Shown here: positions 1 to 64,000 of the stretch, one piece after another
Numbering within the stretch: the stretch's first letter is position 1
Layout of the letters: the number at the start of each line of letters is the position of its first letter
Origin: Terriglobia bacterium
Lineage (GTDB): Bacteria; Acidobacteriota; Terriglobia; Acidiferrales; UBA7541
Direction: 5' to 3'
Assembly (NCBI GenBank): GCA_020073705.1
Contig: JAIQES010000006.1
Span: forward strand, 1-64,000
Length of the DNA stretch: 64,000 nt
Position numbers and translations under genes: made by a program
The notes under the pieces: model-generated
What the model was told of the DNA's origin: nothing
The model's database searches: none
Seen by the model: the letters and a program-made list of their open reading frames with translations, nothing else

Positions 1-48
1 GCGCGTTGGGAGGTTTTTTAGTGACTCCACGTTGGATTAACCATCCAG

Positions 49-603
49 GTGTTTCTGCGATTGCAATCGCGAACCAAGCTGCTCACTCTGATCGCTGCTC
101 TATCAGCTGCAAACGCAGCTTTTCGCATTGTGTTAGCCGGTGGACCGTATAACGTCAAACCAACGGCTTTCCTCACGATAATCGCCGGGATCGTCGCAGG
201 GCCAATCCCGGGGTTGATTGTGGGTTGGCTCAGCATGACCATAAGCGATCTCGCCCTTGGAGCAGGTTACTGGACCATCGAAACATCCGCAGGGATGGCT
301 GTCGTGGGGCTCTTAGCGGGTCTGTTGTGGCATCGCTCCAGCAGCCTTGGCCGAATAAGAATGACTATCGGAGGCTATCTCCTTACAATGCTCTACGATC
401 TCTTCACTGCCGTAGTAGATGCTCTCATCTACAGCTACCCATGGCAGGCTTCCGTCGCTGGGCTATACGTTCCGTTTCTCACGGGAAGCCCAACTCCCTA
501 TCCATTCGGATTCGCTCATGAAATAACAACCGCAGTCCTCTGCCTCGCGATCGGACCAGCTCTCGTGAGCCGCATCAGAAAAGTGTATCATCACACGGCT
601 TGA
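49..603 (+). CDS. ECF transporter S component-like membrane protein
   Basis: A 184-residue, strongly hydrophobic protein with about five or six membrane segments. The glycine-rich helices and the pattern of short polar turns resemble the substrate-binding S components of energy-coupling-factor (ECF) vitamin transporters, which sit in the inner membrane and pair with a shared ATPase and T component. Neither partner is present in this window, so it would have to use a module encoded elsewhere. The frame is open only from base 25, after a TGA at 22-24, and the first usable start is GTG at 49. The substrate cannot be inferred. It could also be an unrelated small polytopic membrane protein. Confidence 0.6.
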   Translation: MFLRLQSRTKLLTLIAALSAANAAFRIVLAGGPYNVKPTAFLTIIAGIVAGPIPGLIVGWLSMTISDLALGAGYWTIETSAGMAVVGLLAGLLWHRSSSLGRIRMTIGGYLLTMLYDLFTAVVDALIYSYPWQASVAGLYVPFLTGSPTPYPFGFAHEITTAVLCLAIGPALVSRIRKVYHHTA

Positions 604-880
604 TGATGAAATTCGAATCCTGGAGCAACGCCTGAGACTCAAATGCCATACAGAAAACGGCTAACAAACTAAAGCGCTATACCACGACCGGGGAAGCCTG
701 GGTCGAGACTACAGCTGCTTGCTCTTTCTTCTTCTTGGGTTTGCGAACCATTTTTGCACTGCCCATACTCGATCGGCATAACGCTTTGCGCGGCCGGGTA
801 AAAAGGGGAATTGACACCCTCGATGGCACACTTGGCCTCGGCGATCGAGAGGAGGCATGGTTTGTCAATCAATACTCAAA
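604..880. other. Intergenic stretch without a convincing gene
   Basis: No recognisable gene. On the minus strand an ATG at 749-751 opens a 24-codon lysine-rich reading (MVRKPKKKK followed by a Val/Ala-rich tail, stop at 677). It could be a very short peptide or a leftover 5' end, but has no supporting context. No convincing terminator was seen after the upstream membrane-protein gene. Confidence 0.35.
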
Positions 881-1020
881 GATTGGTGGGGGGAAATGGG
901 TGTTGGTAACTTACGGTAGGGGTTTCTCCGATTGGTAACTTGAAGGGGGGACTCGTATTGTTCTGCTAAGTTGATTGGGGGCTAATTTTCCAGTTTTGTG
1001 CTGTTAACTTGTGGGGGGGG
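881..1020. repeat. G-rich degenerate repeat block
   Basis: Several related words occur within 140 bp: GATTGGTGGGGGG near 881, TTGGTAACTT followed by a G run near 903 and again near 931, TTGATTGGGGG near 971 and TTAACTTGTGGGGGGGG near 1004. The pattern is TTGGTAACTT-like sequence followed by four to eight G. It lies beside the 3' end of a broken gene, so it may be the worn end of an inserted element. This is seen by eye; no family is assigned. Confidence 0.35.
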
Positions 1021-1416
1021 GTGGGCTGCTGTTTTCTTTCGTCTTAAGACCGCGAATGCCACAATTGCGGCGATCACTGCAATAACCACAAAGACCCTGT
1101 TAATGGTATTCTCAGGCGACCAAAATGCAGACACTTGCTCAGAATACTCAGAACTCTCGGTTACCGTCGTGGCGAAAATAACCACGGTACTCGTTGCGGA
1201 AACGATGCTGAATCGGAGACTAAACGACCCGATAACATCCGGCACATAACCCGTGGACAAAACGCTGCGGGCGAAATTAAAGAAGACGAACCAGTACTTC
1301 CCATCGGCTGGAACAATCCAATCAAGAGAATACGAAGCAACATCTTCGGCGGTAACAAGTGCAGCGTAAGCTATACCGCAGGGTGCAACCGCGAATGCTC
1401 GCTCCTGGTCACGGAA
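982..1416 (-). pseudogene. 3' fragment of a secreted, membrane-anchored protein gene
   Basis: An open frame of about 144 codons on the minus strand begins directly after an in-frame TAA (1417-1419) and has no ATG. The product reads like real protein: an extracellular part containing SLDWIVPADGKYWFVFF, a Ser/Thr/Glu-rich stretch, one membrane helix of about 18 hydrophobic residues (NRVFVVIAVIAAIVAF), then a basic stop-transfer motif RRKK and a short tail. This is the architecture of the C-terminal end of a type I surface protein. The N-terminal half is missing and the 5' edge abuts the alaS start region, so the gene is probably a deletion remnant. The shortest possible intact form would start at TTG 1260. 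The function is not recognised. Confidence 0.5.
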
Positions 1417-1431
1417 TTAACTGAGGGCATT

Positions 1432-4239
1432 TTGTTAAGCGGCAACGAAATCCGCAGCATATTTCTGAAGTTTTTCGTCGAGCGCGGACACCGCATCGTG
1501 CGCAGTTCATCGCTGGTTCCGGTCAACGATCCGACGCTGCTGTTCACCAACGCCGGAATGAACCAGTTCAAGGACGTGTTTCTCGGCCTGGAGCAGCGCG
1601 GGTACACGCGCGCCACGACGTCCCAGAAGTGCGTCCGCGCGGGCGGCAAGCACAACGACCTGGAGAGCGTCGGCTTCACCAACCGCCACCACACATTCTT
1701 CGAGATGCTGGGGAATTTTTCCTTCGGCGATTATTTCAAGAAGGAAGCCATCGCGTACGCCTGGGAGCTGATCACTTCGCCCAAGTGGTTCGGAATTCCC
1801 CTCGATAAGCTCTACTTTACGGTGTTCGGCGGAGCGGAGGTCGCGCCCGGAAACATCCTGGGCGCCGACGAAGAGGCCCTGAACCTGTGGGTGAGTGCCG
1901 GCGCGCCGCGCGACCGCGTCATTTCCGTCCCCGGCCTCAAGGAAAACTTCTGGGCCATGGGCGATACGGGCCCTTGCGGCCCGTGCAGCGAAATTCATTA
2001 CGATATGGGCCCGGCCGCGTCCGATCAGGGACATACCGACTGCAAATTCGGCTGCGAGTGTGGCCGCTACGTCGAAATCTGGAACCTAGTCTTTATGCAG
2101 TTTAACCGCGATGCTTCAGGCATTGTGACGCCGCTGCCGAAGCCATCGATTGATACAGGTGCCGGCCTCGAGCGCCTAGCCGCTGTCCTGCAGGGGAAAA
2201 TTAGCAATTTCGAAACGGATTTGTTTCAGCCGCTAATTGAGCGGGCCGAGAAATTGACCGGAGTACGTTATGGGGCATCACCGCGCAGCGATGCTTCATT
2301 GCGGATTATTGCCGATCATGCCCGCGCTTCGACATTCCTCATCGCTGATGGTGTCGTACCTTCGAACGAGGGCCGAGGCTATGTATTGAGAAAGATTTTG
2401 CGCCGCGGCATCCGCCATGGAAGGTTCCTTGGCGCCACCGAACCATTCATGGCCGAGATGTCCCATACCGTGCAAGGCAGCATGCACGAAGCATATCCCG
2501 AACTTAATGAATGCATCGAGCGTGTCTCGAAAATTATTCTCGCCGAAGAAAAACGATTTGCCCATACGCTCGATATCGGACTCATAAAGCTTATGGATGA
2601 CCTGCGACCATTGATAGCAGAAAGATCCCTCGCGACCAAGCCAGAGGAAGCGAAACAGGGGGTTGAGCAAGTATTTGGGGAAGGTGCGGAACTCGCCGGT
2701 TTCATGAAACCGAGTGTCAAGCCGTTTTATCGAGGCGATAAAGCGTTCAAACTTTATGACACATATGGTCTCCCGCGAGACTTCATCGAAGACGTGACGC
2801 GCGATGCAGGTCTCCATGTAGATTGGCCTGGATTTGATCGCGCGATGGAGGAACAGCGTACACGCGCCCGCGCGTCCTGGAAAGGCGGGCACAAGGAAAT
2901 TGCGAATCCGGTGTACGCGAAGCTCGCGGAAACGTATCGCACTGAGCCAGACTTCTACTATGGGGCCAGCGCGAAAGACTGCCTCATCGAAGCCATCGTC
3001 ACGAAGAACGGCGCAGTGCATGAGTTGCCGACAGGCGCGGAAGGCGAAATTGTCCTCGACCGCACGGTGTTTTACGCCGAATCGGGCGGGCAGGTCTCCG
3101 ACATTGGGACGCTGTGGAACAACGAGCATACGATGCAGGTTGCGGATGTGCGCGGCGCGTATTATCCCGTCGCGGGAATGATCGCGCACCGCGTCGTGGC
3201 GAAGGAAAACCTCACCGTTGGTGATCGCGTCGCGGGAGACGCTGACGGAACCCGGCGCGAACACATCAAGCGCAATCACACCGCGACGCACTTGATGCAC
3301 GCCGCGCTGCGCAACATTCTCGGCACGCACGTCAAGCAGGCGGGGTCGCTGGTCGAGCCAGGTCGCCTGCGCTTCGACTTCTCTCATTTCGCTGCGATTG
3401 ATGCAGCCGAATTGCGTGACATCGAGCAGCAGGTGAACGACGAAATCCTGTTGAATTCCGAGATCCAGACCGACGTCACCGCGATTGATGACGCGCTCGC
3501 TTCCGGCGCTCTGGCTTTCTTTGGCGACCGCTACCCCGAACAGAATGTGCGCGTGGTGACGATTCCCGATCCCTCGGCGCCGCGCGGCTTCTACAGCAAG
3601 GAGCTTTGCGGCGGCACGCACGTTCGCCGCACCGGTGACATCGGCGTCTTCAAGATTGCCGTCGAACAATCGGCGGCGGCCGGAGTGCGCCGCATCGAAG
3701 CCATCACGGGCACTCCTGCACTCGCCGATTACCAGCATGCGCGCCAGATCCTTGGCGAGCTTGCCGCGCGACTGGGGATAGGCGAAGACGACCTCTCTGC
3801 AGCCATCGAACGCGCCCAACAAACGCAGCGCCAGATCGAAAAGCAGCTCGATTCCCTGAAACGCAAAGGCGCGCTTTCGAAACTCGACGACTTGATCGCC
3901 CAGGCGCGCACCATCAAAGGCATAAAGGTCATCTCGGCGGAAATCGAAAGCGTGGACCGCGACACCATGCGCCAACTCGTGGACAGCCTGCGCCAGAAGC
4001 TCGGTTCCGGCGTCGTCGTCCTGGGCGCCACCGCCGATGGCAAAGTCGCTCTGCTGGCAGGGGTTACGAAAGACCTTACCTCGCGCCTCCACGCCGGCAA
4101 GATTGTGCAGGCTACGGCCAAGGAAATAGGCGGTTCGGGCGGCGGCAGGCCCGATCTGGCCGAGGCTGGCGGAAAAGACACAACCGGGCTAAAAACTGCC
4201 CTGGACCACGTTTATCCCCTCATCGAGCAAATGCTATAA
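1432..4239 (+). CDS. alaS: Alanine--tRNA ligase
   Basis: Cytosolic class II synthetase that charges tRNA-Ala. The protein of about 935 residues has the family N-terminus SGNEIRSIFLKFF, class II motifs including SSSLVPVNDPTLLFTNAGMN, an editing domain with the zinc/deacylation motif HTATH near residues 617-621 and CGGTH near 726, and a C-terminal oligomerisation/C-Ala part. The start is TTG at 1432, four bases after a GAGGG ribosome-binding site. The frame stays open upstream to 1135, but that part resembles no synthetase and overlaps a broken minus-strand gene, so it is excluded. ATT at 1429 is the alternative start. It is somewhat longer than the E. coli enzyme. Confidence 0.95.
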   Translation: MLSGNEIRSIFLKFFVERGHRIVRSSSLVPVNDPTLLFTNAGMNQFKDVFLGLEQRGYTRATTSQKCVRAGGKHNDLESVGFTNRHHTFFEMLGNFSFGDYFKKEAIAYAWELITSPKWFGIPLDKLYFTVFGGAEVAPGNILGADEEALNLWVSAGAPRDRVISVPGLKENFWAMGDTGPCGPCSEIHYDMGPAASDQGHTDCKFGCECGRYVEIWNLVFMQFNRDASGIVTPLPKPSIDTGAGLERLAAVLQGKISNFETDLFQPLIERAEKLTGVRYGASPRSDASLRIIADHARASTFLIADGVVPSNEGRGYVLRKILRRGIRHGRFLGATEPFMAEMSHTVQGSMHEAYPELNECIERVSKIILAEEKRFAHTLDIGLIKLMDDLRPLIAERSLATKPEEAKQGVEQVFGEGAELAGFMKPSVKPFYRGDKAFKLYDTYGLPRDFIEDVTRDAGLHVDWPGFDRAMEEQRTRARASWKGGHKEIANPVYAKLAETYRTEPDFYYGASAKDCLIEAIVTKNGAVHELPTGAEGEIVLDRTVFYAESGGQVSDIGTLWNNEHTMQVADVRGAYYPVAGMIAHRVVAKENLTVGDRVAGDADGTRREHIKRNHTATHLMHAALRNILGTHVKQAGSLVEPGRLRFDFSHFAAIDAAELRDIEQQVNDEILLNSEIQTDVTAIDDALASGALAFFGDRYPEQNVRVVTIPDPSAPRGFYSKELCGGTHVRRTGDIGVFKIAVEQSAAAGVRRIEAITGTPALADYQHARQILGELAARLGIGEDDLSAAIERAQQTQRQIEKQLDSLKRKGALSKLDDLIAQARTIKGIKVISAEIESVDRDTMRQLVDSLRQKLGSGVVVLGATADGKVALLAGVTKDLTSRLHAGKIVQATAKEIGGSGGGRPDLAEAGGKDTTGLKTALDHVYPLIEQML

Positions 4240-4346
4240 TTTTGGGCAGTGCCAGGAACGTGTCTGGGCGAGGCCTTCCTCACCCGGTCGTCTTTATGCG
4301 TCTGTCGAACAGGAAGCAGAATCATACTGCCTTCCCAGAACTGACT

Positions 4347-5075
4347 ATGAGGCGGCGACATTCCAAAACGTCCGGTATCCTATTGGGGATTCTAGTCTTG
4401 TGCACAGTTCCGGCACACGCCCAGATCGTTTCCTATCTGGATTCCAGCGGCAAGCGGGTCTTCATCAATGCCAACCCGGCTCCCGTTCCCCGGCGGGCCA
4501 CGCCCGTCATCACGGGGGCGGCAGTTACCGCAGGAACTACGCCACACACAACGCAAACCGCGCTAGCCGCGTCTGCTATGCTTGGGGTCGCTGCGCAGGT
4601 CAATCGCGAGAAGATTGAGCAAATGCTTCGCGAAGTTTCTGCTCGGTATCACGTGGACCCGGCTTTGATTCGCGCCGTGGTCGAGACCGAATCGAACTGG
4701 AATTCATCGGCGGTTTCCCGCAAGGGGGCGCTAGGGTTGATGCAACTGGTTCCGGGAACAGCACAGCAATTAGGCGTAAACAACGCGTTTGACCCGAAGC
4801 AGAATCTCGATGGCGGAGTGCGCTACCTGCAAATGCTCCTGGAGCGGTATAATGGGGATCTTGATAAGGCCCTTGCGGCATATAATGCGGGTCCAGGCGC
4901 CGTGGACCGCGCCGGAGGAGTGCCGCGGTACCGCGAAACACGCGCATACGTTCAGAAAGTCACCGATTCCTACTTCCGGCCCGGCTCTGGCCGGCTTCCG
5001 CATGCGCTCGATGCACGTCATCCTATCTATCGCATGGTTGAGGCGGATGGACGGGTAGTGTTTACGAACGAATGA
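4347..5075 (+). CDS. Lytic transglycosylase (SLT domain)
   Basis: Exported murein-cleaving enzyme of 242 residues. A signal peptide (basic MRRRHSK, hydrophobic core, cleavage near AHA/Q at 25-26) is followed by a short DUF4124-like segment (YLDSSGKRVFINANP). The SLT domain runs from about residue 87 to 225, with the catalytic Glu in ETESNW near residue 115 and the family motifs GALGLMQLVPGTA and AYNAGPGAV. The start is placed at ATG 4347 because the signal peptide begins there; upstream in-frame starts at 4242 and 4296 only add polar sequence. Its stop overlaps the start of the next amidase gene (ATGA), so the two peptidoglycan hydrolases are translationally coupled. Confidence 0.88.
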   Translation: MRRRHSKTSGILLGILVLCTVPAHAQIVSYLDSSGKRVFINANPAPVPRRATPVITGAAVTAGTTPHTTQTALAASAMLGVAAQVNREKIEQMLREVSARYHVDPALIRAVVETESNWNSSAVSRKGALGLMQLVPGTAQQLGVNNAFDPKQNLDGGVRYLQMLLERYNGDLDKALAAYNAGPGAVDRAGGVPRYRETRAYVQKVTDSYFRPGSGRLPHALDARHPIYRMVEADGRVVFTNE

Positions 5076-7240
5076 GGCAGACCGTGCGGCATCACCCCGC
5101 TACAATTCGACCCGGCCTGCGCATCTTTTTCGCGTTCTTTGTATCTTTGTTTCTTTTTTCAAGCATCGCACGCGCGGACAAATTCTCCGCGCTCCGCGAA
5201 ACGGCAAGGGCTCAGTTCGACCGCGCCGAGAAGGACCGTCAGGCACTGGAGGCGCGTCCTGAAAATGGCCGCTCGCTCAAGAACTACACTTCCCTGGTTG
5301 ACTCATATCGCCGAGTGTATCTGATCACACCGCGCGCGACGGAAGTTCCTCGCGCACTGAATCAGGTCGCTGAGCTGTATCACACCATGGGCGATCTCTT
5401 CGACGAAAAGTATTACCAATCGGCCGTGGATTCGTACCAGTTTTTGCTGCGCGAATACCCAACCAGCCGTTATCGCGAGGACGCGATGCTGGCCATAGGC
5501 AAAATCGAACAGGACGATCTGCACGACCCGGTTCTCGCGCAGAAGAGTTATGAGGAGTTTCTTGCGCTGCATCCGCGCTCAGCCCACGCTGCGGAAGTCC
5601 GCGCCATCCTTGATATGCCGAATGGAGCCAGTGCTGCGAAATCCGGCCCCGAGACTCCCGTCGTGAAGGACCGCTCTCCCGCGAAGACTCCTCTGGCGGA
5701 GAAGACTCCGGCTACGATGGATACAAAACAAGAATCATCCCGCGAAAGCATCGCCGCCGCCAGCTCCAGCCCACAAGTGACGCGCATTCGCACTTGGAAT
5801 GCCGACACCTATACGCGCATTGTGATCGACGTAGGCGCGCGGTTGAAATACCAGGTGGCGCGCATCTCCGGACCCGACCGCATCTATTTCGACATTGAAA
5901 ATGCAAAGATCAGCCCCGAGTTGCTCCACAAGCCCATAGAGGTAGAAAACGGCGGCTTCTTGAAGAGTGTACGGATCGCGCAGAATCAATCGGGCGTTGT
6001 GCGGGTCGTTCTAGATGTAAACCACGTAAAGGATTATTCAGTCTTCCTGCTTCCCGACCCTTACCGGCTGGTCGTGGATGTGTACGGCAGTTCCGCCGCT
6101 GCGGAGGAGGCAGCGCGCGCCAATATCCCGGCGCCGGGCCCGACGACCGATATTCCACCGATGAATCCGGGAAAACCGGCGAAGGAAATTGTGTCGAAGC
6201 CCTCTGCCAAGACCCGTGAGAAGACAGCATCGAAACCTGCCGCAATCCCGCCCGCCAAGGTAGAGGCCGCGCAAAACGATGGGCCTATGAGAACTAAGAA
6301 GGATTCCTACTCGGCAGGAACCGCAATTGCCGCAGACGTGCTGCCACTAGTAGCACATCCGGTGTCTTCAAGAAATAATTCCGTTCGGACAAAGAAATCA
6401 GCCCACGACCAAGCGGAAGAAATGGGTCCAGCCTCGACTCCGGAACCAACTCGTGACGGCCAGCAGTCTTTGACTCGCGCCCTCGGCTTGAAGATCGGCC
6501 GCATTGTCATCGATGCCGGACACGGCGGGCATGATACCGGCACCATCGGGCCGACCGGGCTGATGGAAAAGGATTTGTGCCTGGACGTGGCGCTGCGCGT
6601 GGGCAGGCTCATCGAACAGCGATTGCCAGGCGCCGAAGTGATCTTCACGCGCGACGACGATACGTTCGTGCCGCTTGAACAACGTACTGCGATTGCCAAC
6701 GAGTCCAGGGCGGATTTGTTCCTTTCGATCCATGCCAATTCGAGCCAGGATCACAAGGCACGAGGGATCGAGACTTACTACCTGAATTTCACCGGTTCAA
6801 GCGACGCCATGCAAGTCGCAGCGCGAGAAAACGCGCTCTCGGAAAACGCAGTTCATGATCTGCAAGACATTGTGAAGAAGATTGCGCGAAACGAAAAAAT
6901 CGAGGAATCACGCGACTTTGCCGGCAATATCCAGGATTCTCTCGCCAAACGCATGGAGAATCTCAATCGCGGCGACCGCAATCGTGGCGTGCGCAAGGCC
7001 CCATTTGTGGTATTGATCGGCGCCAATATGCCTTCGGTGCTCGCCGAAATCTCCTTCATTTCCAATCCCTCCGACGAGCAATGGCTGAAGAAACCCGAGA
7101 ATCGCCAGCGCGTCGCTGAAGGCCTCTACCACGGCATCGAAAGGTACCTCCAGAGCACCAACAGTCTCACGTATAATCAGAGCCATTCCGTTCCCGGCAA
7201 TCGTGCAGGGATGGTGGCGCGATCCGGGAACCCGCAGTAG
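5072..7240 (+). CDS. N-acetylmuramoyl-L-alanine amidase with AMIN domain
   Basis: Periplasmic amidase that cleaves the bond between N-acetylmuramic acid and the stem peptide. After an N-terminal export signal (core FFAFFVSLFLFSSIARA) comes an alpha-helical TPR-like region (about 35-175). A beta-rich AMIN domain follows (about 240-345, VTRIRTWNADTYTRIVIDV), which in AmiC targets the septum. A long Pro/Lys/Ala linker precedes the Amidase_3 catalytic domain (about 478-705). Zinc ligands are visible in DAGHGGHD, the downstream MEKD and SIHAN, and the catalytic Glu in LAEISF. TPR fused to AMIN makes it longer than E. coli AmiC. It is coupled to the upstream transglycosylase by a four-base overlap. 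Confidence 0.9.
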   Translation: MRQTVRHHPATIRPGLRIFFAFFVSLFLFSSIARADKFSALRETARAQFDRAEKDRQALEARPENGRSLKNYTSLVDSYRRVYLITPRATEVPRALNQVAELYHTMGDLFDEKYYQSAVDSYQFLLREYPTSRYREDAMLAIGKIEQDDLHDPVLAQKSYEEFLALHPRSAHAAEVRAILDMPNGASAAKSGPETPVVKDRSPAKTPLAEKTPATMDTKQESSRESIAAASSSPQVTRIRTWNADTYTRIVIDVGARLKYQVARISGPDRIYFDIENAKISPELLHKPIEVENGGFLKSVRIAQNQSGVVRVVLDVNHVKDYSVFLLPDPYRLVVDVYGSSAAAEEAARANIPAPGPTTDIPPMNPGKPAKEIVSKPSAKTREKTASKPAAIPPAKVEAAQNDGPMRTKKDSYSAGTAIAADVLPLVAHPVSSRNNSVRTKKSAHDQAEEMGPASTPEPTRDGQQSLTRALGLKIGRIVIDAGHGGHDTGTIGPTGLMEKDLCLDVALRVGRLIEQRLPGAEVIFTRDDDTFVPLEQRTAIANESRADLFLSIHANSSQDHKARGIETYYLNFTGSSDAMQVAARENALSENAVHDLQDIVKKIARNEKIEESRDFAGNIQDSLAKRMENLNRGDRNRGVRKAPFVVLIGANMPSVLAEISFISNPSDEQWLKKPENRQRVAEGLYHGIERYLQSTNSLTYNQSHSVPGNRAGMVARSGNPQ

Positions 7241-7266
7241 AATCTTGGCATCTAATTAAGAGGCAC

Positions 7267-8397
7267 ATGCGGCGCTTTACACTCATAGGCATTCTTTGCC
7301 TGACTACTGTTGCACTCCCGGCCGCCGCGCAGAGCGTTCTTCCCTCTTCCTTCGCTGGTTGGAGCGCCTCAGAACCGTCCGTTGTCATTCCATCCACAGG
7401 ACTGGACCAAATTCTTGGCTCCGATGCCGCGATCATTCGCGAATACTCCGTGAAGTCGCTGGAGCGACGCGCGTATGCCCTCGGCGCACAGACCGCGACG
7501 ATCGCGCTATACCACTTCCGGGACCCCAGCTCAGCCTACGGAGCATATACGTTCCTTCGCGACGATTCGCTTACGCCAGTGACTCTAGGTTCGTTCGGCT
7601 GCGCTTCGCGCGAACGGGCATTGATCGTCATCGGCAGTTTCCTGGTCGATGTCGTTGCGAAACAAACGCGCCCCTCGGATGCCGAATTGAAACTGCTTGC
7701 TGACTCCCTGGACAAGGTCGCGGATCATACTCCTTTTCCCACAATTGCTGAGTACCTGCCCGAGCAGGGCCTCGTGCACCGTTCGGAGCATTACGTTCTG
7801 GGGCCACGTGCACTGGCGCAATACGTTCCCCTCAGCGCCGACGACTGGATTGGGTTCGATTACAGCGCCGAAACCATCGTGGCCCGCTATCGCCTCGCGG
7901 GAAAGGACGCCACGCTGTTGGTAGCCTCTTACCCGACGCAGCAGATTGCGGCCGACAAGTTTGCGGTGATGCTGCGGCGGTTTATTTTCGACCCGCCGGG
8001 CGGAGTGCCGCCGGGTCAGACCGTGTTGTTCGGAAAACGATCGAGCTCGTTGGTCGCGATCGTGATCGGCGCTCCCTCGCGAGAGGCCGCCAATACACTG
8101 CTCGACCAGATCCAATATGAAAGCCAAGTCACCTGGGATGAGCCGAGGCATACGCTGACGGATCCGAGCATCGGCAGCATCGTCGTCGGGGCGTTTCTTG
8201 GGACCGGCGCCATCATGCTTCTCGCAGTCGCCGCCGGGGTGGGTTTTGGCGGCATTCGAGTATTCATGAAGATTTTCTTTCCGAACAAGGTATTCGACCG
8301 CGAAGGGCAAATCGAGATTCTACAGCTCGGGATATACAGCAAGCCTATACAGGCTAAGGACTTCTACCAAAAATCTCAACGAGCTCTTGAAAACTGA
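7267..8397 (+). CDS. DUF6599 family exported protein
   Basis: A 376-residue protein with a signal peptide (MRRFTLIGILCLTTVALPAAAQ), a soluble extracytoplasmic region and one C-terminal membrane helix (about 300-325, GAIMLLAVAAGVGFGG) followed by a short basic/amphipathic tail. The sequence matches my recollection of the DUF6599 family, seen mainly in Acidobacteriota; its function is unknown. It starts 26 bases after the amidase stop and probably shares that transcript. The gene is convergent with coxA, whose 3' end lies 22 bases away. Confidence 0.72.
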   Translation: MRRFTLIGILCLTTVALPAAAQSVLPSSFAGWSASEPSVVIPSTGLDQILGSDAAIIREYSVKSLERRAYALGAQTATIALYHFRDPSSAYGAYTFLRDDSLTPVTLGSFGCASRERALIVIGSFLVDVVAKQTRPSDAELKLLADSLDKVADHTPFPTIAEYLPEQGLVHRSEHYVLGPRALAQYVPLSADDWIGFDYSAETIVARYRLAGKDATLLVASYPTQQIAADKFAVMLRRFIFDPPGGVPPGQTVLFGKRSSSLVAIVIGAPSREAANTLLDQIQYESQVTWDEPRHTLTDPSIGSIVVGAFLGTGAIMLLAVAAGVGFGGIRVFMKIFFPNKVFDREGQIEILQLGIYSKPIQAKDFYQKSQRALEN

Positions 8398-8419
8398 GAC
8401 TAATGTTCGGCGTGTATGT

Positions 8420-10047
<1,628 letters not shown>

Positions 10048-10051
<4 letters not shown>

Positions 10052-11886
10052 TTCTTCTCCTCTTCCTTTTCCGGCGGCTTCCCCGGCTCCGCACCCAGCG
10101 AACGGATATAAGCGATCACATCGAGAAGCTCTTCCTCGCTCAGTTGTCCTTGGAACGACGCCATGAGCGGCGGATAGCCGGCCACTCGTCTCACATCCGG
10201 AGTCAGAATACATTCGCGGATAAAGGCATCATCAGCTGTGACCGTCTGACCATTCGTCAGCTGAACCGGATGCCCGTACACGCCGGCCAACGAGGGCCCC
10301 AGCCCCTTCCCGGCCGCGGGATGACACACGGGGCAACCGCGCTGCTGGAACACTTTCTCACCGGCCGCCGCTGTTCCTCCTGGTGCTCCGGCAGGCGCCG
10401 TCGTGCCACCTTGCGCTCCGGCCGGCACCGTCGCCGCTCCTCCCGGTACTCCAGCCCCTTCCTTTTCCGGCGGCTTGCCCGGCCCCGCACCCAGCGAACG
10501 GATATAAGCGATCACATCGAGAAGCTCTTCCTCGCTCAGTTGTCCTTGGAACGACGCCATTAGCGGCGGATAGCCGGCCACTCTTCTCACATCCGGAGTC
10601 AGAATACATTCGCGGATATAGGCGTCATCAGCTGTGACTGTCTGACCATTCGTCAGCTGAACCGGGTGCCCGTACACGCCGGCCAACGAGGGCCCCAGCC
10701 CCTTACCGGCGGCGGGATGACACACGGGGCAACCGTGCTGCTGGAACAGTTTCTCACCGGCCGCCGTTCCTCCTTGTGCCCCGGCAGCCGCCGTGCCACC
10801 TTGCGCTCCGGCCGGTGCCGTCGCTCCTCCTCCTGGTACTCCCGCCCCTTCCTTTTCCGGCGGCTTCCCCGGCTTCGCACCCAGCGAACGGATATAAGCG
10901 ATCACATTGAGAACCTGTTCGTCGCTCAGTTGTCCCTGGAACGACGCCATTAGCGGCGGATAGCCGGCCACTCTTCTCACATCCGGAGTCAGAATACATT
11001 CGCGGATAAAGGCATCATCGGCTGTGACTGTCTGACCATTTGTCAGGTGGACCGGATTTCCGTACAAACCGACGAACGAGGGCCCGAGACCCTTACCGTT
11101 ATCGAGATGACACACGGGGCAGCCGCTCTGCTGAAACTGTTTCTCACCGGCCACCGCCGATCCTCCTTGTGCTCCGGCAGCCGCCGTCGTGCCACCTTGT
11201 ACCCCAGCCGGCGCCATCACTGCTCCCGGGGCCCCGGCCGCCGCCACCGTTTCTCCTGGCACAACTCCGGTCAGCCACTGCGCGTATTCATCCGGCTTAA
11301 CGACAATTACCGAGCCTGTCATGCCCGCGTGAAATGCTCCGCAATACTGGCCGCAGAAGAAATGGAATGTTCCCACCTTGGTCGGCTCGAACCACAGCGA
11401 GGTGTACTGGCCGGGCAGCACGTTTTTCTGCACACGAAATGCTGGGACGTAAAAACTGTGGATGCCATCTTCGGATGTCATCGTTAGCTTGACAGGACGC
11501 CCCACCGGCACATGCAACTCGTTGATTTCGCGCTGCCCCTCCGGATGCTCGACCTTCCACATCCATTGCCTGCCGGTGACGAACACTTCCATCGATCCCG
11601 GGGGCGGCTCCGCATTCCGTAAATACAAGCGCGAGCCCCATACGAAAATCACCGCCACGATCACGGTGGGGATTGCGATCCACAGAATTTCAAGGGGCAA
11701 GGTTCCTTCGATCGCCTTGGCACGGTCCACCGGCGAGCGCCGCCGGTACTTGATCATGAAATAAAAAATGATCAAGAACATCAGAACTGTGAAAAAGAGC
11801 GCAGCCGCAGTGAGGAAGGAAAATAGATAGTCTACCGACGGCGCGATCGTGGAAGCCTGCTCCGGATGAATGGCGATGCCTTGCAT
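10048..11886 (-). CDS. ctaC: Cytochrome c oxidase subunit II with three C-terminal cytochrome c domains
   Basis: CuA-bearing subunit of a caa3-type oxidase, 612 residues. It has two N-terminal membrane helices (about 20-45 and 66-86) and a cupredoxin domain with CuA ligands His143, Cys178, Cys182, His186 and Met189 (core [12 protein letters not shown]). Three class I cytochrome c domains then follow at about 247-340, 377-470 and 509-602. Each has CPVCH (ending at 260, 390 and 521) and a probable axial Met in [10 protein letters not shown]. Ala/Gly/Pro/Gln linkers separate the domains. Normal caa3 subunit II has one c domain, so this is a triplication. The start ATG 11886 follows AAAGGACGG; the longer frame to 11925 is not needed. 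Confidence 0.95.
10051..11148 (-). repeat. Three tandem 390/396-bp coding repeats in coxB
   Basis: The cytochrome c modules begin at 11148, 10758 and 10362 on the minus strand, periods of 390 and 396 bp. Long stretches are nearly identical at the DNA level, for example the segment encoding [11 protein letters not shown] and [20 protein letters not shown] in all three copies. The two downstream copies resemble each other most: both have [18 protein letters not shown], while the first has [18 protein letters not shown]. This suggests a recent duplication of an existing second module, or gene conversion. Confidence 0.9.
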
Positions 11887-11977
11887 CGTGATTCCGTCCT
11901 TTCTGTTTCCGCGTTCATTGCGCATCAGCTCCGCCGCCCAAGAGGCTCGGCGGGGCGTTTGCGATCGCGGTGAAACA

Positions 11978-12187
11978 TCACAAGTATATAAATACCAACA
12001 CCAGCACTGTCAATGGACCTGCTGCACGCACGACGTTCATCAGCACGAGGCCATATTTTCCGGTCATGGGTTCGTACCGAAAGCAGTACAACAGCGCGTG
12101 ATCAGTCGGAGTCCCGATCTTGCCCCGCGACGCCTCAACGAGGCCAAGGCGATCTCCTTCATCGCGGTACAAATGACGAATTTGTCT
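11978..12187 (-). pseudogene. Remnant of a SCO/SenC copper chaperone gene (C-terminal end only)
   Basis: A minus-strand frame of about 70 codons contains LGLVEASRGKIGTP, LLYCFRYEPMTGKYGLVLMN and a final hydrophobic helix ending LVLVFIYL before TGA at 11978. This is the characteristic C-terminal tail of Acidobacterial SCO-family proteins (VEAS.GKIG, LLxCxxYDPxTGKYG, membrane helix). The thioredoxin-like domain with its CxxxCP copper site is absent, because the upstream 148-residue gene ends at 12195. SCO proteins load CuA in subunit II, and the remnant lies just upstream of coxB, where a working senC would be expected. Confidence 0.7.
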
Positions 12188-12194
12188 CCGAATC

Positions 12195-12641
12195 TCAATG
12201 TTTCTGATTACCTTTCGGGGCCGGCTTTTCTGCTTCCACGGCTGGCGTGTCCTTAGCCACGGGAAGGCCCTTTTCGAGCAGCAAATCCATTGCGCGTTCG
12301 ATTGGAATGCGCACGGTCTGGGTATCGCGGTTCTCCCAACCGTATGATTCAAGAGATTGCAATTGTTTCGCCCGGAAATTGAGCCAGTCTTGGCGTGGAT
12401 TGACCTGCAATCGTGGCACGGGCGGGGTTTGCCGGTTCCCGGCGAACGGCGAAGCGAGTGCGGGCCCGGCCTGGTGCGCGGAAACATAACGTAACAATCC
12501 CCAGAACAGAAGCAACGCGAACACGAGCAAGAAGCCTAGATACGCGATGAAATTGGACGCCCCGCGGACACTTGCGTCGCGCGTCTCGTAACGCGGCGGA
12601 CCCCCAGCAGTTCCGTGGGATTTATCCGTGCTCGACGACAT
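12195..12641 (-). CDS. Small membrane protein of the ACIII/oxidase operon
   Basis: A 148-residue protein with a polar N-terminus, one membrane helix (about 30-52, NFIAYLGFLLVFALLLFWGL) and a periplasmic tail ending in a Lys/Pro-rich segment. The tail carries RIPIERAMDLLLEKGLP, a motif also seen in small proteins encoded beside heme-copper oxidases. The start ATG 12641 overlaps the actF 3' end by 20 bases. By position it could correspond to the small single-helix ActG of other ACIII complexes, but I cannot show homology. It is otherwise an oxidase-associated protein of unknown role. Confidence 0.75.
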   Translation of the reverse strand: MSSSTDKSHGTAGGPPRYETRDASVRGASNFIAYLGFLLVFALLLFWGLLRYVSAHQAGPALASPFAGNRQTPPVPRLQVNPRQDWLNFRAKQLQSLESYGWENRDTQTVRIPIERAMDLLLEKGLPVAKDTPAVEAEKPAPKGNQKH

Positions 12642-13797
12642 GCTCCGCCCCTCCCTCGAGGCGTAGATCGTTCACCGGCAAAATCGGCAGCCGTTGCAAC
12701 TGCCACATGAAATACGCGAGCCAGATTCCACCCATGCCGAACGGCAGCGCCACGTTCGTCCACGTCAGATGCACATTGCCTCCGCCGAACGCCGGTAGCA
12801 CCATCCAGTACATGTCCACCAGGCGCATCACCAGAAGCATCACGGCCACGACTACCAATGAACGCGCCCTCCGCTTTATGTCGCGCATCAGGAGCAGGAA
12901 AAATGGCAGGACAAAATTCAACACCACCAGAAGCAAGCCGACTCCTCCCCAAGCCCCCTTCATCCGGCGAATGTACCACGGAATTTCCTCCGAAAGATTC
13001 CCGCCCCAGGTGATCAGGAACTGCGAAAATTCCAAATATGCCCAGAGCATGACGAAGGTCAGTAGAAAACTTCCGAGGTCCTGAAAGTGCGAGGGCTTGA
13101 CGACTTCTGACAGCGGTTCCCGATCGGACAGCCAAATCAACACAGTAACCGCAAGCGCGAATGCCCCCAGAACTTGGCCCACCGCAAAAAGCAGCCCATA
13201 TATCGAGGAATACCAGCGCGGCTCTATCGACATCACCCAATCGACCGATGCGAACGTGACCGTCAAGGCGTATAAGACCAGCCCGCCGCCGCTCATTCCT
13301 TCCATGTGCTTCGCAAGCGAGGCATTGCCGTCATCTTCGGCCCGGGACCACTTGTTGAGCAGGTGCGCGAGCAAGAACCAGCACGCGAAGTAGAAGATCA
13401 TCCGCCCTGTGAAGAAACCCGCGTTCAGGTAGATTCGTTTGGCCAGGATCACCGGGTCGGTCTGCCCGGGCCGGGACCATTCGTAAAGCGTCTTCATGCC
13501 CGCCAGAAGCGGCAGCGCGGCCACAGCCATCAGAGGAAGCGTGCGGCTGCCGGCTTCGAGGATCCGCCGGATGACCAGCGCCCACTGCCCTCCGGTCAAA
13601 TGCTGTATCATCAGAATTGCCAGGCAGCCCAGCGTAATGCCGATCCAGAACAGGAACGCCACCAGATAAGACCGGAAAAAATCACCGCTATCGGAAAATC
13701 CGGCGACAATACAAACAACCAAGAGCGCGCCGCCGATCAACACCAGCCGCAACGGCAGCCGTTCGAGTTTCAACTGCTGTCTTATGACCTCGCTCAT
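12622..13797 (-). CDS. actF: ACIII subunit ActF, quinol:cytochrome c oxidoreductase
   Basis: A 391-residue polytopic membrane protein with about ten helices. It is related to ActC/NrfD-type subunits but shorter, and is the second large membrane subunit of alternative complex III. It sits between actE and the small oxidase-operon protein, in the conserved act order. A four-base overlap with actE (13794/13797) and a 20-base overlap with the next gene imply translational coupling. In known ACIII structures ActC and ActF form the membrane core; whether both bind quinone is debated. Confidence 0.88.
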   Translation of the reverse strand: MSEVIRQQLKLERLPLRLVLIGGALLVVCIVAGFSDSGDFFRSYLVAFLFWIGITLGCLAILMIQHLTGGQWALVIRRILEAGSRTLPLMAVAALPLLAGMKTLYEWSRPGQTDPVILAKRIYLNAGFFTGRMIFYFACWFLLAHLLNKWSRAEDDGNASLAKHMEGMSGGGLVLYALTVTFASVDWVMSIEPRWYSSIYGLLFAVGQVLGAFALAVTVLIWLSDREPLSEVVKPSHFQDLGSFLLTFVMLWAYLEFSQFLITWGGNLSEEIPWYIRRMKGAWGGVGLLLVVLNFVLPFFLLLMRDIKRRARSLVVVAVMLLVMRLVDMYWMVLPAFGGGNVHLTWTNVALPFGMGGIWLAYFMWQLQRLPILPVNDLRLEGGAEHVVEHG

Positions 13798-14411
13798 CGC
13801 GACTCACCCATCAATTTCTGCCGCTCAGGTTCCGGCACATCGTTGATCGACGCTTGCCGGCTGAGTTCCAGTGCGCGGATATACGCAACAATCGCCCAGC
13901 GATCCCGGGGCGCGACTCGATAACCGTATGGATACATTCGCCCGAAACCGTTGGTAATCACATTGAAGAAGTAGCCCACGGGCGATGTGCGCAGGCGATC
14001 GATGTGGAACGATGTCGGAGGCGGAGGCGGGAAACCTCGCTGTATAATCATGCCGTCGCCATCACCGGACATGCCGTGACATGGCGTGCAGTAAATCTCG
14101 AAACGCGCCCGGCCGCGCTCAAGAACCTGGCGGGTAACTGGAAACGGAAATACCTCGGCAAGCGCGCCGTTGATTTTCCCTGTGTACAATAGCTCCTGTG
14201 GTCCCGTAATCAGATCTCCACGCGGGACCGTCCCCGCAACGGGCAAGCGCGCCGATTGACCGTCGCCAAAAAAATCAGCTGGATCATACGGGTTATAACG
14301 CGGCTGCACATGCATATCCTGGCGGCATCCAACACACAACAGCAGCAACCCAAGGACGGCGCTTGTCCAGCCCCGAGTCTTCCCGTTCCGGCGCTCGCAT
14401 CTATTCGTCAA
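13794..14411 (-). CDS. actE: ACIII subunit ActE, monoheme cytochrome c lipoprotein
   Basis: A 205-residue periplasmic cytochrome. The N-terminus has a lipoprotein signal ([10 protein letters not shown], probable lipidated Cys near residue 29), and the single heme motif is CTPCH near residue 109. Downstream [28 protein letters not shown] is the typical C-terminal half of this domain, with a probable axial Met in RMYPYG. It is expected to hand electrons from the ActB/ActA part of ACIII to the oxidase. The start appears to be TTG 14411, nine bases after GAGG, overlapping the actD stop by 11 bases; no in-frame ATG precedes the signal peptide. Confidence 0.88.
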
Positions 14412-14937
14412 TTTCAGAAACCTCGCGCGCGTTCAAACTTTCCAGAAATTGCCTGGTCCTTTCACGGTCGAACATCGAATCGCGCGCCTCGATGCAGAGA
14501 AAAAACCGGTCGCGCGACGCCAGCGCGAAGCGCGGCACATTGAAAACCGGATGGTACGGCGTCGGCAATCCGTTCAGGGCCAGCATGCCGAACACAGCCC
14601 CAAACGCGGCAAACAAAATCGTCATTTCAAATGTAATGGGGATGAACGCCGGCCAGCTATTGAGCGGCCGGCCGCCCACGTTGAGGGGATAGCTGATCGC
14701 GGCAGCGTAATACTGGAGAGAAAAACCCGTCCCTCCACCTATCAGCCCCCCGATCAGCACGACCAGCGGCAGGCGCGTTCTGCGGAAACCGATAGCGTCC
14801 GCAAGTCCTTCGATGGGGAATGGGGCGAACGCGTCGATGCGGCGGTATCCCGCATTGTGCGTGCGGTGCGCGGCCTCGAGCAGTTGCTCCGCCGTGCTAA
14901 ATTCCGCCATCAGTCCGTAGATCGTATTCTTGTTCAT
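14401..14937 (-). CDS. actD: ACIII subunit ActD (DUF3341)
   Basis: A 178-residue protein that begins [22 protein letters not shown], typical of DUF3341/ActD, and has two membrane helices (about 58-80 and 100-125) separated by a short loop. ActD is a peripheral/membrane subunit of alternative complex III with no redox centre. The start was set at ATG 14937, where family similarity begins; a TTG at 14964 would add nine residues. It lies 42 bases after actC and overlaps actE. Confidence 0.88.
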
Positions 14938-14979
14938 TTCCTCATCACCGGTTCCGCGGATCAAACCGCGTTGCCGGCG

Positions 14980-16368
14980 TCATTCGGCCTTTTTCTTCTC
15001 CGCTTCAATCGCCACCAGTTGCCGCACCTCAAAGATCGAAATCAGCGGCAGGAAACGGATGAAGAGGAAAAACAACGTCAGGAACAGTCCGATGGTGCCG
15101 ATATACGTGGCCCAATCCCACCTGGTCGGGTAATACATCCCCCACGACGACGGGAGGAAATCGCGATGCAGGCTGGTCACGACAATCACAAACCGCTCGA
15201 GCCACATCCCCACGTTCACCACCATGGCGATCGCAAACAGGCTGCCCACGCTCGCACGCACTTTGCGGAACCACAGAAACTGCGGCGTAATGATGTTGCA
15301 GACAATCAAGCACCAGTAGATGGCCCCGTAGGGGCCGAACATGCGGTTCAGGGTCATGTAGCGTTCGAACTGATTCCCGCTGTAGTACCCCATAAACGCT
15401 TCCATCACATAGCCGTAGCCGACGATCAGGCCGGCGGCCAGCATCACCTTGCCCATGTTGTTGAGGTGACGCATCGTAATGAAGTCTTCCAGGCCGAAGA
15501 GCTTTCGCAGAGGAATCGCAAGCGTCAGCACCATGGCGAACCCCGCGTAAATGGCTCCGGCCACGAAGTACGGAGGAAAGATCGTCGAGTGCCATCCGGG
15601 GACGATGCCGAAAGAAAAGTCGAAGCTCACCACCGTGTGAACAGAGAGCACCAGGGGAGTTGCCAACCCAGCCAGCAGCAAGGAAGCCATTTCGTGCCGC
15701 TGCCAGTGGATCGCCGATCCGCGCCAGCCCATCGCCAGCACGCCGTAAATGATCTTGGTGGCACGATTCTTCGCCCGGTCACGAAACGTCGCCAAGTCCG
15801 GAAGCAGGCCGACAAACCAGAACAGCAGCGACACGGTTGCGTAGGTCGAAACCGCAAACACATCCCACGCCAGCGGGCTCCGGAATTGCGGCCACATTTT
15901 CATCGTGTCGGGGTATGGGAACATCCAGTAGGCCAGCCACGGACGGCCCATGTGGATCAGCGGAAAAACTCCCGCGCAGGCCACGGCAAACAGGGTCATC
16001 GCCTCGGCAAACCGGTTGATCGATGTGCGCCATTGTTGTCGCAGGAGCAAGAGGATCGCGGAAATCAGCGTGCCCGCGTGCCCGATTCCGATCCACCAAA
16101 CGAAGTTGATGATCGCAAAGCCCCATCCGACCGGAATCTGGATACCCCAGATCCCAACGCCGAGAGCGAAGAGATACGTGACGGCAAACATGAGCAGCAT
16201 CAGCAGCGCGAACGAAACGGCGAAACCCAGCATCCACCATTTCGGCGTTCGGTGAGTCAGCACGATGCTGCTGATCTTGTCCGTGACCGAGGCATAGTCG
16301 TGTCCGGGGCCAAGGATCGGCGCGGACACGTTCTGCTTTGCCAGTTTGTCGGCCGGACTATCTGCCAT
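14980..16368 (-). CDS. actC: ACIII subunit ActC, NrfD-like membrane protein
   Basis: A 462-residue NrfD/PsrC-family protein with about ten membrane helices, forming the main quinol-oxidising membrane subunit of alternative complex III. Recognisable segments include WGFAIINFVWWIGIGHAGT, FPLIHMGRPWLAYWMFPYP and ASSLHRDFLPSSW-like sequence near the end (TSLHRDFLPSSWGMY). The gene follows actB by 13 bases. A long plus-strand frame lies antisense across this gene and actD; it has no protein-like composition and is treated as a shadow. Confidence 0.93.
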   Translation of the reverse strand: MADSPADKLAKQNVSAPILGPGHDYASVTDKISSIVLTHRTPKWWMLGFAVSFALLMLLMFAVTYLFALGVGIWGIQIPVGWGFAIINFVWWIGIGHAGTLISAILLLLRQQWRTSINRFAEAMTLFAVACAGVFPLIHMGRPWLAYWMFPYPDTMKMWPQFRSPLAWDVFAVSTYATVSLLFWFVGLLPDLATFRDRAKNRATKIIYGVLAMGWRGSAIHWQRHEMASLLLAGLATPLVLSVHTVVSFDFSFGIVPGWHSTIFPPYFVAGAIYAGFAMVLTLAIPLRKLFGLEDFITMRHLNNMGKVMLAAGLIVGYGYVMEAFMGYYSGNQFERYMTLNRMFGPYGAIYWCLIVCNIITPQFLWFRKVRASVGSLFAIAMVVNVGMWLERFVIVVTSLHRDFLPSSWGMYYPTRWDWATYIGTIGLFLTLFFLFIRFLPLISIFEVRQLVAIEAEKKKAE

Positions 16369-16381
16369 GAGTCATTTCACC

Positions 16382-19381
16382 TTAGACTGCAGCCGCTTCC
16401 TCGATCTCCGGGTTCGGATTGCGCAGCCGCGCTTGATATGTCGTTCTCGGCCGGGTATTCAGTTCCTCAAGCAGGCTGTAATTCAGGTTTTTCGCCTTCA
16501 TTTTGGACACGGCGCTATTCGGATCGTTGATGTTGCCAAACAGGAGCGCTTCCGACGGACACGACTGCTGACAGGCCGTAATGATTTCTCCGTCCCGTAC
16601 GGTACGATCCTCTTCTTCGGCCTTAATTTTCACCGCGTTGATGCGCTGCACGCAGTAGGTGCACTTTTCCATCACGCCGCGACTGCGCACGCTCACGTTC
16701 GGATTGCGCAAGCCGAACAGGCTCGGCGTTTCCCAGTCCGAAAAGAGGAAGAAATTAAACCGTCGCACCTTGTACGGACAGTTGTTCGAGCAATAACGCG
16801 TGCCCACGCAGCGGTTGTAGACCATTTCGTTCAGGCCCTCCGCGCTATGCACCGTCGCCGCCACCGGGCAGACGAGTTCGCAGGGCGCGTTTTCACACTG
16901 CATGCAGAGCAGGGGCTCGTGGTACGTCTTCGGGTCGTCCAAATCCCCATGGTAGTAGCGGTCGATCCGAATCCAGTGCATCTCGCGGCCAATCTTGACT
17001 TGCTTCTTTCCCACAACGGCGATGTTGTTTTCCGCCTGGCAGGCCACCACGCATGCGCCACACCCGGTACACGCGTTCAGGTCCACCGCCATGCCCCATG
17101 CGTAACCCTCATACTTCACGGGCGGATACAGCGAGAGCGGATTTTCCTCCGTATCCGTCTGCGCGAACTTCGGATTCTTGCGGTACTCCTCAAGCGTGGC
17201 GACTCGCACCAAGTCACGCCCTTCCATCGTGCTGTGCGTCTGCCTCGCCGCCAGCGACCATTTCTGGCCCGTCTTTCGAATCTCAAGTCCTGCCCCGATC
17301 CAGGGCGTAGCGTATGGCCGAATCCAACCCGCATCGAAGCCCACGCCCGTTCCCACGCGTCCTGCGCGAGTCCGGCCATACCCCAGGAACACGCTCACGC
17401 TTTCATCCGCATGTCCGGGCATCACCCAGACCGGCGCCAGGATGGTCCGGCCCAGATATTTCAACTCGATGGTGTCTTCACTGTTCAATCCTAGCCGCTG
17501 GGCCGTCTTCGGGCTCAGCATCGCAACGCTGTCCCATGCGAGTGTTGTCAGAGGCTTCGGTAATTCCTGCAGCCAGCCGTTATTTGCAAACCGGCCATCC
17601 CAGATGGTTGGGTCAGGACGGAAGATAATCTCAAGTCCTTGCGGAGGGGCGGCGGGAGCCTGCTCGCCGATTCCGGGCTTCATGGAGACTTGCTTGGGAG
17701 GAAATGCCGTGCCGGCCATCACTCCATCGCGCAGTGTCTTCTCCCAGAACTCATCAAAGCGTGTAATGGCGGTCATCTGGGCCTGCCAGAATTCGCGCAC
17801 GATATCGTGGGGTGATTTCCCCGTTTGGCCGTTGAGCAATTCGAGAAATTCGTATTCTGACTTGCCGACGTAGAGTGGCGCGATCAGCGGCTGAATCACT
17901 GTAACCGTGCCGTCGTAGGCCCTCGCGTCGCCCCACGATTCAAGTGAGTGAGCTTGGGGAATGTGCCAGTGACACAGCGCCGAGGTTTCATCTTCGTAGA
18001 GCCCGAGCCGCACGCTGAATTTCACCTTGGGCAGTAATTCTTTAAGGCCCAAGTCCGCGGGGGCATCGTAGGCTGGGTTGCCGCCGAAGATCAACAGAGT
18101 ACGGACCTTCCCGGCGCGGATGTCGGCCGCCAGTTCGCCGATGAACTGCCACTGATTGACCGGGGATTCTTCAATTGGCTGAGTGAAATAAATCGTCTTG
18201 TCGAAATTTCCCAAAGTCTGATTGATGGCGTGCACAAGTGCGTGCACAATCGCCGGCTGCTGATCACCCGCGACCACCAGACATGTACCCGCATGCTGCT
18301 TCAAATCGCGCGCCAGCGCCGGAATCCATTCGGCCGGCACATTGGATGGCCCGACCGGGCTGGCAGCGACGCTCAGGCCGAGTTGCCGCGCAAGCGCGCG
18401 CGCAAAGCTCTCGATCTCTGACGCCCGTAACCTCAGGCGATGATCGGCCATCGAACCGGTGTTAGTGGGTGTGGCTTCCACAGCGTACAGCCGGTTCATT
18501 TTTGCTTCGCCATCGTCCACTCGCCGTTTGCGCGCAAACTCGCGTGCGTAACGGATACTTCCGGGGCCGCTGGTCAGGAAATCCGAATCCAGCGTGAGAA
18601 TCACTTCCGCGCGTTCCACGCGGTAAACCGTATTTGTATATTCCCCGAACGCGATCCTCGCCCCTTCGCGGACATTATCGCGTCCCACAGATTCGTACTG
18701 ATACCACTTCGCGGACGGAAACGTCTTCAGGAAAGTGCGAATTTGCGCGGCCAGTGACGGAGACGTGATCGTACCCGTCAGCAGCCTCACCCCCGCTCCA
18801 CTGGCCCCCTTTTCTTCTGCAAGTGCGGCGGATAACTCGGTCTGGAATTCGGTCCAACTCCCGATACGGCCATCATGAATTTCAGCTTGCGAGCGGTCCG
18901 GATCATACAGTCCCAGGACTGACGCCTGCGCGAATGCGTCGCTTGCGCCCAGGCTGCCTGGATGGTCGGGATTGCCCTCGATCTTCGTGGGCCGCGCCAT
19001 ATGGCTTTCTACCAGCACACCGGTGGCGACGCCACCCAGCGTGACTGCCGTCGCATAAAACAACGGTTTTCCTGGGATAATCTGCTCCGGCTGGCGGACG
19101 TAGGGGACAATCTTCTGCGTCGGAAGCTTCGTGCAGCCCGTAAGTCCGGCGAAAGCCGCCGAGGCAGCCATCACTTTCAACAGTTCGCGCCGGTCAATCG
19201 CCGCTCCGGGATCATTCGCCCCGTGCGGAAACTCATTCTCCGCGAGCACGCGAAATTCCGGAGTATCGGCAAGCTCATCAAGGCTGCGCCAAAACCGTGG
19301 CGCATTCCCCTCGCTTGCTGTCTGTCGAAGCGCCGCGATATCCACATCGGGTCGCTTGCCGTTCTTTCCCTCTGTCTCCAT
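16382..19381 (-). CDS. actB: ACIII subunit ActB, molybdopterin-like and iron-sulfur protein
   Basis: A 999-residue periplasmic fusion. It has a twin-arginine-like N-terminal signal (RRELLKVMAASAAFAGLTGC, about 65-85), then a molybdopterin-oxidoreductase-like domain that in ACIII lacks the cofactor. From about residue 760 comes a ferredoxin-like domain with four cysteine clusters: CTGCGACVVAC, CMQCENAPCELVCP, CVGTRYCSNNCP and CTYCVQ together with CQQSCP. These should bind the [4Fe-4S]/[3Fe-4S] chain that carries electrons from quinol to the hemes. The start was set at ATG 19381 rather than the adjacent TTG. It follows actA by 16 bases. Confidence 0.95.
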   Translation of the reverse strand: METEGKNGKRPDVDIAALRQTASEGNAPRFWRSLDELADTPEFRVLAENEFPHGANDPGAAIDRRELLKVMAASAAFAGLTGCTKLPTQKIVPYVRQPEQIIPGKPLFYATAVTLGGVATGVLVESHMARPTKIEGNPDHPGSLGASDAFAQASVLGLYDPDRSQAEIHDGRIGSWTEFQTELSAALAEEKGASGAGVRLLTGTITSPSLAAQIRTFLKTFPSAKWYQYESVGRDNVREGARIAFGEYTNTVYRVERAEVILTLDSDFLTSGPGSIRYAREFARKRRVDDGEAKMNRLYAVEATPTNTGSMADHRLRLRASEIESFARALARQLGLSVAASPVGPSNVPAEWIPALARDLKQHAGTCLVVAGDQQPAIVHALVHAINQTLGNFDKTIYFTQPIEESPVNQWQFIGELAADIRAGKVRTLLIFGGNPAYDAPADLGLKELLPKVKFSVRLGLYEDETSALCHWHIPQAHSLESWGDARAYDGTVTVIQPLIAPLYVGKSEYEFLELLNGQTGKSPHDIVREFWQAQMTAITRFDEFWEKTLRDGVMAGTAFPPKQVSMKPGIGEQAPAAPPQGLEIIFRPDPTIWDGRFANNGWLQELPKPLTTLAWDSVAMLSPKTAQRLGLNSEDTIELKYLGRTILAPVWVMPGHADESVSVFLGYGRTRAGRVGTGVGFDAGWIRPYATPWIGAGLEIRKTGQKWSLAARQTHSTMEGRDLVRVATLEEYRKNPKFAQTDTEENPLSLYPPVKYEGYAWGMAVDLNACTGCGACVVACQAENNIAVVGKKQVKIGREMHWIRIDRYYHGDLDDPKTYHEPLLCMQCENAPCELVCPVAATVHSAEGLNEMVYNRCVGTRYCSNNCPYKVRRFNFFLFSDWETPSLFGLRNPNVSVRSRGVMEKCTYCVQRINAVKIKAEEEDRTVRDGEIITACQQSCPSEALLFGNINDPNSAVSKMKAKNLNYSLLEELNTRPRTTYQARLRNPNPEIEEAAAV

Positions 19382-19397
19382 CAATTCCCTGTTTCCT

Positions 19398-20048
19398 CTA
19401 ACGGTGACACGTCGTGCAGTCGGTCAGTTTCTGTACATTGTATTCGCTCACGAGCCTGCGCCCGAGCGCCAGTTGATCCGGCGGCGCCGTATAGAATGCA
19501 TTGAAAACTTCCGAGCGCGGCCGCAGGTATTTCTCCGGTGCGTTGTGACAATCGAGACACCACCGCATATAGAGCGTCTGTGCGCGCCAGGTGATGTTCA
19601 TTTCCGCGATGGGGCCGTGACAGGTTGTGCAGCCGACGCCCTTGGCGACATGAATACTGTGATTGAAATAGACGAAGTCCGGCACGGCGTTCACGCGCGT
19701 CCAGGAAATCGGTTTGGAATCGCGGTAACTGGCGCGCACGGGCTGGAGCATGGCGGCTTGGGTCCAGATCTGTGAATGGCAGGTCATGCAGGTCTGCGTG
19801 GGCGGCATGCCAGCCGAAGAAGACACTTCGACCGAACTGTGGCAATACCGGCAATCCACACCGAGTTCACCCACGTGATGCTTGTGGCTGAACGGGACCG
19901 GCTGGGGCTGCGCGACGTCCACATCGGTGACATAGGGCGAGTTGTTGACGACCTCCGCGACATATCCCAGCAATGCGATGAGGATCACCGCGCCAAAAAT
20001 GCTGACGCGCGCAATCGTATTCGTGCTGTGATGAAATATCTGAGCCAT
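19398..20048 (-). CDS. actA: ACIII subunit ActA, pentaheme cytochrome c
   Basis: A 216-residue periplasmic cytochrome anchored by one N-terminal helix (ARVSIFGAVILIALLGYVAEVV). Five heme-binding motifs are visible in order: CRYCH, CMTCH, CTTCH, CLDCH and CTTCH, the last at the very C-terminus. Extra histidines such as FSHKHH and NHSIHV are plausible distal ligands. It is the first gene of the ACIII-oxidase operon. The start was set at ATG 20048 (MAQIFHHSTNT); the frame is open to 20129 but the added part does not look like ActA. Confidence 0.93.
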   Translation of the reverse strand: MAQIFHHSTNTIARVSIFGAVILIALLGYVAEVVNNSPYVTDVDVAQPQPVPFSHKHHVGELGVDCRYCHSSVEVSSSAGMPPTQTCMTCHSQIWTQAAMLQPVRASYRDSKPISWTRVNAVPDFVYFNHSIHVAKGVGCTTCHGPIAEMNITWRAQTLYMRWCLDCHNAPEKYLRPRSEVFNAFYTAPPDQLALGRRLVSEYNVQKLTDCTTCHR

Positions 20049-20293
20049 ACCAACGTCGCTCGGAGCCGTCTCCGAGGTGGACAGCCTAGACGGCCTTAGA
20101 GCCTCTCTGTAAACCGCGGAAGCGGCCACGAATCGCGGAAAACGGCGCGCTGGACCACGAAGGGGCTACAACCCGGCAGCGAAACCTCGCCCTTCCATAC
20201 AATCGCTGCCGGACTGCTCCGAGTATATTTAAGATTGCGATTATAAAAACCCCACCCAACCCTCGTCTGAGACGTGCACTATACCAGCATTGC

Positions 20294-20316
20294 AAAAAAC
20301 ATTTCAAATGTTTTTT
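20294..20316. promoter_or_regulatory. Perfect 23-bp AT-rich palindrome upstream of the act operon
   Basis: Arms AAAAAACATTT (20294-20304) and AAATGTTTTTT (20306-20316) flank a single C. The stem has almost no GC, which argues against a terminator and for a dimeric repressor or activator site. It lies about 245 bases before the actA start, in a 400-base gap that otherwise holds only a broken multicopper oxidase. The binding protein is unknown. Confidence 0.5.
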
Positions 20317-20448
20317 CAAGGGGGCTGAACATCACAATCGGATGCGCGCAACATCACAAGAGTTCAAGCCGTTGGCGATCTGCTGTTGTGCCGCACTCGC
20401 GCACCGGAAGCGTTTCCGCACTGAACCTCGTCAACGGTTCGTGCGTGC

Positions 20449-20808
20449 ATGACGGATGGCCAGGAAAAGATTCCGGGCGGGCCCGGCAAGTTCAACCGCT
20501 AGCTGGTCAACGGGAAACAGTATCCGCACGAGCGAGAATTCTTGCTTCGACAGGGCATGCGCTACCGTCTCGTCTTCCGTAATCGGACCGACGATGCGCA
20601 CCCCGTGCATATTCATCGGCACTCATTTGAGCTGGTCGAGATCAACGGGAAAGCAACAACCGGAATCATCAAGGACACCTTCGTCGTGCCGGGCTATGGA
20701 CGCGTGGCGGTGGATTTAGTAGCCGACCAACCCGGACTAACGCTTTTTCACTGTCACAACCAACAGAACATGGATTACGGCTTCAAGGCGCTTTCTTGCT
20801 ATACCTAG
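20449..20808 (+). pseudogene. Multicopper oxidase, C-terminal cupredoxin domain, with internal stop
   Basis: The plus-strand frame reads MTDGQEKIPGGPGKFNR, then TAG at 20500-20502, then LVNGKQYPHEREFLLRQGM and on to the stop at 20808. The copper-binding motifs HPVHIHRHSF and LFHCHNQQNMDYGF are intact and mark the last domain of a laccase-like multicopper oxidase. FNR-stop-LVNGK corresponds to FNRWxxNGK in such proteins, so a TGG-to-TAG change is likely. The two upstream cupredoxin domains are missing altogether. A 88-residue product could still start at TTG 20542 but would lack a complete copper centre. Confidence 0.72.
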
Positions 20809-20955
20809 ACCAAGCAAGAACACGGGGGTATTCATGTAACGCAATAAAATTCCGGCGCATCAAAATAGGCATAATAAGGAGAAGGTAGTACAGTTGTGAT
20901 TTCCCTTCCGCCGGTTTGCGCCGCAGGAAGGATCGGGCTACTTCGAGAACAGGCT

Positions 20956-23900
20956 ATGTGGATTGTACGTATCGCACTGAACCGGCCGTACACATTTATT
21001 GTGGTCGCGCTGGTCATCATTCTGATGACCCCGATCGTGCTGCAACGCACGCCCACCGACGTCTTCCCAAATATCGATATTCCGGTGGTCAGCATCATCT
21101 GGAACTACACCGGGTTGCCCCCCCAACAAATGGAATACCGGATCGTCACGAACTTCGAGCGATACATGACCGCTGTGGTGGACAACATCGAGCACACCGA
21201 ATCGCAGACGGTGGGTGGCCGCTCGGTCATCAAGACGTTCTTCCACCCAGGGACAGACGTCCATGTGGCGCTCACGCAGATCACTGCCGTATCACAAGCC
21301 ATCATTCGACAACTGCCTCTGGGCATCTCTCCTCCGATCATCGTCACCTATTCGGCTTCGGCGGTGCCTATCTTGCAACTCGGCCTGAAAGGCCAGGGGA
21401 TATCCGAACAAGAATTATTCGACTACGGAAATAATATCATTCGCAGTCAGATGGCGACGGTGCCGGGCGCCGCGGTCCCTTGGCCTTACGGCGGAAAGAT
21501 GCGCCAGGTATCCGTGAACGTGGACATCCCGGCGCTGCAGGCGAAGGGCCTTTCGCCGGTGGACGTGATTAACGCCATCAGTGCGCAGAACTTGGCGCTG
21601 CCTTCCGGAACGGCCAAGCTGGGTTCGACCGAATACAATGTCGAGTTGAACGGTTCGACCGAGACCATCGCCGCATTGAACGATCTGCCTATCAAAACCA
21701 GCAACGGGGCGACAATCTATGTCCGCGACGTCGCCAACGTCAGCGATGGCTTCTCGCCGCAGATCAACATCGTGCGCATGGATGGACAGCGCGGTGTACT
21801 GGTCTCGGTCTACAAGAACGGAGCTGTCTCGACACTCGACGTCGTATCGCAGATTTATGCCAAGCTGCCGCAAGTCGCTTCCCTTCTCCCGCCTCAACTG
21901 GTCATTACGCCTCTATTCGACCAGTCGATCTTCGTGCGGGCCGCCGTTCAGGGAGTGGTCCGCGAGGGGCTGGTGGCCGCCTGTTTAACGGCGCTGATGA
22001 TTCTGCTGTTCCTGGGGAGCTGGCGAAGCACGCTGATCATCGCCATCTCTATCCCACTTTCAATACTGGTCTCCATCTCCGTGTTGAGCGCCCTCCACGA
22101 AACCATCAATCTGATGACCCTCGGCGGACTCGCGCTTGCGGTTGGCATCTTGGTCGACGATGCCACGGTGGCGATTGAGAACATCGAAAGAAACCTGGCG
22201 CAGGGCAAAGATACAGTGCGAGCGATTCTTGATGGTTCGCAGGAAATCGCCATTCCGGCCCTGGTTTCCACGCTGTGTATCTGTATCGTGTTTGTCCCCA
22301 TGTTCTTTCTAACGGGAGTTGCGAAATTCCTATTCGTGCCGCTGGCGGAAGCGGTGGTTTTTGCCATGCTGGCTTCTTATCTTCTTTCCCGAACTCTGGT
22401 TCCCACGATGGCAATGTACCTGCTCAAGCACCACCATGGTGAAGAATACGCCACCGGCAACGACATCTTCTCGCGCATCCAGCGCATGTTTGCGCAGGGT
22501 TTCCAGCGCATGCGTGACGGCTACCGCCGGAGCCTGAACTTCTGTCTCGATCACGCTTTGTTGTTCCTGGCTCTGTTTCTGCTCCTCTGCGTGGCTTCCG
22601 TGCCCTTTCTGTTTGTGCTGGGGCGCGACTTCTTTCCGAGTGTGGATGCCGGTTTGATCCGGCTGCACATGCGCGCCCGAGCAGGCCAGCGGGTTGAAGA
22701 AACAGCGCGCGAAGCCGATGGAGTGGATAATCTGATCCGGCGCGTGATTCCCGCGGAAGACCTCGGCAACGTCCTCGACAACATCGGTTTGTATAACAGC
22801 TCGATCAATACGAGCTATAGTAACTCCGGCGTGATCGGTGAATCCGACGCCGAAATCCTGATCGGTTTGAAGCCCGGGCACAAGTTGCCAACCAAGCACT
22901 ATATTGACCGGTTGCGTGAGGATTTGGCCGAAGAGTTCCCCGGAACGCAATTCTTTTTCCAGCCTGCGGACATGGTCAGCCAGATTCTGAACTTTGGGGT
23001 CCCTGCCCCGGTCGATATCCAGCTCGTCGGGCCAAACCAGACGGCTAACTACAAGATCGCGCAAGAGATTTCCAATCGCATCCAGCACATTCCCGGCGCG
23101 GTGGACGTTCACGTCCAGCAGTTGCGCTCCTACCCGACGCTGTTCCTGGATGTTGACCGCACAAAAGCGCAGTCAGTAAATTTGAGCCAACAGGATGTGG
23201 CCAACAGTGTTCTACTCTCGCTGAGCTCGAGCCTCCAGATTACTCCATCGTTCTGGGTCAACCCAGCAAATGGCATTGAATACAACGTTGTCGTGCAGGT
23301 GCCGCAGTACAAGATCGACTCGATGCAGGCTCTGAATAACATTCCTGTCTCCTCGGGCTTTACCAGGACGCCGCAGATTTTACAAAATCTGGCGCAGATG
23401 AACGTCAACGTAGAACCGGCTCTGATCAGCCACTATAATAGCAATCCGATGGTTAACGTTTATGCTTCGGTCGAGGGGCGCGATCTCGGCAGCGTGGATA
23501 CGGACATCCAAAACGTGCTGCAAGACTTTAAGAGCAAGCTATCTCGCGGCACGCAGCTCGTGCGCCGCGGGCAAGTGGCTACGATGACCTCCTCATTCGC
23601 CGGCCTCGGCGCAGGTCTGGGAGTCGCCATCGTTCTGGTCTATCTCTTGATCGTCGTGAATTTCCAGTCTTGGATCGACCCGTTCATTATCATTACCGCG
23701 CTGCCCGGAGCCTTGGCCGGTATTATCTGGATTTTATTGCTGACGCACACCACTCTGAGCGTGCCGTCGCTGACGGGCACGATCATGTGCATGGGCGTAG
23801 CCACGGCCAACAGCATCTTGTTGGTGTCGTTCGCGCGCGAGCGTTTGAACGAAGGCCTCAACTCTAAACAGGCGGCGCTGCAAGCCGGTTACATCCGAAT

Positions 23901-24129
23901 GCGCCCTGTGCTGATGACGGCGCTGGCGATGATCATCGGAATGGTTCCGCTGTCGCTGGGATGGGGCGAAGGCGGCGAGCAGAACGCGCCGCTTGGCCGC
24001 GCGGTTATAGGCGGCTTGATCGTAGCCACATTTGCGACTCTATTTTTTGTGCCGTGCGTGTTCTCACTGGTCCATCGACATCACAGGCCGGGGACACGGG
24101 CAGACGCTGCGGCAGAGAACATTTCTTAG
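20956..24129 (+). CDS. RND efflux pump permease (HAE1/AcrB family)
   Basis: Inner-membrane, proton-driven exporter of about 1057 residues with the two-repeat, 12-helix RND layout and two large periplasmic loops. It begins with the family N-terminus MWIVRIALNRPYTFIV. The fourth helix carries GILVDDATVAIENIERN with the adjacent Asp pair of the proton relay, and the second half has GTIMCMGVATANSILLVSFA. The start is ATG 20956; GTG 20896 is an alternative that lies ten bases after a strong AAGGAGAAGG site and would add 20 residues. It is followed 31 bases later by its adaptor. No outer-membrane channel is adjacent; a TolC gene lies 6 kb away in the island. Confidence 0.93.
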   Translation: MWIVRIALNRPYTFIVVALVIILMTPIVLQRTPTDVFPNIDIPVVSIIWNYTGLPPQQMEYRIVTNFERYMTAVVDNIEHTESQTVGGRSVIKTFFHPGTDVHVALTQITAVSQAIIRQLPLGISPPIIVTYSASAVPILQLGLKGQGISEQELFDYGNNIIRSQMATVPGAAVPWPYGGKMRQVSVNVDIPALQAKGLSPVDVINAISAQNLALPSGTAKLGSTEYNVELNGSTETIAALNDLPIKTSNGATIYVRDVANVSDGFSPQINIVRMDGQRGVLVSVYKNGAVSTLDVVSQIYAKLPQVASLLPPQLVITPLFDQSIFVRAAVQGVVREGLVAACLTALMILLFLGSWRSTLIIAISIPLSILVSISVLSALHETINLMTLGGLALAVGILVDDATVAIENIERNLAQGKDTVRAILDGSQEIAIPALVSTLCICIVFVPMFFLTGVAKFLFVPLAEAVVFAMLASYLLSRTLVPTMAMYLLKHHHGEEYATGNDIFSRIQRMFAQGFQRMRDGYRRSLNFCLDHALLFLALFLLLCVASVPFLFVLGRDFFPSVDAGLIRLHMRARAGQRVEETAREADGVDNLIRRVIPAEDLGNVLDNIGLYNSSINTSYSNSGVIGESDAEILIGLKPGHKLPTKHYIDRLREDLAEEFPGTQFFFQPADMVSQILNFGVPAPVDIQLVGPNQTANYKIAQEISNRIQHIPGAVDVHVQQLRSYPTLFLDVDRTKAQSVNLSQQDVANSVLLSLSSSLQITPSFWVNPANGIEYNVVVQVPQYKIDSMQALNNIPVSSGFTRTPQILQNLAQMNVNVEPALISHYNSNPMVNVYASVEGRDLGSVDTDIQNVLQDFKSKLSRGTQLVRRGQVATMTSSFAGLGAGLGVAIVLVYLLIVVNFQSWIDPFIIITALPGALAGIIWILLLTHTTLSVPSLTGTIMCMGVATANSILLVSFARERLNEGLNSKQAALQAGYIRMRPVLMTALAMIIGMVPLSLGWGEGGEQNAPLGRAVIGGLIVATFATLFFVPCVFSLVHRHHRPGTRADAAAENIS

Positions 24130-24160
24130 CATAGCCGGAAGTTCGAGGAGAATGTTGCGG

Positions 24161-25405
24161 ATGTCCGAAATCCCTACCGATTCGCATAACGTTTCGCAGC
24201 ACCAAGATAGCTCCAGCGGCTTGACGACGCGCCGCGGCCCGTTGCTGCGGTGGTTTTTCCTATTCTTTGTCGTTTTGCTGGCGCTGGGCGTCTATGTTCT
24301 TGTACAGAGGCGAACCGAACACCGTGTGCTAGCCGAGCAGACGGAGAAGATGGCCGTGCCGTTCGTCTCGGTGATTCACGTGACGCCGATCGTGGGTGGA
24401 GGCGAAATGGTGTTGCCGGGAACACTCACGGCATACGTCGATTCCCCCATTTACGCTCGCACTAATGGATATCTGAAGAAATGGTATAAAGATATCGGTA
24501 GCCACGTGAACAAAGGCAACCTCCTCGCCGAAATTGAAACCCCCGAAGTGGACCAACAGCTACTGCAGGCTCGCGCCGATCTCACCACCGCTCAGGCAAA
24601 TCTCAACCTATCCAGCATCACAATGGCGCGTTATCAAGATCTGCTGAAGACCGAGTCCGTTTCCAAACAGGATGTGGACAACGCCAACGGTGATCACGCG
24701 GCGCGACAAGCGATGGTGCAATCGGCTGAGGCCAACGTCAAGCGTCTTGAAGAGCTGGAATCGTTCAAGCGCGTCTACGCGCCGTTTTCAGGCGTGATCA
24801 CACAGCGGAACATCGATACAGGAACGTTGATCAATGCAGGGAATGGCGGTATCGCCACCAAGGAAATGTTTGACCTCGCGCAAATCGATCCGTTGCGCGT
24901 CTTTGTCTCCGTTCCTCAGTCCTACGGACCCTCGATTCACTCCGGGCTGAAGGCATGCCTTGAGTTGCTCGAGTTCCCCGGGCGCAGATTCTGCGGCCAA
25001 GTCGCGCGCACGTCTAACTCGATCGACCCCGCGACACGCACGTTGCTCACCGAAGTGGACGTGCCCAATCCCTCCGGCACGCTGCTTCCGGGTGCGTACG
25101 CGCAAGTGTACTTTGCCGCCAAACTGACCGATCAGCGGCTCACCTTGCCGATCAATGCCTTGCTCTTCCGCCCGGAAGGAACAATGGCCGCTGTCGTCGG
25201 TTCGGATAGCCGTCTCAATTTGAAGAAAATCACCATCGGACGTGATTTGGGTACTGCTGTTGAAATTCTCCAGGGGATCGCGCCGGAAGATAACGTCGTG
25301 GTCAATCCACCCGACGCGCTAGAACAGGGAGAGCAGGTCAATGTCACGGCGGAGAAACCTGAACGTTCACCGGATGCGCGAGGGTCTCAAGGATCCAAAC
25401 GATGA
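24161..25405 (+). CDS. RND efflux periplasmic adaptor (membrane fusion protein)
   Basis: Periplasmic adaptor of 414 residues linking the pump to an outer-membrane channel. It has one N-terminal membrane helix (LRWFFLFFVVLLALGVYVLV), a lipoyl/beta-barrel region (GTLTAYVDSPIYARTNGYL), a coiled-coil hairpin (about 135-210, alternating Leu/Ala/Gln) and a C-terminal beta-barrel. Two in-frame ATGs occur; 24161 was chosen because GAGGAG ends ten bases upstream, whereas 24152 would leave one base. It forms an operon with the permease. Confidence 0.9.
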   Translation: MSEIPTDSHNVSQHQDSSSGLTTRRGPLLRWFFLFFVVLLALGVYVLVQRRTEHRVLAEQTEKMAVPFVSVIHVTPIVGGGEMVLPGTLTAYVDSPIYARTNGYLKKWYKDIGSHVNKGNLLAEIETPEVDQQLLQARADLTTAQANLNLSSITMARYQDLLKTESVSKQDVDNANGDHAARQAMVQSAEANVKRLEELESFKRVYAPFSGVITQRNIDTGTLINAGNGGIATKEMFDLAQIDPLRVFVSVPQSYGPSIHSGLKACLELLEFPGRRFCGQVARTSNSIDPATRTLLTEVDVPNPSGTLLPGAYAQVYFAAKLTDQRLTLPINALLFRPEGTMAAVVGSDSRLNLKKITIGRDLGTAVEILQGIAPEDNVVVNPPDALEQGEQVNVTAEKPERSPDARGSQGSKR

Positions 25406-25655
25406 TCGCGCAACAGTTGAGCCCGGCGCAGCGCAACTACGGCACGGCCCCACACCTTCTGTGAGGACATCAACCTTGCCGGGAGTTTTACGTTTTCTAC
25501 GAGAATACGGCACCCGCTTATTCTGATGCGCTTATGCACGCGGGCAGTGCAAGTTAACAAACCACAACTCAAGTGCTACTCCGTGCTGAACCGGGCAGGC
25601 ACTCACCCAAGCACGATTATGCTCGGCAGTTTGGCTGTCAAAGGCCGCCGCTGGT

Positions 25656-25684
25656 TTGACGAACCTCTGCGCTTCCGCTATGAT
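25656..25684 (+). promoter_or_regulatory. Promoter of the initiator tRNA
   Basis: TTGACG at 25656-25661, a 17-base spacer and TATGAT at 25679-25684, ending five bases before the mature tRNA 5' end. Sequence and spacing fit a strong housekeeping sigma-70-type promoter, as expected for a tRNA gene. Confidence 0.75.
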
Positions 25685-25689
25685 GCTTT

Positions 25690-25766
<77 letters not shown>

Positions 25767-25774
25767 GATTCTAG

Positions 25775-25807
25775 ATGGGCGCTCGGCGTATCTGTTTGAG
25801 CGCCCAT
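25775..25807. terminator. Hairpin after tRNA-fMet
   Basis: ATGGGCGCTC (25775-25784) pairs perfectly with GAGCGCCCAT (25798-25807) across a 13-base loop. The following sequence is only weakly T-rich. It shares the GGGCGCT core with the true terminator at 37085-37120 on the far side of the island, as expected if the original tRNA terminator was displaced and the element brought a similar one. Confidence 0.55.
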
Positions 25808-25814
25808 CACTTTG

Positions 25815-26010
25815 TTAGTTGACCTTTTCCGGCCTCACACCTTCCGCCGACCCTCTTGCTAACAAATAGCTAACAAATGGAAATGAGGCTTCCACTTTCT
25901 CGGCGTATTTGCGCCCCTCGTCGTTGACCATGTGGGTGTAGATGTTCATCGTCGTCGTATCCGACGCGTGCCCCAAGCGCTCCTGCGCGTGGTGCGGAAG
26001 GCCGGCGTTT
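25815..26010 (-). pseudogene. Tyrosine recombinase/integrase, C-terminal fragment
   Basis: The minus-strand reading contains AQERLGHASDTTTMNIYTHM, matching the C-terminal catalytic motif of phage-type integrases (LGHxxxxTTxxxYTH) with the nucleophile Tyr near 25938-25940, and then an amphipathic tail to the stop at 25815. The upstream catalytic Arg and N-terminal DNA-binding domains are missing. Upstream, the open minus-strand frames no longer resemble an integrase; one of them (26024-26188, stop TAG) encodes an unassigned coherent peptide with SLAMVAQQIKGSFTNTLFQ. The position next to the tRNA 3' end is where an island integrase belongs. Confidence 0.7.
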
Positions 26011-26181
26011 CTGGGTTTGCATCCTAGCGTGCTTCGACTGGAAATGCGGTGCCCCGCAGTTCTTGGAATAGCGTGTTCGTGAAGCTCCCTTTGATCTGCT
26101 GAGCCACCATCGCCAGCGAATCGTCGGTAGGCAAATCGCGCACCCAGCTGCGACCACGGCCGCAGCCTAATCCGTCCCCAT

Positions 26182-26706
26182 CTACTTCTTCGTTTGAGGA
26201 GGATAATTCTTAAAGAGCTTGGCCATCGCTTTCTGGAGGTTCCTGTAGTTCTTGTCCGGGTCTTTACTCGGCTCAAGCGTCTTCGTGGCCACTCCACGCC
26301 ATATCAGTTGTTTCCTCGCGGGATCGTACATGTTGATCACCAGTTGTCCGACCTTTATGGTTCTGGTCTCGGCCTGAGCCATGCCTCCTCCCCAACGAGG
26401 TCCCGTGCCCCAGACATCCACTCTTCTTTCTTCGTTCACAGCTGCCTGGTAGCCAACGTACAGATCCGCGCCCTTTTCTACCTTGGTCAGGCCTTTCAGC
26501 GCGAGTTGTTCATCGACCGCTCGCTTAATGTTTTGGTCCACCAACTGATCAGTCACTGCACCACCTTGTATGTCAGCCCACTGGTAAGTCTTGTAGGCAG
26601 CAAAGTTGGTGGCACGGTCATAGTTGTAATGAACGTCTTGTCCCCACGCGACAGCGACCACGCATAAGAAAGCCAATGCCGTTGTGGCTCTCAACGTAAG
26701 TGTCAT
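26182..26706 (-). CDS. DUF4136 family lipoprotein-like exported protein
   Basis: A 174-residue secreted protein with a signal peptide (MTLTLRATTALAFLCVVAVAWGQ) and a compact alpha/beta domain. It begins DVHYNYDRATNFAAYKTYQW and contains the family feature VGYQAAV and LVINMYDPARKQLIWRGVA, typical of DUF4136. Such proteins are periplasmic or outer-membrane associated with no defined function. The start was set at ATG 26706, where the signal peptide begins. It is the most distal gene of the sulfatase-island operon. Confidence 0.8.
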   Translation of the reverse strand: MTLTLRATTALAFLCVVAVAWGQDVHYNYDRATNFAAYKTYQWADIQGGAVTDQLVDQNIKRAVDEQLALKGLTKVEKGADLYVGYQAAVNEERRVDVWGTGPRWGGGMAQAETRTIKVGQLVINMYDPARKQLIWRGVATKTLEPSKDPDKNYRNLQKAMAKLFKNYPPQTKK

Positions 26707-26836
26707 AGAAAAGCTCCTTTCGTTCCGCTTCCGCAAAATCCGATGCAGTCAGATCACACCTCCAACCGTCACTTCCTTGCACCCAGAGCGAGCCAACGAC
26801 ATCTATCAAACAGTGTCGAAGTCGACGCGACTTTAG

Positions 26837-27391
26837 TCATTTCACGACGTAACCTTTTCCCTCCATGCAGGCGCCGAATCCTTTCTTGAAGCTGTCGAGT
26901 TTCTCCTGGGTCTGTGCTTTCGCCTGGGCCTGCTGCTGTTGCTGCTGTTTGGCATGTTCCTGGGCCTGTCGCTGTGCGCGCCTGGCCCTGGCGCGGCCTG
27001 CTATTGTTCCAGCGGCCGCTCCAGCTGCGGCTCCCTTCCCGGCATCGCCTGCTATCGCTCCTACGACCGCACCGGTTGCCGCTCCGCCCGCGGCCCCCTT
27101 CACCCCCGCTCCTCGTGTTTGGGGAGTTTGTGGTGTCGATGGCAGCGCTGTAGTAGAGGATTGCTGCTTGCTCAGCTCAGCGACGGGGTCGAAACCCGAA
27201 TCCTGCTTCGCCCAGCTGTAACAGGCTGATTCGTCCTTTTCTTGCTGTGCCGCTGTCTGGTTCTTTGCCGGAAAGGTGTGTAGTCCCAGGGAGTTCGACA
27301 TCGATTTTTGTGGAGTGGACGCGGTAGGTTGCTGTGCCTGCGTCCAACTTACAACCGCCAACATTAGTGTGCAGAGTAGGAATGTCTTCAT
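26837..27391 (-). CDS. Glycine-zipper exported protein
   Basis: A 184-residue protein with a signal peptide (MKTFLLCTLMLAVVSWTQAQ) and a Ser/Gln/Pro-rich region containing a Cys in DESACYSWAKQDSGFDP. A glycine-zipper segment (about 95-130: GAAGGAATGAVVGAIAGDAG and repeats) follows, then a long Gln-rich coiled coil. The last part has a second Cys in FGACMEGKGY. Glycine zippers insert into or associate with membranes. The start is ATG 27391; a longer frame to 27529 is not preceded by a signal-like sequence. The function is unknown. Confidence 0.75.
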   Translation of the reverse strand: MKTFLLCTLMLAVVSWTQAQQPTASTPQKSMSNSLGLHTFPAKNQTAAQQEKDESACYSWAKQDSGFDPVAELSKQQSSTTALPSTPQTPQTRGAGVKGAAGGAATGAVVGAIAGDAGKGAAAGAAAGTIAGRARARRAQRQAQEHAKQQQQQQAQAKAQTQEKLDSFKKGFGACMEGKGYVVK

Positions 27392-27525
27392 AGCTGTAAT
27401 CCTCCCCCGTTTCATGAAAAGAACTTCCCTTTCGAGTTTCCTCGCCGGGCTCCAATGGCGATGGTTCGTTCTTGACCGACCGCCACCCATTGCCCACGTT
27501 GAATTCGAAACCTTTATTGCCGCTT

Positions 27526-28776
27526 TCATCTCTCAGCCTGAACCCGGCGCATGATGGCTGGCATAACCGGATCAATGTGTTCCCAGAACTTCTTTAGCCC
27601 ACTGCACAGGTAGTTCAGTCCCGGTTCGCCGCTCGGAGTTCGGAGAAGGCGATTCTTCGGGCACTCGCCATTGCATGCGAACAAATACTTGCATTCGCGG
27701 CAATACTGCGGCAGAGAAGCAAATTTATTCAACCCGAACGTCACTTGCCGTCCAGAGAACACTATGTTGGAACTGGTGCTGTGCAGAATGTTGGCGAGTT
27801 CGTAGTGGAAATAGACGAAGTGGTCGCAGGCATAGACGGTGCCATCGTGCTCCAACACAACATTCTTGCCGCAGAATTCATGGTAGGTACACATCTGTGA
27901 GTCCATACCCATCCACTGAGCCACCGCAGTCTCGAACAGGTTCACAAATATTTTCCCGTAGTCCCTCGCGTACCATTCGTCCCAGACCTTGCAGAGAAAC
28001 TTGCCCCAATCATTCGGGTTCACCGACCAGTCCGTAACCACAGAGTCAGGATTTCCAGGATGCGCAGCCGAGGATTCAAGACATGGCAAGCTCACCGGAT
28101 CCCATTGCTGTGGAGCAATGGTCCGGAAGACCTTGGGCTCCACACAGGGAAGGAACTGCAGCTCATAGGGACATACTTCCCGGCTGAGAAAGCGGTACAC
28201 ATCGAGGGGTCGCGTAGCGTTTAGCCGGTTGACGACGGTCAGAGTGTTAAACCTTACACCGTGTTTGTGAAGCAGCTCAGCGGCCGAGAATACTTTCTTG
28301 AAGGTGGGCCGTCCGTCTTTGGTTCGGCGATATGCGTCGTGGAGTTTTTCTGGGCCGTCGATGCTGAGACCCACCAGAAAGTGATGCGTCTTCAGAAACC
28401 GGCACCACTCATCGTCCAGCAGAGTGCCATTGGTCTGAAGATCGTTTTCGATGCTCTGCCCAGGTCGCCTGTACTTCTGCTGCAGTGCGACCACTTTCTC
28501 GAAGAACGCCAGCCCCATGAGGGTCGGCTCGCCGCCCTGCCAGGTGAAGACGACCTCGTCGCCCTCCTGTCCCTCGATGTATTGACGGATATGCGTTTCG
28601 AGAATCTCGTCGGAAATTCGCGATTTTGAACTCGTGCCCAGAAGCTGTTCTTTATGAAGGTAGTAACAATAGGTGCAATTCAGATTGCACACGGAGCTCG
28701 TGGGCTTCACCATCACATGATAACGGCGCCCTGTGCCTTTCGATGATTGGACGAGAATTATTCGAGGAATCGTCAT
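27526..28776 (-). CDS. Anaerobic sulfatase-maturating enzyme (radical SAM/SPASM)
   Basis: A 416-residue cytosolic radical S-adenosylmethionine enzyme that converts the active-site Ser or Cys of sulfatases to formylglycine before export. The radical SAM cluster motif is CNLNCTYC (Cys30, 34, 37). VVFTWQGGEPTL and QTNGTLLDD follow, and the C-terminal SPASM domain has CTYHEFCGKN, YACDHFVY and CRECKYLFACNGECPKNR for two auxiliary [4Fe-4S] clusters. It is encoded beside two sulfatases whose active site is Ser, which only this class of maturase (not the oxygen-dependent FGE) can modify. Confidence 0.94.
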   Translation of the reverse strand: MTIPRIILVQSSKGTGRRYHVMVKPTSSVCNLNCTYCYYLHKEQLLGTSSKSRISDEILETHIRQYIEGQEGDEVVFTWQGGEPTLMGLAFFEKVVALQQKYRRPGQSIENDLQTNGTLLDDEWCRFLKTHHFLVGLSIDGPEKLHDAYRRTKDGRPTFKKVFSAAELLHKHGVRFNTLTVVNRLNATRPLDVYRFLSREVCPYELQFLPCVEPKVFRTIAPQQWDPVSLPCLESSAAHPGNPDSVVTDWSVNPNDWGKFLCKVWDEWYARDYGKIFVNLFETAVAQWMGMDSQMCTYHEFCGKNVVLEHDGTVYACDHFVYFHYELANILHSTSSNIVFSGRQVTFGLNKFASLPQYCRECKYLFACNGECPKNRLLRTPSGEPGLNYLCSGLKKFWEHIDPVMPAIMRRVQAER

Positions 28777-28807
28777 AGCGCAACTATGTCCTTAGAGTCA
28801 GAGCCAT

Positions 28808-28832
28808 GGCCCGCGCCGCTGTGGCGCGGGCC
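28808..28832. terminator. GC-rich hairpin between sulfatase 1 and the maturase gene
   Basis: GGCCCGCGCC (28808-28817) and GGCGCGGGCC (28823-28832) form a perfect 10-bp stem with a 5-base loop. It lies in the 74-base gap after the sulfatase stop and before the maturase start. There is no T run on either strand, so it may be a pause or mRNA-stability element rather than an intrinsic terminator. Confidence 0.5.
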
Positions 28833-28850
28833 ACTGTACTCGTCATACGT

Positions 28851-31271
28851 TCAATCCACTGCCGCCAGTTCGGCAGCCGCTCGACGCTCGACCTTCTCTG
28901 CCGCTGCCTTGGCGGCTGTGTCCTGCGGTTTCAGATCGACCACGACTTTTTCAATGGTGCCGGTAAACTTGAACGGCACGTCGTAGTCCTCGCTCACAGG
29001 TGTCCCGGTGTCTTCGCCGACGTCGAAGGTTTCATCGAGGCTGAAGCGCAGGGGCATGGTGGCGCCGATGCGGCCTTGGGCGACCTGCTTGCCGTCCGCG
29101 CTGAGCGTGCCAGTGCCACCTTTGCCGATGTCGCCGCCATCGTACTTGAAGTCGAAGACAACGCTGTGCTTGCCGGGCGCAAGGGCGTCTTTGGCCGCGA
29201 TGTTGTAGTGTGTGACGTTCCCCAAGTTATAATGGAAAATCGGCTTGCCGTCCTTGAACATCAGCGCGTAGCCAGCGGACAGTCCGCCCTGCGTGACTAC
29301 AATGCCTTGTTCATTGCCCTTAGGGAGAACCACGCTAGTGGTGATGCGGAACGACTTGTTCTTCACATCCGGTGCCCCGCCCTCGGGGATACGCGTCAAG
29401 GTACCGTAGTAGGTGAACTCTGTGCGTCCGCGCGTGAGGCTGGGGCGTATGGCCGGGTCCATGCGCAGAGCCTTGCTGTCATCCAGAGGTAGCACGTTGT
29501 ATTTGGCGGCCTCAGCATAGAACAGCAACTGGAGTTCGTGGAGCTTGTCTGGATTCTGCTCGGCCAGATTAACCGCCTCGCTGAAGTCGTCCGCGACATG
29601 ATAGAGCTCCCACGTATAGCCGCTGATTACATCAATCGGAGGGATAGAGGTCATCAACACATCTTCCCAAGGTGCCAGGTGCGGTGTCGTGCAGGCCACC
29701 CACCCGTCATGATAGATGGCGCGGTTGCCGAACATCTCGAAGTACTGCGTCCGGCGTGCGGACGGCGCTTTGGCATCGTCGAAGGTGTAAGCCATACTCA
29801 CACCCTCGATCGGTTTCTGCGCCACGCCATCAACGGCCGAGGGCTGGGGTAGACCGGTCACGTCCATAATGGTCGGCACGATGTCGATGGTGTGATGCCA
29901 CTGGGACCGGATACCGCCCTGGTCCTTGATACGGGCGGGCCAAGAGATGACCATGCCGTTGCGAGTGCCGCCGTAGTGCGAGGCGATCTGCTTGGTCCAC
30001 TGGAAGGGGGTGTCCATCGCATGGGCCCAGCCGATCGGATAGTGGTTGTGCGTCTTCCACGTACCCAGATCGTTCTTGTGTTTGAGGACCTCTTTGTAAT
30101 CTTCAGGTATTCCGTTCAACATGGCGATCTCGTTTAATGAGCCTCCCATCAAGCCCTCGGCGCTGGCGCCGTTGTCGCCGACAATGTAGATGACAAGCGT
30201 GTTGTCGAGTTGGCCCAGCTGCTCAATCGCATCCAGGACGCGGCCCGCGTTGTAGTCGGTCTGGCTGAGATAGCCGGCGTAAATCTCCATCATGTAGGCA
30301 TAGAGCTGCTTCTGTTCGGCATTGAGGGAGTTCCAGGCCGGTATCCCCTGGGTGCGCGGGGTCAACTGCGTGTTTTGCGGCACTAGGCCCAGTTTCTTCT
30401 GCCGGGCGAGTGTTTCCTCGCGCACCTTGTCCCAGCCCTGATCGAACTGGCCCTTGTATTTCGCGATCCATTCCTTCCTCGGGTGGTGCGGGGAGTGCGT
30501 GGCCCCCGGCGCATAGTAGAGGAAGAACGGCCGGTCGGGTGCGACGGCCTTCTGATTACGCACCCATTTGATGGCCTTGTCGGCCATGTCGTAATCGAAG
30601 TTGTAGTCCGGATTCCCGAGGTATGGCTCGATGGGCGTGGTGCCTTCAAAAATTGCCGGACGCCACTGGTTGGTCTCCGCGCCAACAAACCCATAGAAAT
30701 AATCGAAGCCCAGAGCGGTCGGCCAGAGGTCGAAGGGACCGGCCTGGCTGCTCTGCCAATCGGGCACGTTGTGATTCTTGCCGAACCAGCTCGTGTTCCA
30801 ACCTTTCTGTCTGAGAATTTCGGCGACAGTCGCCGTGTCCTTGCCCATCAGGCTGTCGTAGCCGGGAAAGCCCGTGGCCTGTTCCATGATCACTCCCGTG
30901 TGCGCGGAGTGATGATTCCGGCCGGTGAGCAGCGCGGCGCGTGTGGGCGAGCTGAGCGCCGTGGTGTGGAACTGCGTGTAGCGCAGCCCGTGCTGCGCGA
31001 GCCGTTCAAGCGTCGGCGTACTGATGGGCCCCCCGAAGCTGCTCGACGCTCCGAAGCCGACGTCATCCAGCAGAATCAAGACAACATTAGGCGCTCCCTT
31101 GGGCGCCACCATCGGCTTTGGAAAGTCGGAGTTCGAGTCTTTGACGCTCAGCCCGATTTGTCCCTTGAAAGGCGCCGGAGGTGCGGGCAGCACCTCCTGA
31201 CCAAACGCCGGCAGACTGCAGCCCGCCGCGGCTACTGATAATGCCGTCAAAGCTATGTTTTGCGATCTCAT
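28851..31271 (-). CDS. Serine-type sulfatase 1 (exported)
   Basis: An 806-residue type I sulfatase. A signal peptide (cleavage near AFG/Q at 24-25) leads into the alkaline-phosphatase-fold catalytic domain. Metal-binding Asp residues are in LLDDVGFG (about 69-70), and the formylglycine motif is SSPTRAALLTGR with the convertible Ser near 107. The last 200 residues form a beta-rich domain. Ser in place of Cys requires the radical SAM maturase, encoded immediately downstream. The likely role is periplasmic release of sulfate from a sulfated organic compound; the substrate cannot be predicted. It is about 55-60% similar by eye to sulfatase 2. Confidence 0.93.
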   Translation of the reverse strand: MRSQNIALTALSVAAAGCSLPAFGQEVLPAPPAPFKGQIGLSVKDSNSDFPKPMVAPKGAPNVVLILLDDVGFGASSSFGGPISTPTLERLAQHGLRYTQFHTTALSSPTRAALLTGRNHHSAHTGVIMEQATGFPGYDSLMGKDTATVAEILRQKGWNTSWFGKNHNVPDWQSSQAGPFDLWPTALGFDYFYGFVGAETNQWRPAIFEGTTPIEPYLGNPDYNFDYDMADKAIKWVRNQKAVAPDRPFFLYYAPGATHSPHHPRKEWIAKYKGQFDQGWDKVREETLARQKKLGLVPQNTQLTPRTQGIPAWNSLNAEQKQLYAYMMEIYAGYLSQTDYNAGRVLDAIEQLGQLDNTLVIYIVGDNGASAEGLMGGSLNEIAMLNGIPEDYKEVLKHKNDLGTWKTHNHYPIGWAHAMDTPFQWTKQIASHYGGTRNGMVISWPARIKDQGGIRSQWHHTIDIVPTIMDVTGLPQPSAVDGVAQKPIEGVSMAYTFDDAKAPSARRTQYFEMFGNRAIYHDGWVACTTPHLAPWEDVLMTSIPPIDVISGYTWELYHVADDFSEAVNLAEQNPDKLHELQLLFYAEAAKYNVLPLDDSKALRMDPAIRPSLTRGRTEFTYYGTLTRIPEGGAPDVKNKSFRITTSVVLPKGNEQGIVVTQGGLSAGYALMFKDGKPIFHYNLGNVTHYNIAAKDALAPGKHSVVFDFKYDGGDIGKGGTGTLSADGKQVAQGRIGATMPLRFSLDETFDVGEDTGTPVSEDYDVPFKFTGTIEKVVVDLKPQDTAAKAAAEKVERRAAAELAAVD

Positions 31272-31308
31272 GAACTAACCTCCTTGTTGCTGATTTGATA
31301 GTTGCGTC

Positions 31309-31449
31309 TCATTGCATAGGTTCAAGCGGATCCTTTCTCCTTTCCCACATCAGCTCCACGCCTCGCATTTCTTCCGCAATGCTTAAGAAGTCATGATATT
31401 GAAGTCCCTTGTGTTCGAGGACCTTGGCTTCCGGCAGGTAGAGTCGCAC
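31309..31449 (-). CDS. Small 46-residue protein between tolC and sulfatase 1
   Basis: A short frame on the minus strand from GTG 31449 to TGA 31309-31311, just after tolC. The peptide is coherent and charged, containing LYLPEAKVLEHKGLQYHDF, SIAEEMRGVELMWERRKDP and a final PMQ. There is no signal peptide or membrane segment. The frame is also open a little upstream, overlapping the tolC stop. I do not recognise it; the amino-acid composition is gene-like and it fills an otherwise empty gap in the operon, but its ribosome-binding site is weak. Confidence 0.4.
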   Translation of the reverse strand: MRLYLPEAKVLEHKGLQYHDFLSIAEEMRGVELMWERRKDPLEPMQ

Positions 31450-31463
31450 CGTTGTCCAACGTT

Positions 31464-32939
31464 CTACTTGCCCCCTGTTCCAATCAACTGCTGCAACCGG
31501 GAAAATGCCTGGCGGTACTCCAGTTCCGCCTGCAGCACTTCTGCTTCGATTCTCGCTCTCGCGGCTTTGGCCTCTTCGGGTTCATAGTTCACTTCTATCG
31601 CCTGACTTGCCGAGTTCATGCGGCGTGCGAGTTGGGTGAGCTGGCGTGAGCGGTCCAGGTCAAAGTAGGCCTTGGCCACGCTCGCGGCAACCTTGGCTTT
31701 GACCAGCTGCAATCCGGTCTCTGCCATAGCGGCCTGTGCATTGCGTTCTTTCATCGTGCGCTCGCGCTTGCCGAAGTCAAACAAGTTGTAGCTGGCCATC
31801 ACACCGACATACGAGAAGTCGTTGGGCAAGAGCGGCACTGCGTTTTGATAGGCATAGCCGCCAATCACGGCCACGTCCGGTACGTAATCCAGCTTGGAGA
31901 GTTTCGAGACTGCTTGAGCCTTAACCAATGTCTGTTCCGCCTCCACTACTTCCGGGTTGTTCTGCAAGGCCTTCTCGGCTGCTTCACTGGCGGAGATGTT
32001 CTCGCTAAATGGGGCGGGCATCACCGGCTCAAGCTCCGTATCTGCCGGCCATCCCAGGAGCGCGTTGAGAGCCACTGTAGCCTCTTTCACCTGGCTGCTG
32101 GCCAGTACGAACGCCTTATCGGCCTCGATCCACTCCATCTCGTGTTCGACTAGACCTGCAGGCGGGGTCGAGGTACTTGCCAGGAGCCGCTTGTTCTCGA
32201 CCTTCTTGAGCTTCGCTTCGGCGATTTCCCTTTGCCGCTGAGCAACCAGCAGGTCGAAAAACGACTGCTCGACATTGCTGGCCACTTCGGACGCCGGCTC
32301 GCCGGCTTTGGCCCTTGCCACTCGCTCGTCGGCGCGGGCAATCCTGAGGACCTGGTGAAGTTTGAATAATGGGGTGATCGGTTGCGTTACCGTGACCGCT
32401 ACCAAGGTTTCGTCTTTAGACACAAGCGGCACTGCGAACGTGATATCCCCGAGAACCGGTCTTTTGACCAGGAGGGTATCACCCATAAACTTGTTGAAGT
32501 GGAGGTTGGCGAAGGTGGAGCTGATCTTCGGGAAGAAATCCGATTGCACGCCCAGCCGGTGTTGTTTGGCCGCTTCGACGCCCAGTGTTGCGAGGCGGAA
32601 CATCGGGTTGTTGGCTGTTGCGGCTTGCTGTTGTGCTTCGTCCAGCGTAATTCGGCGGGGGCCAGAACCGGGCGCTAACTTCGCAGCTTCCGCTGCCGGA
32701 TTCCAGCGGACCGGAGTCGCAAGCTGAATCGAGGCCGAGAAGTCAGCTTTCCTGCCGGTAACCGGCGTGAGGTACTGTGCTAGAGGGGTAACGCCTGAAG
32801 GGTGTGGGCCCACAGTGACGCCTGTAGCAGGCTGTTCTTGTGCAGCAACGGCCACTCCAAGAACACAAAGACAAACGACAACGAAGACACGCACTCCAGT
32901 TGTTGCGATCCGAAGCTGAGCATTTATCCAATGTGTCAT
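31464..32939 (-). CDS. TolC-family outer-membrane efflux protein
   Basis: A 491-residue outer-membrane channel subunit with an N-terminal signal (VFVVVCLCVLGVAVAAQ), then the duplicated TolC pattern of long alpha-helical coiled coils (for example around 195-240 and 330-470) interrupted by beta segments such as FAVPLVSKDETLVAVTVTQP. It would form the trimeric exit duct for an RND or ABC exporter. It sits between two sulfatase genes, so it may export products or serve the RND pump at 21-25 kb that lacks its own channel. Confidence 0.85.
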   Translation of the reverse strand: MTHWINAQLRIATTGVRVFVVVCLCVLGVAVAAQEQPATGVTVGPHPSGVTPLAQYLTPVTGRKADFSASIQLATPVRWNPAAEAAKLAPGSGPRRITLDEAQQQAATANNPMFRLATLGVEAAKQHRLGVQSDFFPKISSTFANLHFNKFMGDTLLVKRPVLGDITFAVPLVSKDETLVAVTVTQPITPLFKLHQVLRIARADERVARAKAGEPASEVASNVEQSFFDLLVAQRQREIAEAKLKKVENKRLLASTSTPPAGLVEHEMEWIEADKAFVLASSQVKEATVALNALLGWPADTELEPVMPAPFSENISASEAAEKALQNNPEVVEAEQTLVKAQAVSKLSKLDYVPDVAVIGGYAYQNAVPLLPNDFSYVGVMASYNLFDFGKRERTMKERNAQAAMAETGLQLVKAKVAASVAKAYFDLDRSRQLTQLARRMNSASQAIEVNYEPEEAKAARARIEAEVLQAELEYRQAFSRLQQLIGTGGK

Positions 32940-32973
32940 GATTTGATCTCCTTCTTCCTGAAAAGATAGGCTG

Positions 32974-32997
32974 AGGGCGGGTCGACCGTCCCGCCCT
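32974..32997. terminator. Hairpin between sulfatase 2 and tolC
   Basis: AGGGCGGG (32974-32981) pairs with CCCGCCCT (32990-32997), loop of eight bases, in the 65-base gap between the two genes. It is not followed by a T run. Likely a transcript-processing or partial attenuation site. Confidence 0.45.
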
Positions 32998-33004
32998 GCT
33001 TCTC

Positions 33005-35410
33005 TTATTCCGTTGCGAGCCTTGCCTCACGCTCCATATTGCGAAGCGTCTCTTGCTCCGCAGCGGTAAGGCTTGGCGGTTGGGTGTCGATGACCACTTT
33101 CTTGAGCTTGCCGGTGTAGCGATTCGGCGAGGCATAGGCATTGCTTACGGGTGAGCCGCTGTCTTCACCAATGTCGAAATCCTCAAGCGTGAAACGACCC
33201 CAGGCGCTCTTTGCAAGCCGGCCCTCCCCGACCTTTTTGTCATTCACGAAGAGAATTACTGTGCCGCCTTTGCCGAGGCCGCCTCCGTCATAACGGAACT
33301 CCATGCGGATGACATTCGGCCCCGACGCCAGAACTTCGGAACTGGTCACCTTGTAGCGCGTCTGCGCGGCATAGTTCGATTCGTAGGTCGGCCGCCCATC
33401 TTTGATGAAGAGAACATAACCGCCCGGAACCCCGCCTTCGGCTACCAGAACTCCATCTGACCCTCCTGGTGGCACATCCACGTAGGCGGTAATCGTGTAC
33501 GACCGGTTCGTGAGTTGAGCAGCCGAGCTATAGGGGACTCGTACAGTTCCCGGGTAGTAGGTGTAGGTGGTTCGCCCTGCAATTAGACTGGGACGCAAGG
33601 TGGTGTCCGCTATTCGTTCGGTAAGACGATCGTCGAGCGGGAGTACCTGATATTTTTCGGCTTCTCCCCAGAACGCGTTTTGAAATTCTTTCAGCTTGTC
33701 GGGATATTGCGCAGCCAGATCGTTGCCTTGGCTGAAGTCGTGCGCCAAGTCGTAGAGTTCCCAGGTGTCTTTGTCAAAATCATAGGTCCCCAGCGTCCAC
33801 GGCAGGCGGCCATGCCGGACGGAAGCCATCCAGCCATCTTTGTAGAGCGCCCGATTGCCGAGCATCTCGAAGTACTGCACCTTCCGCGTGCCCTCGGCGT
33901 TCGCTTTGTCGAAGCTGTACATCATGCTCACGCCTTCTATCGGCTTCTGTTTTGCCCCGTTCACTTCGTTAGGTTCCGAGATCTTTGCTGCCTCCAGGAT
34001 GGTGGGCGCGATGTCAATCACGTGATGAAACTGCGTGCGCAGGCCGCCCTGATCCTTGATGCGGTCCGGCCAGGCGATCACCATCGGGTTGCGCACGCCG
34101 CCCAGGTGCGAGGCGATCTGCTTGCCCCACTGGAACGGCGTGTTCATGGCCCAGGCCCAGCCTACCGGGTAGTGGTTGTAGGCATTCGGCCCGCCGATCT
34201 CATCCAGGTGCTGCACGATGTAAGCCGGATCTTCCGGAATGCCGCCCAGGGCCGCTGACTCATTGAAACAACCATAGGGAGTGCCTTCCATGGAGGCGCC
34301 GTTGTCCCCGATGATCCAGAAGATGAGCGTATTGTGCAGTTGCCCGATCTGCTCCAGGGCATCGAGGACGCGCCCCACTTCGTAATCGGTTTGAGCGGTG
34401 AACCCCGCGAACGCTTCCATCAGACGCGCGGCCACACGCTTCTGGTCAGGTGTTAACGAGTCATAGGCCGGAATCTCCTTGGGACGCGGAGTCAACTTCG
34501 TATTGGGCGGGACGACGCCTATTTTGAGCTGGCGCTTATAAGTCTCCTCGCGGTACTTGTCCCAACCCTGATCGAATTGCCCCTTGAACTTGTCCATCCA
34601 CTCTTTCGGAACGTGATGCGGAGCATGGGTGGCGCCGGGGGCGTAGTAGACGAAGAACGGCCGGTCGGGCGTGACCGACTTCTGGTGAAAGATGTAGTTG
34701 ATGGCCTCGTCCGCCAGCGAGTCGTTCAGCGTGTAGTGTCCTTCCTTGCCTTTCGGGATCGTCATCTCAACTGGCTGGTTGTCACGATAAAGGCCGGGTG
34801 CCCACTGGTTCGTCTCTCCGCCGACGAAGCCATAGAAGTGATCGAAGCCTTGCAGAGCGGGCCAACGGTCGTACGGACCGGACACGCTGGTTTCCCAATC
34901 GGGGATGTTATGGTTCTTGCCGAAGAAAGCGGTGCCGTAGCCGTTCTGCCGCAGAATTTCCGAGACCATTGCGGCGCTCTTGGGAATCTGACCGCTATAG
35001 CCTGGATACCCGCTACCCATTTCAGTAATCACGCCCGTGCCGACCGAGTGGTGGTTGCGCCCGGTCAACAGCGCCGCGCGGGTCGGCGAACTGAGGGCCG
35101 TGGTGTGGAAGCGCGTGTAACGCAGCCCCATGTTGGCTAAGCGGTCCAGGTTGGGCGTGGGAATCTGCCCACCGAAAGTGCTCCACCCGCCGAAGCCCAC
35201 ATCGTCAATCAGGACGACCAGAACGTTGGGGGCACTGGCAAGCGCCTTGGTGATCGGAATCTTGTCGGGTTGCGATTCTTTGTATGTGCGCCCGATTTTC
35301 CCCTTGAAGGGAGGCTCGGGCTTGGGCAACACCTCCTGCGCGTACAGTGGCAGGCCCCAACACGTGAAGGCCACGGAACATGCTGCGAAACTTATTTTTC
35401 GTGATTTCAT
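33005..35410 (-). CDS. Serine-type sulfatase 2 (exported)
   Basis: An 801-residue paralogue of sulfatase 1 with the same layout: a signal peptide ending near YAQ (24-25), metal site LIDDVGFGG (about 68-74), formylglycine motif SSPTRAALLTGR with Ser near 107, and a C-terminal beta domain. The two proteins align from end to end, with the active-site Ser at the same residue number, so they derive from a gene duplication. Different loops (for example GWSTFGGQIPTP against GASSSFGGPISTP) may give different substrate preference. It is preceded by the DUF2490 gene with an 11-base gap. Confidence 0.93.
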   Translation of the reverse strand: MKSRKISFAACSVAFTCWGLPLYAQEVLPKPEPPFKGKIGRTYKESQPDKIPITKALASAPNVLVVLIDDVGFGGWSTFGGQIPTPNLDRLANMGLRYTRFHTTALSSPTRAALLTGRNHHSVGTGVITEMGSGYPGYSGQIPKSAAMVSEILRQNGYGTAFFGKNHNIPDWETSVSGPYDRWPALQGFDHFYGFVGGETNQWAPGLYRDNQPVEMTIPKGKEGHYTLNDSLADEAINYIFHQKSVTPDRPFFVYYAPGATHAPHHVPKEWMDKFKGQFDQGWDKYREETYKRQLKIGVVPPNTKLTPRPKEIPAYDSLTPDQKRVAARLMEAFAGFTAQTDYEVGRVLDALEQIGQLHNTLIFWIIGDNGASMEGTPYGCFNESAALGGIPEDPAYIVQHLDEIGGPNAYNHYPVGWAWAMNTPFQWGKQIASHLGGVRNPMVIAWPDRIKDQGGLRTQFHHVIDIAPTILEAAKISEPNEVNGAKQKPIEGVSMMYSFDKANAEGTRKVQYFEMLGNRALYKDGWMASVRHGRLPWTLGTYDFDKDTWELYDLAHDFSQGNDLAAQYPDKLKEFQNAFWGEAEKYQVLPLDDRLTERIADTTLRPSLIAGRTTYTYYPGTVRVPYSSAAQLTNRSYTITAYVDVPPGGSDGVLVAEGGVPGGYVLFIKDGRPTYESNYAAQTRYKVTSSEVLASGPNVIRMEFRYDGGGLGKGGTVILFVNDKKVGEGRLAKSAWGRFTLEDFDIGEDSGSPVSNAYASPNRYTGKLKKVVIDTQPPSLTAAEQETLRNMEREARLATE

Positions 35411-35421
35411 GTCTTCTGCTC

Positions 35422-36129
35422 CTAGAAATACATGCTAAGTGTCAGGCCTAAGGTCTCCACTTGCTGATTCGCACGGCCCCCGGTCTGGTTCATGTGTTGG
35501 AAAGTGGGTTCAAGTTCGAAATGCTTCTTGAAAGGAAAAACGATGCCAGCGATCAGCGCAGTCGCGCTCCACTTGTTGAAGTTGCTATCGAAATATCCTT
35601 CACCACGGATATAGGGCGTGAAGGCGTAGGAACCGACGGAAACTTCGCGTTCCATCGTCAGGCGGTTTCGGTACCGCCAGGAAGTGCCGCCGTTAATCCA
35701 GCGCAGCTCACCTCGATTGCGATCCGTCACCAGTATCTTCCAGACGAGCGGAAATCGCGGACTTGCCTCAAGTACAATTCGGTTCTCCGTTACATTGCCA
35801 GCCGACTGGAGATACCGATACCCGATCGTCAAGTTCAGCGTGCGGGACTTGAACTTGTCAGGCTGCCGTTCGGTGAGCTGGCGCAGCTTCAGCAAAGGTT
35901 TCAGGGAGAGTTGGAGGCTGGGACCGATCTCGGACTGGACGGGGGACCCTTCTTCGCGAGTCCTGTCCGCCTGCACCCAGAGCCGCGCGCTCTTGCTCAG
36001 GCTCACATACGCATCCACCTCCGGGCACAAGTCAATGGTCTGGGCCGTGGCGGCCTGGGAGAGAAGCGATACATTCCAGCCTGCGAGAACAACCGAGAAC
36101 ACTTTGGCAGTCAGACCTTCTGCTCTCAT
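35422..36129 (-). CDS. DUF2490 family outer-membrane-like protein
   Basis: A 235-residue protein with a signal peptide (ending near ATAQ) and alternating polar/aromatic beta strands ending in a C-terminal Phe (LTLSMYF), as in outer-membrane barrels. It has DUF2490 features such as LNLTIGYRYLQS, NRIVLEASPRFPL and RNRLTMEREV. It is the first gene of the island sulfatase operon and so a candidate porin for entry of sulfated substrates. That role is inferred from position. Confidence 0.75.
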   Translation of the reverse strand: MRAEGLTAKVFSVVLAGWNVSLLSQAATAQTIDLCPEVDAYVSLSKSARLWVQADRTREEGSPVQSEIGPSLQLSLKPLLKLRQLTERQPDKFKSRTLNLTIGYRYLQSAGNVTENRIVLEASPRFPLVWKILVTDRNRGELRWINGGTSWRYRNRLTMEREVSVGSYAFTPYIRGEGYFDSNFNKWSATALIAGIVFPFKKHFELEPTFQHMNQTGGRANQQVETLGLTLSMYF

Positions 36130-36340
36130 ACGTCGTCCTATCTTGTCTTGCTGTGGTTGCTACCAAGCACAAGCCTTCAAGGCGCTGGTTTTTGATTCTG
36201 TGCCACCGCCCCCCGCTCCTGCAGCAACAGGGAGGATACGATTGGGGAAAAGTACTGGCTCGCAGCCTGACTTCACTTTCTGCGGTATCCAGCCGCGTCC
36301 CGTGGCCAATATGTGGTCTAGAAACCTTATATATCAGTGA

Positions 36341-36383
36341 TGTCAAACACACCCTCGTGTGATTACACGCACACTCTCATGTG
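36341..36383 (-). promoter_or_regulatory. Twin CACAC...GTGTG-type sites upstream of the sulfatase operon
   Basis: CACACCCTCGTGTG (36348-36361) and CACACTCTCATGTG (36370-36383) are 12/14 identical, each an imperfect palindrome, with starts 22 bases apart, about two helical turns. On the minus strand a TTGACA (36346-36341) follows directly, pointing into the DUF2490-sulfatase operon; its -10 box is poor. That arrangement suits an activator bound just upstream of -35. The regulator is not encoded in the island as far as I can see. Confidence 0.5.
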
Positions 36384-36399
36384 AGCTCAAGTACAAGAG

Positions 36400-36585
36400 T
36401 TAATGAACGATCTCGTCCTGAAACACAAACGAGTTGCCGGCGTTCTGTCTGGGTCGAACCTCATGCAGCAGAGCTTCAAGCTTTGGCGGCATCTCGATTA
36501 CGCGCAGTGATTTTCGGGACTCGCAGCGCCCGGCTGTGCTCATGAAAGGTTTTTGGCAGCCGTCGACATGGAACTCCACCGGCAC
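36400..36585 (-). pseudogene. Integrase fragment near the far end of the island
   Basis: The minus-strand frame contains SRKSLRVIEMPPKLEALLHE and ends NSFVFQDEIVH. This resembles the segment of tyrosine recombinases between the first catalytic Arg and the His/Arg/His region (K..R.I.MPP.L...L, FVF.DE). The N-terminal domain and the C-terminal Tyr are absent. Orientation and order relative to the fragment at 25815 would fit a single gene whose two parts flank the cargo. Confidence 0.5.
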
Positions 36586-36843
36586 GCAATTATTCTCGCT
36601 GGAAGAAAAGATAAGAATCGGGCTGACGCGATCGTCAGATTATTTGGCGGTCTGTCGTATTTCGTTACCCTGTCAGACAACTATGACGGCGCTGATTTCC
36701 TCAAAACCCTCGTATTCGATGCTCAGCGTGGCGAGACTAACGGAATGTTGTTCTCTGTGGCAGAGGCGGAACTACTGGAGACGGATGATGTGGCTACGAG
36801 TTTGGAAACGATATGGGATAACGTTCGGGTGTCGGGCCAATAG
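36568..36843 (+). CDS. Hypothetical 91-residue protein
   Basis: A plus-strand frame from ATG 36568. The peptide has balanced composition, including HAIILAGRKDKNRADAIVRL and ETDDVATSLETIWDNVRV, without signal or membrane segment. It overlaps the 5' edge of the integrase fragment by 18 bases. I do not recognise it and it may be chance; TTG 36553 would add five residues. Confidence 0.3.
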   Translation: MELHRHAIILAGRKDKNRADAIVRLFGGLSYFVTLSDNYDGADFLKTLVFDAQRGETNGMLFSVAEAELLETDDVATSLETIWDNVRVSGQ

Positions 36844-37037
36844 TTCATGGATTTTTCTCGACGCAAGAATTCGGAACCAATTAATACAAGAACAGCAGAA
36901 CACCTAGGGCGTAGCGTAGACACTCACGGAACAACCGCCGCCTAGTAATAATCTTGGGAAAGATTTGGGAAAGAACTCCACTTGGATTATTGCTCGTTAA
37001 GTCGCACAGAATCAACGGGCAGTAAATAATAGTACGT

Positions 37038-37083
37038 GCTCATAACCCGAAGGTCGTTGGTTCAAATCCAACCCCCGCAACCA
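37038..37083 (+). repeat. Attachment-site repeat, far copy (attR-like tRNA-fMet 3' fragment)
   Basis: Exact 46-base copy of positions 25721-25766: half of the anticodon arm, the T arm, acceptor 3' strand and CCA. It has no 5' half and cannot make a tRNA. The terminator that follows probably belonged to the original tRNA gene before integration. Confidence 0.9.
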
Positions 37084-37084
37084 T

Positions 37085-37120
37085 GGGCGCTGAGAGGTCA
37101 CTCCTCGAAGCGCCCTTTTT
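37085..37120 (+). terminator. Rho-independent terminator (displaced tRNA-fMet terminator)
   Basis: GGGCGCT (37085-37091) pairs with AGCGCCC (37109-37115), with an inner GAGG/CCTC pairing, followed directly by TTTTT (37116-37120). This is a good intrinsic terminator placed one base after the CCA of the tRNA fragment. Confidence 0.8.
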
Positions 37121-37180
37121 AGTTTGAGTTGCAGAGTTCACCGACGCTACCTTTGAGTCTAATTAACTGCGTATCACTAG

Positions 37181-37216
37181 ATTTGTTCCCAGTTGGGAAC
37201 AATTTAGGGAACAAAT
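37181..37216. promoter_or_regulatory. Nested palindromes with three GGGAACAA half-sites
   Basis: TTGTTCCC (37183-37190) and GGGAACAA (37195-37202) form a palindrome with a 4-base centre; a further GGGAACAAAT (37207-37216) also pairs with ATTTGTTCCC (37181-37190). The block ends four bases before the -35 element of the aconitase-like operon. It could be an activator/repressor site, or a leftover integrase arm-binding site given the nearby attachment repeat. Confidence 0.5.
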
Positions 37217-37220
37217 CCGT

Positions 37221-37264
37221 TTGACGGTGGATACAGTATAGAATACAGTATTTTTGGAGGAGAT
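37221..37264 (+). promoter_or_regulatory. Promoter with two overlapping ATACAGTAT operators and a strong ribosome-binding site
   Basis: TTGACG (37221-37226), 17-base spacer, TACAGT (37244-37249). The 9-base palindrome ATAC-A-GTAT occurs twice, at 37231-37239 and 37243-37251, inside the spacer and over the -10 box. This is a classic repression layout and consistent with a GntR/FadR-type dimer. GGAGGAGAT (37256-37264) is the ribosome-binding site for the gene at 37271. Confidence 0.6.
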
Positions 37265-37270
37265 ATCCAC

Positions 37271-38566
37271 ATGGGCATGACGATTGCCCAGAAAATCCTA
37301 GCTACAAAGGCCGGTCTCTCTACTGCAGAGCCGGGAGAAATCGTAGAGGCTTATCCGGACCTTGTGATGAGTCACACGGCCACGTGGCGATCAGTCAGCG
37401 TTATGAACAAGATTGGCGCCACCAAACTCTTCGATCCCGAACGTCTCGCCATTGTTCTGGACCATATCTCGCCTGCAAAATCCGAAAAGAACGCCGCTGA
37501 TCAGCAGGTTAGTCGTGCGTTCGCTCGAAAGTACGGGATTCGCAAATTCTTTGACATTGATTCCGGCATTGCCCATTTAGTTCTGATGGAAGCCGGACAC
37601 GTTGCCCCAGGTGACTTGATTGTTGGAACCGATTCCCATTGCACAATCTACGGAAGCCTTGGCGCGCTCGGCACGGGAATCGGATATACGGAGGTCACGT
37701 CAGTCTGGCTTACTGGGAAGCTCTGGATGAAGGTCCCGGATACCTTCCGGATCGTTCTTAGTGGTGAATTTGCGCCGGGTGTTTTCTCAAAGGATCTAAT
37801 GCTCTACCTCATCGGAACCCTCGGTGCCGATGGATGCAGCTACAAATCGATTGAATTCTACGGTGATTCGGTTGTCGGCCTGAGCATATCCGAACGAATG
37901 ACAATGGCAAACCTCGCGATGGAAATGGGTGTGAAGTGTGCTTTCTTTCCTCCCGATGCGAAGACTCTGGAATATTTAAAGAATCGGCTGAAAGAGCCTG
38001 ATCGTTACCACCCCGTTTACGCCGACACGGACGCCGTATACCAAAAGAAACTGGAAGTTGATCTCGCACAACTGGAACCTATGATTGCCTGTCCTCACGA
38101 GGTTCAGAACACAAAGCCAATAGGAGAGGTCGTCGGAAAGAAAATTGATCAATTGTTTTTAGGTTCATGCGCAAATGCCAAATACGAAGACCTGGCAATA
38201 GCCGCCCAGATCCTCAAAGGCCGCCATATTCACCCGAGCGTACGATTGATTGTCACGCCAGGCTCCAAGAATATTTTGCTAGAAGCAGCCGAGTCGGGCG
38301 TTTTTAAGACCCTACTTGAAGCGGGTGGTCTTTTCACGAATCCTGGCTGCGGAGCATGTGTGGGCGATGGAGGTGCCCTTGCCGATGGCGAAGTATGCCT
38401 GTCGACAGCTAACCGCAATTTCCTGGGACGGATGGGAAGCAGCAAGGCAGAGATCTACTTGTGTAGCCCAGCAACTCTGGCAGCGTCTGCCATTCGTGGT
38501 GTCATTTCAGATCCCAGGGAGTTTTTGCAAGATGCCTGGGCATCTGCAAGAGGGGAGGAGGCATGA
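37271..38566 (+). CDS. Aconitase/isopropylmalate-isomerase family hydro-lyase, large subunit 1
   Basis: A 431-residue LeuC/homoaconitase-type large subunit. The [4Fe-4S] cluster ligands are Cys300 (FLGSCANAKYEDL), Cys360 and Cys363 (NPGCGACVGDGG). The substrate-site motif IVGTDSHCTIYGSLG is also present. These enzymes dehydrate and rehydrate hydroxy-di/tricarboxylates, working with a small swivelling subunit. Its stop overlaps the start of that subunit (ATGA). The genetic context (M24-fold, cyclodeaminase-like, MFS, GntR) is catabolic rather than leucine synthesis, so a leu name would mislead. The substrate is unknown. Confidence 0.88.
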   Translation: MGMTIAQKILATKAGLSTAEPGEIVEAYPDLVMSHTATWRSVSVMNKIGATKLFDPERLAIVLDHISPAKSEKNAADQQVSRAFARKYGIRKFFDIDSGIAHLVLMEAGHVAPGDLIVGTDSHCTIYGSLGALGTGIGYTEVTSVWLTGKLWMKVPDTFRIVLSGEFAPGVFSKDLMLYLIGTLGADGCSYKSIEFYGDSVVGLSISERMTMANLAMEMGVKCAFFPPDAKTLEYLKNRLKEPDRYHPVYADTDAVYQKKLEVDLAQLEPMIACPHEVQNTKPIGEVVGKKIDQLFLGSCANAKYEDLAIAAQILKGRHIHPSVRLIVTPGSKNILLEAAESGVFKTLLEAGGLFTNPGCGACVGDGGALADGEVCLSTANRNFLGRMGSSKAEIYLCSPATLAASAIRGVISDPREFLQDAWASARGEEA

Positions 38567-39069
38567 AGACGATAATTCAAGGTAAGGCTTTCAAGTTCGG
38601 GGACAATATCAACTCTGACGTCATCATCCCGGGCCAGTATCTCATTTATATTGATGCGGAGCGCCTCAGTCAACATGCTTTTGAAGTGCTCGGAGATGAC
38701 TTCCCAGCCAAACTGCGCAATTATCAAATTCTAGTCGCAGGTCGGAATTTCGGGTGTGGGAGCGCACGAGAACAGGCGGCGACAGCGATTCGGGGGCTCG
38801 GCATCAACGCCGTCGTAGCTTCCTCGTTTTCGCGCACCTTCTATCGCAATGCCATTAATGACGGCCTTCCCATCATTGAGTGCCCCGATCTCCATGCTGC
38901 AGTTGAGGAGGGTGACGATCTTCGCATTGATCTAGCCCAAGCGTTGATCTTTCACCGGGACCGGCATTATTCCTTCCCAAAACTTCCCGACTCTGTCCGC
39001 GGGATTCTTGAAATGGGTGGCCTCGCCGCGTACTTGAAGACGCAGTTGACCTCTCCGCCTAGGCCTTGA
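38563..39069 (+). CDS. Aconitase/isopropylmalate-isomerase family, small subunit 1
   Basis: A 168-residue LeuD-type subunit, the swivel domain completing the active site of the upstream large subunit. DNINSDVIIPGQYL is the family N-terminus and GRNFGCGSAREQA holds the catalytic Ser and the substrate-binding Arg. The ATGA overlap with the large subunit indicates stoichiometric translation. The gene is convergent with the second large subunit, 27 bases away. Confidence 0.88.
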   Translation: MKTIIQGKAFKFGDNINSDVIIPGQYLIYIDAERLSQHAFEVLGDDFPAKLRNYQILVAGRNFGCGSAREQAATAIRGLGINAVVASSFSRTFYRNAINDGLPIIECPDLHAAVEEGDDLRIDLAQALIFHRDRHYSFPKLPDSVRGILEMGGLAAYLKTQLTSPPRP

Positions 39070-39096
39070 ACGGAGATATGGCCTTCGCCCGTGCAG

Positions 39097-40359
39097 CTAG
39101 CTCGCTTGTCTTGGATCCGTGATCTGACCTGTTAATGCTGAGACCGCCACAGTTGTAGCGGATGCGAGGTAAAGCCGGGCCTTGGGATGTCCATTGCGAC
39201 CGGGGAAGTTCCGCGGCTGTGTTGAAATCATCGCTTCTCCTTCTCCCATTGCCCCCATGTTCACAGCTTGGTTGGAACCGGCGCCCGGGGGAAAAACGTT
39301 CGCGCCTGCAAGTATAAACGTCTCAATCAGTCCTTCCCGCAATGCTTCCAGATAGATGCCACGCGTTGCAGGGACGACTTGCATCCGAACGCTCTGATGG
39401 ACTTTCTGGCCTTTTAGCCATTTTCCTAATACGCGCAGGTCTTCTAGGCGCCCACCAGTACTTCCACCAACCTCTGCGATATTGATAGGAATCCCGGCCA
39501 CGTCCTCGACTGGTTTCACGTTGCCTATCGTCGGGGGGCATGCCACCAGGGGCCCGATTTTGCTCACGTCAAATTCGACTTCATTTTCATAGGTGACGTC
39601 AGGATCGTTTTGAAACAGATCGAATTTTTTGAAGGAAGAGTGCGCTCTAGCATATGCGATCGTCTTTTCATCGGGATTGATAAAGCCGGTTTTAGCCCCC
39701 AAATCGATTGACATCAGAGGAAATAACATCCGATCCTCGATGGAAAGCGCCTCGATAAAAGGCCCCGTGAACTCCAGCGTTTTGTATACGGCTCCGTCCT
39801 CGCCCATGAACCCAACCAAGTGCTGCGCGACATCCCTTGGGCTGACTCCCTTGCCCAAAACTCCATGCAAAAGCACCTTGATGGTTTGCGGAACACGGAA
39901 CCAAGCTCGACAGTATCCAAATCCCAATCCGACCATCGAATTGTTTCCAACGCCGGTGGAAAAAAGCCCTAGCGCGCCGTAGATGGTAGAGTGGGAGTCG
40001 CAACCAATGATGATTTGCCCAGGTGCCCACAGGCCCTGCTCCAAGACCACATGATGCAGGCTGCCAGACCCACAGTCGAAGACCTTCTGGATCCCATGCC
40101 GGGCAGCAAATCGTCGCGCATCAACCAGAGTCTCAGCTGCCTCTTGAGTTGCCGGCGAAATATTGTGGTCAAAAACGAATACGATTCGCGACGGATCCGC
40201 GATTGTGCCTCCCCCCAATTCGTCACGGAACACCCGAGAGACAAGACTCGAACTCAGGTCGTGCATCACCATCAAATCGATCTTAGCGATGACTATGTCA
40301 CCGGGAACGACCTGTTTCTTTCCACTCGCTTTCGCCAGAATTTTCTCGATCATGTTCAT
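39097..40359 (-). CDS. Aconitase-family large subunit 2 lacking the iron-sulfur cysteines
   Basis: A 420-residue LeuC homologue that aligns with large subunit 1 from end to end. At the three cluster positions it has Ser300 (VGGSTGGRLEDL), Ala360 and Asn363 (PPGAGSNQAVN) instead of Cys. The substrate-pocket motif IIGCDSHSTIYGALG and FDHNISPA remain. It therefore should not bind a canonical [4Fe-4S] cluster and may isomerise, bind or allosterically control rather than dehydrate. The start is ATG 40359, overlapping the upstream gene as ATGA. The matching small subunit is at the other end of the same operon (43533-44063). Confidence 0.88.
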   Translation of the reverse strand: MNMIEKILAKASGKKQVVPGDIVIAKIDLMVMHDLSSSLVSRVFRDELGGGTIADPSRIVFVFDHNISPATQEAAETLVDARRFAARHGIQKVFDCGSGSLHHVVLEQGLWAPGQIIIGCDSHSTIYGALGLFSTGVGNNSMVGLGFGYCRAWFRVPQTIKVLLHGVLGKGVSPRDVAQHLVGFMGEDGAVYKTLEFTGPFIEALSIEDRMLFPLMSIDLGAKTGFINPDEKTIAYARAHSSFKKFDLFQNDPDVTYENEVEFDVSKIGPLVACPPTIGNVKPVEDVAGIPINIAEVGGSTGGRLEDLRVLGKWLKGQKVHQSVRMQVVPATRGIYLEALREGLIETFILAGANVFPPGAGSNQAVNMGAMGEGEAMISTQPRNFPGRNGHPKARLYLASATTVAVSALTGQITDPRQAS

Positions 40360-41363
40360 AGCAGTTCTGCCCCGTTCTCTCCGAGCCGGCATGTGTCTCC
40401 ATAAAACAATCGGGTTCCATTAATTGGCACTTCAACATCAGCGGAAAAGATCAAGCCCTCACTAAGCGCTGCGGCAGTGGTAGATTCGTACGGATACGAA
40501 CCGGAGATGTTCCTTAGGCACACTTGCGCCGGGCTTACCTTCTCCCGCCCCAATTTTCTTAAGACTTCCTCAAACCGTTCTCGCGCCTGTTTGACACTAG
40601 GGGCCGCTGCTTGGGTTCTTGCCAGACGCACCCAGTAGCCTCGATACTCCGCAGCGACAACAACCGAAAAAACATCCGTCAACTCAGTGCCTCGTGCCGG
40701 TGCTGGCGTGGTATTCCCGTCGCTGAACAGCAACAACAGGTCCTCAATGCCGGCCCTGCGAAAGGCACGCTCGAGCCTTCCCGCCAGCGTAAAATCAGTC
40801 TTTGCTGGTCCTCGTGGCAACTCCGTCTCCAGAATTCGACGTACCATTGAGGCACCGTTTCTCCACATAGAAAGTTCATTGGGGTCCGAAGTCCGTTTGA
40901 GGCTGGGCTCTGCCGATATGTTCACCAGCGAAAGTCCCGAACCCGTCAAGGGGCCGTAGATCTGCTGCGGCAGGTGCTGGAGGTCTAGGATCCCAAGACG
41001 CTTCCACGAGTAGTCGGCGCACACATTCAGCAAGTTCTCAGACAGCTTGGGAGACGGCCGGATGTCGTCCAAGATCGTCACAGATCGAATCCAGGGATAG
41101 ACTCTGGGAGACAGGGCGCAAAGCAGAATCGGAGGCCTTTCCCGGGGAACAATGAGCAGTGACCGGTTCCAGTAAGGCATAAAATTGGACAGGTACCGAC
41201 CCCAGTTCGACCGCCAAATGTCGGTGTACACGACCAAGGCGGGAAGGTCGTGTGTTCCAAGTATCTGGCGGACTCGCTCGATCCTCATCCGAAAAACATC
41301 AGGAGGTAACTCCAGCTTATCCCAGGTGATCCAGCCTCGCTTCAAATCACACCTCTTTTTCAA
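40356..41363 (-). CDS. M24-fold protein without metal ligands
   Basis: A 335-residue protein with the two-domain layout of creatinase/prolidase-type M24 proteins: an N-terminal ribonuclease-H-like domain (about 20-150, PALVVYTDIWRSNWGRYLSNF) and a C-terminal pita-bread-like domain. In the segment that normally carries the metal Asp residues it reads VVVAAEYRGYWVRLART, with Val and Arg at the ligand positions, and no GHGIG-type His motif is found. It is probably a non-metal enzyme or partner subunit of the adjacent M24 protein, whose gene it overlaps by 17 bases. The substrate is unknown. Confidence 0.72.
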   Translation of the reverse strand: MKKRCDLKRGWITWDKLELPPDVFRMRIERVRQILGTHDLPALVVYTDIWRSNWGRYLSNFMPYWNRSLLIVPRERPPILLCALSPRVYPWIRSVTILDDIRPSPKLSENLLNVCADYSWKRLGILDLQHLPQQIYGPLTGSGLSLVNISAEPSLKRTSDPNELSMWRNGASMVRRILETELPRGPAKTDFTLAGRLERAFRRAGIEDLLLLFSDGNTTPAPARGTELTDVFSVVVAAEYRGYWVRLARTQAAAPSVKQARERFEEVLRKLGREKVSPAQVCLRNISGSYPYESTTAAALSEGLIFSADVEVPINGTRLFYGDTCRLGENGAELL

Positions 41364-42450
41364 ACAGTTTCTTCTCCGTGCGATTCAAGGAAATACAACC
41401 GTCGCCCGTAACAACCAGTGTGTCTCCGAACACCATGTACCCAGCGAGTGGAAGGTATGTATTCGGATGTGCGATCAGCACCATGTCCTTCTTCATGACA
41501 TAGTTGACATCTTCAAGGATGTATGGATCTTCGTCTAAGTAAAGTCCCAGGCAATGTCCCCGTACCCTGGTGTATTTAGAGCCCGTGTATTCCCCGAATC
41601 CGTGCTTGCGGAATACGTCGTTTTGCGCCCTGGCGAGGTCCGATGCTTTCACTCCTGGTTTCAGCAAATTCTGAGCGGCAAGTTGAGCTTCGGAAAAAAT
41701 AGAAAAAGAACGCTTCTGTTCAGCCGACGGTGTGCCCAAAACGAGAGTCCTGCAAACCTGAGCGTAGTAACCATTTATTTGTGGGGTCAGTTCCGTAATA
41801 ACTGAATCTCCGCGTTGAAACTCGCGCTCTGTCGGTGGTTTCATTCCGACGACCTCACGCCCACCTGACGCAATCAACATGAAGTTGTCTTCGGCGCCAT
41901 TCATTTTTAAAAACGCTTCTACTTCGGCGACCAGTTCGTACTCTTTCATCCCCACCGCGACCGTTTCTGCAAAGCATTGGTAGCCAAGGTCCGCAAGCGC
42001 AGCCGCTTTCTTCAGGAGTTCAATTTCATCTACCGACTTAACCCTCCGCAATTCCTCCATTTCCCTGCTGGCCGAAACTGGGTCCTGACCGTTCACCTCC
42101 CGAATTGCTTGCACAAACCGTGCTTCCATCAATTCCAAACCGGCGACTGCACACACTCCGCCTGCGGCGCTTAGAAAGCCCTTTGTCAACCCGTTGGCAA
42201 CTTCCGGGTCAAGAATAATACGCGCATCAGTGATCGCCGCTGCGGCTTCTAGATCCCATGGGTCCGACAGGAGAATGTTTATATCTCCCCTTCGAGAAAC
42301 ACCCACCACCGCGTGAGGACCCTGGAAATTCAAATTAACCAAGCTGCGAAAGTAGTCCTTCCGCCAACTATGCCCGTATAACAATAGAGCGTCCCACCCA
42401 TGGTCCTCGATCATCGCCCTTATCTGACCGAGACGATTCTGGTTCAGCAT
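41347..42450 (-). CDS. Creatinase/M24-family hydrolase with altered metal site
   Basis: A 367-residue M24 protein with an N-terminal creatinase-like domain and C-terminal pita-bread fold. Expected ligand positions read Glu (VITELTPQINGYY), Gln (YAQVCRT), His (RGHCLGLYLDEDPYI), His (LIAHPNTYLP) and Gly (MVFGDTLVVT), so three or four of the five canonical ligands are replaced while the catalytic His is kept. That recalls metal-free creatinase and ectoine hydrolase, which hydrolyse C-N bonds in small molecules. The start ATG 42450 follows AAGAGG; GTG 42456 is possible. It is nine bases from the cyclodeaminase-like gene. Confidence 0.82.
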   Translation of the reverse strand: MLNQNRLGQIRAMIEDHGWDALLLYGHSWRKDYFRSLVNLNFQGPHAVVGVSRRGDINILLSDPWDLEAAAAITDARIILDPEVANGLTKGFLSAAGGVCAVAGLELMEARFVQAIREVNGQDPVSASREMEELRRVKSVDEIELLKKAAALADLGYQCFAETVAVGMKEYELVAEVEAFLKMNGAEDNFMLIASGGREVVGMKPPTEREFQRGDSVITELTPQINGYYAQVCRTLVLGTPSAEQKRSFSIFSEAQLAAQNLLKPGVKASDLARAQNDVFRKHGFGEYTGSKYTRVRGHCLGLYLDEDPYILEDVNYVMKKDMVLIAHPNTYLPLAGYMVFGDTLVVTGDGCISLNRTEKKLFEKEV

Positions 42451-42459
42451 GCGCACCTC

Positions 42460-43536
42460 TTAAGGTGACACCGATTCGAGGAACCATTCCGTTGGCAATT
42501 CCCTTCCCAACCCCATCTCCCTCGCCCGGCGGAGTACCGAAGCTCCGACTCCCGCAAATTGCAATCCTGCGCCCGTGTTATTGTTGAAGACCGTGATCTC
42601 CTCAGCGCTCATTCTTCCTGATATTTTTCCGGATATAAGATCCTGAATCTCTGCAATCTCCTCCCACTTCTTGATCCCCTTTTGCGCAAGTTCCCAAATG
42701 TCGGGAGACTGATCTAGCCTTGCCACCTCTTTCGAATGCACCACATACAGATTGGCTCGTCGGATTGTTTCGTCATCCAGTTCGCGCCGTTTGTTGCTGG
42801 CATCAGCCCCTCCGATTGAACAGATGTACACACCCTTCTCCACCCAGTGTCCGTCGAAGACAGGATCCCAAGCGGCCGTTGCCGCCTGGATGATGTTGCT
42901 ACCCTCCACTACTTCTCGAGACGAATTTGCCGCCCGTACCTTCCGTCCTAATCGGGCGCTCATCATTTCACAAAACCCTCGGCAATGTTCCGTGTTGGGA
43001 CTGTATACTTTCACGAGATCGAAATCCCACAAGCTGCAAAGAAATTCTATGTGGGCGCTAGCTTGCCACCCGCTTCCGAACAGCCCTAAAACTTTCGGTT
43101 TTTCCGGCGCAAGATATTTGGCTCCTACGCAGCTCATAGCCGCCACTCGCATTTTCTGAATCACGCCGTCAGGCATGATTGCGACCGGTTCGATACTTTC
43201 TGTGTCAAATAGAATCACCAACCCACAATACCGGTCTCCTGTCGCCACTGGGAGTAGTCGCCGCCTTTTATTTCCGGCCGTATAAGAAAAACCAGCCATA
43301 TCGGACGTAATCCGCAACGCCCAAACTTTACTTTCCTGGCTCCCGCCTTCTTGCGATTTGAATCGGTAATTAAACCCCGGGTGGCGCTTGGACCCCACGG
43401 GAAGGTAGGTCTGCGACCGTGGGCGGTTGATGGCCTTTCCCTCAGCCAATTCACGGTAAATGCTTTCCGTTGCGGCAATAGCGTCTTGCGGTGTCAGTGC
43501 CTTTTCCACTTCTTCATTGGTCAACAGCAAGGTCAT
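42460..43536 (-). CDS. Ornithine cyclodeaminase/mu-crystallin family protein
   Basis: A 358-residue NAD(P)-dependent protein of the cyclodeaminase/mu-crystallin family, whose members deaminate amino acids, reduce imines or form opine-like products. The dinucleotide-binding loop is VLGLFGSGWQASAHIEFL; the preceding RVAAMSCVGAKYLA is the conserved lead-in. An Arg/Lys-rich insertion (GNKRRRLLP) and a longer C-terminus than ornithine cyclodeaminase suggest a different substrate. It is coupled to the small subunit gene upstream by a four-base overlap. Confidence 0.87.
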   Translation of the reverse strand: MTLLLTNEEVEKALTPQDAIAATESIYRELAEGKAINRPRSQTYLPVGSKRHPGFNYRFKSQEGGSQESKVWALRITSDMAGFSYTAGNKRRRLLPVATGDRYCGLVILFDTESIEPVAIMPDGVIQKMRVAAMSCVGAKYLAPEKPKVLGLFGSGWQASAHIEFLCSLWDFDLVKVYSPNTEHCRGFCEMMSARLGRKVRAANSSREVVEGSNIIQAATAAWDPVFDGHWVEKGVYICSIGGADASNKRRELDDETIRRANLYVVHSKEVARLDQSPDIWELAQKGIKKWEEIAEIQDLISGKISGRMSAEEITVFNNNTGAGLQFAGVGASVLRRAREMGLGRELPTEWFLESVSP

Positions 43537-44063
43537 CGAGTGGCATCCTGTTCAGAGGTAAAAAAGCGCGACCCCGATTTCAGCAAGGGGATCAACCCAC
43601 CGGCTTTCAGCATGTCCAGAAGGAATCCAGTGGGAGCCCGGCCCTCGATTAGCTTCCCAGTCGTCAAGTTTTCCGCTATTCCCCTCTCCACATCCACGCG
43701 CAGCCGGTGCCCGGTCTCAACTGCCGCGTGAATACCGGGTACCTCAAGAATGGGCAAACCGATCTCGTGCCCGTTCCGGTAAAGTGTCCGCGAGAAGAAT
43801 TCGGCTAGGACCACACTGATTCCAGTTGCCTTCAGGGCCTTGGGGGCAATCGCTCGTCCGGATGAACAACCGAAATTCCTCCCTGCCACGATGATGTCAC
43901 CTGGCTGCACGTTCTTCGGGAAATCGGGATTTGCCGCTTCTAGAACGTGTTTCACCATCTCGTTCATGCCCCCTAACACAAGATGCGTCGGCGTAATCAT
44001 GTCTGTAGGAATGTTGTGCCCGAATTTCCAGCAGTTTCCTTCGAAAATGAGTCCGGCATTCAT
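43533..44063 (-). CDS. Aconitase/isopropylmalate-isomerase family, small subunit 2
   Basis: A 176-residue LeuD-type swivel subunit. The N-terminus GNCWKFGHNIPTDMITP fits the family. The active-site loop GRNFGCSSGRAIAPKAL retains the catalytic Ser and the Arg but changes the flanking residues (Gly, Ala, Ile where aconitases have Ser, Glu, His). It presumably pairs with the cysteine-less large subunit 2, four genes downstream. It overlaps the cyclodeaminase-like gene by ATGA. Confidence 0.85.
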   Translation of the reverse strand: MNAGLIFEGNCWKFGHNIPTDMITPTHLVLGGMNEMVKHVLEAANPDFPKNVQPGDIIVAGRNFGCSSGRAIAPKALKATGISVVLAEFFSRTLYRNGHEIGLPILEVPGIHAAVETGHRLRVDVERGIAENLTTGKLIEGRAPTGFLLDMLKAGGLIPLLKSGSRFFTSEQDATR

Positions 44064-44144
44064 GGTAGTAGCCTCGATCCCGCAGTGACTTGTTTTAAAC
44101 GCTCATCGTGGCAAACGGCAAAACCGCACTTCGACGGACAAATC

Positions 44145-45368
44145 TCATTGCGCAACAGACGGTACCGGTTCACGAACTTCAGGCTTTCGCCCAATCGCTA
44201 GTAGCAGAAAAAATGCTGCGGCGGCCATTGCAAGATCAAACGCAAAGGACGAAAAATACGAACCCGTCCGATCATAAATCAGTCCGGAAACTAATGCTCC
44301 GGTGGACGTTCCCGCACCAAAGCACAGCATGAACCATCCAAGAATCGTTCCCACATCATCTATCCCAAAGTATTCGAAAGCGATCAAAGGCGGGGCATTG
44401 AAAACTCCCCCAAATCCCAGACCAAAAATTCCGGCAATCCAGAAGATCAGGTACGACCTCGGAGAAATGACGAGGAGGCCAACAATTCCAATTCCCAGGA
44501 AAACTACGCTCAGCAACATCGAAATCCGCGCCGAGAATTTGTCGGCCGCTGCTCCTCCAAGGACCTTTCCCAACGCGCTCATCCCCAGAAGGATACTCAA
44601 TGCAAGCGCTGCCCGTCCCGGACTAATGCCACGACCCGTCAAGAACAATACAATATGCTGCTGAATTCCCGTCATGGAATGCGCGGCGAAGACCAAGCTG
44701 ATTCCAAACATCCAGAACAACCTCATTGCCCCTGCTCGTCCCCGCAAATGCGCACCTTTTGCCTTCCGCGCCTTGCTCACTGCCCGCTCTTCCCCAGATG
44801 TTCTCCAGACGATGACTAGGATCATTACAATTGGAACTGCCATACAGAAGGACAGAAATTCGAAAGCGTGCGAAGTTCCACGCGTACGAATCAATGTGCC
44901 AGAAATCAATGGCGCCAGAAAGCCCCCTAAGCCCACCCCGGCATTAATCGTGCCGACTGCCAAACCACGTTGTTTTGAAAACAAAGGAGCGATGAGAAGC
45001 GACGTCGGCAGCAGAGAAACGGCGGCACTCCCTATTCCTAACATCAGACACGACCCGTAAAACTGTCGCAGGCCTTCGCTCCGGGACAATAGGACTAGGG
45101 AAGCTGCCACCGTGCATGCGCCCGCCAAAAGAACGTTCTTAGGACTGTACCGATCCACTAACCACCCAATCGCAGGTCCTAGCCCGCCAATCAGCAGAAG
45201 CACGATCGCACCGCCCGCAGCTGCCTCCGCATGGGTCCACCCGAATTGCTTTGTAAGTGAGGGATAGAAAACGGGAAGAGAAAACAAACCGAACGAAAAG
45301 GAAACCAGCAGAACAACAAAGGCCGTGACCAACATTGACCAACGGCGCAGTAACCCAAGCTTCGGCAT
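44145..45368 (-). CDS. MFS transporter (monocarboxylate-porter-like)
   Basis: A 407-residue major facilitator with 12 membrane helices, resembling the MCT/oxalate-formate-antiporter branch that carries organic acids. Recognisable parts are the loop-2-type motif GWLVDRYSPKNVLLAG and the second-half equivalent GGAAADKFSARISMLL. It is the first gene of the minus-strand catabolic operon, 81 bases before small subunit 2, and divergent from the GntR gene, so it probably imports the pathway substrate. The start was set at ATG 45368; GTG 45389 would add seven residues. Confidence 0.87.
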   Translation of the reverse strand: MPKLGLLRRWSMLVTAFVVLLVSFSFGLFSLPVFYPSLTKQFGWTHAEAAAGGAIVLLLIGGLGPAIGWLVDRYSPKNVLLAGACTVAASLVLLSRSEGLRQFYGSCLMLGIGSAAVSLLPTSLLIAPLFSKQRGLAVGTINAGVGLGGFLAPLISGTLIRTRGTSHAFEFLSFCMAVPIVMILVIVWRTSGEERAVSKARKAKGAHLRGRAGAMRLFWMFGISLVFAAHSMTGIQQHIVLFLTGRGISPGRAALALSILLGMSALGKVLGGAAADKFSARISMLLSVVFLGIGIVGLLVISPRSYLIFWIAGIFGLGFGGVFNAPPLIAFEYFGIDDVGTILGWFMLCFGAGTSTGALVSGLIYDRTGSYFSSFAFDLAMAAAAFFLLLAIGRKPEVREPVPSVAQ

Positions 45369-45529
45369 GATCTCCGTGTGTCGCGGCACGATTTACCCCC
45401 CGCTTCGCAGTTGCGGAACAGTAATTCTCTACTAAACGCCCTGAAGCATGTCGCGACTGCATCTTTCTGTCAAACGGATTCAAAGAATCCCTCGCGCGAT
45501 CCAGCAATGTCAAGAAGAAAGTTATCCAC

Positions 45530-45540
45530 TACTGTATCCA
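45530..45540 (-). promoter_or_regulatory. TGGATACAGTA motif in the divergent MFS/GntR control region
   Basis: On the minus strand 45540-45530 reads TGGATACAGTA, identical to 37228-37238 in the promoter of the first aconitase-like operon 8.3 kb away. It lies in the 332-base gap between the divergent MFS operon and regulator gene. On the minus strand a TTGACA (45514-45509) follows about 15 bases downstream, a plausible -35 for the MFS operon. A shared operator of the local GntR protein is the natural reading. Confidence 0.5.
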
Positions 45541-45700
45541 ACTAATGAAGCCGCACAACAATTTCCAAGTACATTTCTCGGGCAAGTAGTGACGGGTGAC
45601 AGAATTATGGAGCAAAGACAACCACGAAGTGCGATGGTTGACAATCATCTGACGTTGAGAAAGACTTAGTCAGATCTCGTCGCTCACGAGACGTTGGCAT

Positions 45701-46414
45701 ATGGGTTTCCCGATGAAGAAAACCAGAGGCACTCTCCAACAGAGGGCCTATCAGCGAATCAAAGAGTACATCTTGAACAGCGATTTCTATCCCGGTCAGC
45801 ATATCCGTCACGTGGAAGTGAGTCGTGCCCTGGGGATGAGTCGTACTCCGGCGCGGGAAGCGATGCAGCGGCTGGTGGAGGAGGGATTGGTCAATCACCT
45901 CCCGAACCGGGGATACTTTGTGAATGAGATGACGGTCCGAGAAGCCGAGGAACTCTACGAATTACGCGAAATCCTGGAAGTGTTCTGCGTTCAGCAAGCG
46001 ATTGATAAGAGCACAAACAAGCAATTGCGGGAGCTTCGGCAGCTCCTGGATGTGTATAAGGACGCGACGAACGGTCGCGTTACGCGTCACACTCTGCTTG
46101 TGGACCGCGATTTTCATTTTAAGATTGCACAACTGGCAGGCAATGAAACGGTGTATAAACTCTTAGTAAGTGTCCTGGAAAAAGTCATCATGAAGCGCAA
46201 TATAGAGCGCATTGCTCCCCTGGACGCAAAAACAGGATTCAAAAGGCACGCAATGATCCTGAAAGCGATCGAAAGGCGGGACAAGCGTCAGGCTGTTCAA
46301 CAAATTCGTGAGCATATACGTCAAGGAAAAATGCGAGTCTTGGAACAAGTGAACCGGAAGAACGAATTCCGGCTCGGGAGAGCAGCGGACGGTGTGCGTG
46401 GTTTCCTGGTTTAG
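45701..46414 (+). CDS. GntR-family regulator (FadR/FCD type)
   Basis: A 237-residue DNA-binding regulator. The N-terminal winged helix-turn-helix (about 12-75) contains HVEVSRALGMSRTPAREAMQ and LVEEGLVNHLPNRGYFV. The C-terminal FCD ligand domain is all-alpha with likely metal ligands in DRDFHFKIAQ, KRHAMILKAI and IREHIRQG; such domains sense organic acids. It is divergent from the MFS gene, at the edge of the catabolic cluster. ATG 45713 is an alternative start. It very probably controls both operons through the TGGATACAGTA sites. Confidence 0.9.
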   Translation: MGFPMKKTRGTLQQRAYQRIKEYILNSDFYPGQHIRHVEVSRALGMSRTPAREAMQRLVEEGLVNHLPNRGYFVNEMTVREAEELYELREILEVFCVQQAIDKSTNKQLRELRQLLDVYKDATNGRVTRHTLLVDRDFHFKIAQLAGNETVYKLLVSVLEKVIMKRNIERIAPLDAKTGFKRHAMILKAIERRDKRQAVQQIREHIRQGKMRVLEQVNRKNEFRLGRAADGVRGFLV

Positions 46415-46476
46415 AGCTCTCAAGGTATGAAGCCTCGTGCATTCGACGCTCACGTTTTCTGAAATTCCCCTGTCAC

Positions 46477-46533
46477 ATCGGACCTCCCAGCCTCTAGAAA
46501 AGCGGACATTCCTACTTTGCTCAAATCGGACAT
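46477..46533. repeat. Three CGGAC iterons with exact 24-bp period
   Basis: ATCGGAC at 46477, AGCGGACATT at 46501 and ATCGGACATG at 46525 are spaced 24 bases apart. Serial transposase-binding sites at the end of an insertion element look like this. They lie in the 317-base gap between the GntR gene and the DUF4159 gene, which holds no convincing gene. No transposase is present, so this would be an abandoned element end. Confidence 0.45.
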
Positions 46534-46731
46534 GGGGAAAATCCAGCAAAATGGTCAGTCGCGCGGAACTCATCGGCAGGACCGTTCCCTTTGGTTTTTC
46601 GATCGTCTCAAATTAGGGCTTCCGGCTCCGTGGACGGGCACTACGACCCCACACGCCGAAATCGTGGAAGCGACGGCACCTGCGCTGGCGCCGCGAATCG
46701 AGATTCTGGTATTCTAGCGGCTAGAGGCAGC

Positions 46732-47661
46732 ATGAAGCTGGTGGCGCGCATTTCGGTGCTGGCGTTGTTCGCAGGACTGAGCAGCGGACTGCTGGCCCTG
46801 CAGCGCGACGCCTTTCAGGAACGCAACAACTTCCCGCAACGCAACCGTTCGCAGCAACCTGGCGGCTTCTCGCAATGGTTCGGCTATCCGCAGAATGGCG
46901 TCCAGTCGTCATACTTCGGGCTTCCCACGCAACGTTACGCCAGGGGCGGCGCAGGCACGCCCACAGACTATAACGCCAAGACGGAGTGGGCCTTTGGCCG
47001 GCTGGTTTACTCGAATCTTAGCGACGTCGGGCCGCCGGTCGCGCATCGCAGTATGCGCCGCTGGTCAGAGGACTGGCCGTACGGCGACTGGCACTTCGCC
47101 GCAGGTGTGCAGCGCCTGACGCGCATCGACGCCCGCCACGACGACGAGACCGTGGACCTTACCAGCGACGAGCTTTTCAACTGGCCCTGGATCTACGGCA
47201 ATCAGGTTGGGAACTGGCGCCTGCCCGACGATCAGGCCAAGCGGCTGCGCGAGTATCTGCTCAAGGGCGGCTTCCTGCTGGTGGATAACTTCCACGGCGG
47301 CCAGGCGTGGCAGAACTTCATGGCCGGCATTCGCAAGGTGTTCCCCGATCGCCCCATCGAGGAGCTGCAGACCAGCGACGAAATCTACCACACGCTTTAC
47401 GACATTGACGAGCGCATGCAGGTGCCGGGCGCGGAATACGAGCTGACGGGCAAGACCTACGTGACTTACGTGCCGGACGGCGTTGAACCGCACTGGCGCG
47501 CCATCCGCGACGACCAGGGGCGCATCATGGTGGCCATCTGCCACAACATGCACCTCGCCGATTCCTGGGAGCACGCCGACGATCCGCTGTATCCGGAGCG
47601 ATTCACTTCGTTCGCTTACCGCGTGGGGATCGACTACCTCATCTACTCGATGACGCACTAG
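46732..47661 (+). CDS. DUF4159 domain exported protein
   Basis: A 309-residue protein with a signal peptide (MKLVARISVLALFAGLSSGLLA), a Gln/Asn/Arg-rich linker and a DUF4159 domain (about 90-305). Features include FAAGVQRLTRIDARHD, LREYLLKGGFLLVDNFHGG and a C-terminal FAYRVGIDYLIYSMTH. DUF4159 has a flavodoxin/glutamine-amidotransferase-like fold and often accompanies MoxR/BatA-type genes; none is nearby. The start was set at ATG 46732, where the signal begins, instead of the longer frame from 46591. Confidence 0.85.
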   Translation: MKLVARISVLALFAGLSSGLLALQRDAFQERNNFPQRNRSQQPGGFSQWFGYPQNGVQSSYFGLPTQRYARGGAGTPTDYNAKTEWAFGRLVYSNLSDVGPPVAHRSMRRWSEDWPYGDWHFAAGVQRLTRIDARHDDETVDLTSDELFNWPWIYGNQVGNWRLPDDQAKRLREYLLKGGFLLVDNFHGGQAWQNFMAGIRKVFPDRPIEELQTSDEIYHTLYDIDERMQVPGAEYELTGKTYVTYVPDGVEPHWRAIRDDQGRIMVAICHNMHLADSWEHADDPLYPERFTSFAYRVGIDYLIYSMTH

Positions 47662-47685
47662 CGTCCCGTTGGGCCTTCGCGGGGG

Positions 47686-47802
47686 ATTCTCGGACACTCG
47701 GATCTTAAAACCACTCTCAATGTCTATACACACGCAATACCAGAGTCGTTCCCAAATGTTCCCAAGCTTGACGAGGGAATAAAAAATGGAAAAGTTAATT
47801 AG
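47686..47802 (+). pseudogene. Tyrosine recombinase C-terminal scrap beside tRNA-Thr
   Basis: The plus-strand frame reads ILGHSDLKTTLNVYTHAIPE and continues to TAG at 47800-47802. It is the canonical integrase C-terminal motif with the nucleophilic Tyr. Nothing else of the gene remains; DUF4159 ends 24 bases upstream. It lies on the 3' side of tRNA-Thr, the usual place for an integrase, so it probably marks a second, older integration site. Confidence 0.7.
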
Positions 47803-47829
47803 CTGATGCTAAAAGAATTGCAAGAACGG

Positions 47830-47905
47830 TGGAGCCGAGGCCCAGACTTGAACTGGGGACCTGTCGATTACGAATCGACTGCTCTACCAACTGAGCTACC
47901 TCGGC
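47830..47905 (-). tRNA. tRNA-Thr (CGT)
   Basis: A 76-base cloverleaf on the minus strand with acceptor GCCGAGG/CCTCGGC, D arm GCTCAGTTGGTAGAGC, anticodon stem-loop CGATTCGTAATCG (anticodon CGT), T arm CCCCAGTTCAAGTCTGGGC-type and encoded CCA ending at 47830. Confidence 0.96.
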
Positions 47906-47977
47906 TTTGAGTAATTCACTCTAGCATCGCGCGGAAAAAGGTGTCAAACGCTGCGATGCATCCGCTGCAAGAAACAA

Positions 47978-48169
47978 CTACCGTGAAAACGGGTACATGA
48001 GCCAGCCGATCCCAATGGCGACAAGCAGGAAGGCCAGGAACACCCACAGGACATATTCCACACGTTCTGCCGCCCCGCGCTTCGATAGGAAAGCAAAGGT
48101 CACGGACACAACGAGCGCGAAAAACAGCAACGCCTGGAAATGGGTTAGGCCGGCAAACAAGCCGTTCAT
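47978..48169 (-). CDS. Small two-helix membrane protein
   Basis: A 63-residue protein of two hydrophobic helices (about 11-28 and 38-58) joined by a short basic loop (SKRGAAERVE). The start ATG 48169 directly abuts the stop of the DUF6677 gene, so it is the last gene of that operon. No function is known. Synteny with DUF6677 suggests a membrane pair. Confidence 0.65.
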   Translation of the reverse strand: MNGLFAGLTHFQALLFFALVVSVTFAFLSKRGAAERVEYVLWVFLAFLLVAIGIGWLMYPFSR

Positions 48170-48586
48170 CTAGGTTCTCCACCCGCGGCCGATTTCGTAT
48201 GCTTCGAGCACCGTCAGGAGATTGAGTATGCCTGCGGTGGCGAACAACCGGGTGCCGTAATCGCCCGAGGCGTGCGCAACATCGGGTCCCGCAGTCTGGA
48301 TCATATGCGCCAGAAAATAGAATACTCCGGCGCCCATGTCCGCAAAAAATCCAAGCCGGTCGAACATGTCTGTTGCATCGGCGCCGAAGATTCCTCCGCG
48401 CATGGCTAGGCCGGCGCACGCCAACCCGCCGACGCATAGGAAGTAAACTGCCGCCTTGCCCCACCGCCGCAACATTAGGTGTCCGAGCCCGGGGACCGCC
48501 CAACTCGCCAACGCGACGGAGATACCCAGCCCCAAACTGCCTGTGCCTTGTTTTTTAACCGCTTCGCTCAAGTTGATCGCCCTCAC
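48170..48586 (-). CDS. DUF6677 family membrane protein
   Basis: A 138-residue inner-membrane protein with about four helices and an N-terminal VPGLGHLMLRRWGKAAVYF motif that resembles TM2-type proteins; the sequence matches DUF6677, a family typical of Acidobacteriota. The start is GTG 48586, overlapping the peptidase stop as GTGA. The function is unknown. Confidence 0.72.
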   Translation of the reverse strand: MRAINLSEAVKKQGTGSLGLGISVALASWAVPGLGHLMLRRWGKAAVYFLCVGGLACAGLAMRGGIFGADATDMFDRLGFFADMGAGVFYFLAHMIQTAGPDVAHASGDYGTRLFATAGILNLLTVLEAYEIGRGWRT

Positions 48587-49758
48587 GCCAACAACGCCAG
48601 AATCTCAGTCTGCACCGCGCCCGTTATGTACGCATCTCCTTCTTCGACGTACACATTCACCTCACTGCGCACGCCAAATTCGGGCAAGTAAATCCCCGGC
48701 TCAATCGAAAAGCACGTCCGGGGGATCACGCGCCGCACATCGCGCGTCTCAAGTCCGTCCATATTCGCGCCTGCGCCATGCACTTCCTGCCCGATGTTGT
48801 GGCCCGTGCGGTGCACGAAATATTTCGCAAAGCCCGCCTTGCGAATCACCTCGCGGGCCGCGCGATCCACTTGCCAGCCCTCGATGACGCGCCCGGCCTT
48901 CAGATTCCGCCGCACGAATGCGACGGCCGCATCGCGTGCATCGCGCACAATCGAGAAAATCTTCGCATACTTTTCCGGCACTCTGGCGCCCAGATACCCA
49001 GTCCATGTAATATCGTAGTAGACGCTGTTTGGCACTAGCGTTTTCCCCCAAACATCGAGCAGCAGTAGATCGCCTTTGCGCACCGGAGCCGAACCTCGCT
49101 CTTTTGGCTCGTAATGCGGGTCGCCGGCGTGCGGTCCCACCGCGACGATCGGCGGCGAGTCGGACGTGACGCCACTCGCGCGGAATTGTCCCAAAACCCA
49201 TTGCTGCAGATCGTACTCACTAAATGCTTCCTTCGCCCGCACACGGCGCGCCGCCTCGGCAAATGCCGCCTGCGTAATGCGGTCTATGGTTCGGCCCGCG
49301 ACGCGATGTGATTCGAGCTGCTCCGGCGTCCACGCCGCTTCGAACTGCTGCACCAGGTCCGCCGAGCTCACCACCTTGCAGCCTTGTGCGCGGATCAGTT
49401 CGACCGTCCCCGCGTCCACCAGCGATATATACGGAATCAGGTTCTTCGGCGAATACTGCATGGCCACTTTCTTCGCCCGCCCGACCAGTTTCCTCAAGTT
49501 CTTTTCCATCTCCCCGGCCGCCGCGTAGACCATCTTTTCGCCGGGCAGCGAATCAAGCACCGCCGCTTCGATCCGGTGCACCAGCTTTCGCGGCGCGCCC
49601 TTTGCCGGGATCATGTAGAACCAGCGGCGCTTCGCCATGGCGTGGTCGAGTGCGAGCACGCGGTAGGCGATCGGATCGCGATGCAGGATGTCGTAGAAGA
49701 GCCATCCGTCGAGCTTCTGCTCGTTAAGGGCCTTTTGGATGGCTTCGATGTCGGGCAT
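48583..49758 (-). CDS. M24-family Xaa-Pro aminopeptidase/dipeptidase
   Basis: A 391-residue cytosolic metallopeptidase. All five metal ligands are visible: Asp in LLLLDVWGK, Asp in YYDITWTG, His in RTGHNIGQEVHG, Glu in FSIEPGIYLPEFG and Glu in VRSEVNVYV. The N-terminal creatinase-like domain covers about 1-160. It contrasts with the two M24-fold proteins of the catabolic cluster, whose ligands are lost. Probable role: dinuclear-metal cleavage of proline-containing peptides. Confidence 0.88.
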   Translation of the reverse strand: MPDIEAIQKALNEQKLDGWLFYDILHRDPIAYRVLALDHAMAKRRWFYMIPAKGAPRKLVHRIEAAVLDSLPGEKMVYAAAGEMEKNLRKLVGRAKKVAMQYSPKNLIPYISLVDAGTVELIRAQGCKVVSSADLVQQFEAAWTPEQLESHRVAGRTIDRITQAAFAEAARRVRAKEAFSEYDLQQWVLGQFRASGVTSDSPPIVAVGPHAGDPHYEPKERGSAPVRKGDLLLLDVWGKTLVPNSVYYDITWTGYLGARVPEKYAKIFSIVRDARDAAVAFVRRNLKAGRVIEGWQVDRAAREVIRKAGFAKYFVHRTGHNIGQEVHGAGANMDGLETRDVRRVIPRTCFSIEPGIYLPEFGVRSEVNVYVEEGDAYITGAVQTEILALLA

Positions 49759-49801
49759 ATGCGTATGTTTCGTGAGTCGCGGCGCCGCAGGGGAACGCCT
49801 T

Positions 49802-50083
49802 TCAACCCGCCAGTGCGCGGACTGCTCCGGCAGTCACGCCACGAACTTCCACACGCTTCGTGCGGCCGCGCCCGCCCGCTGCGATTCTAACAGCCGACAG
49901 CGGCACATTCAAACGCGCCGCCAGCAGCCGCCGCAAAGCCTCGTTCGCGCGGTCGTCCACCGGCGGGGCGGTCAGACGGATTTTAAGCGCGTCTTGCCAT
50001 TCGCCCGCGATTTCGTCGCGGCTCGCCCGCGGTTGAACTCGCACCGCAAAACTCACTACACCGTCTTTTTCCGTGATCTGCAC
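49802..50083 (-). CDS. DUF167 (YggU) family protein
   Basis: A 93-residue protein with the family core VRVQPRASRDEIAGEW, LKIRLTAPPVDDRANEALRR and a GRGRTKRVEV loop. DUF167 proteins are small, widely conserved and of unknown biochemical role, often encoded next to yggS as here (six-base gap). Confidence 0.88.
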   Translation of the reverse strand: MQITEKDGVVSFAVRVQPRASRDEIAGEWQDALKIRLTAPPVDDRANEALRRLLAARLNVPLSAVRIAAGGRGRTKRVEVRGVTAGAVRALAG

Positions 50084-50089
50084 CAGATG

Positions 50090-50863
50090 CTAGGCCTTCG
50101 TGCGCTCCCCGAAAAGCGCCGTCCCTATACGGATCTCGGTTGCGCCCTCTTCGATCGCTACTTCGAAATCGTGTGACATTCCCATGGAAAGCACCGGCAT
50201 GGTTTCTCCGCCAAGTTGTACGCGCAGTCCATCCCGCAATTCACGCAGCCGCCGGAAATACGGCCGCACTTTCTCCGCATCCTCGAAATACGGCGGCACG
50301 CCCATCAGCCCGCGCAATTCCAGATGAGGCAGACACAGCACGGCCTCCGCCAGACGCGGCAATTCTTCAGCGCTCACACCTGACTTCGCCGCATCCGGAT
50401 CGAGCTTCACTTCGATCAGCACTCTCAGACGCCCGCTTCCAGCCACGTCTGGCGATTCTTCCCGCGCCTTTCTCTTCTCTGTTCTCTCTGCGTCCTCTGC
50501 GGCGAATTCTCTTCTTGCCCGCTCGAGCCGCTCCGCCAGCCCCATGCTGTCCACTGAGTCGATGCTGTGAAATAGCCGCGACGCTCGCGCGGCTTTGTTG
50601 CTCTGCAGATGCCCGATCAAATGCCAGGTTGCGTCCAGATCCGCGAGGGACGCCTGTTTCGACTCCCACTCCTGAATGCGATTCTCGCCGAAATGACGCA
50701 TACCAGCATCGTACAACTCACGAATTCGCCCGGCAGGATGCGTCTTCGAGGCGCCAATAAGGGTAATCTCTTCCGCACGACTTTCCGCGCGCGACGCCGC
50801 GCGCTCTATGCGCTCGCGAACTCGGGCCAGATTTCCCGCCGCCATTCTCCATTCGGCGCTCAT
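50090..50863 (-). CDS. YggS-type pyridoxal phosphate homeostasis protein
   Basis: A 257-residue PLP-binding TIM-barrel protein (PLPBP). The PLP lysine is in ITLIGASKTHPAG, followed by HFGENRIQE (FGENxxQE motif), WHLIGHLQSNKA and LSMGMSHDFEVAIEEGATEIRIG near the end. It buffers PLP and has no catalytic activity. The start was set at ATG 50863; TTG 50893 would add ten residues. An Arg/Glu-rich insertion (about 125-155) is unusual. Confidence 0.9.
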   Translation of the reverse strand: MSAEWRMAAGNLARVRERIERAASRAESRAEEITLIGASKTHPAGRIRELYDAGMRHFGENRIQEWESKQASLADLDATWHLIGHLQSNKAARASRLFHSIDSVDSMGLAERLERARREFAAEDAERTEKRKAREESPDVAGSGRLRVLIEVKLDPDAAKSGVSAEELPRLAEAVLCLPHLELRGLMGVPPYFEDAEKVRPYFRRLRELRDGLRVQLGGETMPVLSMGMSHDFEVAIEEGATEIRIGTALFGERTKA

Positions 50864-50971
50864 TGCGGGAATTCTAGCACGCGCTTTGGTCAATCCCTGT
50901 TGGTCAATCGTTTTTGATGCGCGGACTTCCTTGCAGCGGTATCGCGCTCACGTTAGACTGGCATTCGAATT

Positions 50972-51673
50972 ATGACGCCACGCGGAAAACTGATCGCGCT
51001 TGAAGGAATCGACGGCTCGGGGAAGCGCACGCAACTTGATCTTCTGGCGGGCGCACTCGATGCCCGAGGCCTGGCAACCATGCGCATCAGCTTCCCCCGC
51101 TATGAATCATCCTTCGGCAAGCTCGTCGCGCGCTATCTCAACGGTGAATTTGGCTCCATCGAAGCCGTGGACCCGCACCTCTCCGCCCTGCTCTATGCCG
51201 GGGATCGCTTTGAAGCGAAGGGCGAACTCGAATCGGCTCTGGCGGCGGGCAAGATCATTCTTGCCGATCGTTATATTGGCTCGAATCTCGCCCATCAGTC
51301 CGAACGCGTCCCTCCCGGCGAGCGCGAAGAGTTTCTCGCGTGGCTGAAGCGACTCGAATATGGCCTCTACGGCCTGCCGGTCGAAGACCTGGTCGTGTAT
51401 TTGCGTGTTCCCGCCGCGGAGGCGCATCGACTGATTGGCTTGAAGCCCGCTCGCGTTTACACCTCGCTCCGGCATGATATTTTGGAAGCGGACGTCACCC
51501 ATCTCGAACAAACCGCCATGATTTACGATCGCCTGGCAACTGGAACCAACTGGGCGCGCATCGACTGTACCAACCCTGTTTCCGGTGGATTGTATTCACC
51601 GGAAGAGATTCACCGGGTATTGCTGAATACCGTGGACTCACGCATTTTTTCCCAGGCGTCCGCGGAACAGTGA
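50972..51673 (+). CDS. tmk: Thymidylate kinase
   Basis: A 233-residue dTMP kinase forming dTDP from dTMP and ATP. The Walker A is EGIDGSGKRTQ, the DR motif is ADRYIGSN and the substrate region is FPRYESSFGKLVARYLNGEF. The C-terminal part is longer than usual. It is followed 16 bases later by holB, the common tmk-holB pair. Confidence 0.93.
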   Translation: MTPRGKLIALEGIDGSGKRTQLDLLAGALDARGLATMRISFPRYESSFGKLVARYLNGEFGSIEAVDPHLSALLYAGDRFEAKGELESALAAGKIILADRYIGSNLAHQSERVPPGEREEFLAWLKRLEYGLYGLPVEDLVVYLRVPAAEAHRLIGLKPARVYTSLRHDILEADVTHLEQTAMIYDRLATGTNWARIDCTNPVSGGLYSPEEIHRVLLNTVDSRIFSQASAEQ

Positions 51674-51689
51674 GCAGGAGAAAAACTTC

Positions 51690-52820
51690 GTGAGCTTCTC
51701 TGAATTTCTCGGCAACCCGCGAATCGTGGCTGCGCTGCGCGGCATGCTTGCAGGCGAGCGCGTCCCGCACGCCATGCTGTTCACCGGCCCGCGCGGTGTC
51801 GGGAAGTTCACCCTCGCGCGAATGTTCGCGCAGGCCGCCAATTGCGAACGATTCCGTGACGACTTCTGCGGCGAGTGTGACACCTGCCGCCGCATCGGCC
51901 TGCTCGCCGACACCCGTCCCCTGATCGCGCAGGGGCTGGCGCAGCGCGGCGAACGGCCCGACGCGGCCACCGTCGAACGCATCCCGCTCTTGCTCGAAAC
52001 GCATCCGGACGTCTGGGCCGTGGTGCCCGATCCCGTGCGCTCGAAGGACCCTGTGGCGCGCCCCGCGCTGCGCGTCGGCCAGCTCCGCGCCGTCCAGCGC
52101 GCGGCCTACTTCAAGCCTCAGGGGCGCCGGCGCATTTTTATCCTCGACGGCGCGGAAACCATGCGTTGGGACTTCGCGAATATTTTCCTGAAGATTCTCG
52201 AGGAGCCTCCCGAATCCGCCACGCTGATCCTGATCGCGCCCAATCCATTCCAGCTCTTGCCAACGATCCGTTCCCGCTGCCTGCAGTTTTCGTTTACACC
52301 GCTTGCGACTGCCGATGTCGAGGAAATTCTGCGCGCGCGGACGGAGATGGAGCCCGCGGAACGCAAGCTCGCCGCGCAACTTTCCGAAGGCAGTCCCGGG
52401 GCGGCGATGGACCTTGACCTCGAGGCCGCCGTTAAGCTTCGGCGCGACGCTCTGACGGTCCTGGAACGCTCGGTCGAGTTGCGGGGCGTCTCCGCTTTGT
52501 TTGCGAGCACTTCCGCGCTCGCCAAGAGCCAGGAGATTGCGTTTGAAAATGTCTTGGAAGTGTTTTATAGTTTGCTTACGGACGTGCTTGATTTGTCCTG
52601 TATTCCCTCGCGGAAAGTGTTGCGGAATCCGGGTTTGCGCAAGGAACTCGAAACACTGAGCAAGAAGGTGGACGTGATATGGGTCAGCAAAGCCGTCAAT
52701 GGATTTGACGCGCTGCACGCCCGGCTGCGCCGGAACATTAATCGGTCGTTGGGCCTGGACGCCGTGGCCATTTCCCTGGCCCGGCCCGCGCCGAATACAG
52801 GAAGTTCAAATTTGCGGTAA
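51690..52820 (+). CDS. holB: DNA polymerase III delta-prime subunit
   Basis: A 376-residue clamp-loader subunit. It has an AAA+ fold with degenerate Walker A (TGPRGVGKFTLAR), a zinc module with four Cys (NCERFRDDFCGECDTC), the FILDGAETMRWDFANIFLKILEEPP segment split by family-typical residues, and the SRC motif IRSRCLQF. The start is GTG 51690 with upstream AGGAGA. It acts with DnaX to load the sliding clamp. Confidence 0.9.
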   Translation: MSFSEFLGNPRIVAALRGMLAGERVPHAMLFTGPRGVGKFTLARMFAQAANCERFRDDFCGECDTCRRIGLLADTRPLIAQGLAQRGERPDAATVERIPLLLETHPDVWAVVPDPVRSKDPVARPALRVGQLRAVQRAAYFKPQGRRRIFILDGAETMRWDFANIFLKILEEPPESATLILIAPNPFQLLPTIRSRCLQFSFTPLATADVEEILRARTEMEPAERKLAAQLSEGSPGAAMDLDLEAAVKLRRDALTVLERSVELRGVSALFASTSALAKSQEIAFENVLEVFYSLLTDVLDLSCIPSRKVLRNPGLRKELETLSKKVDVIWVSKAVNGFDALHARLRRNINRSLGLDAVAISLARPAPNTGSSNLR

Positions 52821-52918
52821 CGGAAACGGTCCCGTACCCGTCTATCGCGTATCATAGCTGGTAAGTACGTTCTGCTCACCAGTGCATGTTCAACCAGGAA
52901 AGTCATGAAGGAGTTGTT

Positions 52919-53260
52919 ATGGTGAATCGCAAGTTATTTCGTCCTACTCTTACAGAAGTCAAGGAACCGTATTCGAACCGTCCTCATCCTGCCGGGCCCC
53001 AGCCTCATAAGAAGCCGGCTCCGCCAGAGCAAACGCACGCGGAAAACTTTTATTGGATCAAACAGATGCAGGCCCGCACGCCGGTGGTCATCGTTCTCAC
53101 CGACGGGGAAACCTTACACGGCGTAATCGAGTGGTATGACCGTGATTGCATCAAACTGACGCGAAGTGGCAGCCCCAACCTGCTCATCTATAAGCAAGTT
53201 GTGAAGTACGTCTATAAGGACGGGGAAGAAGCTGCACTCGGCGGATCCAACGGACAGTAA
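52919..53260 (+). CDS. hfq: Hfq-like RNA-binding protein
   Basis: A 113-residue protein with an Sm-like fold. A 45-residue basic, proline-rich extension (PHPAGPQPHKKPAPPEQ) precedes the Sm core: ENFYWIKQMQARTPVVIVLT, LHGVIEWYDRDCIKL and the Sm2-like segment NLLIYKQVVKYVYK in place of canonical YKHAIST. It should assist small RNA-mRNA pairing. The start was set at ATG 52919, five bases after AAGGAG; the frame opens earlier at 52886. A proline-rich N-terminus on Hfq is unusual outside this phylum. Confidence 0.82.
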   Translation: MVNRKLFRPTLTEVKEPYSNRPHPAGPQPHKKPAPPEQTHAENFYWIKQMQARTPVVIVLTDGETLHGVIEWYDRDCIKLTRSGSPNLLIYKQVVKYVYKDGEEAALGGSNGQ

Positions 53261-53496
53261 TTTCGTATAATGGCGAAGGTACCCTCAGTCCCCAGTAGGG
53301 ATGCGCATATTTTTCGAAACGACGCCCCCGACGCCATTGCCGGCTGGATTTTCGATGCTGCTTCCGAACCGCCCTGCCTGTCCGGGTTGTCGCTGTTCCG
53401 CGCAGGCTTCGATTTGCTAAACTCCCAATTGCATAGAACCTCAGAGAGGGGTCATCCCGCACTAAGGAGTAAGAGGAGCAACGCGCTCGAATACAC
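53261..53496. other. Gap between hfq-like gene and bshA
   Basis: No gene recognised. TATAAT at 53266-53271 is a possible -10 box, but no -35 fits. AAGGAGTAAGAGGAG near 53464-53478 lies 18 bases before the bshA start, with AGGAG the likely ribosome-binding site. Confidence 0.35.
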
Positions 53497-54636
53497 ATGA
53501 AGATCGGGATCACCTGCTATCCAACCTACGGCGGCTCGGGCGTGGTCGCAACCGAGCTGGGAATGGAACTGGCCGCGCGCGGTCATGAAATCCATTTCAT
53601 CAGTTATGCGCCACCGATCCGCCTTACCGACACAAACGACCGGATCCAATTCCACGAAGTGGAAATTTCGGACTACCCCCTGTTTGACCATGCGCCGTAT
53701 GCGCTTACGCTGGCGGTGAAGATGTTGGAGGTGGCCGAATCGGAAACTCTGGACCTGCTACATGTTCACTATGCCATCCCCCATTCCGTGAGCGCATTCC
53801 TGGCCCGGTCGATGGCGGCGCCCAAGCATCTACCCTTCATCACCACCCTTCACGGAACGGACATTACGCTGGTCGGAAATGATCGAAGCTTCCTGCCAAT
53901 CACAAAATTTTCGATCGAGCAGTCCGACGGCGTCACGGCGATTTCCCATTACTTGAAGCAGCGCACACTCGAAGAATTCGACATCAAGCGCCCGATCGAA
54001 GTCATCCCGAATTTCGTGAATTGTGATCTCTATTGCCGGAAGGAGAATCCGGCCATGCGCGCCGAATGGGCCCCGGACGGCGAGCCAATCCTGATGCACT
54101 TGTCGAATTTCCGTCCGGTCAAGCGCATCACCGATGTCGTCGAGATTTTCGCGCTCGTGCGCGAGAAAATTCGCGCGAAGCTGGTCCTGATCGGCGACGG
54201 ACCCGACCGGGCTGCAGCGGAGTACCTCGTTCGAAAGAGGAAATTGGCGCGCGATGTCCATTTCCTGGGAAAGCAGAATCGCGTCTACCAACACTTGGCG
54301 CAGGCGGACTTGTTCCTCCTGCCCTCGGACATGGAATCGTTCGGCCTGGCGGCCCTCGAAGCTATGGCGTGTGAGGTTCCCGTCGTGGCCTCAAACGTGG
54401 GCGGGATCCCGGAAGTGATCGAGCACGGGATTGATGGTTACCTGCACCCGCCGCGAGAAATCGAGACGGCGGCAAGGTATGCGCTCGATATCTTATCCCG
54501 GCCGGACCGCGGACGCGCGATGGGACAGACGGCTCGTATCAATGCCCGGAAGAAATATTGCGCCAATGATGTGATACCCCAGTATGAGGCCTACTATCGG
54601 CAAGTCCTTGACGCTGTCACTGCAACACACGCATGA
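53497..54636 (+). CDS. bshA: N-acetyl-alpha-D-glucosaminyl L-malate synthase
   Basis: A 379-residue GT4-family glycosyltransferase that joins UDP-GlcNAc to L-malate, first step of bacillithiol synthesis. It begins [20 protein letters not shown], the characteristic BshA N-terminus. It has [16 protein letters not shown], the Rossmann-fold [12 protein letters not shown] and the donor-binding [20 protein letters not shown]. The bshB and bshC genes are not in the window. BshA occurs in Firmicutes, Bacteroidota, Deinococcus and Acidobacteriota. Confidence 0.95.
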
Positions 54637-54699
54637 ACACCACGAACACAAAGATCACCATTCGCGGCGCAAAAAGCTAGCAATGCTCAGGAGACTCGT

Positions 54700-57600
54700 G
54701 TGAAAAAACCGCGCGTGAAGATGGCCGCAAGGCGGATGCGAGGGTTCCGGAGTCTCATTCTTGGGCTCATAACACTCACAGCAAGCCCGAGGCCGGGACA
54801 GGCTCAGGTGTCTGCGGCGATTGTCGGAAAAGTGGAGGATACATCCGGGGGCGGCGTGGGCGGTGCAAAGATCACTGTGAAAAACCTCGAAACTGGAGCG
54901 ACGCGCGTCGTGACGACCGACGATGCGGGCAGCTTCAGAGCCCTCTCCCTGCCTCTAGGGCCGCAGGAGGTCAAGGCGGAGAAGACAGGCTTCAAGGAAA
55001 TCGTCCGGACGGGAATCAATTTGGAGGTGGGCCAAGAAGCAGTCGTGAACCTGCGCCTGGAATTGGGCGAGTTCGTCCAGCAAATCGCCATTACCGAAGA
55101 GGCCCCGGTTGTCAATGTCACGACGGCGTCTGTCTCAGGGATGGTGGGCGAGCGGGAGATAAAGGACTTGCCGCTAAACGGCCGCGGCTTCGACAACCTG
55201 ATCACCCTAAACCCCGGGACGATCAATTTCAGCGCGATGAAAAGCCCCAATACTAACACGAGCAACGGAAACACTTTCTCGGTGGCAGGACGGCGGACTG
55301 GGGAGAACCTTTTTTTGCTGAATGGCGTCGAGTATATGGGGTCGAGCCAGCTCGCCGTCACACCTGGCGGCGTCAGCGGTTATCTCTTGGGGATTGACGC
55401 TGTCCGGGAATTTAACGTGCTCACGGACACGTATTCGGCCGAATATGGAAAGCGAGCGGGCGCGCAGGTCAGCATCGTCACGCAATCCGGGACGAATGCA
55501 CTGCACGGAACCATTTTCGAGTTCGTCCGAAACAGCGCATTCGATTCCCCAGGTCCGTTCGACCAGGGAACCGTTCCTCCCTTCAGGAGAAATCAATTCG
55601 GAGCCGCGGCAGGAGGCCCCCTCAAGAAAGATCGTTTGTTCCTGTTCGGCAACTATGAAGGGTTTCGACAGGCCTTGGCGGTCAGCAGCTTGAGCGTGGT
55701 CCCGGATGCGAATGCGCGCTTGGGCTCGTTGCCAGATCCCAGCACCGGCGTATACGCCCCGGTAACCGATCTGAATCCGGCGATGCTGCCCTACATGTCT
55801 TTCTGGCCTCAGCCAGATCCCAATTCGGAGTTGATGGTGCCATCAACGACCTCGCCTGAAACCCTAGTTCCGAGTGGAGTTTCGTATTCGCACAACTATC
55901 CTAATGAGCATATCCAGGAAGATTTCGGCACTCTCCGGACGGATTACAACATCGGAGGTCGCGACACTCTTTCCGCGGCTTATACCATCGACGATGGGAA
56001 TAGTCTTATTCCGCTAGCGGATCCGTTGTTTGCCTCATACATCCCGCTCCGGATGCAAGTGTTCAGCCTGCAGGAAACGCATATCTTTTCGCCACAGATC
56101 GTTAATACTGTCACTGTTGGGTTTTCCCGGGCATCCTTCAGCCTGGTTTCAGTTCCATTGGCAACGTTTTCTCCCAGTGCCAACCCCTTTGTCACTGGGG
56201 CAGGGCCTGGCGGGATTGTGGTGGGGGGCGGCGCGACAACGACCGCCAACGGATCAATCACATCCGCCGGCCCGAACAACGCCGCAGGCGCCGTGAATCA
56301 CAGAAATCTTTTTACGTACCAGGACAATCTGCAAATCAGCAAGGGAATTCATCAGATCAGCGCTGGTGTTTGGTTCCAACGGCTTCAGGACAACGAAGAC
56401 AGCGCTTCACGACAGGCTGGGCAAGTCACCTTTGCCAGCCTCACGAAATTTCTTCAAGGAACTGTCAATACGAATCAGTTTCAAGTCGTGCCCCTCCACA
56501 CGGAGCTAGATTGGAGAAGCCTCTTCGGCGCATGGTACGTCGAAGATTCAGTCCGCTTGCGGCACAATCTCACACTCCAGGCCGGTATTCGCCATGAATT
56601 CACAACAGGGTGGAATGAAGCGTTTGGAAGGGCGGCCAATTATGTCACCAACTCGCAAGGCGTACTTGTGACAGCTCCGGTGGTGGGCAATTCAGTGTTC
56701 TCCCAAAATAACGCGACGCGATTGTTCAGTCCCCGGATCGGCCTTGCGTGGGACCCATTCGGAAATGGAAAGACCGCGGTCCGCGCGGGATACGGGATCT
56801 ACTATTCGTTGATCGACGCTCTCGCCTTTTTGGTGAACTCGCTGCCTCCCTATAACGGCTCCGTTTCCTGCCCAAGTGCAGGATCAGTCTGCCCAAGCTC
56901 AGGCGGAAGCGCCTCCCTCTTTTCGTTTATTCCATTCACGCCCGGTGCGACGTTCCCCGCCTGCGGTACCGGTGCTACGCCCTGCGCTACCTTCGCGCCA
57001 CAAGGAGTACAACCCAACGCGAAGACTCCGGCGGTTCAGGAATGGAACTTGGCGATTGAGCAACAGCTCAGTCACAACACATCGCTTCGCGTAGCCTATG
57101 TCGGATCATTTGCAACCCATGAGCTGCTCAGCATCGATCCCAATAGCATCCCGGCGCAGATTTGCTCGAATCCAAGTGGATGTGCCTCCGGCGGCGTTGC
57201 CGCAATCAAGAGTACTGTCTCTCAGGGAACACAGTACATTCCAGTGCAATCCCGTCCCAACCCCAACCTGTCCGGCGGCTTTTTCTGGTTCACCGAGGGC
57301 AACAGCAGTTACAACGCCTTGCAAATCGACGTGACCCACCGCTTGAGCAAAGGCCTGCAGTTCCGGGGCAACTATACCTGGTCCAAGAACCTGGACATAA
57401 ATTCGGGTCTCACAGGCGCACAGGCCAACAATCAGGCGCAAATGGTGCTGGATCGCAATGACCTGAGAAGAGATTGGGGCCCGTCTGCGTTGAATATCAC
57501 CAGCCAATCCAACATTTCCGCCCGGTATGAACTGCCCTTCGGCCATGGCCAGCATTGGCTCGGCAACGTCACGGGACTCGAAAGCAAACTCATCACTGGA

Positions 57601-58059
57601 TGGCAGTTGAATGGAATCGGAACGTTCCTGACTGGCTTCCCATTTACACCCCTGGTAGGCTCAAACCGCTCCGGGGACGGCGATATCAGGAATCCGGATC
57701 GGGTTTCCATCAACCCTTCCTTTACGGGGCCTGTCCTGCTCGATAATCCGAAACAGTGGTTCAATCCAAGCGCATTCATTCTGCCGACACCAGGAACCTA
57801 TGGGAATATAGGGCGGGGAACCCTGAGGGGGCCGGGCCTGGCCGACGTGGATCTATCGCTGTTCAAGAACACTGCCGTATCCGAAAACGTGACTGTGCAG
57901 TTTCGTGCGGAATTTTTCAACGTCTTCAATCGTTCAAACTTCGGGCCGCCAAACGCGACCGTATTTTCGGGCACGGCGGTCAGTCCCTCCGCCGGATTGA
58001 TAACAACCACGGCAACCTATCCCCGGCAAATTCAATTCGGACTGAAACTGATCTTCTAG
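54700..58059 (+). CDS. Oar-like TonB-dependent receptor with carboxypeptidase-regulatory-like domain
   Basis: A 1119-residue outer-membrane receptor. After a signal peptide (about 8-36) comes a carboxypeptidase-D-regulatory-like beta domain (about 37-120: ITVKNLETGATRVVTTDDAG). A plug follows (about 125-250: VSGMVGEREIKDLPLNGRGF) and a long beta barrel ending IQFGLKLIF with terminal Phe. Acidobacteriota carry dozens of these, usually for glycan or complex-ligand import. The start is GTG 54700; ATG 54721 is also possible. No cognate SusD-type gene is nearby. Confidence 0.88.
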   Translation: MKKPRVKMAARRMRGFRSLILGLITLTASPRPGQAQVSAAIVGKVEDTSGGGVGGAKITVKNLETGATRVVTTDDAGSFRALSLPLGPQEVKAEKTGFKEIVRTGINLEVGQEAVVNLRLELGEFVQQIAITEEAPVVNVTTASVSGMVGEREIKDLPLNGRGFDNLITLNPGTINFSAMKSPNTNTSNGNTFSVAGRRTGENLFLLNGVEYMGSSQLAVTPGGVSGYLLGIDAVREFNVLTDTYSAEYGKRAGAQVSIVTQSGTNALHGTIFEFVRNSAFDSPGPFDQGTVPPFRRNQFGAAAGGPLKKDRLFLFGNYEGFRQALAVSSLSVVPDANARLGSLPDPSTGVYAPVTDLNPAMLPYMSFWPQPDPNSELMVPSTTSPETLVPSGVSYSHNYPNEHIQEDFGTLRTDYNIGGRDTLSAAYTIDDGNSLIPLADPLFASYIPLRMQVFSLQETHIFSPQIVNTVTVGFSRASFSLVSVPLATFSPSANPFVTGAGPGGIVVGGGATTTANGSITSAGPNNAAGAVNHRNLFTYQDNLQISKGIHQISAGVWFQRLQDNEDSASRQAGQVTFASLTKFLQGTVNTNQFQVVPLHTELDWRSLFGAWYVEDSVRLRHNLTLQAGIRHEFTTGWNEAFGRAANYVTNSQGVLVTAPVVGNSVFSQNNATRLFSPRIGLAWDPFGNGKTAVRAGYGIYYSLIDALAFLVNSLPPYNGSVSCPSAGSVCPSSGGSASLFSFIPFTPGATFPACGTGATPCATFAPQGVQPNAKTPAVQEWNLAIEQQLSHNTSLRVAYVGSFATHELLSIDPNSIPAQICSNPSGCASGGVAAIKSTVSQGTQYIPVQSRPNPNLSGGFFWFTEGNSSYNALQIDVTHRLSKGLQFRGNYTWSKNLDINSGLTGAQANNQAQMVLDRNDLRRDWGPSALNITSQSNISARYELPFGHGQHWLGNVTGLESKLITGWQLNGIGTFLTGFPFTPLVGSNRSGDGDIRNPDRVSINPSFTGPVLLDNPKQWFNPSAFILPTPGTYGNIGRGTLRGPGLADVDLSLFKNTAVSENVTVQFRAEFFNVFNRSNFGPPNATVFSGTAVSPSAGLITTTATYPRQIQFGLKLIF

Positions 58060-58173
58060 GCAGGAACTCAATTTGACACGGATCGAGTCCTTGTAATGTT
58101 TGTTTGTCCTCGAAGCTGGCCGAAGCAAACTCGAGAGCAAACGGATTGATCTTCCCGGCTGCACAACCAAGCG

Positions 58174-59517
58174 TCAGAGATTGGAAGCAGGAACCACTGG
58201 AGAAGGCTGAGATTCGGTTGGAATCAACTCGGGCACTTCGATCCGAATTCGTGTTCCTTCACCCTCGCGGCTCGAAATGTCCATTCGGAAATCGCCGCCG
58301 TAGAGCATGCGCAAACGCTCATGGACGTTGCTGATGCCGATCCCATCCCCGAAGACTTGTGACATGCGGTCTTGGGGAATGCCGACGCCATTGTCTTCAA
58401 TTTCGATGACAAGGCGCGCATCGCGTATCGAGGTGCGGATGGTGATCTCACCGCCGTCAAGTTTGCCGGCGAGGCCATGCTTGAGAGCGTTTTCGACGAT
58501 GGGCTGCAGGAGCATGCTGGGCACGAAGGCATCGAGCGTATGCTCCTCGATCTGCTTATGGATCTGAAGGTTGTCGCGGCCGAACCGGGCGACCTCGATG
58601 TCGAGGTAGTCGTCAATGAAGTCGAGTTCTTCTTGCAACGGTACAAAGGTCTCATGCTTCCGCAGCAGCCGCCGCAGAATTTTGCTCAATTTGATAACCA
58701 CGATGCGAGCCATGTCAGGATCGTAGCGGATCAGCGATGAAACCGTATTGAGCGTGTTGAACAAGAAATGGGGATTGATTTGAGCGGACAGAGCGTCCAT
58801 ACGCGCTTTGAGCAGCATTTGTTGGGACTGCTCGAGATTCATTTCGATCCGGGTGTTATACCAAATCTTGATCGGAACGGCGACCGCCATCACCGTGGAG
58901 AGCAACACCAATGCCAACTCCCAGCTATGTCCCACGTCCAGATAAAAAAGCCACTGCAGCTTGGTGGCATGACCCAGCGCCTGGCGCCCCAGCTCCAAAG
59001 CGACACAAGCCCCTAACGGCAGCATTTCCCAGCTTACCTTCGCCCTGCGGAACAGCCGCACCAGCCAGCGCGGGGTACTCAGAAACGTGTAGGGCCCGAG
59101 TTTCCAAATCTCTTCTGTATTGGGAATTGCCAGGCGAATCAGCCCACCCACCAACCCCGCGGCAGCCGCGACGGGCGTCGAAAGCCACTCGTGATTAAAA
59201 AACGCGGGCAGGCTGATGATGGAGCCGCCCAACGGGCCAACGACACGTCCTCCCAGCAGTCCCAGCAGAAATGAGCCTTCGAGCATCAGATCGGCGAAGC
59301 GGTAAGCGTGTCCGACAATGCGCAGCATCACGCCCAGGGCCAGCGCGGGCGTCACAAACAGCATCAGCCTCACCTTCTGGTCCGAATCGCGGACTTCCGT
59401 GAAGAGAACCTTGCGAAAGATGGCTGACCGCGCCAGCCAGGCAGAAATCGAGGCCGCTGCGGCAACATGCAGCAGCAGCGTGAGCAGCAAATCTCCGCCG
59501 GAGGTGAGTGTCTCCAT
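58174..59517 (-). CDS. LytS/YehU-type sensor histidine kinase
   Basis: A 447-residue membrane sensor with about five or six N-terminal helices (10-210, 5TM LytS-like), then a His_kinase domain with phosphorylated His in NPHFLFNTLNTVSS and HATPase motifs VENALKHGL, DNGVGIP and GIGISNVHERL. This class works with LytR-type response regulators on cell-wall or carbon-source genes. No response regulator gene follows in the window, so the kinase is an orphan here. It is convergent with the TonB receptor and divergent from ribA. Confidence 0.88.
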   Translation of the reverse strand: METLTSGGDLLLTLLLHVAAAASISAWLARSAIFRKVLFTEVRDSDQKVRLMLFVTPALALGVMLRIVGHAYRFADLMLEGSFLLGLLGGRVVGPLGGSIISLPAFFNHEWLSTPVAAAAGLVGGLIRLAIPNTEEIWKLGPYTFLSTPRWLVRLFRRAKVSWEMLPLGACVALELGRQALGHATKLQWLFYLDVGHSWELALVLLSTVMAVAVPIKIWYNTRIEMNLEQSQQMLLKARMDALSAQINPHFLFNTLNTVSSLIRYDPDMARIVVIKLSKILRRLLRKHETFVPLQEELDFIDDYLDIEVARFGRDNLQIHKQIEEHTLDAFVPSMLLQPIVENALKHGLAGKLDGGEITIRTSIRDARLVIEIEDNGVGIPQDRMSQVFGDGIGISNVHERLRMLYGGDFRMDISSREGEGTRIRIEVPELIPTESQPSPVVPASNL

Positions 59518-59591
59518 TGAACTTGTGTGCTGCGGTTACGTTAGCTAATCGCTGGGCCGATGTAAAGCGCCGCAGCGCCGCCTGCGCCTGC

Positions 59592-59597
59592 TATAAT
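59592..59597 (+). promoter_or_regulatory. -10 element of ribA
   Basis: TATAAT at 59592-59597 lies 12 bases before the ribA ATG (59610). Transcription would start about at the start codon, giving a nearly leaderless mRNA with no room for a Shine-Dalgarno site. No good -35 is visible. It is also possible that the element is fortuitous. Confidence 0.4.
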
Positions 59598-59609
59598 ACC
59601 CGGCTCTCT

Positions 59610-60251
59610 ATGCCACACAAGAAACAGAGACGGGGCAGTACCCGGCGCAAGACATCGAAGGCGCGCATACGCATCGTTGCGCGAGCCAAGCTTCCGACGC
59701 GCTTCGGTCCGTTCGAAATTCTCGGCATCGAGGGCCGCAACCAATTGGAAAGCGCCGTGGCCCTGGTGCATGGCCGCATTCGCGGCCAGACTCCGCTGGT
59801 GCGCATCCACTCGCAGTGCTTCACCGGTGACGTGCTCGCCTCGGAACGCTGCGATTGCCGCGCCCAGCTTGAACTTTCGCTGCGCCGGATTGCCGCGTCG
59901 CGGTCCGGGGTTTTGTTGTACCTGCCGCAAGAAGGCCGCGGCATCGGCCTGATGAACAAGTTGCGCGCATACGAATTGCAGGATCGCGGAATGGACACGG
60001 TTGAGGCCAACGAGGAACTTGGGTTCGCCGCCGACTCGCGTGACTATCGCTTCTCAGCCGCTGCGCTGCACCTGCTCGGCGTGCGGCGCGTGCGCCTGCT
60101 TTCGAATAACCCGGATAAGGTGCAGCAGTTAGAAAGAGCGGGGATTCACGTCGTGGAACGCGTGCCTTGCCGGCCCCGCACTTCTCCCGTCTCGCGCGCC
60201 TACCTGGAGACAAAACGAACGAAGATGGGCCACCTGCTGGATAACCTGTAA
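59610..60251 (+). CDS. ribA: GTP cyclohydrolase II
   Basis: A 213-residue enzyme for the first step of riboflavin synthesis. It contains RIHSQCFTGDVLASERCDCR with the zinc Cys residues, EGRGIGLMNKL (catalytic GRGIGL) and the usual LLSNNPDKVQQLERAG. Only the RibA domain is present, not fused to RibB. A basic extension (MPHKKQRRGSTRRKTSKARI) precedes it; the start is ATG 59610 rather than the earlier frame opening at 59508. Confidence 0.92.
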   Translation: MPHKKQRRGSTRRKTSKARIRIVARAKLPTRFGPFEILGIEGRNQLESAVALVHGRIRGQTPLVRIHSQCFTGDVLASERCDCRAQLELSLRRIAASRSGVLLYLPQEGRGIGLMNKLRAYELQDRGMDTVEANEELGFAADSRDYRFSAAALHLLGVRRVRLLSNNPDKVQQLERAGIHVVERVPCRPRTSPVSRAYLETKRTKMGHLLDNL

Positions 60252-60315
60252 GAAGAGCGGCCTCAATAGCTTTGTGGGCCGCGGCTTCATAGGGCGCGGA
60301 AAAACTTAAAACGTT

Positions 60316-60402
60316 GTCATTCCGAGGCACGCTGCGTGCCGAGGAATCTCTCTTTTCCTGGGTTTTGAACAAAGAGAGATTCCTCGCTTCGCTCAGAATG
60401 AC
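60316..60402. repeat. REP-like imperfect inverted repeat
   Basis: GTCATTCCGAGGCAC... to GAGGAATCTCTCTTT at 60316-60355 is mirrored by AAAGAGAGATTCCTCGC... to CAGAATGAC at 60371-60402, with a short inner hairpin GGCACGCTGCGTGCC. The CATTCYGAGC/GAGGAATCTC form is typical of repetitive extragenic palindromes found in Acidobacteriota genomes. It occupies the gap between ribA and the SRPBCC gene and may stabilise or end transcripts. Confidence 0.65.
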
Positions 60403-60556
60403 GCCCTAACCCACTTTTTCCGCAGCCTGTTCAGCCGCGACATTCACTGGATTGAAAAAATGGGCTTCAGCCCCTGAAGCCACGTTAGAATTGGCTCCCA
60501 GGTACTTGGAGGAAAGTCTCTATCAAACCACGAACGACTCGCCCAGGAGAATGTGT

Positions 60557-60970
60557 ATGACACCTGTCATCGAGACAGCTGCGATCTTTCATAACGCCAC
60601 CCCCGCCGATCTCTACGAACTCTTCATGGATTCAGCCAAACATTCTGCCGCAACCGGCGCGCCCGCCAAGATCAGCCGCAAAATCGGAGGAAAATGGTCC
60701 GCCTTCAACGGAATGATTTGCGGCAAAAATCTGGCGCTCCTTCCAAAGCAGATGATTGTGCAAACTTGGCGCTCGACCGCCTGGAAAGCGGCCGATCCTG
60801 ATTCCATCCTCGTCGTTCACTTTGAAAAATCCGCGAGTGGCGGCGCAACCGTGCATTTGGCCCACATCGGCGTGCCGCAATACGACCACAAGGGTGTCAC
60901 CCAGGGCTGGATGAATTATTACTGGAAGCCGTGGAGGAAGTATCTCAAGGGACGGAAACGTTCGGGTTGA
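60557..60970 (+). CDS. SRPBCC/AHSA1-type START-fold protein
   Basis: A 137-residue helix-grip protein of the AHSA1 (activator of Hsp90 ATPase-like) family, with EIAAIFHNATPADLYELFMD-type N-terminus and WRSTAWKAADPDSILVVHFE, then the long C-terminal helix QGWMNYYWKPWRKYL. Such proteins bind hydrophobic ligands or modulate partners; the ligand is unknown. The start was set at ATG 60557, six bases after GGAGA; ATG 60551 is adjacent to it. Confidence 0.78.
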   Translation: MTPVIETAAIFHNATPADLYELFMDSAKHSAATGAPAKISRKIGGKWSAFNGMICGKNLALLPKQMIVQTWRSTAWKAADPDSILVVHFEKSASGGATVHLAHIGVPQYDHKGVTQGWMNYYWKPWRKYLKGRKRSG

Positions 60971-60993
60971 GCCCCTCATCGCTCACGCCGGGA

Positions 60994-61206
60994 TTAGCCG
61001 CCACCCACCAGATGAACGATCTCGAAGCGGTCCCCAGTCTGCACGATGGTAGACAGCCACTGGGACCTGGGAAGAATTTCAAGATTGCGCTCAATGGCCA
61101 CGCGGTCCACAGGCAGGCCGAGACGCGAGAGCAGGCCGGTTATATCAAGACCCGGTGGCACCTCGTGCGCTTCTCCATTAACCACAATGTGGATTCCTGG
61201 GGTCAT
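60994..61206 (-). CDS. thiS: ThiS sulfur carrier protein
   Basis: A 70-residue ubiquitin-fold protein with IVVNGEAHEVPPGLDITGLL and a C-terminal LVGGG. The Gly-Gly tail is adenylated by ThiF and thiolated to supply sulfur for the thiamine thiazole ring. No thiG, thiF or other thiamine gene is adjacent. Translation is coupled to the upstream gene by ATGA. Confidence 0.82.
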   Translation of the reverse strand: MTPGIHIVVNGEAHEVPPGLDITGLLSRLGLPVDRVAIERNLEILPRSQWLSTIVQTGDRFEIVHLVGGG

Positions 61207-61844
61207 TTCGAGGGCCGCGCGGCAGACGCATCACCGCGCCTCGCTTTGAGCCGGAAACGCAGTTCGCCATAGAGATCTCCATCGGTGGCGCGAATCACGA
61301 GTGCAGTTCCCTCGGCGACCGCCGAAGGCAGCGGGAATTTCAGCGTCGCCCGGCCCTGCACATCCGCACTCGCTCGGATTGGAGCGGATCGAACTTTCTC
61401 ACGTTCCAGAAATGCCTCGATATCCGCCCCGCCAATCTCCTCAGTCGAACCCCTTCGCCGCAACTCGACTTCGAGCGTGGCGTTTCCCGATGCAAGCCAG
61501 GATTTTGGATTCAGCAAACGGACGTCAAGACCCTCGTACGAGGCCACAGCAGCCGCTGGAGCGGGAGCGTCCGCGAGCGCTTTGAGATGGAGCGTCCCGG
61601 CTTCCAGTTGAGCTATCACCTCACGGTGCTGCTGTGCGAGCCGCTCGTGAAGTTGCTGCGCCAGGCCTCCTCCGTCCACGGCACTGCCAGCCAAGTCCTG
61701 GTAGCTGGTGCTGCGCTTGTGAACCACGAGTCCTGCTCGGTAGACAACCGTGTCAAGGAATGGATGCGAAGGACCGCGATCCTCGGTCTGAACGTGAAAC
61801 AGGGCGCTGCCTACGCGCACATTCGAATTGAAACCGAAGTTCAT
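61203..61844 (-). CDS. Conserved hypothetical protein (MNFGFNSNV family)
   Basis: A 213-residue protein beginning MNFGFNSNVRVGSALFHVQT. It has an N-terminal domain of about 55 residues that I recall as conserved in Acidobacterial proteins, a helical stretch (LAQQLHERLAQQHREVIAQL) and a C-terminal beta-sandwich-like part with VEGTALVIRATDGDLYGELR-like strands. Function unknown. The start was set at ATG 61844, where that conservation begins; the upstream frame to 61982 is excluded because it covers the nuoA promoter. Confidence 0.65.
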   Translation of the reverse strand: MNFGFNSNVRVGSALFHVQTEDRGPSHPFLDTVVYRAGLVVHKRSTSYQDLAGSAVDGGGLAQQLHERLAQQHREVIAQLEAGTLHLKALADAPAPAAAVASYEGLDVRLLNPKSWLASGNATLEVELRRRGSTEEIGGADIEAFLEREKVRSAPIRASADVQGRATLKFPLPSAVAEGTALVIRATDGDLYGELRFRLKARRGDASAARPSK

Positions 61845-61919
61845 AGGATGAGCCGCCTTCCCACTCCTCCGCAAACACGCCAAATGACGGAAACCCTTTG
61901 AGATATTTCCCCGCCACAA

Positions 61920-61948
61920 TTGACCGCTTGGCGCTTCATCGTTATTAT
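61920..61948 (+). promoter_or_regulatory. Promoter of the complex I operon
   Basis: TTGACC (61920-61925), 17-base spacer, TATTAT (61943-61948), 13 bases before the nuoA ATG. Both boxes and the spacing match a housekeeping promoter. This also argues against the upstream TTG 61920 as the nuoA start. Confidence 0.7.
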
Positions 61949-61961
61949 AGCGGGTGCGCCA

Positions 61962-62360
61962 ATGACCGGAAACGATCTCCAAAGCTACGCGCCGCTTCTT
62001 TTACACCTCACCCTAGCGATGGCGCTTTCAGGTGTTCTCGTCCTGCTTTCGTCGCTGGTGGGCTGGAGACGGCCTTCCACTACAAAATCGCAACCCTATG
62101 AATGCGGCATCACGCCGACCGGCGACGCCCGCGAGCCATTTTCGGTGAAGTTTTATCTGGTCGCGATGGTTTTTATTTTGTTTGATGTGGAAGCCATCTT
62201 CCTATATCCGTGGGCCTACATCTTTCGCGAGTTGCGGTGGTTCGGATTCGTGGAGATGATTCTCTACATCGGGATCTTGCTAGTGGGCTACTTCTATCTC
62301 TGGAAGAAAGGGGCGTTGGACTGGAACCGCCCAGCCGTACGCCGGGACCGCGCTTCGTGA
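61962..62360 (+). CDS. nuoA: NADH-quinone oxidoreductase subunit A
   Basis: A 132-residue inner-membrane subunit with three helices. The family signature KSQPYECGITPTGDAREPFS contains the conserved Cys near the quinone site, and VKFYLVAMVFILFDVEAIF holds the acidic helix residues. It couples quinone reduction to proton pumping in complex I. Start ATG 61962; it overlaps the next gene as GTGA. Confidence 0.94.
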   Translation: MTGNDLQSYAPLLLHLTLAMALSGVLVLLSSLVGWRRPSTTKSQPYECGITPTGDAREPFSVKFYLVAMVFILFDVEAIFLYPWAYIFRELRWFGFVEMILYIGILLVGYFYLWKKGALDWNRPAVRRDRAS

Positions 62361-62836
62361 CGGAGACACCCGACCTAGAACAAAATCCAATTGTCGCAAG
62401 AATCCGCGCCTGGCGCCCCGGGGCGATTGCCGAATTGATTTCTTTCCGGGGGGAGTTGACCGTGGTCGTGCCTCGCGAACATCTGCGGCCCCTCGCCGAA
62501 TTTCTCGCCCGCGAGGCGGATCTTGCATTCACGTATCTTTCCGACGTCACCGGCGTTGACCGCTTCCCCATCGAGCCTCGTTTTGAGTTGAATTACCATT
62601 TACTGTCTATTTCCCGGCGCGATACGCTTTGCTTGCGTGTTCGTCTCCCTGGGGAGGCTCCGGTGATCGAGACAGTCGTGCCGGTTTGGCCGACGGCGAA
62701 TTGGCACGAGCGCGAGATATTTGATTTGTTCGGGATGCGCTTTGAAGGGCACCCCGACTTGCGGCGCATGCTGTTGCCGGACGATTGGGAAGGCTACCCC
62801 CTCCGCAAGGACTATCCGGTGGAGGGCCCTCGTTGA
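62357..62836 (+). CDS. nuoC: NADH-quinone oxidoreductase subunit C
   Basis: A 159-residue peripheral-arm subunit (30-kDa family), starting at GTG 62357 within the nuoA stop. It has the signature HEREIFDLFGMRFEGHPDLR and ends RRMLLPDDWEGYPLRKDYPV. It is directly downstream of nuoA, so nuoB is not in its usual place. The longer frame from 62210 is the nuoA coding strand in another phase. Confidence 0.93.
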   Translation: MTETPDLEQNPIVARIRAWRPGAIAELISFRGELTVVVPREHLRPLAEFLAREADLAFTYLSDVTGVDRFPIEPRFELNYHLLSISRRDTLCLRVRLPGEAPVIETVVPVWPTANWHEREIFDLFGMRFEGHPDLRRMLLPDDWEGYPLRKDYPVEGPR

Positions 62837-62859
62837 TCTAAGGCGAACGAATCCTTGCC

Positions 62860-64000
62860 ATGACCACAGTTCAAACAGCCACGGGTCCCGCAAAAACGAT
62901 GGTCCTCAATATGGGGCCACAGCACCCATCCACGCACGGGGTGCTGCGCGTATTGCTGGAGCTGGATGGCGAAACCATCGTCAAGTCCGACGTAGACATC
63001 GGTTATCTGCACACCGGGATTGAAAAAACCGCCGAGGCTCTGACCTATCCGCAAGCGATCACGATTACCGACCGGATGGATTATCTTGCGCCCCTGTCGA
63101 ATAATCTGGCCTACTGCCTCGCAGTTGAAAAGCTCCTTGGCCTGGAAGTTCCCAAGCGCGCACAATATATCCGCGTTTTGCTGACCGAACTGACGCGCAT
63201 CGGCTCGCACCTGGTTTGGCTGGGAACCCACGCGATTGATCTCGGCGCGATGTCGGTCTTTCTCTACTGCTTCCGCGAGCGCGAGGAACTGCTCAAAATC
63301 TTCGAGATGTTCAGCGGCCAGCGGATGATGACGAGCTATTTCCGCATCGGCGGACTGGCGCTTGAGCCGCCGACAGGGTGGATGGACCGCGTTCAGAAGG
63401 TCGTGCAATCGTTCCCTTCCCGCTTTGATGAGTACGAAGACTTGCTGACGAAGAACCGTATCTGGCTGGCGCGCACCCAGGGCGTAGGCGTGTTGAACGC
63501 CTCCGACGCGATTGCCTTGGGCATTTCCGGCCCTTCGCTGCGGGGCTCGGGGGTGGACTACGATGTCCGCAAGTATTTCCCGTATTCGAGTTACGACGAA
63601 TTCGATTTTCAGGTGCCGGTTCGCACCGAGGGCGATTGCTACGCGCGCTACCTCTGCCGCGTCGCCGAAATGCGCGAGAGCTTGAAGATTGTTCGCCAGG
63701 CCATGGAAAAGATTCCATCCGAAGGTCCCATCAAAGCCGATGCGCCGGGCATCGTCCCGCCGCAACGTGAAAAGATGAAGACCGAGATGGAAGCGCTGAT
63801 TTACCACTTCAAGATTTTTACCGAAGGATTCGCGCCTCCGGCGGGCGAAGTCTACCAGCGCATCGAATCGCCGCGCGGTGAACTGTGCTGCTTCATCGCG
63901 AGCGACGGTTCGCCGAAGCCGTATCGCATGAAGATTCGCGCCCCTTCCTTTGTGAATCTGCAGGCCTTGGGGAAGATGATCGAAGGCCGACTGATTGCCG
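62860..64000 (+). CDS. nuoD: NADH-quinone oxidoreductase subunit D (runs off the window)
   Basis: The first 380 residues of the 49-kDa subunit, still open at 64000, so the C-terminus is missing. Family motifs: NMGPQHPSTHGVLRVLLELD, DIGYLHTGIEKTAE, a loop with YLAPLSNN and later GPSLRGSGVDYDVRK and PRGELCCFIASDGS. The quinone-binding Tyr and His belong to the YLHTG/HPSTH elements. Start ATG 62860, 23 bases after nuoC. Any nuoB, E, F and others would have to lie further downstream or elsewhere. Confidence 0.95.
   Translation, partial: MTTVQTATGPAKTMVLNMGPQHPSTHGVLRVLLELDGETIVKSDVDIGYLHTGIEKTAEALTYPQAITITDRMDYLAPLSNNLAYCLAVEKLLGLEVPKRAQYIRVLLTELTRIGSHLVWLGTHAIDLGAMSVFLYCFREREELLKIFEMFSGQRMMTSYFRIGGLALEPPTGWMDRVQKVVQSFPSRFDEYEDLLTKNRIWLARTQGVGVLNASDAIALGISGPSLRGSGVDYDVRKYFPYSSYDEFDFQVPVRTEGDCYARYLCRVAEMRESLKIVRQAMEKIPSEGPIKADAPGIVPPQREKMKTEMEALIYHFKIFTEGFAPPAGEVYQRIESPRGELCCFIASDGSPKPYRMKIRAPSFVNLQALGKMIEGRLIA

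Follow-up and report, generated by a model that had tools for sequence, protein, structure and literature searches.

A tRNA-Met-integrated element carries two serine-type arylsulfatases together with an anaerobic-type maturase

The window analyzed here, a stretch of 64,000 nucleotides from a Terriglobia bacterium (contig JAIQES010000006.1), contains an 11.3-kb element inserted at the 3' end of a tRNA-Met gene, and the cargo of this element appears to be one operon with two long Ser-type sulfatases and an anaerobic-type sulfatase maturase. We consider it probable that, as a whole, it is a tRNA-integrated, self-sufficient module for periplasmic desulfation that is activated by its own maturase. 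The features of the element are as follows.

25690..25766, plus strand: tRNA-Met (cat), the integration target (ARAGORN)
25718..25766, plus strand: attL, the 49-nt 3' end of tRNA-Met, inside the tRNA gene (direct repeat D5)
25815..26180, minus strand: relic of a tyrosine-recombinase gene, C-terminal tail only (three-frame reading and C-terminus match)
26182..26706, minus strand: DUF4136 protein, probably exported (PF13590, 132.7 bits; start by inspection)
26837..27391, minus strand: glycine-zipper protein, probably exported (Gly-zipper_Omp, 25.7 bits, weak; start by inspection)
27526..28776, minus strand: anaerobic-type sulfatase maturase, radical SAM/SPASM (TIGR03942, 480.9 bits; cut-off 349.45)
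28851..31271, minus strand: SulfB, long Ser-type arylsulfatase, 806 aa (PF00884, 203.8 bits; SSPTR, codon AGC)
31464..32939, minus strand: TolC-like outer membrane efflux protein (PF02321, OEP, 118.3 bits)
33005..35410, minus strand: SulfA, long Ser-type arylsulfatase, 801 aa (PF00884, 220.5 bits; SSPTR, codon AGT)
35422..36129, minus strand: DUF2490 protein, putative outer membrane beta-barrel/porin, first operon gene (PF10677, 45.8 bits; cut-off 29.8)
37035..37083, plus strand: attR, 48 of 49 nt identical to attL (direct repeat D5)

The attL and attR repeats indicate that the operon and the truncated recombinase gene fill one element (25718-37083), which also holds a stretch of approximately 0.9 kb whose one plausible frame had no Pfam match. 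The 43-nt core of the repeat matched twice in the window, compared with 0 matches expected and 0 in 100 shuffles. A preliminary description of this DNA had placed a seven-gene sulfatase operon at 26182-36129; all seven genes are present there on the minus strand and domain searches agreed with their naming, but the feature itself reaches further, to the tRNA-Met repeats on either side. Three-frame reading of the recombinase gene beside attL showed that its upstream part is missing or out of frame, and a Pfam scan of the relic gave no match. However, 31 aa match the C-terminal end of the intact integrase encoded beside this tRNA in G005, a genome of the same genus (32%, E 8.6e-4), and the C terminus of the relic also matches the integrase at this tRNA in G001 (E 0.003).

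The tRNA-Met gene is an integration hot spot in the genus, occupied by differing elements, two of which have matching repeats and an intact integrase confirmed by Pfam (window 25690-25766; L129:4373-9972; L130:3714-15374; L131; L134; L135). In G005, 48-nt repeats of the same tRNA-Met end bound a 5.6-kb element, and in G004 (same genus) 50-nt repeats bound one of 11.6 kb; in both, an intact PF00589 integrase gene adjoins tRNA-Met. G001, G002, and G003, also of this genus, have partial tRNA-Met copies.

The earlier proposal that the operon is a mobile module is therefore borne out by the paired repeats, the recombinase relic beside attL, and the similar elements that relatives carry at this tRNA: an integrative element entered the tRNA-Met 3' end via a tyrosine recombinase. 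Self-excision is unlikely because the recombinase gene is truncated, and the module is probably now immobile. With regard to viral carriage, the viral contigs searched contained no SulfA relatives. The 49-nt repeat could instead be the remnant of another element, with the operon already chromosomal or arriving separately. This would suit a recombinase gene reduced to a C-terminal relic and the GC content of the element, which equals that of the left flank (0.568 and 0.574); likewise, no empty site was found in the same-genus loci fetched, where tRNA-Met was not flanked by RND or leuC genes. However, the repeat bounds the operon tightly, the relic lies on the tRNA side as in the G005, G004, and G001 elements, and the sulfatase and maturase are missing from most relatives, so we regard separate arrival as very improbable.

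To the right of attR, window positions 37271-46414 encode a leuCD-like pair followed by a second aconitase-type pair, an M24 peptidase, an ornithine cyclodeaminase-like protein, an MFS transporter, and a GntR regulator. GC content here is 0.535 compared with 0.57-0.58. The best match to the leuC-like gene in 26 relatives is only 38% identical, and this segment may therefore be a second acquired one.

The host genome is 97% complete and contains two PF00884 matches, both within the element, which would thereby supply the entire S1 sulfatase set of its host in one step. Apart from the maturase of the element, nothing in the genome matched TIGR03942 at the threshold applied. Two FGE-domain genes (PF03781) are located outside the element, and the host thus has FGE-like proteins as well; the part of the review available to us (PMC3920027) gives Cys as the residue on which FGE acts. 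A search of six genomes from the genus detected long sulfatases in two, the host itself (G000) and G002, whose copy is 49% identical and sits on its own separate contig. Window positions 10048-20129 carry respiratory genes for a cytochrome c oxidase subunit II with cytochrome c domains, NrfD-like and ferredoxin-type proteins, and a multihaem cytochrome. The oxidase subunit suggests that the host probably respires oxygen at least partly. This is in tension with the accessible portion of PMC5066984, which describes Ser-type sulfatases only in anaerobes, whether facultative or strict; a facultatively anaerobic host would reconcile the two.

All seven genes of the operon are encoded on the same strand with intergenic gaps of approximately 11-190 nt, and they are likely to form one transcript that runs leftwards from DUF2490 to DUF4136. 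Promoter and terminator scans gave results near chance. Signal-peptide-like N termini were recognized by eye in six of the seven proteins, the maturase being the exception. For the two small proteins, the probable true starts are internal ATG codons at 27391 (glycine-zipper) and 26706 (DUF4136), each of which opens a signal-peptide-like stretch, also judged by eye. The glycine-zipper assignment is weak, with one model at 25.7 bits against a cut-off of 25 and two models below cut-off.

Both sulfatases read SSPTRAALLTG, which agrees with the preliminary description that SSPTR stands in place of CxPxR. SulfA and SulfB align with the Pseudomonas aeruginosa sulfatase PAS throughout the catalytic core, and the DD, R, K-x-H, H, and GDNG positions are conserved. 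Among nine aligned sequences, most of the residues that we take to be catalytic in PAS are invariant, and the copy from L013, a Nitrospirae MAG, is without the GDNG region. With a PF00884 domain, the [CS]-x-P-x-R motif, and a PAS-like active site, both proteins can be assigned, at the level of sequence, to the FGly-dependent S1 sulfatases, and their conserved residues suggest that they would be catalytically active. No Pfam family matched the C-terminal ~200 residues of either protein. The structure model of SulfA had a mean pLDDT of 58.1, and the best 50 matches from a PDB search with this model were all sulfatases or sulfatase-family entries.

Long sulfatases (E < 1e-100) are present in at least 40 of 396 genomes of Acidobacteriota, the one group that was sampled evenly; the count is a lower bound because two first-look candidates were scored per genome. 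SulfA is 70% identical to the Cys-type L003 and 78% identical over 343 residues to the Ser-type L013, which lacks part of the catalytic region; for SulfB, a Ser-type relative in G088 is 71% identical. The Ser codons are all AGY and the Cys codons all TGY, one base apart. In a tree of 35 of the 40 sulfatases gathered (L005, L011, L012, and L014 were dropped as incomplete and L068 had no readable motif), Ser requires three changes on well-supported branches, and a single Ser clade was rejected (p-AU 2.1e-6). The tree therefore suggests that Ser arose at least three times in a long, mostly Cys-type arylsulfatase family, as seen in an uneven sample taken from best matches and loci with a linked maturase. 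SulfA and SulfB are 53% identical and had been described as paralogous. They are indeed paralogs, but not the products of a local duplication: a sister pairing, as expected of a tandem duplication, was rejected (p-AU 6.7e-5), and each sits in its own branch. At L013:9965-13583, the Ser-type relative has an internal deletion; fragments of a GTPase-like gene and of a maturase gene come next, together with IS-type transposase genes, the GTPase and transposases being named by eye.

The preliminary description stated that only an anaerobic-type maturase can convert Ser. This agrees with the available part of a review (PMC3920027) and with gene linkage across the 53 Acidobacteriota places from the phylum-wide long-sulfatase search, three of which were unreadable. 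A same-strand anaerobic-type maturase gene was located within 5 kb of all five Ser-type genes but of only one of the 45 Cys-type genes (Fisher p 2.8e-6, from counts that are not phylogenetically independent). An FGE gene took the place of the maturase at five of the Cys-type places, and neither anSME nor FGE was present on the same strand within 5 kb at the other 39. A phylogeny-aware pair test had no power (median p 0.5) because there are only three independent Ser origins. In G396 and G372, which belong to one genus, a protein of approximately 410 aa precedes a Ser-type long sulfatase and a maturase (L074:4793-9731 and L075:8291-13189); it had no Pfam match and, in our impression, looks like an outer membrane protein.

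The maturase of the element aligns to the solved anSME structures 4k36/4k37 and retains the radical-SAM (CxxxCxxC) and SPASM cysteines. A TIGR03942 score above cut-off together with these iron-sulfur cysteines supports its assignment as an anSME/AtsB-type enzyme, and linkage at five of five Ser-type places suggests that it would act on Ser. The window maturase groups with those of K. aerogenes, Pantoea, Rahnella, and Paraburkholderia (100/100), outside 20 acidobacterial maturases. The four proteobacterial sequences come from four plasmid records of 71 with a match, and the acidobacterial ones from the TIGR03942 search places plus G016, taken with the best-scoring or sulfatase-linked first. When the proteobacterial sequences were included, co-inheritance with the maturases of the other Ser-type clusters was rejected (p-AU 5.9e-7). 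Without them, the test of a four-member maturase clade was not significant (p 0.188), and that of a clade of the window and G088 maturases was (p 0.0016). Membership in a proteobacterial AtsB-like group makes the operon a mosaic; as far as this sample shows, the sulfatases and the maturase were not acquired as one inherited set.

TolC matches below 1e-40 were found in two of the 43 genomes with long sulfatases (the host and G016, 54%) and in at least two of the 396 genomes of the phylum sample (the host and one of 35%), where three first-look candidates were scored per genome and the counts are lower bounds; none was found on plasmids at 1e-25. In G016, the TolC gene runs opposite to, and lies 1.8 kb from, a cluster in which a maturase gene accompanies two long Cys-type sulfatase genes and a third, sulfatase-like one, so that TolC-sulfatase linkage is known from two genomes of one family. 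The G016 cluster was also considered as a tRNA-Lys island and rejected: the sulfatases are on the 5' side of the tRNA, and L046 contains no tRNA repeat. DUF2490, a putative porin family of unestablished function in the available part of PMC4827864, was encoded within 6 kb of a long sulfatase at three of 17 loci outside the host genome, where 0.064 were expected (p ~5e-5). When only matches above the Pfam cut-off were counted, this became two of 15 loci (p ~0.001); these two, in G083 and G409, come from one family, and the DUF2490 of the third is below cut-off. In G083 and G409, both with FGE and Cys, DUF4136 is also near the long sulfatase. Single-sequence structure prediction for DUF2490 was uninformative (mean pLDDT 30.9).

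It could be argued that the TolC, DUF2490, DUF4136, and glycine-zipper genes are functionally unrelated to the sulfatases and that their linkage in a mobile element is coincidental. Most long sulfatases do lack all of these neighbors, and the exact seven-gene order, which the preliminary description had proposed to look for elsewhere, was absent from every other locus examined. That description had also raised the prospect of sulfatase homologs whose surroundings never retain TolC and the small proteins, which is not what we found in G016, G083, and G409. The proximity of DUF2490 exceeds chance with the host genome excluded, DUF4136 accompanies it in two genomes, and the operon genes are closely spaced on one strand, all of which makes coincidence unlikely. 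A second possibility is that the operon serves sulfur scavenging, where the released sulfate matters rather than the desulfated carbon compound, and that TolC and the small proteins simply came along or have general roles in the envelope. The element encodes neither glycoside hydrolases nor other enzymes for polysaccharides, which is consistent with this idea, as is a Nostoc sp. UHCC 0302 plasmid (L145) on which the gene for a long Cys-type arylsulfatase, 54% identical, is accompanied by genes for FGE and a bile acid:sodium symporter and adjoins ssu genes for sulfonate uptake. However, domain searches of the element recognized no gene for sulfate or sulfonate transport, and scavenging would leave the recurrence of DUF2490 near long sulfatases, and of TolC near those of G016, unaccounted for. 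We therefore treat scavenging as conceivable, with the odds somewhat against it.

Under the self-sufficient module that we favor, the cytosolic maturase would oxidize the active-site Ser of unfolded SulfA and SulfB to formylglycine, as suggested by its family, the motif, and the linkage, and because the module brings its own maturase it would not depend on a host formylglycine enzyme. The sulfatases would then be exported and would cleave sulfate esters in the periplasm, consistent with their signal-peptide-like N termini. Sulfated substrate might be admitted by the DUF2490 protein, and the desulfated product might leave through the TolC-like protein in the outer membrane. The preliminary description had suggested both uptake and export by TolC, and these ideas gain partial support from the recurrence of DUF2490 near long sulfatases and from the 54% identical TolC beside the sulfatase-maturase cluster of G016. 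The OEP domain is present in the TolC-like protein and the element itself has no pump; the exit could perhaps work with the RND-MFP pair on the left of the tRNA. An RND pump and a membrane-fusion protein are encoded at window positions 20896-25405, 0.3 kb to the left of tRNA-Met and on the strand opposite to the operon, and no outer membrane efflux partner was recognized among the part of their neighbors that was scanned.

We also put forward, tentatively and as an idea that may well prove wrong, that association with a linked anaerobic-type maturase let Cys-type members of this family change to Ser on several independent occasions, releasing them from the host FGE and fitting them for travel on tRNA elements with their own outer membrane channels. 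If so, sulfatase-plus-maturase cassettes would be portable, self-activating modules and the window a mosaic example, in which two separately descended Ser sulfatases are served by one proteobacterial-type maturase. The recurrence of the Cys-to-Ser change in unrelated branches, each time beside a maturase gene, offers a testable case of how an enzyme and its activating helper travel together and become mutually dependent.

A Ser-type sulfatase with a linked maturase is already known, and the parts of the element are of known kinds; in the present case, the pair is the cargo of a compact tRNA element and the two sulfatases have separate histories. A literature search returned no arylsulfatase/maturase gene cluster with TolC, and no similar element, among the matches listed. 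The atsBA-type pair of Klebsiella aerogenes (AtsA and AtsB) likewise has a Ser-type sulfatase adjoining an anaerobic-type maturase, but the window sulfatases reach ~800 aa and have an additional C-terminal region; their identity to the K. aerogenes sulfatase compared is only 36% across 114 aa. The window also differs from that pair in having two sulfatases, TolC, DUF2490, two small exported proteins, and the tRNA element. PAS (PDB: 1hdh) is the closest solved relative by sequence (E 9.8e-69) and, among the best 50 matches listed, the first fold match of the SulfA model (29% identity), but it is a Cys-type enzyme of 536 aa without the C-terminal 200 residues. It is placed in SulfAtlas subfamily S1_4 in the available text of PMC5066984, and this subfamily includes aryl sulfatases and a galactose-3-sulfatase in that of PMC10154612. 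The long (~780-860 aa) arylsulfatases of Acidobacteriota and other phyla belong to the same family over their full length, whereas 45 of the 50 readable Acidobacteriota places are Cys-type. The tRNA-Met elements of G005 and G004 share the target, the repeat core, and a minus-strand recombinase gene at the tRNA side; they have intact integrases and other cargo, whereas the window element combines a truncated recombinase gene with the sulfatase operon.

Follow-up and report, generated by a model that had tools for sequence, protein, structure and literature searches.

The 64,000-nucleotide stretch of Terriglobia DNA analyzed here (hereinafter the window) carries at positions 37271–46414 a nine-gene cluster that we read, with belief and doubt about evenly balanced, as an uncharacterized catabolic module, probably gained by horizontal transfer, that is under the control of a GntR/FCD regulator and degrades a nitrogen-containing hydroxy- or unsaturated carboxylic acid. 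It includes an aconitase-type subunit pair, LeuC2 and LeuD2, for which we see an even chance that it represents a branch of this [4Fe-4S] family that discarded its cluster and is still active, catalyzing a metal-free elimination or isomerization, probably beside a nitrogen, in an undescribed catabolic pathway. If active, LeuC2D2 would be, to our knowledge, the first cluster-free enzyme of the aconitase/isopropylmalate isomerase (IPMI) family. Each protein of the module comes from a known family; the module itself is real, widely conserved and undescribed. Its features are:

37231..37251, a pair of ATACAGTAT copies spaced 12 bp apart, immediately upstream of LeuC1
37271..38566, plus strand, LeuC1, large subunit of the aconitase/IPMI family, [4Fe-4S] ligands intact
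38563..39069, plus strand, LeuD1, small (swivel) subunit with the motif FGCGSAREQA
39097..40392, minus strand, LeuC2, cluster-less large subunit
40356..41363, minus strand, M24b, degenerate pita-bread-fold protein without a metal site
41347..42456, minus strand, M24a, M24-family protein with a remodeled site
42460..43536, minus strand, OCD, ornithine cyclodeaminase/mu-crystallin family
43533..44063, minus strand, LeuD2, small subunit of LeuC2 with the motif FGCSSGRA
44145..45389, minus strand, MFS carrier of the lactate/oxalate-formate type (SfMCT, OFA), with a proposed role in uptake
45701..46414, plus strand, GntR/FCD regulator, divergent from the minus-strand operon

All nine ORFs were confirmed at these coordinates, and family profiles (PF00330, PF00694, PF00557, PF02423, MFS_1 and GntR+FCD), with the fold evidence given below for M24b, bear out the original prediction of two LeuC/LeuD pairs, two M24-fold proteins, a cyclodeaminase-family protein, an MFS carrier and a GntR/FCD regulator. 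The predicted layout also holds, with the regulator diverging from a six-gene operon of the order MFS-LeuD2-OCD-M24a-M24b-LeuC2, and LeuC1-LeuD1 converging on it. From LeuD2 through LeuC2 neighboring genes overlap (by 4 nt for LeuD2/OCD) or almost abut, and a gap of 81 nt separates MFS from LeuD2. LeuC2 probably begins instead at an internal ATG, at 40359 (MNMIEKI), that shares the sequence ATGA with the stop codon of M24b. Elsewhere the host genome encodes another LeuC and an aconitase of full length; hence, neither LeuCD pair of the cluster is a housekeeping enzyme.

The textbook example of an iron–sulfur cluster acting as a Lewis acid is aconitase-type catalysis. LeuC2 belongs to the LeuC/HacA family (NF001614, 432 bits against a cut-off of 385; TIGR01343, 416 against 386; PF00330), scores below the equivalog cut-offs for LEU2 (383 against 611) and HacA (360 against 550), and forms a single clade with a support of 1.0, separate from that of LeuC1. 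It displays VGGSTGGR and PPGAGSNQAVNMGAM where the cysteine motifs would stand, and a column-by-column alignment of 16 sequences, read against mitochondrial aconitase (whose numbering is used) and the Methanocaldococcus jannaschii IPMI, recovers none of the three [4Fe-4S] cysteine ligands in any of them: C358 is replaced by S/H/T, C421 by A/T/S and C424 by N. The neighboring residues are likewise substituted throughout (N258 by L/M, N446 by A/P/T, E262 by D). The acid/base and carboxylate-binding residues D100, H101, H147, D165, S166, H167, R447 and R452 are unchanged in all 16, as is N448. The predicted absence of cysteines is thus a conserved feature, and the dN/dS of LeuC2 among close relatives (0.02–0.08), similar to that of LeuC1 (0.04–0.06), points to purifying selection. 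Its AlphaFold2 model has a mean pLDDT of 80. The LeuC2/LeuD2 pair is collinear with IPMI LeuC/LeuD. LeuD2 has a dN/dS of 0.01–0.04 and retains the equivalents of Ser642 and Arg644 in its SSGRA motif. As judged from these alignments, the restriction of the loss to the cluster and its surroundings suggests the pattern expected of an active cluster-free enzyme rather than of decay.

Sequencing error as the source of the cysteine loss was rejected because the cysteines are missing from all 16 sequences, and the dN/dS values reject a pseudogene status for LeuC2, M24a or OCD. Plasmid-borne homologs from Peribacillus and Skermanella, which possess all the cysteines, and a homolog from Ancylobacter, which likewise possesses the motifs, were set aside as ordinary IPMI-type enzymes.

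The first pair differs in these respects. LeuC1 has the whole cluster site and every residue compared between LeuC2 and aconitase/IPMI, its sole motif change being GSCTNGR to GSCANAK; it forms its own clade (support 1.0) and also falls below the LEU2 (452 against 611) and HacA (409 against 550) equivalog cut-offs. LeuD1 shows the motif GSAREQA and retains the Ser642 and Arg644 equivalents. The description of the aconitase-family proteins as rewired is apt for LeuC2, which has lost its cluster residues; LeuC1 is not rewired at its cluster site. The same divide emerges on comparison with the M. jannaschii LeuCD isopropylmalate/citramalate isomerase of the HacA family (4nqy/3vba), with which the fold, the subunit split and most active-site residues are shared: LeuC1 retains the entire cluster site, whereas LeuC2 is without the cluster ligands, has lost N258 and N446 and has D for E262, and LeuD2 has SSGRA in place of GSSRE. 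The LeuC2 clade, with every ligand and the residues around the cluster lost but its acid/base machinery retained under purifying selection, is a natural experiment on the purpose of the cluster, bearing on whether the aconitase fold works without a metal.

M24a matches both prolidase (1.6e-36) and creatinase (3.1e-17). It is thus closer to prolidase than to the creatinase family to which it had been ascribed, yet, like creatinase, it is without a dinuclear metal site: beyond the shared M24 fold, only one of the five ligand positions is retained (H280), with D209, D220, E313 and E327 (prolidase numbering) replaced by E, Q, H and G, respectively. A new motif set (E..Q.CRT, RVRGH, HPN.Y and GD), coherent, invariant and unlike that of prolidase, indicates by its sequence a remodeled, prolidase-derived active site; the dN/dS is 0.06–0.10. 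M24b has no Pfam match of its own, nor did any NCBIfam model match it. A 16-sequence profile of it recovers the prolidase 9kw9 at 9e-12, and its AlphaFold2 model (pLDDT 89) aligns with the same structure at Z 26.5 and rmsd 4.3 over 310 residues, and with DoeA and creatinase at Z near 24 over about 310 residues; on this model it is a degenerate version of the M24 (pita-bread) fold. The M24a motif set is absent from M24b, which evolves fastest among the cluster proteins compared (dN/dS 0.10–0.14), and its C-terminal part is missing in four genomes (L026, L029, L030 and L035). As the N-terminal domains of M24 proteins typically complete the neighboring active site within dimers, a heteromer is the simplest reading, with M24b probably being the partner subunit of M24a. 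The best solved relative of OCD (dN/dS 0.02–0.04) is the Δ1-pyrroline-2-carboxylate reductase 6t3e, and we propose that it is an imine reductase; it lies below the equivalog cut-offs for EutC (92 against 472 bits), the iminosuccinate reductase BhcD (109 against 500) and SbnB (91 against 327).

A search of gene neighborhoods found the cysteine-less LeuC, both M24 proteins and the cyclodeaminase together far beyond the window. The complete set of seven enzymes is present, rearranged, in ten genomes, namely that of the window, six further acidobacteriotal loci and three from another phylum; two Spirochaetes carry a partial set. A GTDB-wide scan with LeuC2 recovered 15 loci: 12 from Acidobacteriota and one each from a groundwater deltaproteobacterial MAG, a Treponema and a member of the Spirochaetaceae (the same genome is counted under two identifiers for L031 = L018, L025 = L020 and L036 = L019). 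All 12 acidobacteriotal loci have the order OCD-M24a-M24b-LeuC2; LeuD2 lies ahead of OCD in 11, with the twelfth, L036, ending at a contig end; the MFS gene is upstream of LeuD2 in nine; and LeuC1-LeuD1 adjoins the operon in six and was not found beside it in four, within the locus DNA examined. Gene order and transporters vary between phyla. Conserved over three phyla, the arrangement is not due to chance.

The M24 proteins provide an independent line of evidence. M24b as the sole query against 151 genomes (the window's included) strongly matched three genomes from a different family of the class (G104, G130 and G147), each with M24b between M24a and LeuC2 and with OCD adjoining M24a. An M24a profile run on 395 genomes of the phylum of the groundwater MAG cleanly separated its matches (at least 438 bits) from the rest (at most 182) and added two genomes, G736 and G573, each carrying LeuC1, LeuD1, LeuC2, LeuD2, OCD, M24a and M24b. 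As these queries are blind to LeuC2, the finding of OCD and LeuC2 at the same locus in all five genomes constitutes independent evidence.

The module is rare: a scan of 396 genomes of the window's phylum with the LeuC2 motif pattern retrieved the window's genome alone. An M24a of this subfamily was found in one of 345 sampled genomes of the Spirochaete phylum, one already known; M24b was found in none of five other genomes of the window's genus; and a LeuC2 scan of IMG/VR gave no relatives. On a Natrialba plasmid, OCD, M24 and HyuAB fall within 30 kb of one another; this grouping was discarded as coincidental, as it is devoid of LeuCD and its M24 protein is only 29% identical.

The accessory genes in other hosts are diverse. 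In the groundwater MAG (G535), HyuA/HyuB stand beside the core, HyuB being related to caprolactamase B (343 bits), together with a TctC-like binding protein (identified by eye) and an NMT1-type ABC transporter. G736 has two UbiD-type proteins and a cupin, and G573 a UbiD protein and an isochorismatase-type amidohydrolase. The Spirochaetes show a TRAP transporter (by eye), a PreA-like protein, a LeuCD with ordinary motifs and an AbrB-type membrane protein, and some Acidobacteriota encode downstream a LigY-like hydrolase and an NMT1-type binding protein with an ATPase. Neorhizobium galegae plasmids combine M24a-M24b with HyuA/HyuB, an MmgE/PrpD-type protein and ABC transport. Going by these family assignments, the common theme would be nitrogen-containing and carboxylic compounds, pointing to no single substrate; among the candidates considered (dipicolinate, isonicotinate/citrazinate, hematinic imide and hydroxyectoine), no one stood out.

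The MFS and GntR families typically serve carboxylates, and in β-hydroxyaspartate and hydroxyectoine metabolism dehydration routes similar to the one proposed below end with an OCD-family reductase. A further precedent is AcnX, a group with hydroxyproline or mevalonate-phosphate dehydratase activity, whose aconitase-fold dehydration yields Δ1-pyrroline-2-carboxylate for a subsequent reductase (PMC8184944), a similar logic of amino acid dehydration followed by imine reduction; the action of two aconitase-family enzymes in sequence is known from homocitrate isomerization (PMC3556520). AcnX itself has an Fe-S cluster and less than 10% identity to other aconitases (PMC8184944), a published description that sets it apart from LeuC2, which is in the IPMI branch without the cluster ligands. 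From these precedents we infer the chemistry, substrate and steps of the pathway, the order being a guess. Uptake would be through the MFS carrier or, in other hosts, through an NMT1-type ABC or TRAP system. An amide- or amidine-type C–N bond would then be hydrolyzed by M24a together with M24b, its degenerate partner, in the absence of the customary dinuclear metal site, and the [4Fe-4S]-dependent LeuC1D1 would hydrate or isomerize the acid so formed by conventional aconitase chemistry. LeuC2D2 would then use the same fold without a cluster for an elimination or isomerization, in which the LeuD2 serine may take the α proton and arginines may hold the carboxylates with no iron Lewis acid, giving an enamine/imine or enoate. 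Finally, OCD would reduce the imine with NAD(P)H, or deaminate, to give an ordinary amino or oxo acid. The reduction is not universal, as OCD is absent from both Spirochaete loci, and LeuCD may not be obligatory, as it is absent from the N. galegae M24a-M24b locus. In agreement with the original prediction, we found no pathway with this gene set in the open-access literature; a subscription paper could be missed. Present in unrelated bacteria of soil, groundwater and gut, the gene set marks an orphan pathway whose substrate is probably a nitrogenous acid from the environment, and the cluster supplies the exact genes for expression and assay.

The main alternative, possible but considerably less probable, is the degradation of a branched di- or tricarboxylic acid in its imide or amide form (e.g., a dialkylmaleimide), with HyuAB and M24 removing the nitrogen first, the two aconitase-type enzymes then hydrating and isomerizing the acid as in citraconate, dimethylmaleate and 2-methylcitrate metabolism, and OCD in a side role. 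The HyuA/HyuB genes of G535 and Neorhizobium and the amidohydrolase and UbiD proteins of G573 and G736 would fit such a route, as would the MmgE/PrpD-type protein in place of LeuCD in Neorhizobium: PrpD dehydrates 2-methylcitrate without a cluster and, together with aconitase, splits an isomerization between two enzymes, one of them cluster-free. That system resembles the present one in this division of labor; however, the PrpD fold is unrelated, whereas both enzymes here are aconitase-fold. Against such a route, the window neighborhood contains none of HyuAB, UbiD and MmgE/PrpD, no dimethylmalate-type lyase was seen, and nearly every acidobacteriotal locus couples OCD tightly to LeuD2.

It is more doubtful still that LeuC2 and M24b are catalytically dead paralogs that stabilize or regulate LeuC1D1 and M24a as the sole enzymes. 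The degeneracy, rapid evolution and truncation of M24b would suit such a role, and inactive aconitase paralogs have precedent in the filamentous-fungal Aco2p homologs (PMC3556520), but the LeuC2 catalytic residues checked are retained in every sequence, it has its own conserved small subunit, and it is under purifying selection equal to that on LeuC1. A biosynthetic cluster for an unusual amino or hydroxy acid is improbable: IPMI-type pairs and OCD proteins such as SbnB, which OCD weakly matches, occur in biosynthesis too, but the loci have uptake-type carriers (MFS, NMT1 ABC, TRAP) and a GntR/FCD regulator, and the core has no synthetase, ligase or aldolase-type gene. Least probable by far is a variant of ectoine/hydroxyectoine degradation (DoeA/EutD with EutC), for although the predicted parallel stands in its logic, M24-fold and OCD proteins adjoining in one catabolic cluster there as here and the M24b model resembling DoeA, membership fails: M24a is of another subfamily (54 against 575 bits for NF038259, 36 against 613 for TIGR02993) with a degenerate second subunit, OCD is far below the EutC cut-off, LeuCD pairs are present, and the DoeB deacetylase, DoeC dehydrogenase and DoeD transaminase are absent from the cluster.

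Returning to the catabolic module, it was likely acquired by horizontal transfer. Its GC content is 0.51–0.54, against 0.55–0.61 around it, and it starts about 190 bp past a duplicated tRNA-Met 3′ end (37039–37083), the intact copy being at 25690–25766. The flanking gene at 46723–47658 has an 87% identical copy in the nearest genome of the same genus (G001) in a different neighborhood; hence, no clean empty site can be demonstrated. In addition to the two ATACAGTAT copies upstream of LeuC1, a copy with one mismatch lies at 45529–45537 in the divergent intergenic region of the regulator. Their placement is suggestive of a candidate regulator site, tentatively a shared operator.

The window carries two copies of tRNA-Met sequence, one of them partial, and a third M24-family gene lying outside the cluster of aconitase-, M24- and ornithine cyclodeaminase (OCD)-family genes:

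25690-25766, intact tRNA-Met(CAT)
37039-37083, exact duplicate of the tRNA-Met 3′ end
48583-49758, minus strand, third M24 protein

The intact tRNA and the exact duplicate of its 3′ end lie 11.3 kb apart, and the DNA separating them has the appearance of an element that integrated at this tRNA. Its genes encode two sulfatase-like proteins, a TolC-like protein and a radical SAM/SPASM protein, the last being a possible sulfatase maturase; no integrase stood out among the ORFs listed. The third M24 protein has apparently canonical metal ligands, as judged by eye, and its most plausible reading is an ordinary prolidase-like peptidase.

The comparison loci from other genomes and plasmids add further genes and one copy of M24a annotated in two pieces:

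L022 (Acidobacteriota), 11386-12417, LigY-like metal-dependent hydrolase, also in L026, L029 and L030
L033 (Spirochaete), 3105-4283, PreA-like flavoprotein with a ferredoxin tail
L016 (Neorhizobium galegae VafX2), 8897-10010, M24a gene in two annotated frames
L037 (Sodalis praecaptivus plasmid pHS1), 10421-13056, nearest relative of the OCD subfamily found on plasmids, with neighbours

In all four Acidobacteriota MAGs the hydrolase (2e-119 against 5vn5) follows LeuC2, the cysteine-less aconitase-family large subunit, and within the locus DNA examined it is accompanied by an NMT1-type binding protein and an ATPase in three of them. In each of the two Spirochaete loci the flavoprotein lies upstream of the LeuCD and M24 genes and may stand in for the OCD reductase. 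M24a, the M24 protein with a remodelled active site, has an undivided homologue in N. galegae HAMBI 1141 but is annotated as two frames in VafX2; thus, the module may be decaying in the latter. The Sodalis OCD relative (~34%) adjoins an MmgE/PrpD gene, and genes for a TauD-type dioxygenase and an FAD oxidoreductase lie close by; together they perhaps form a related pathway.
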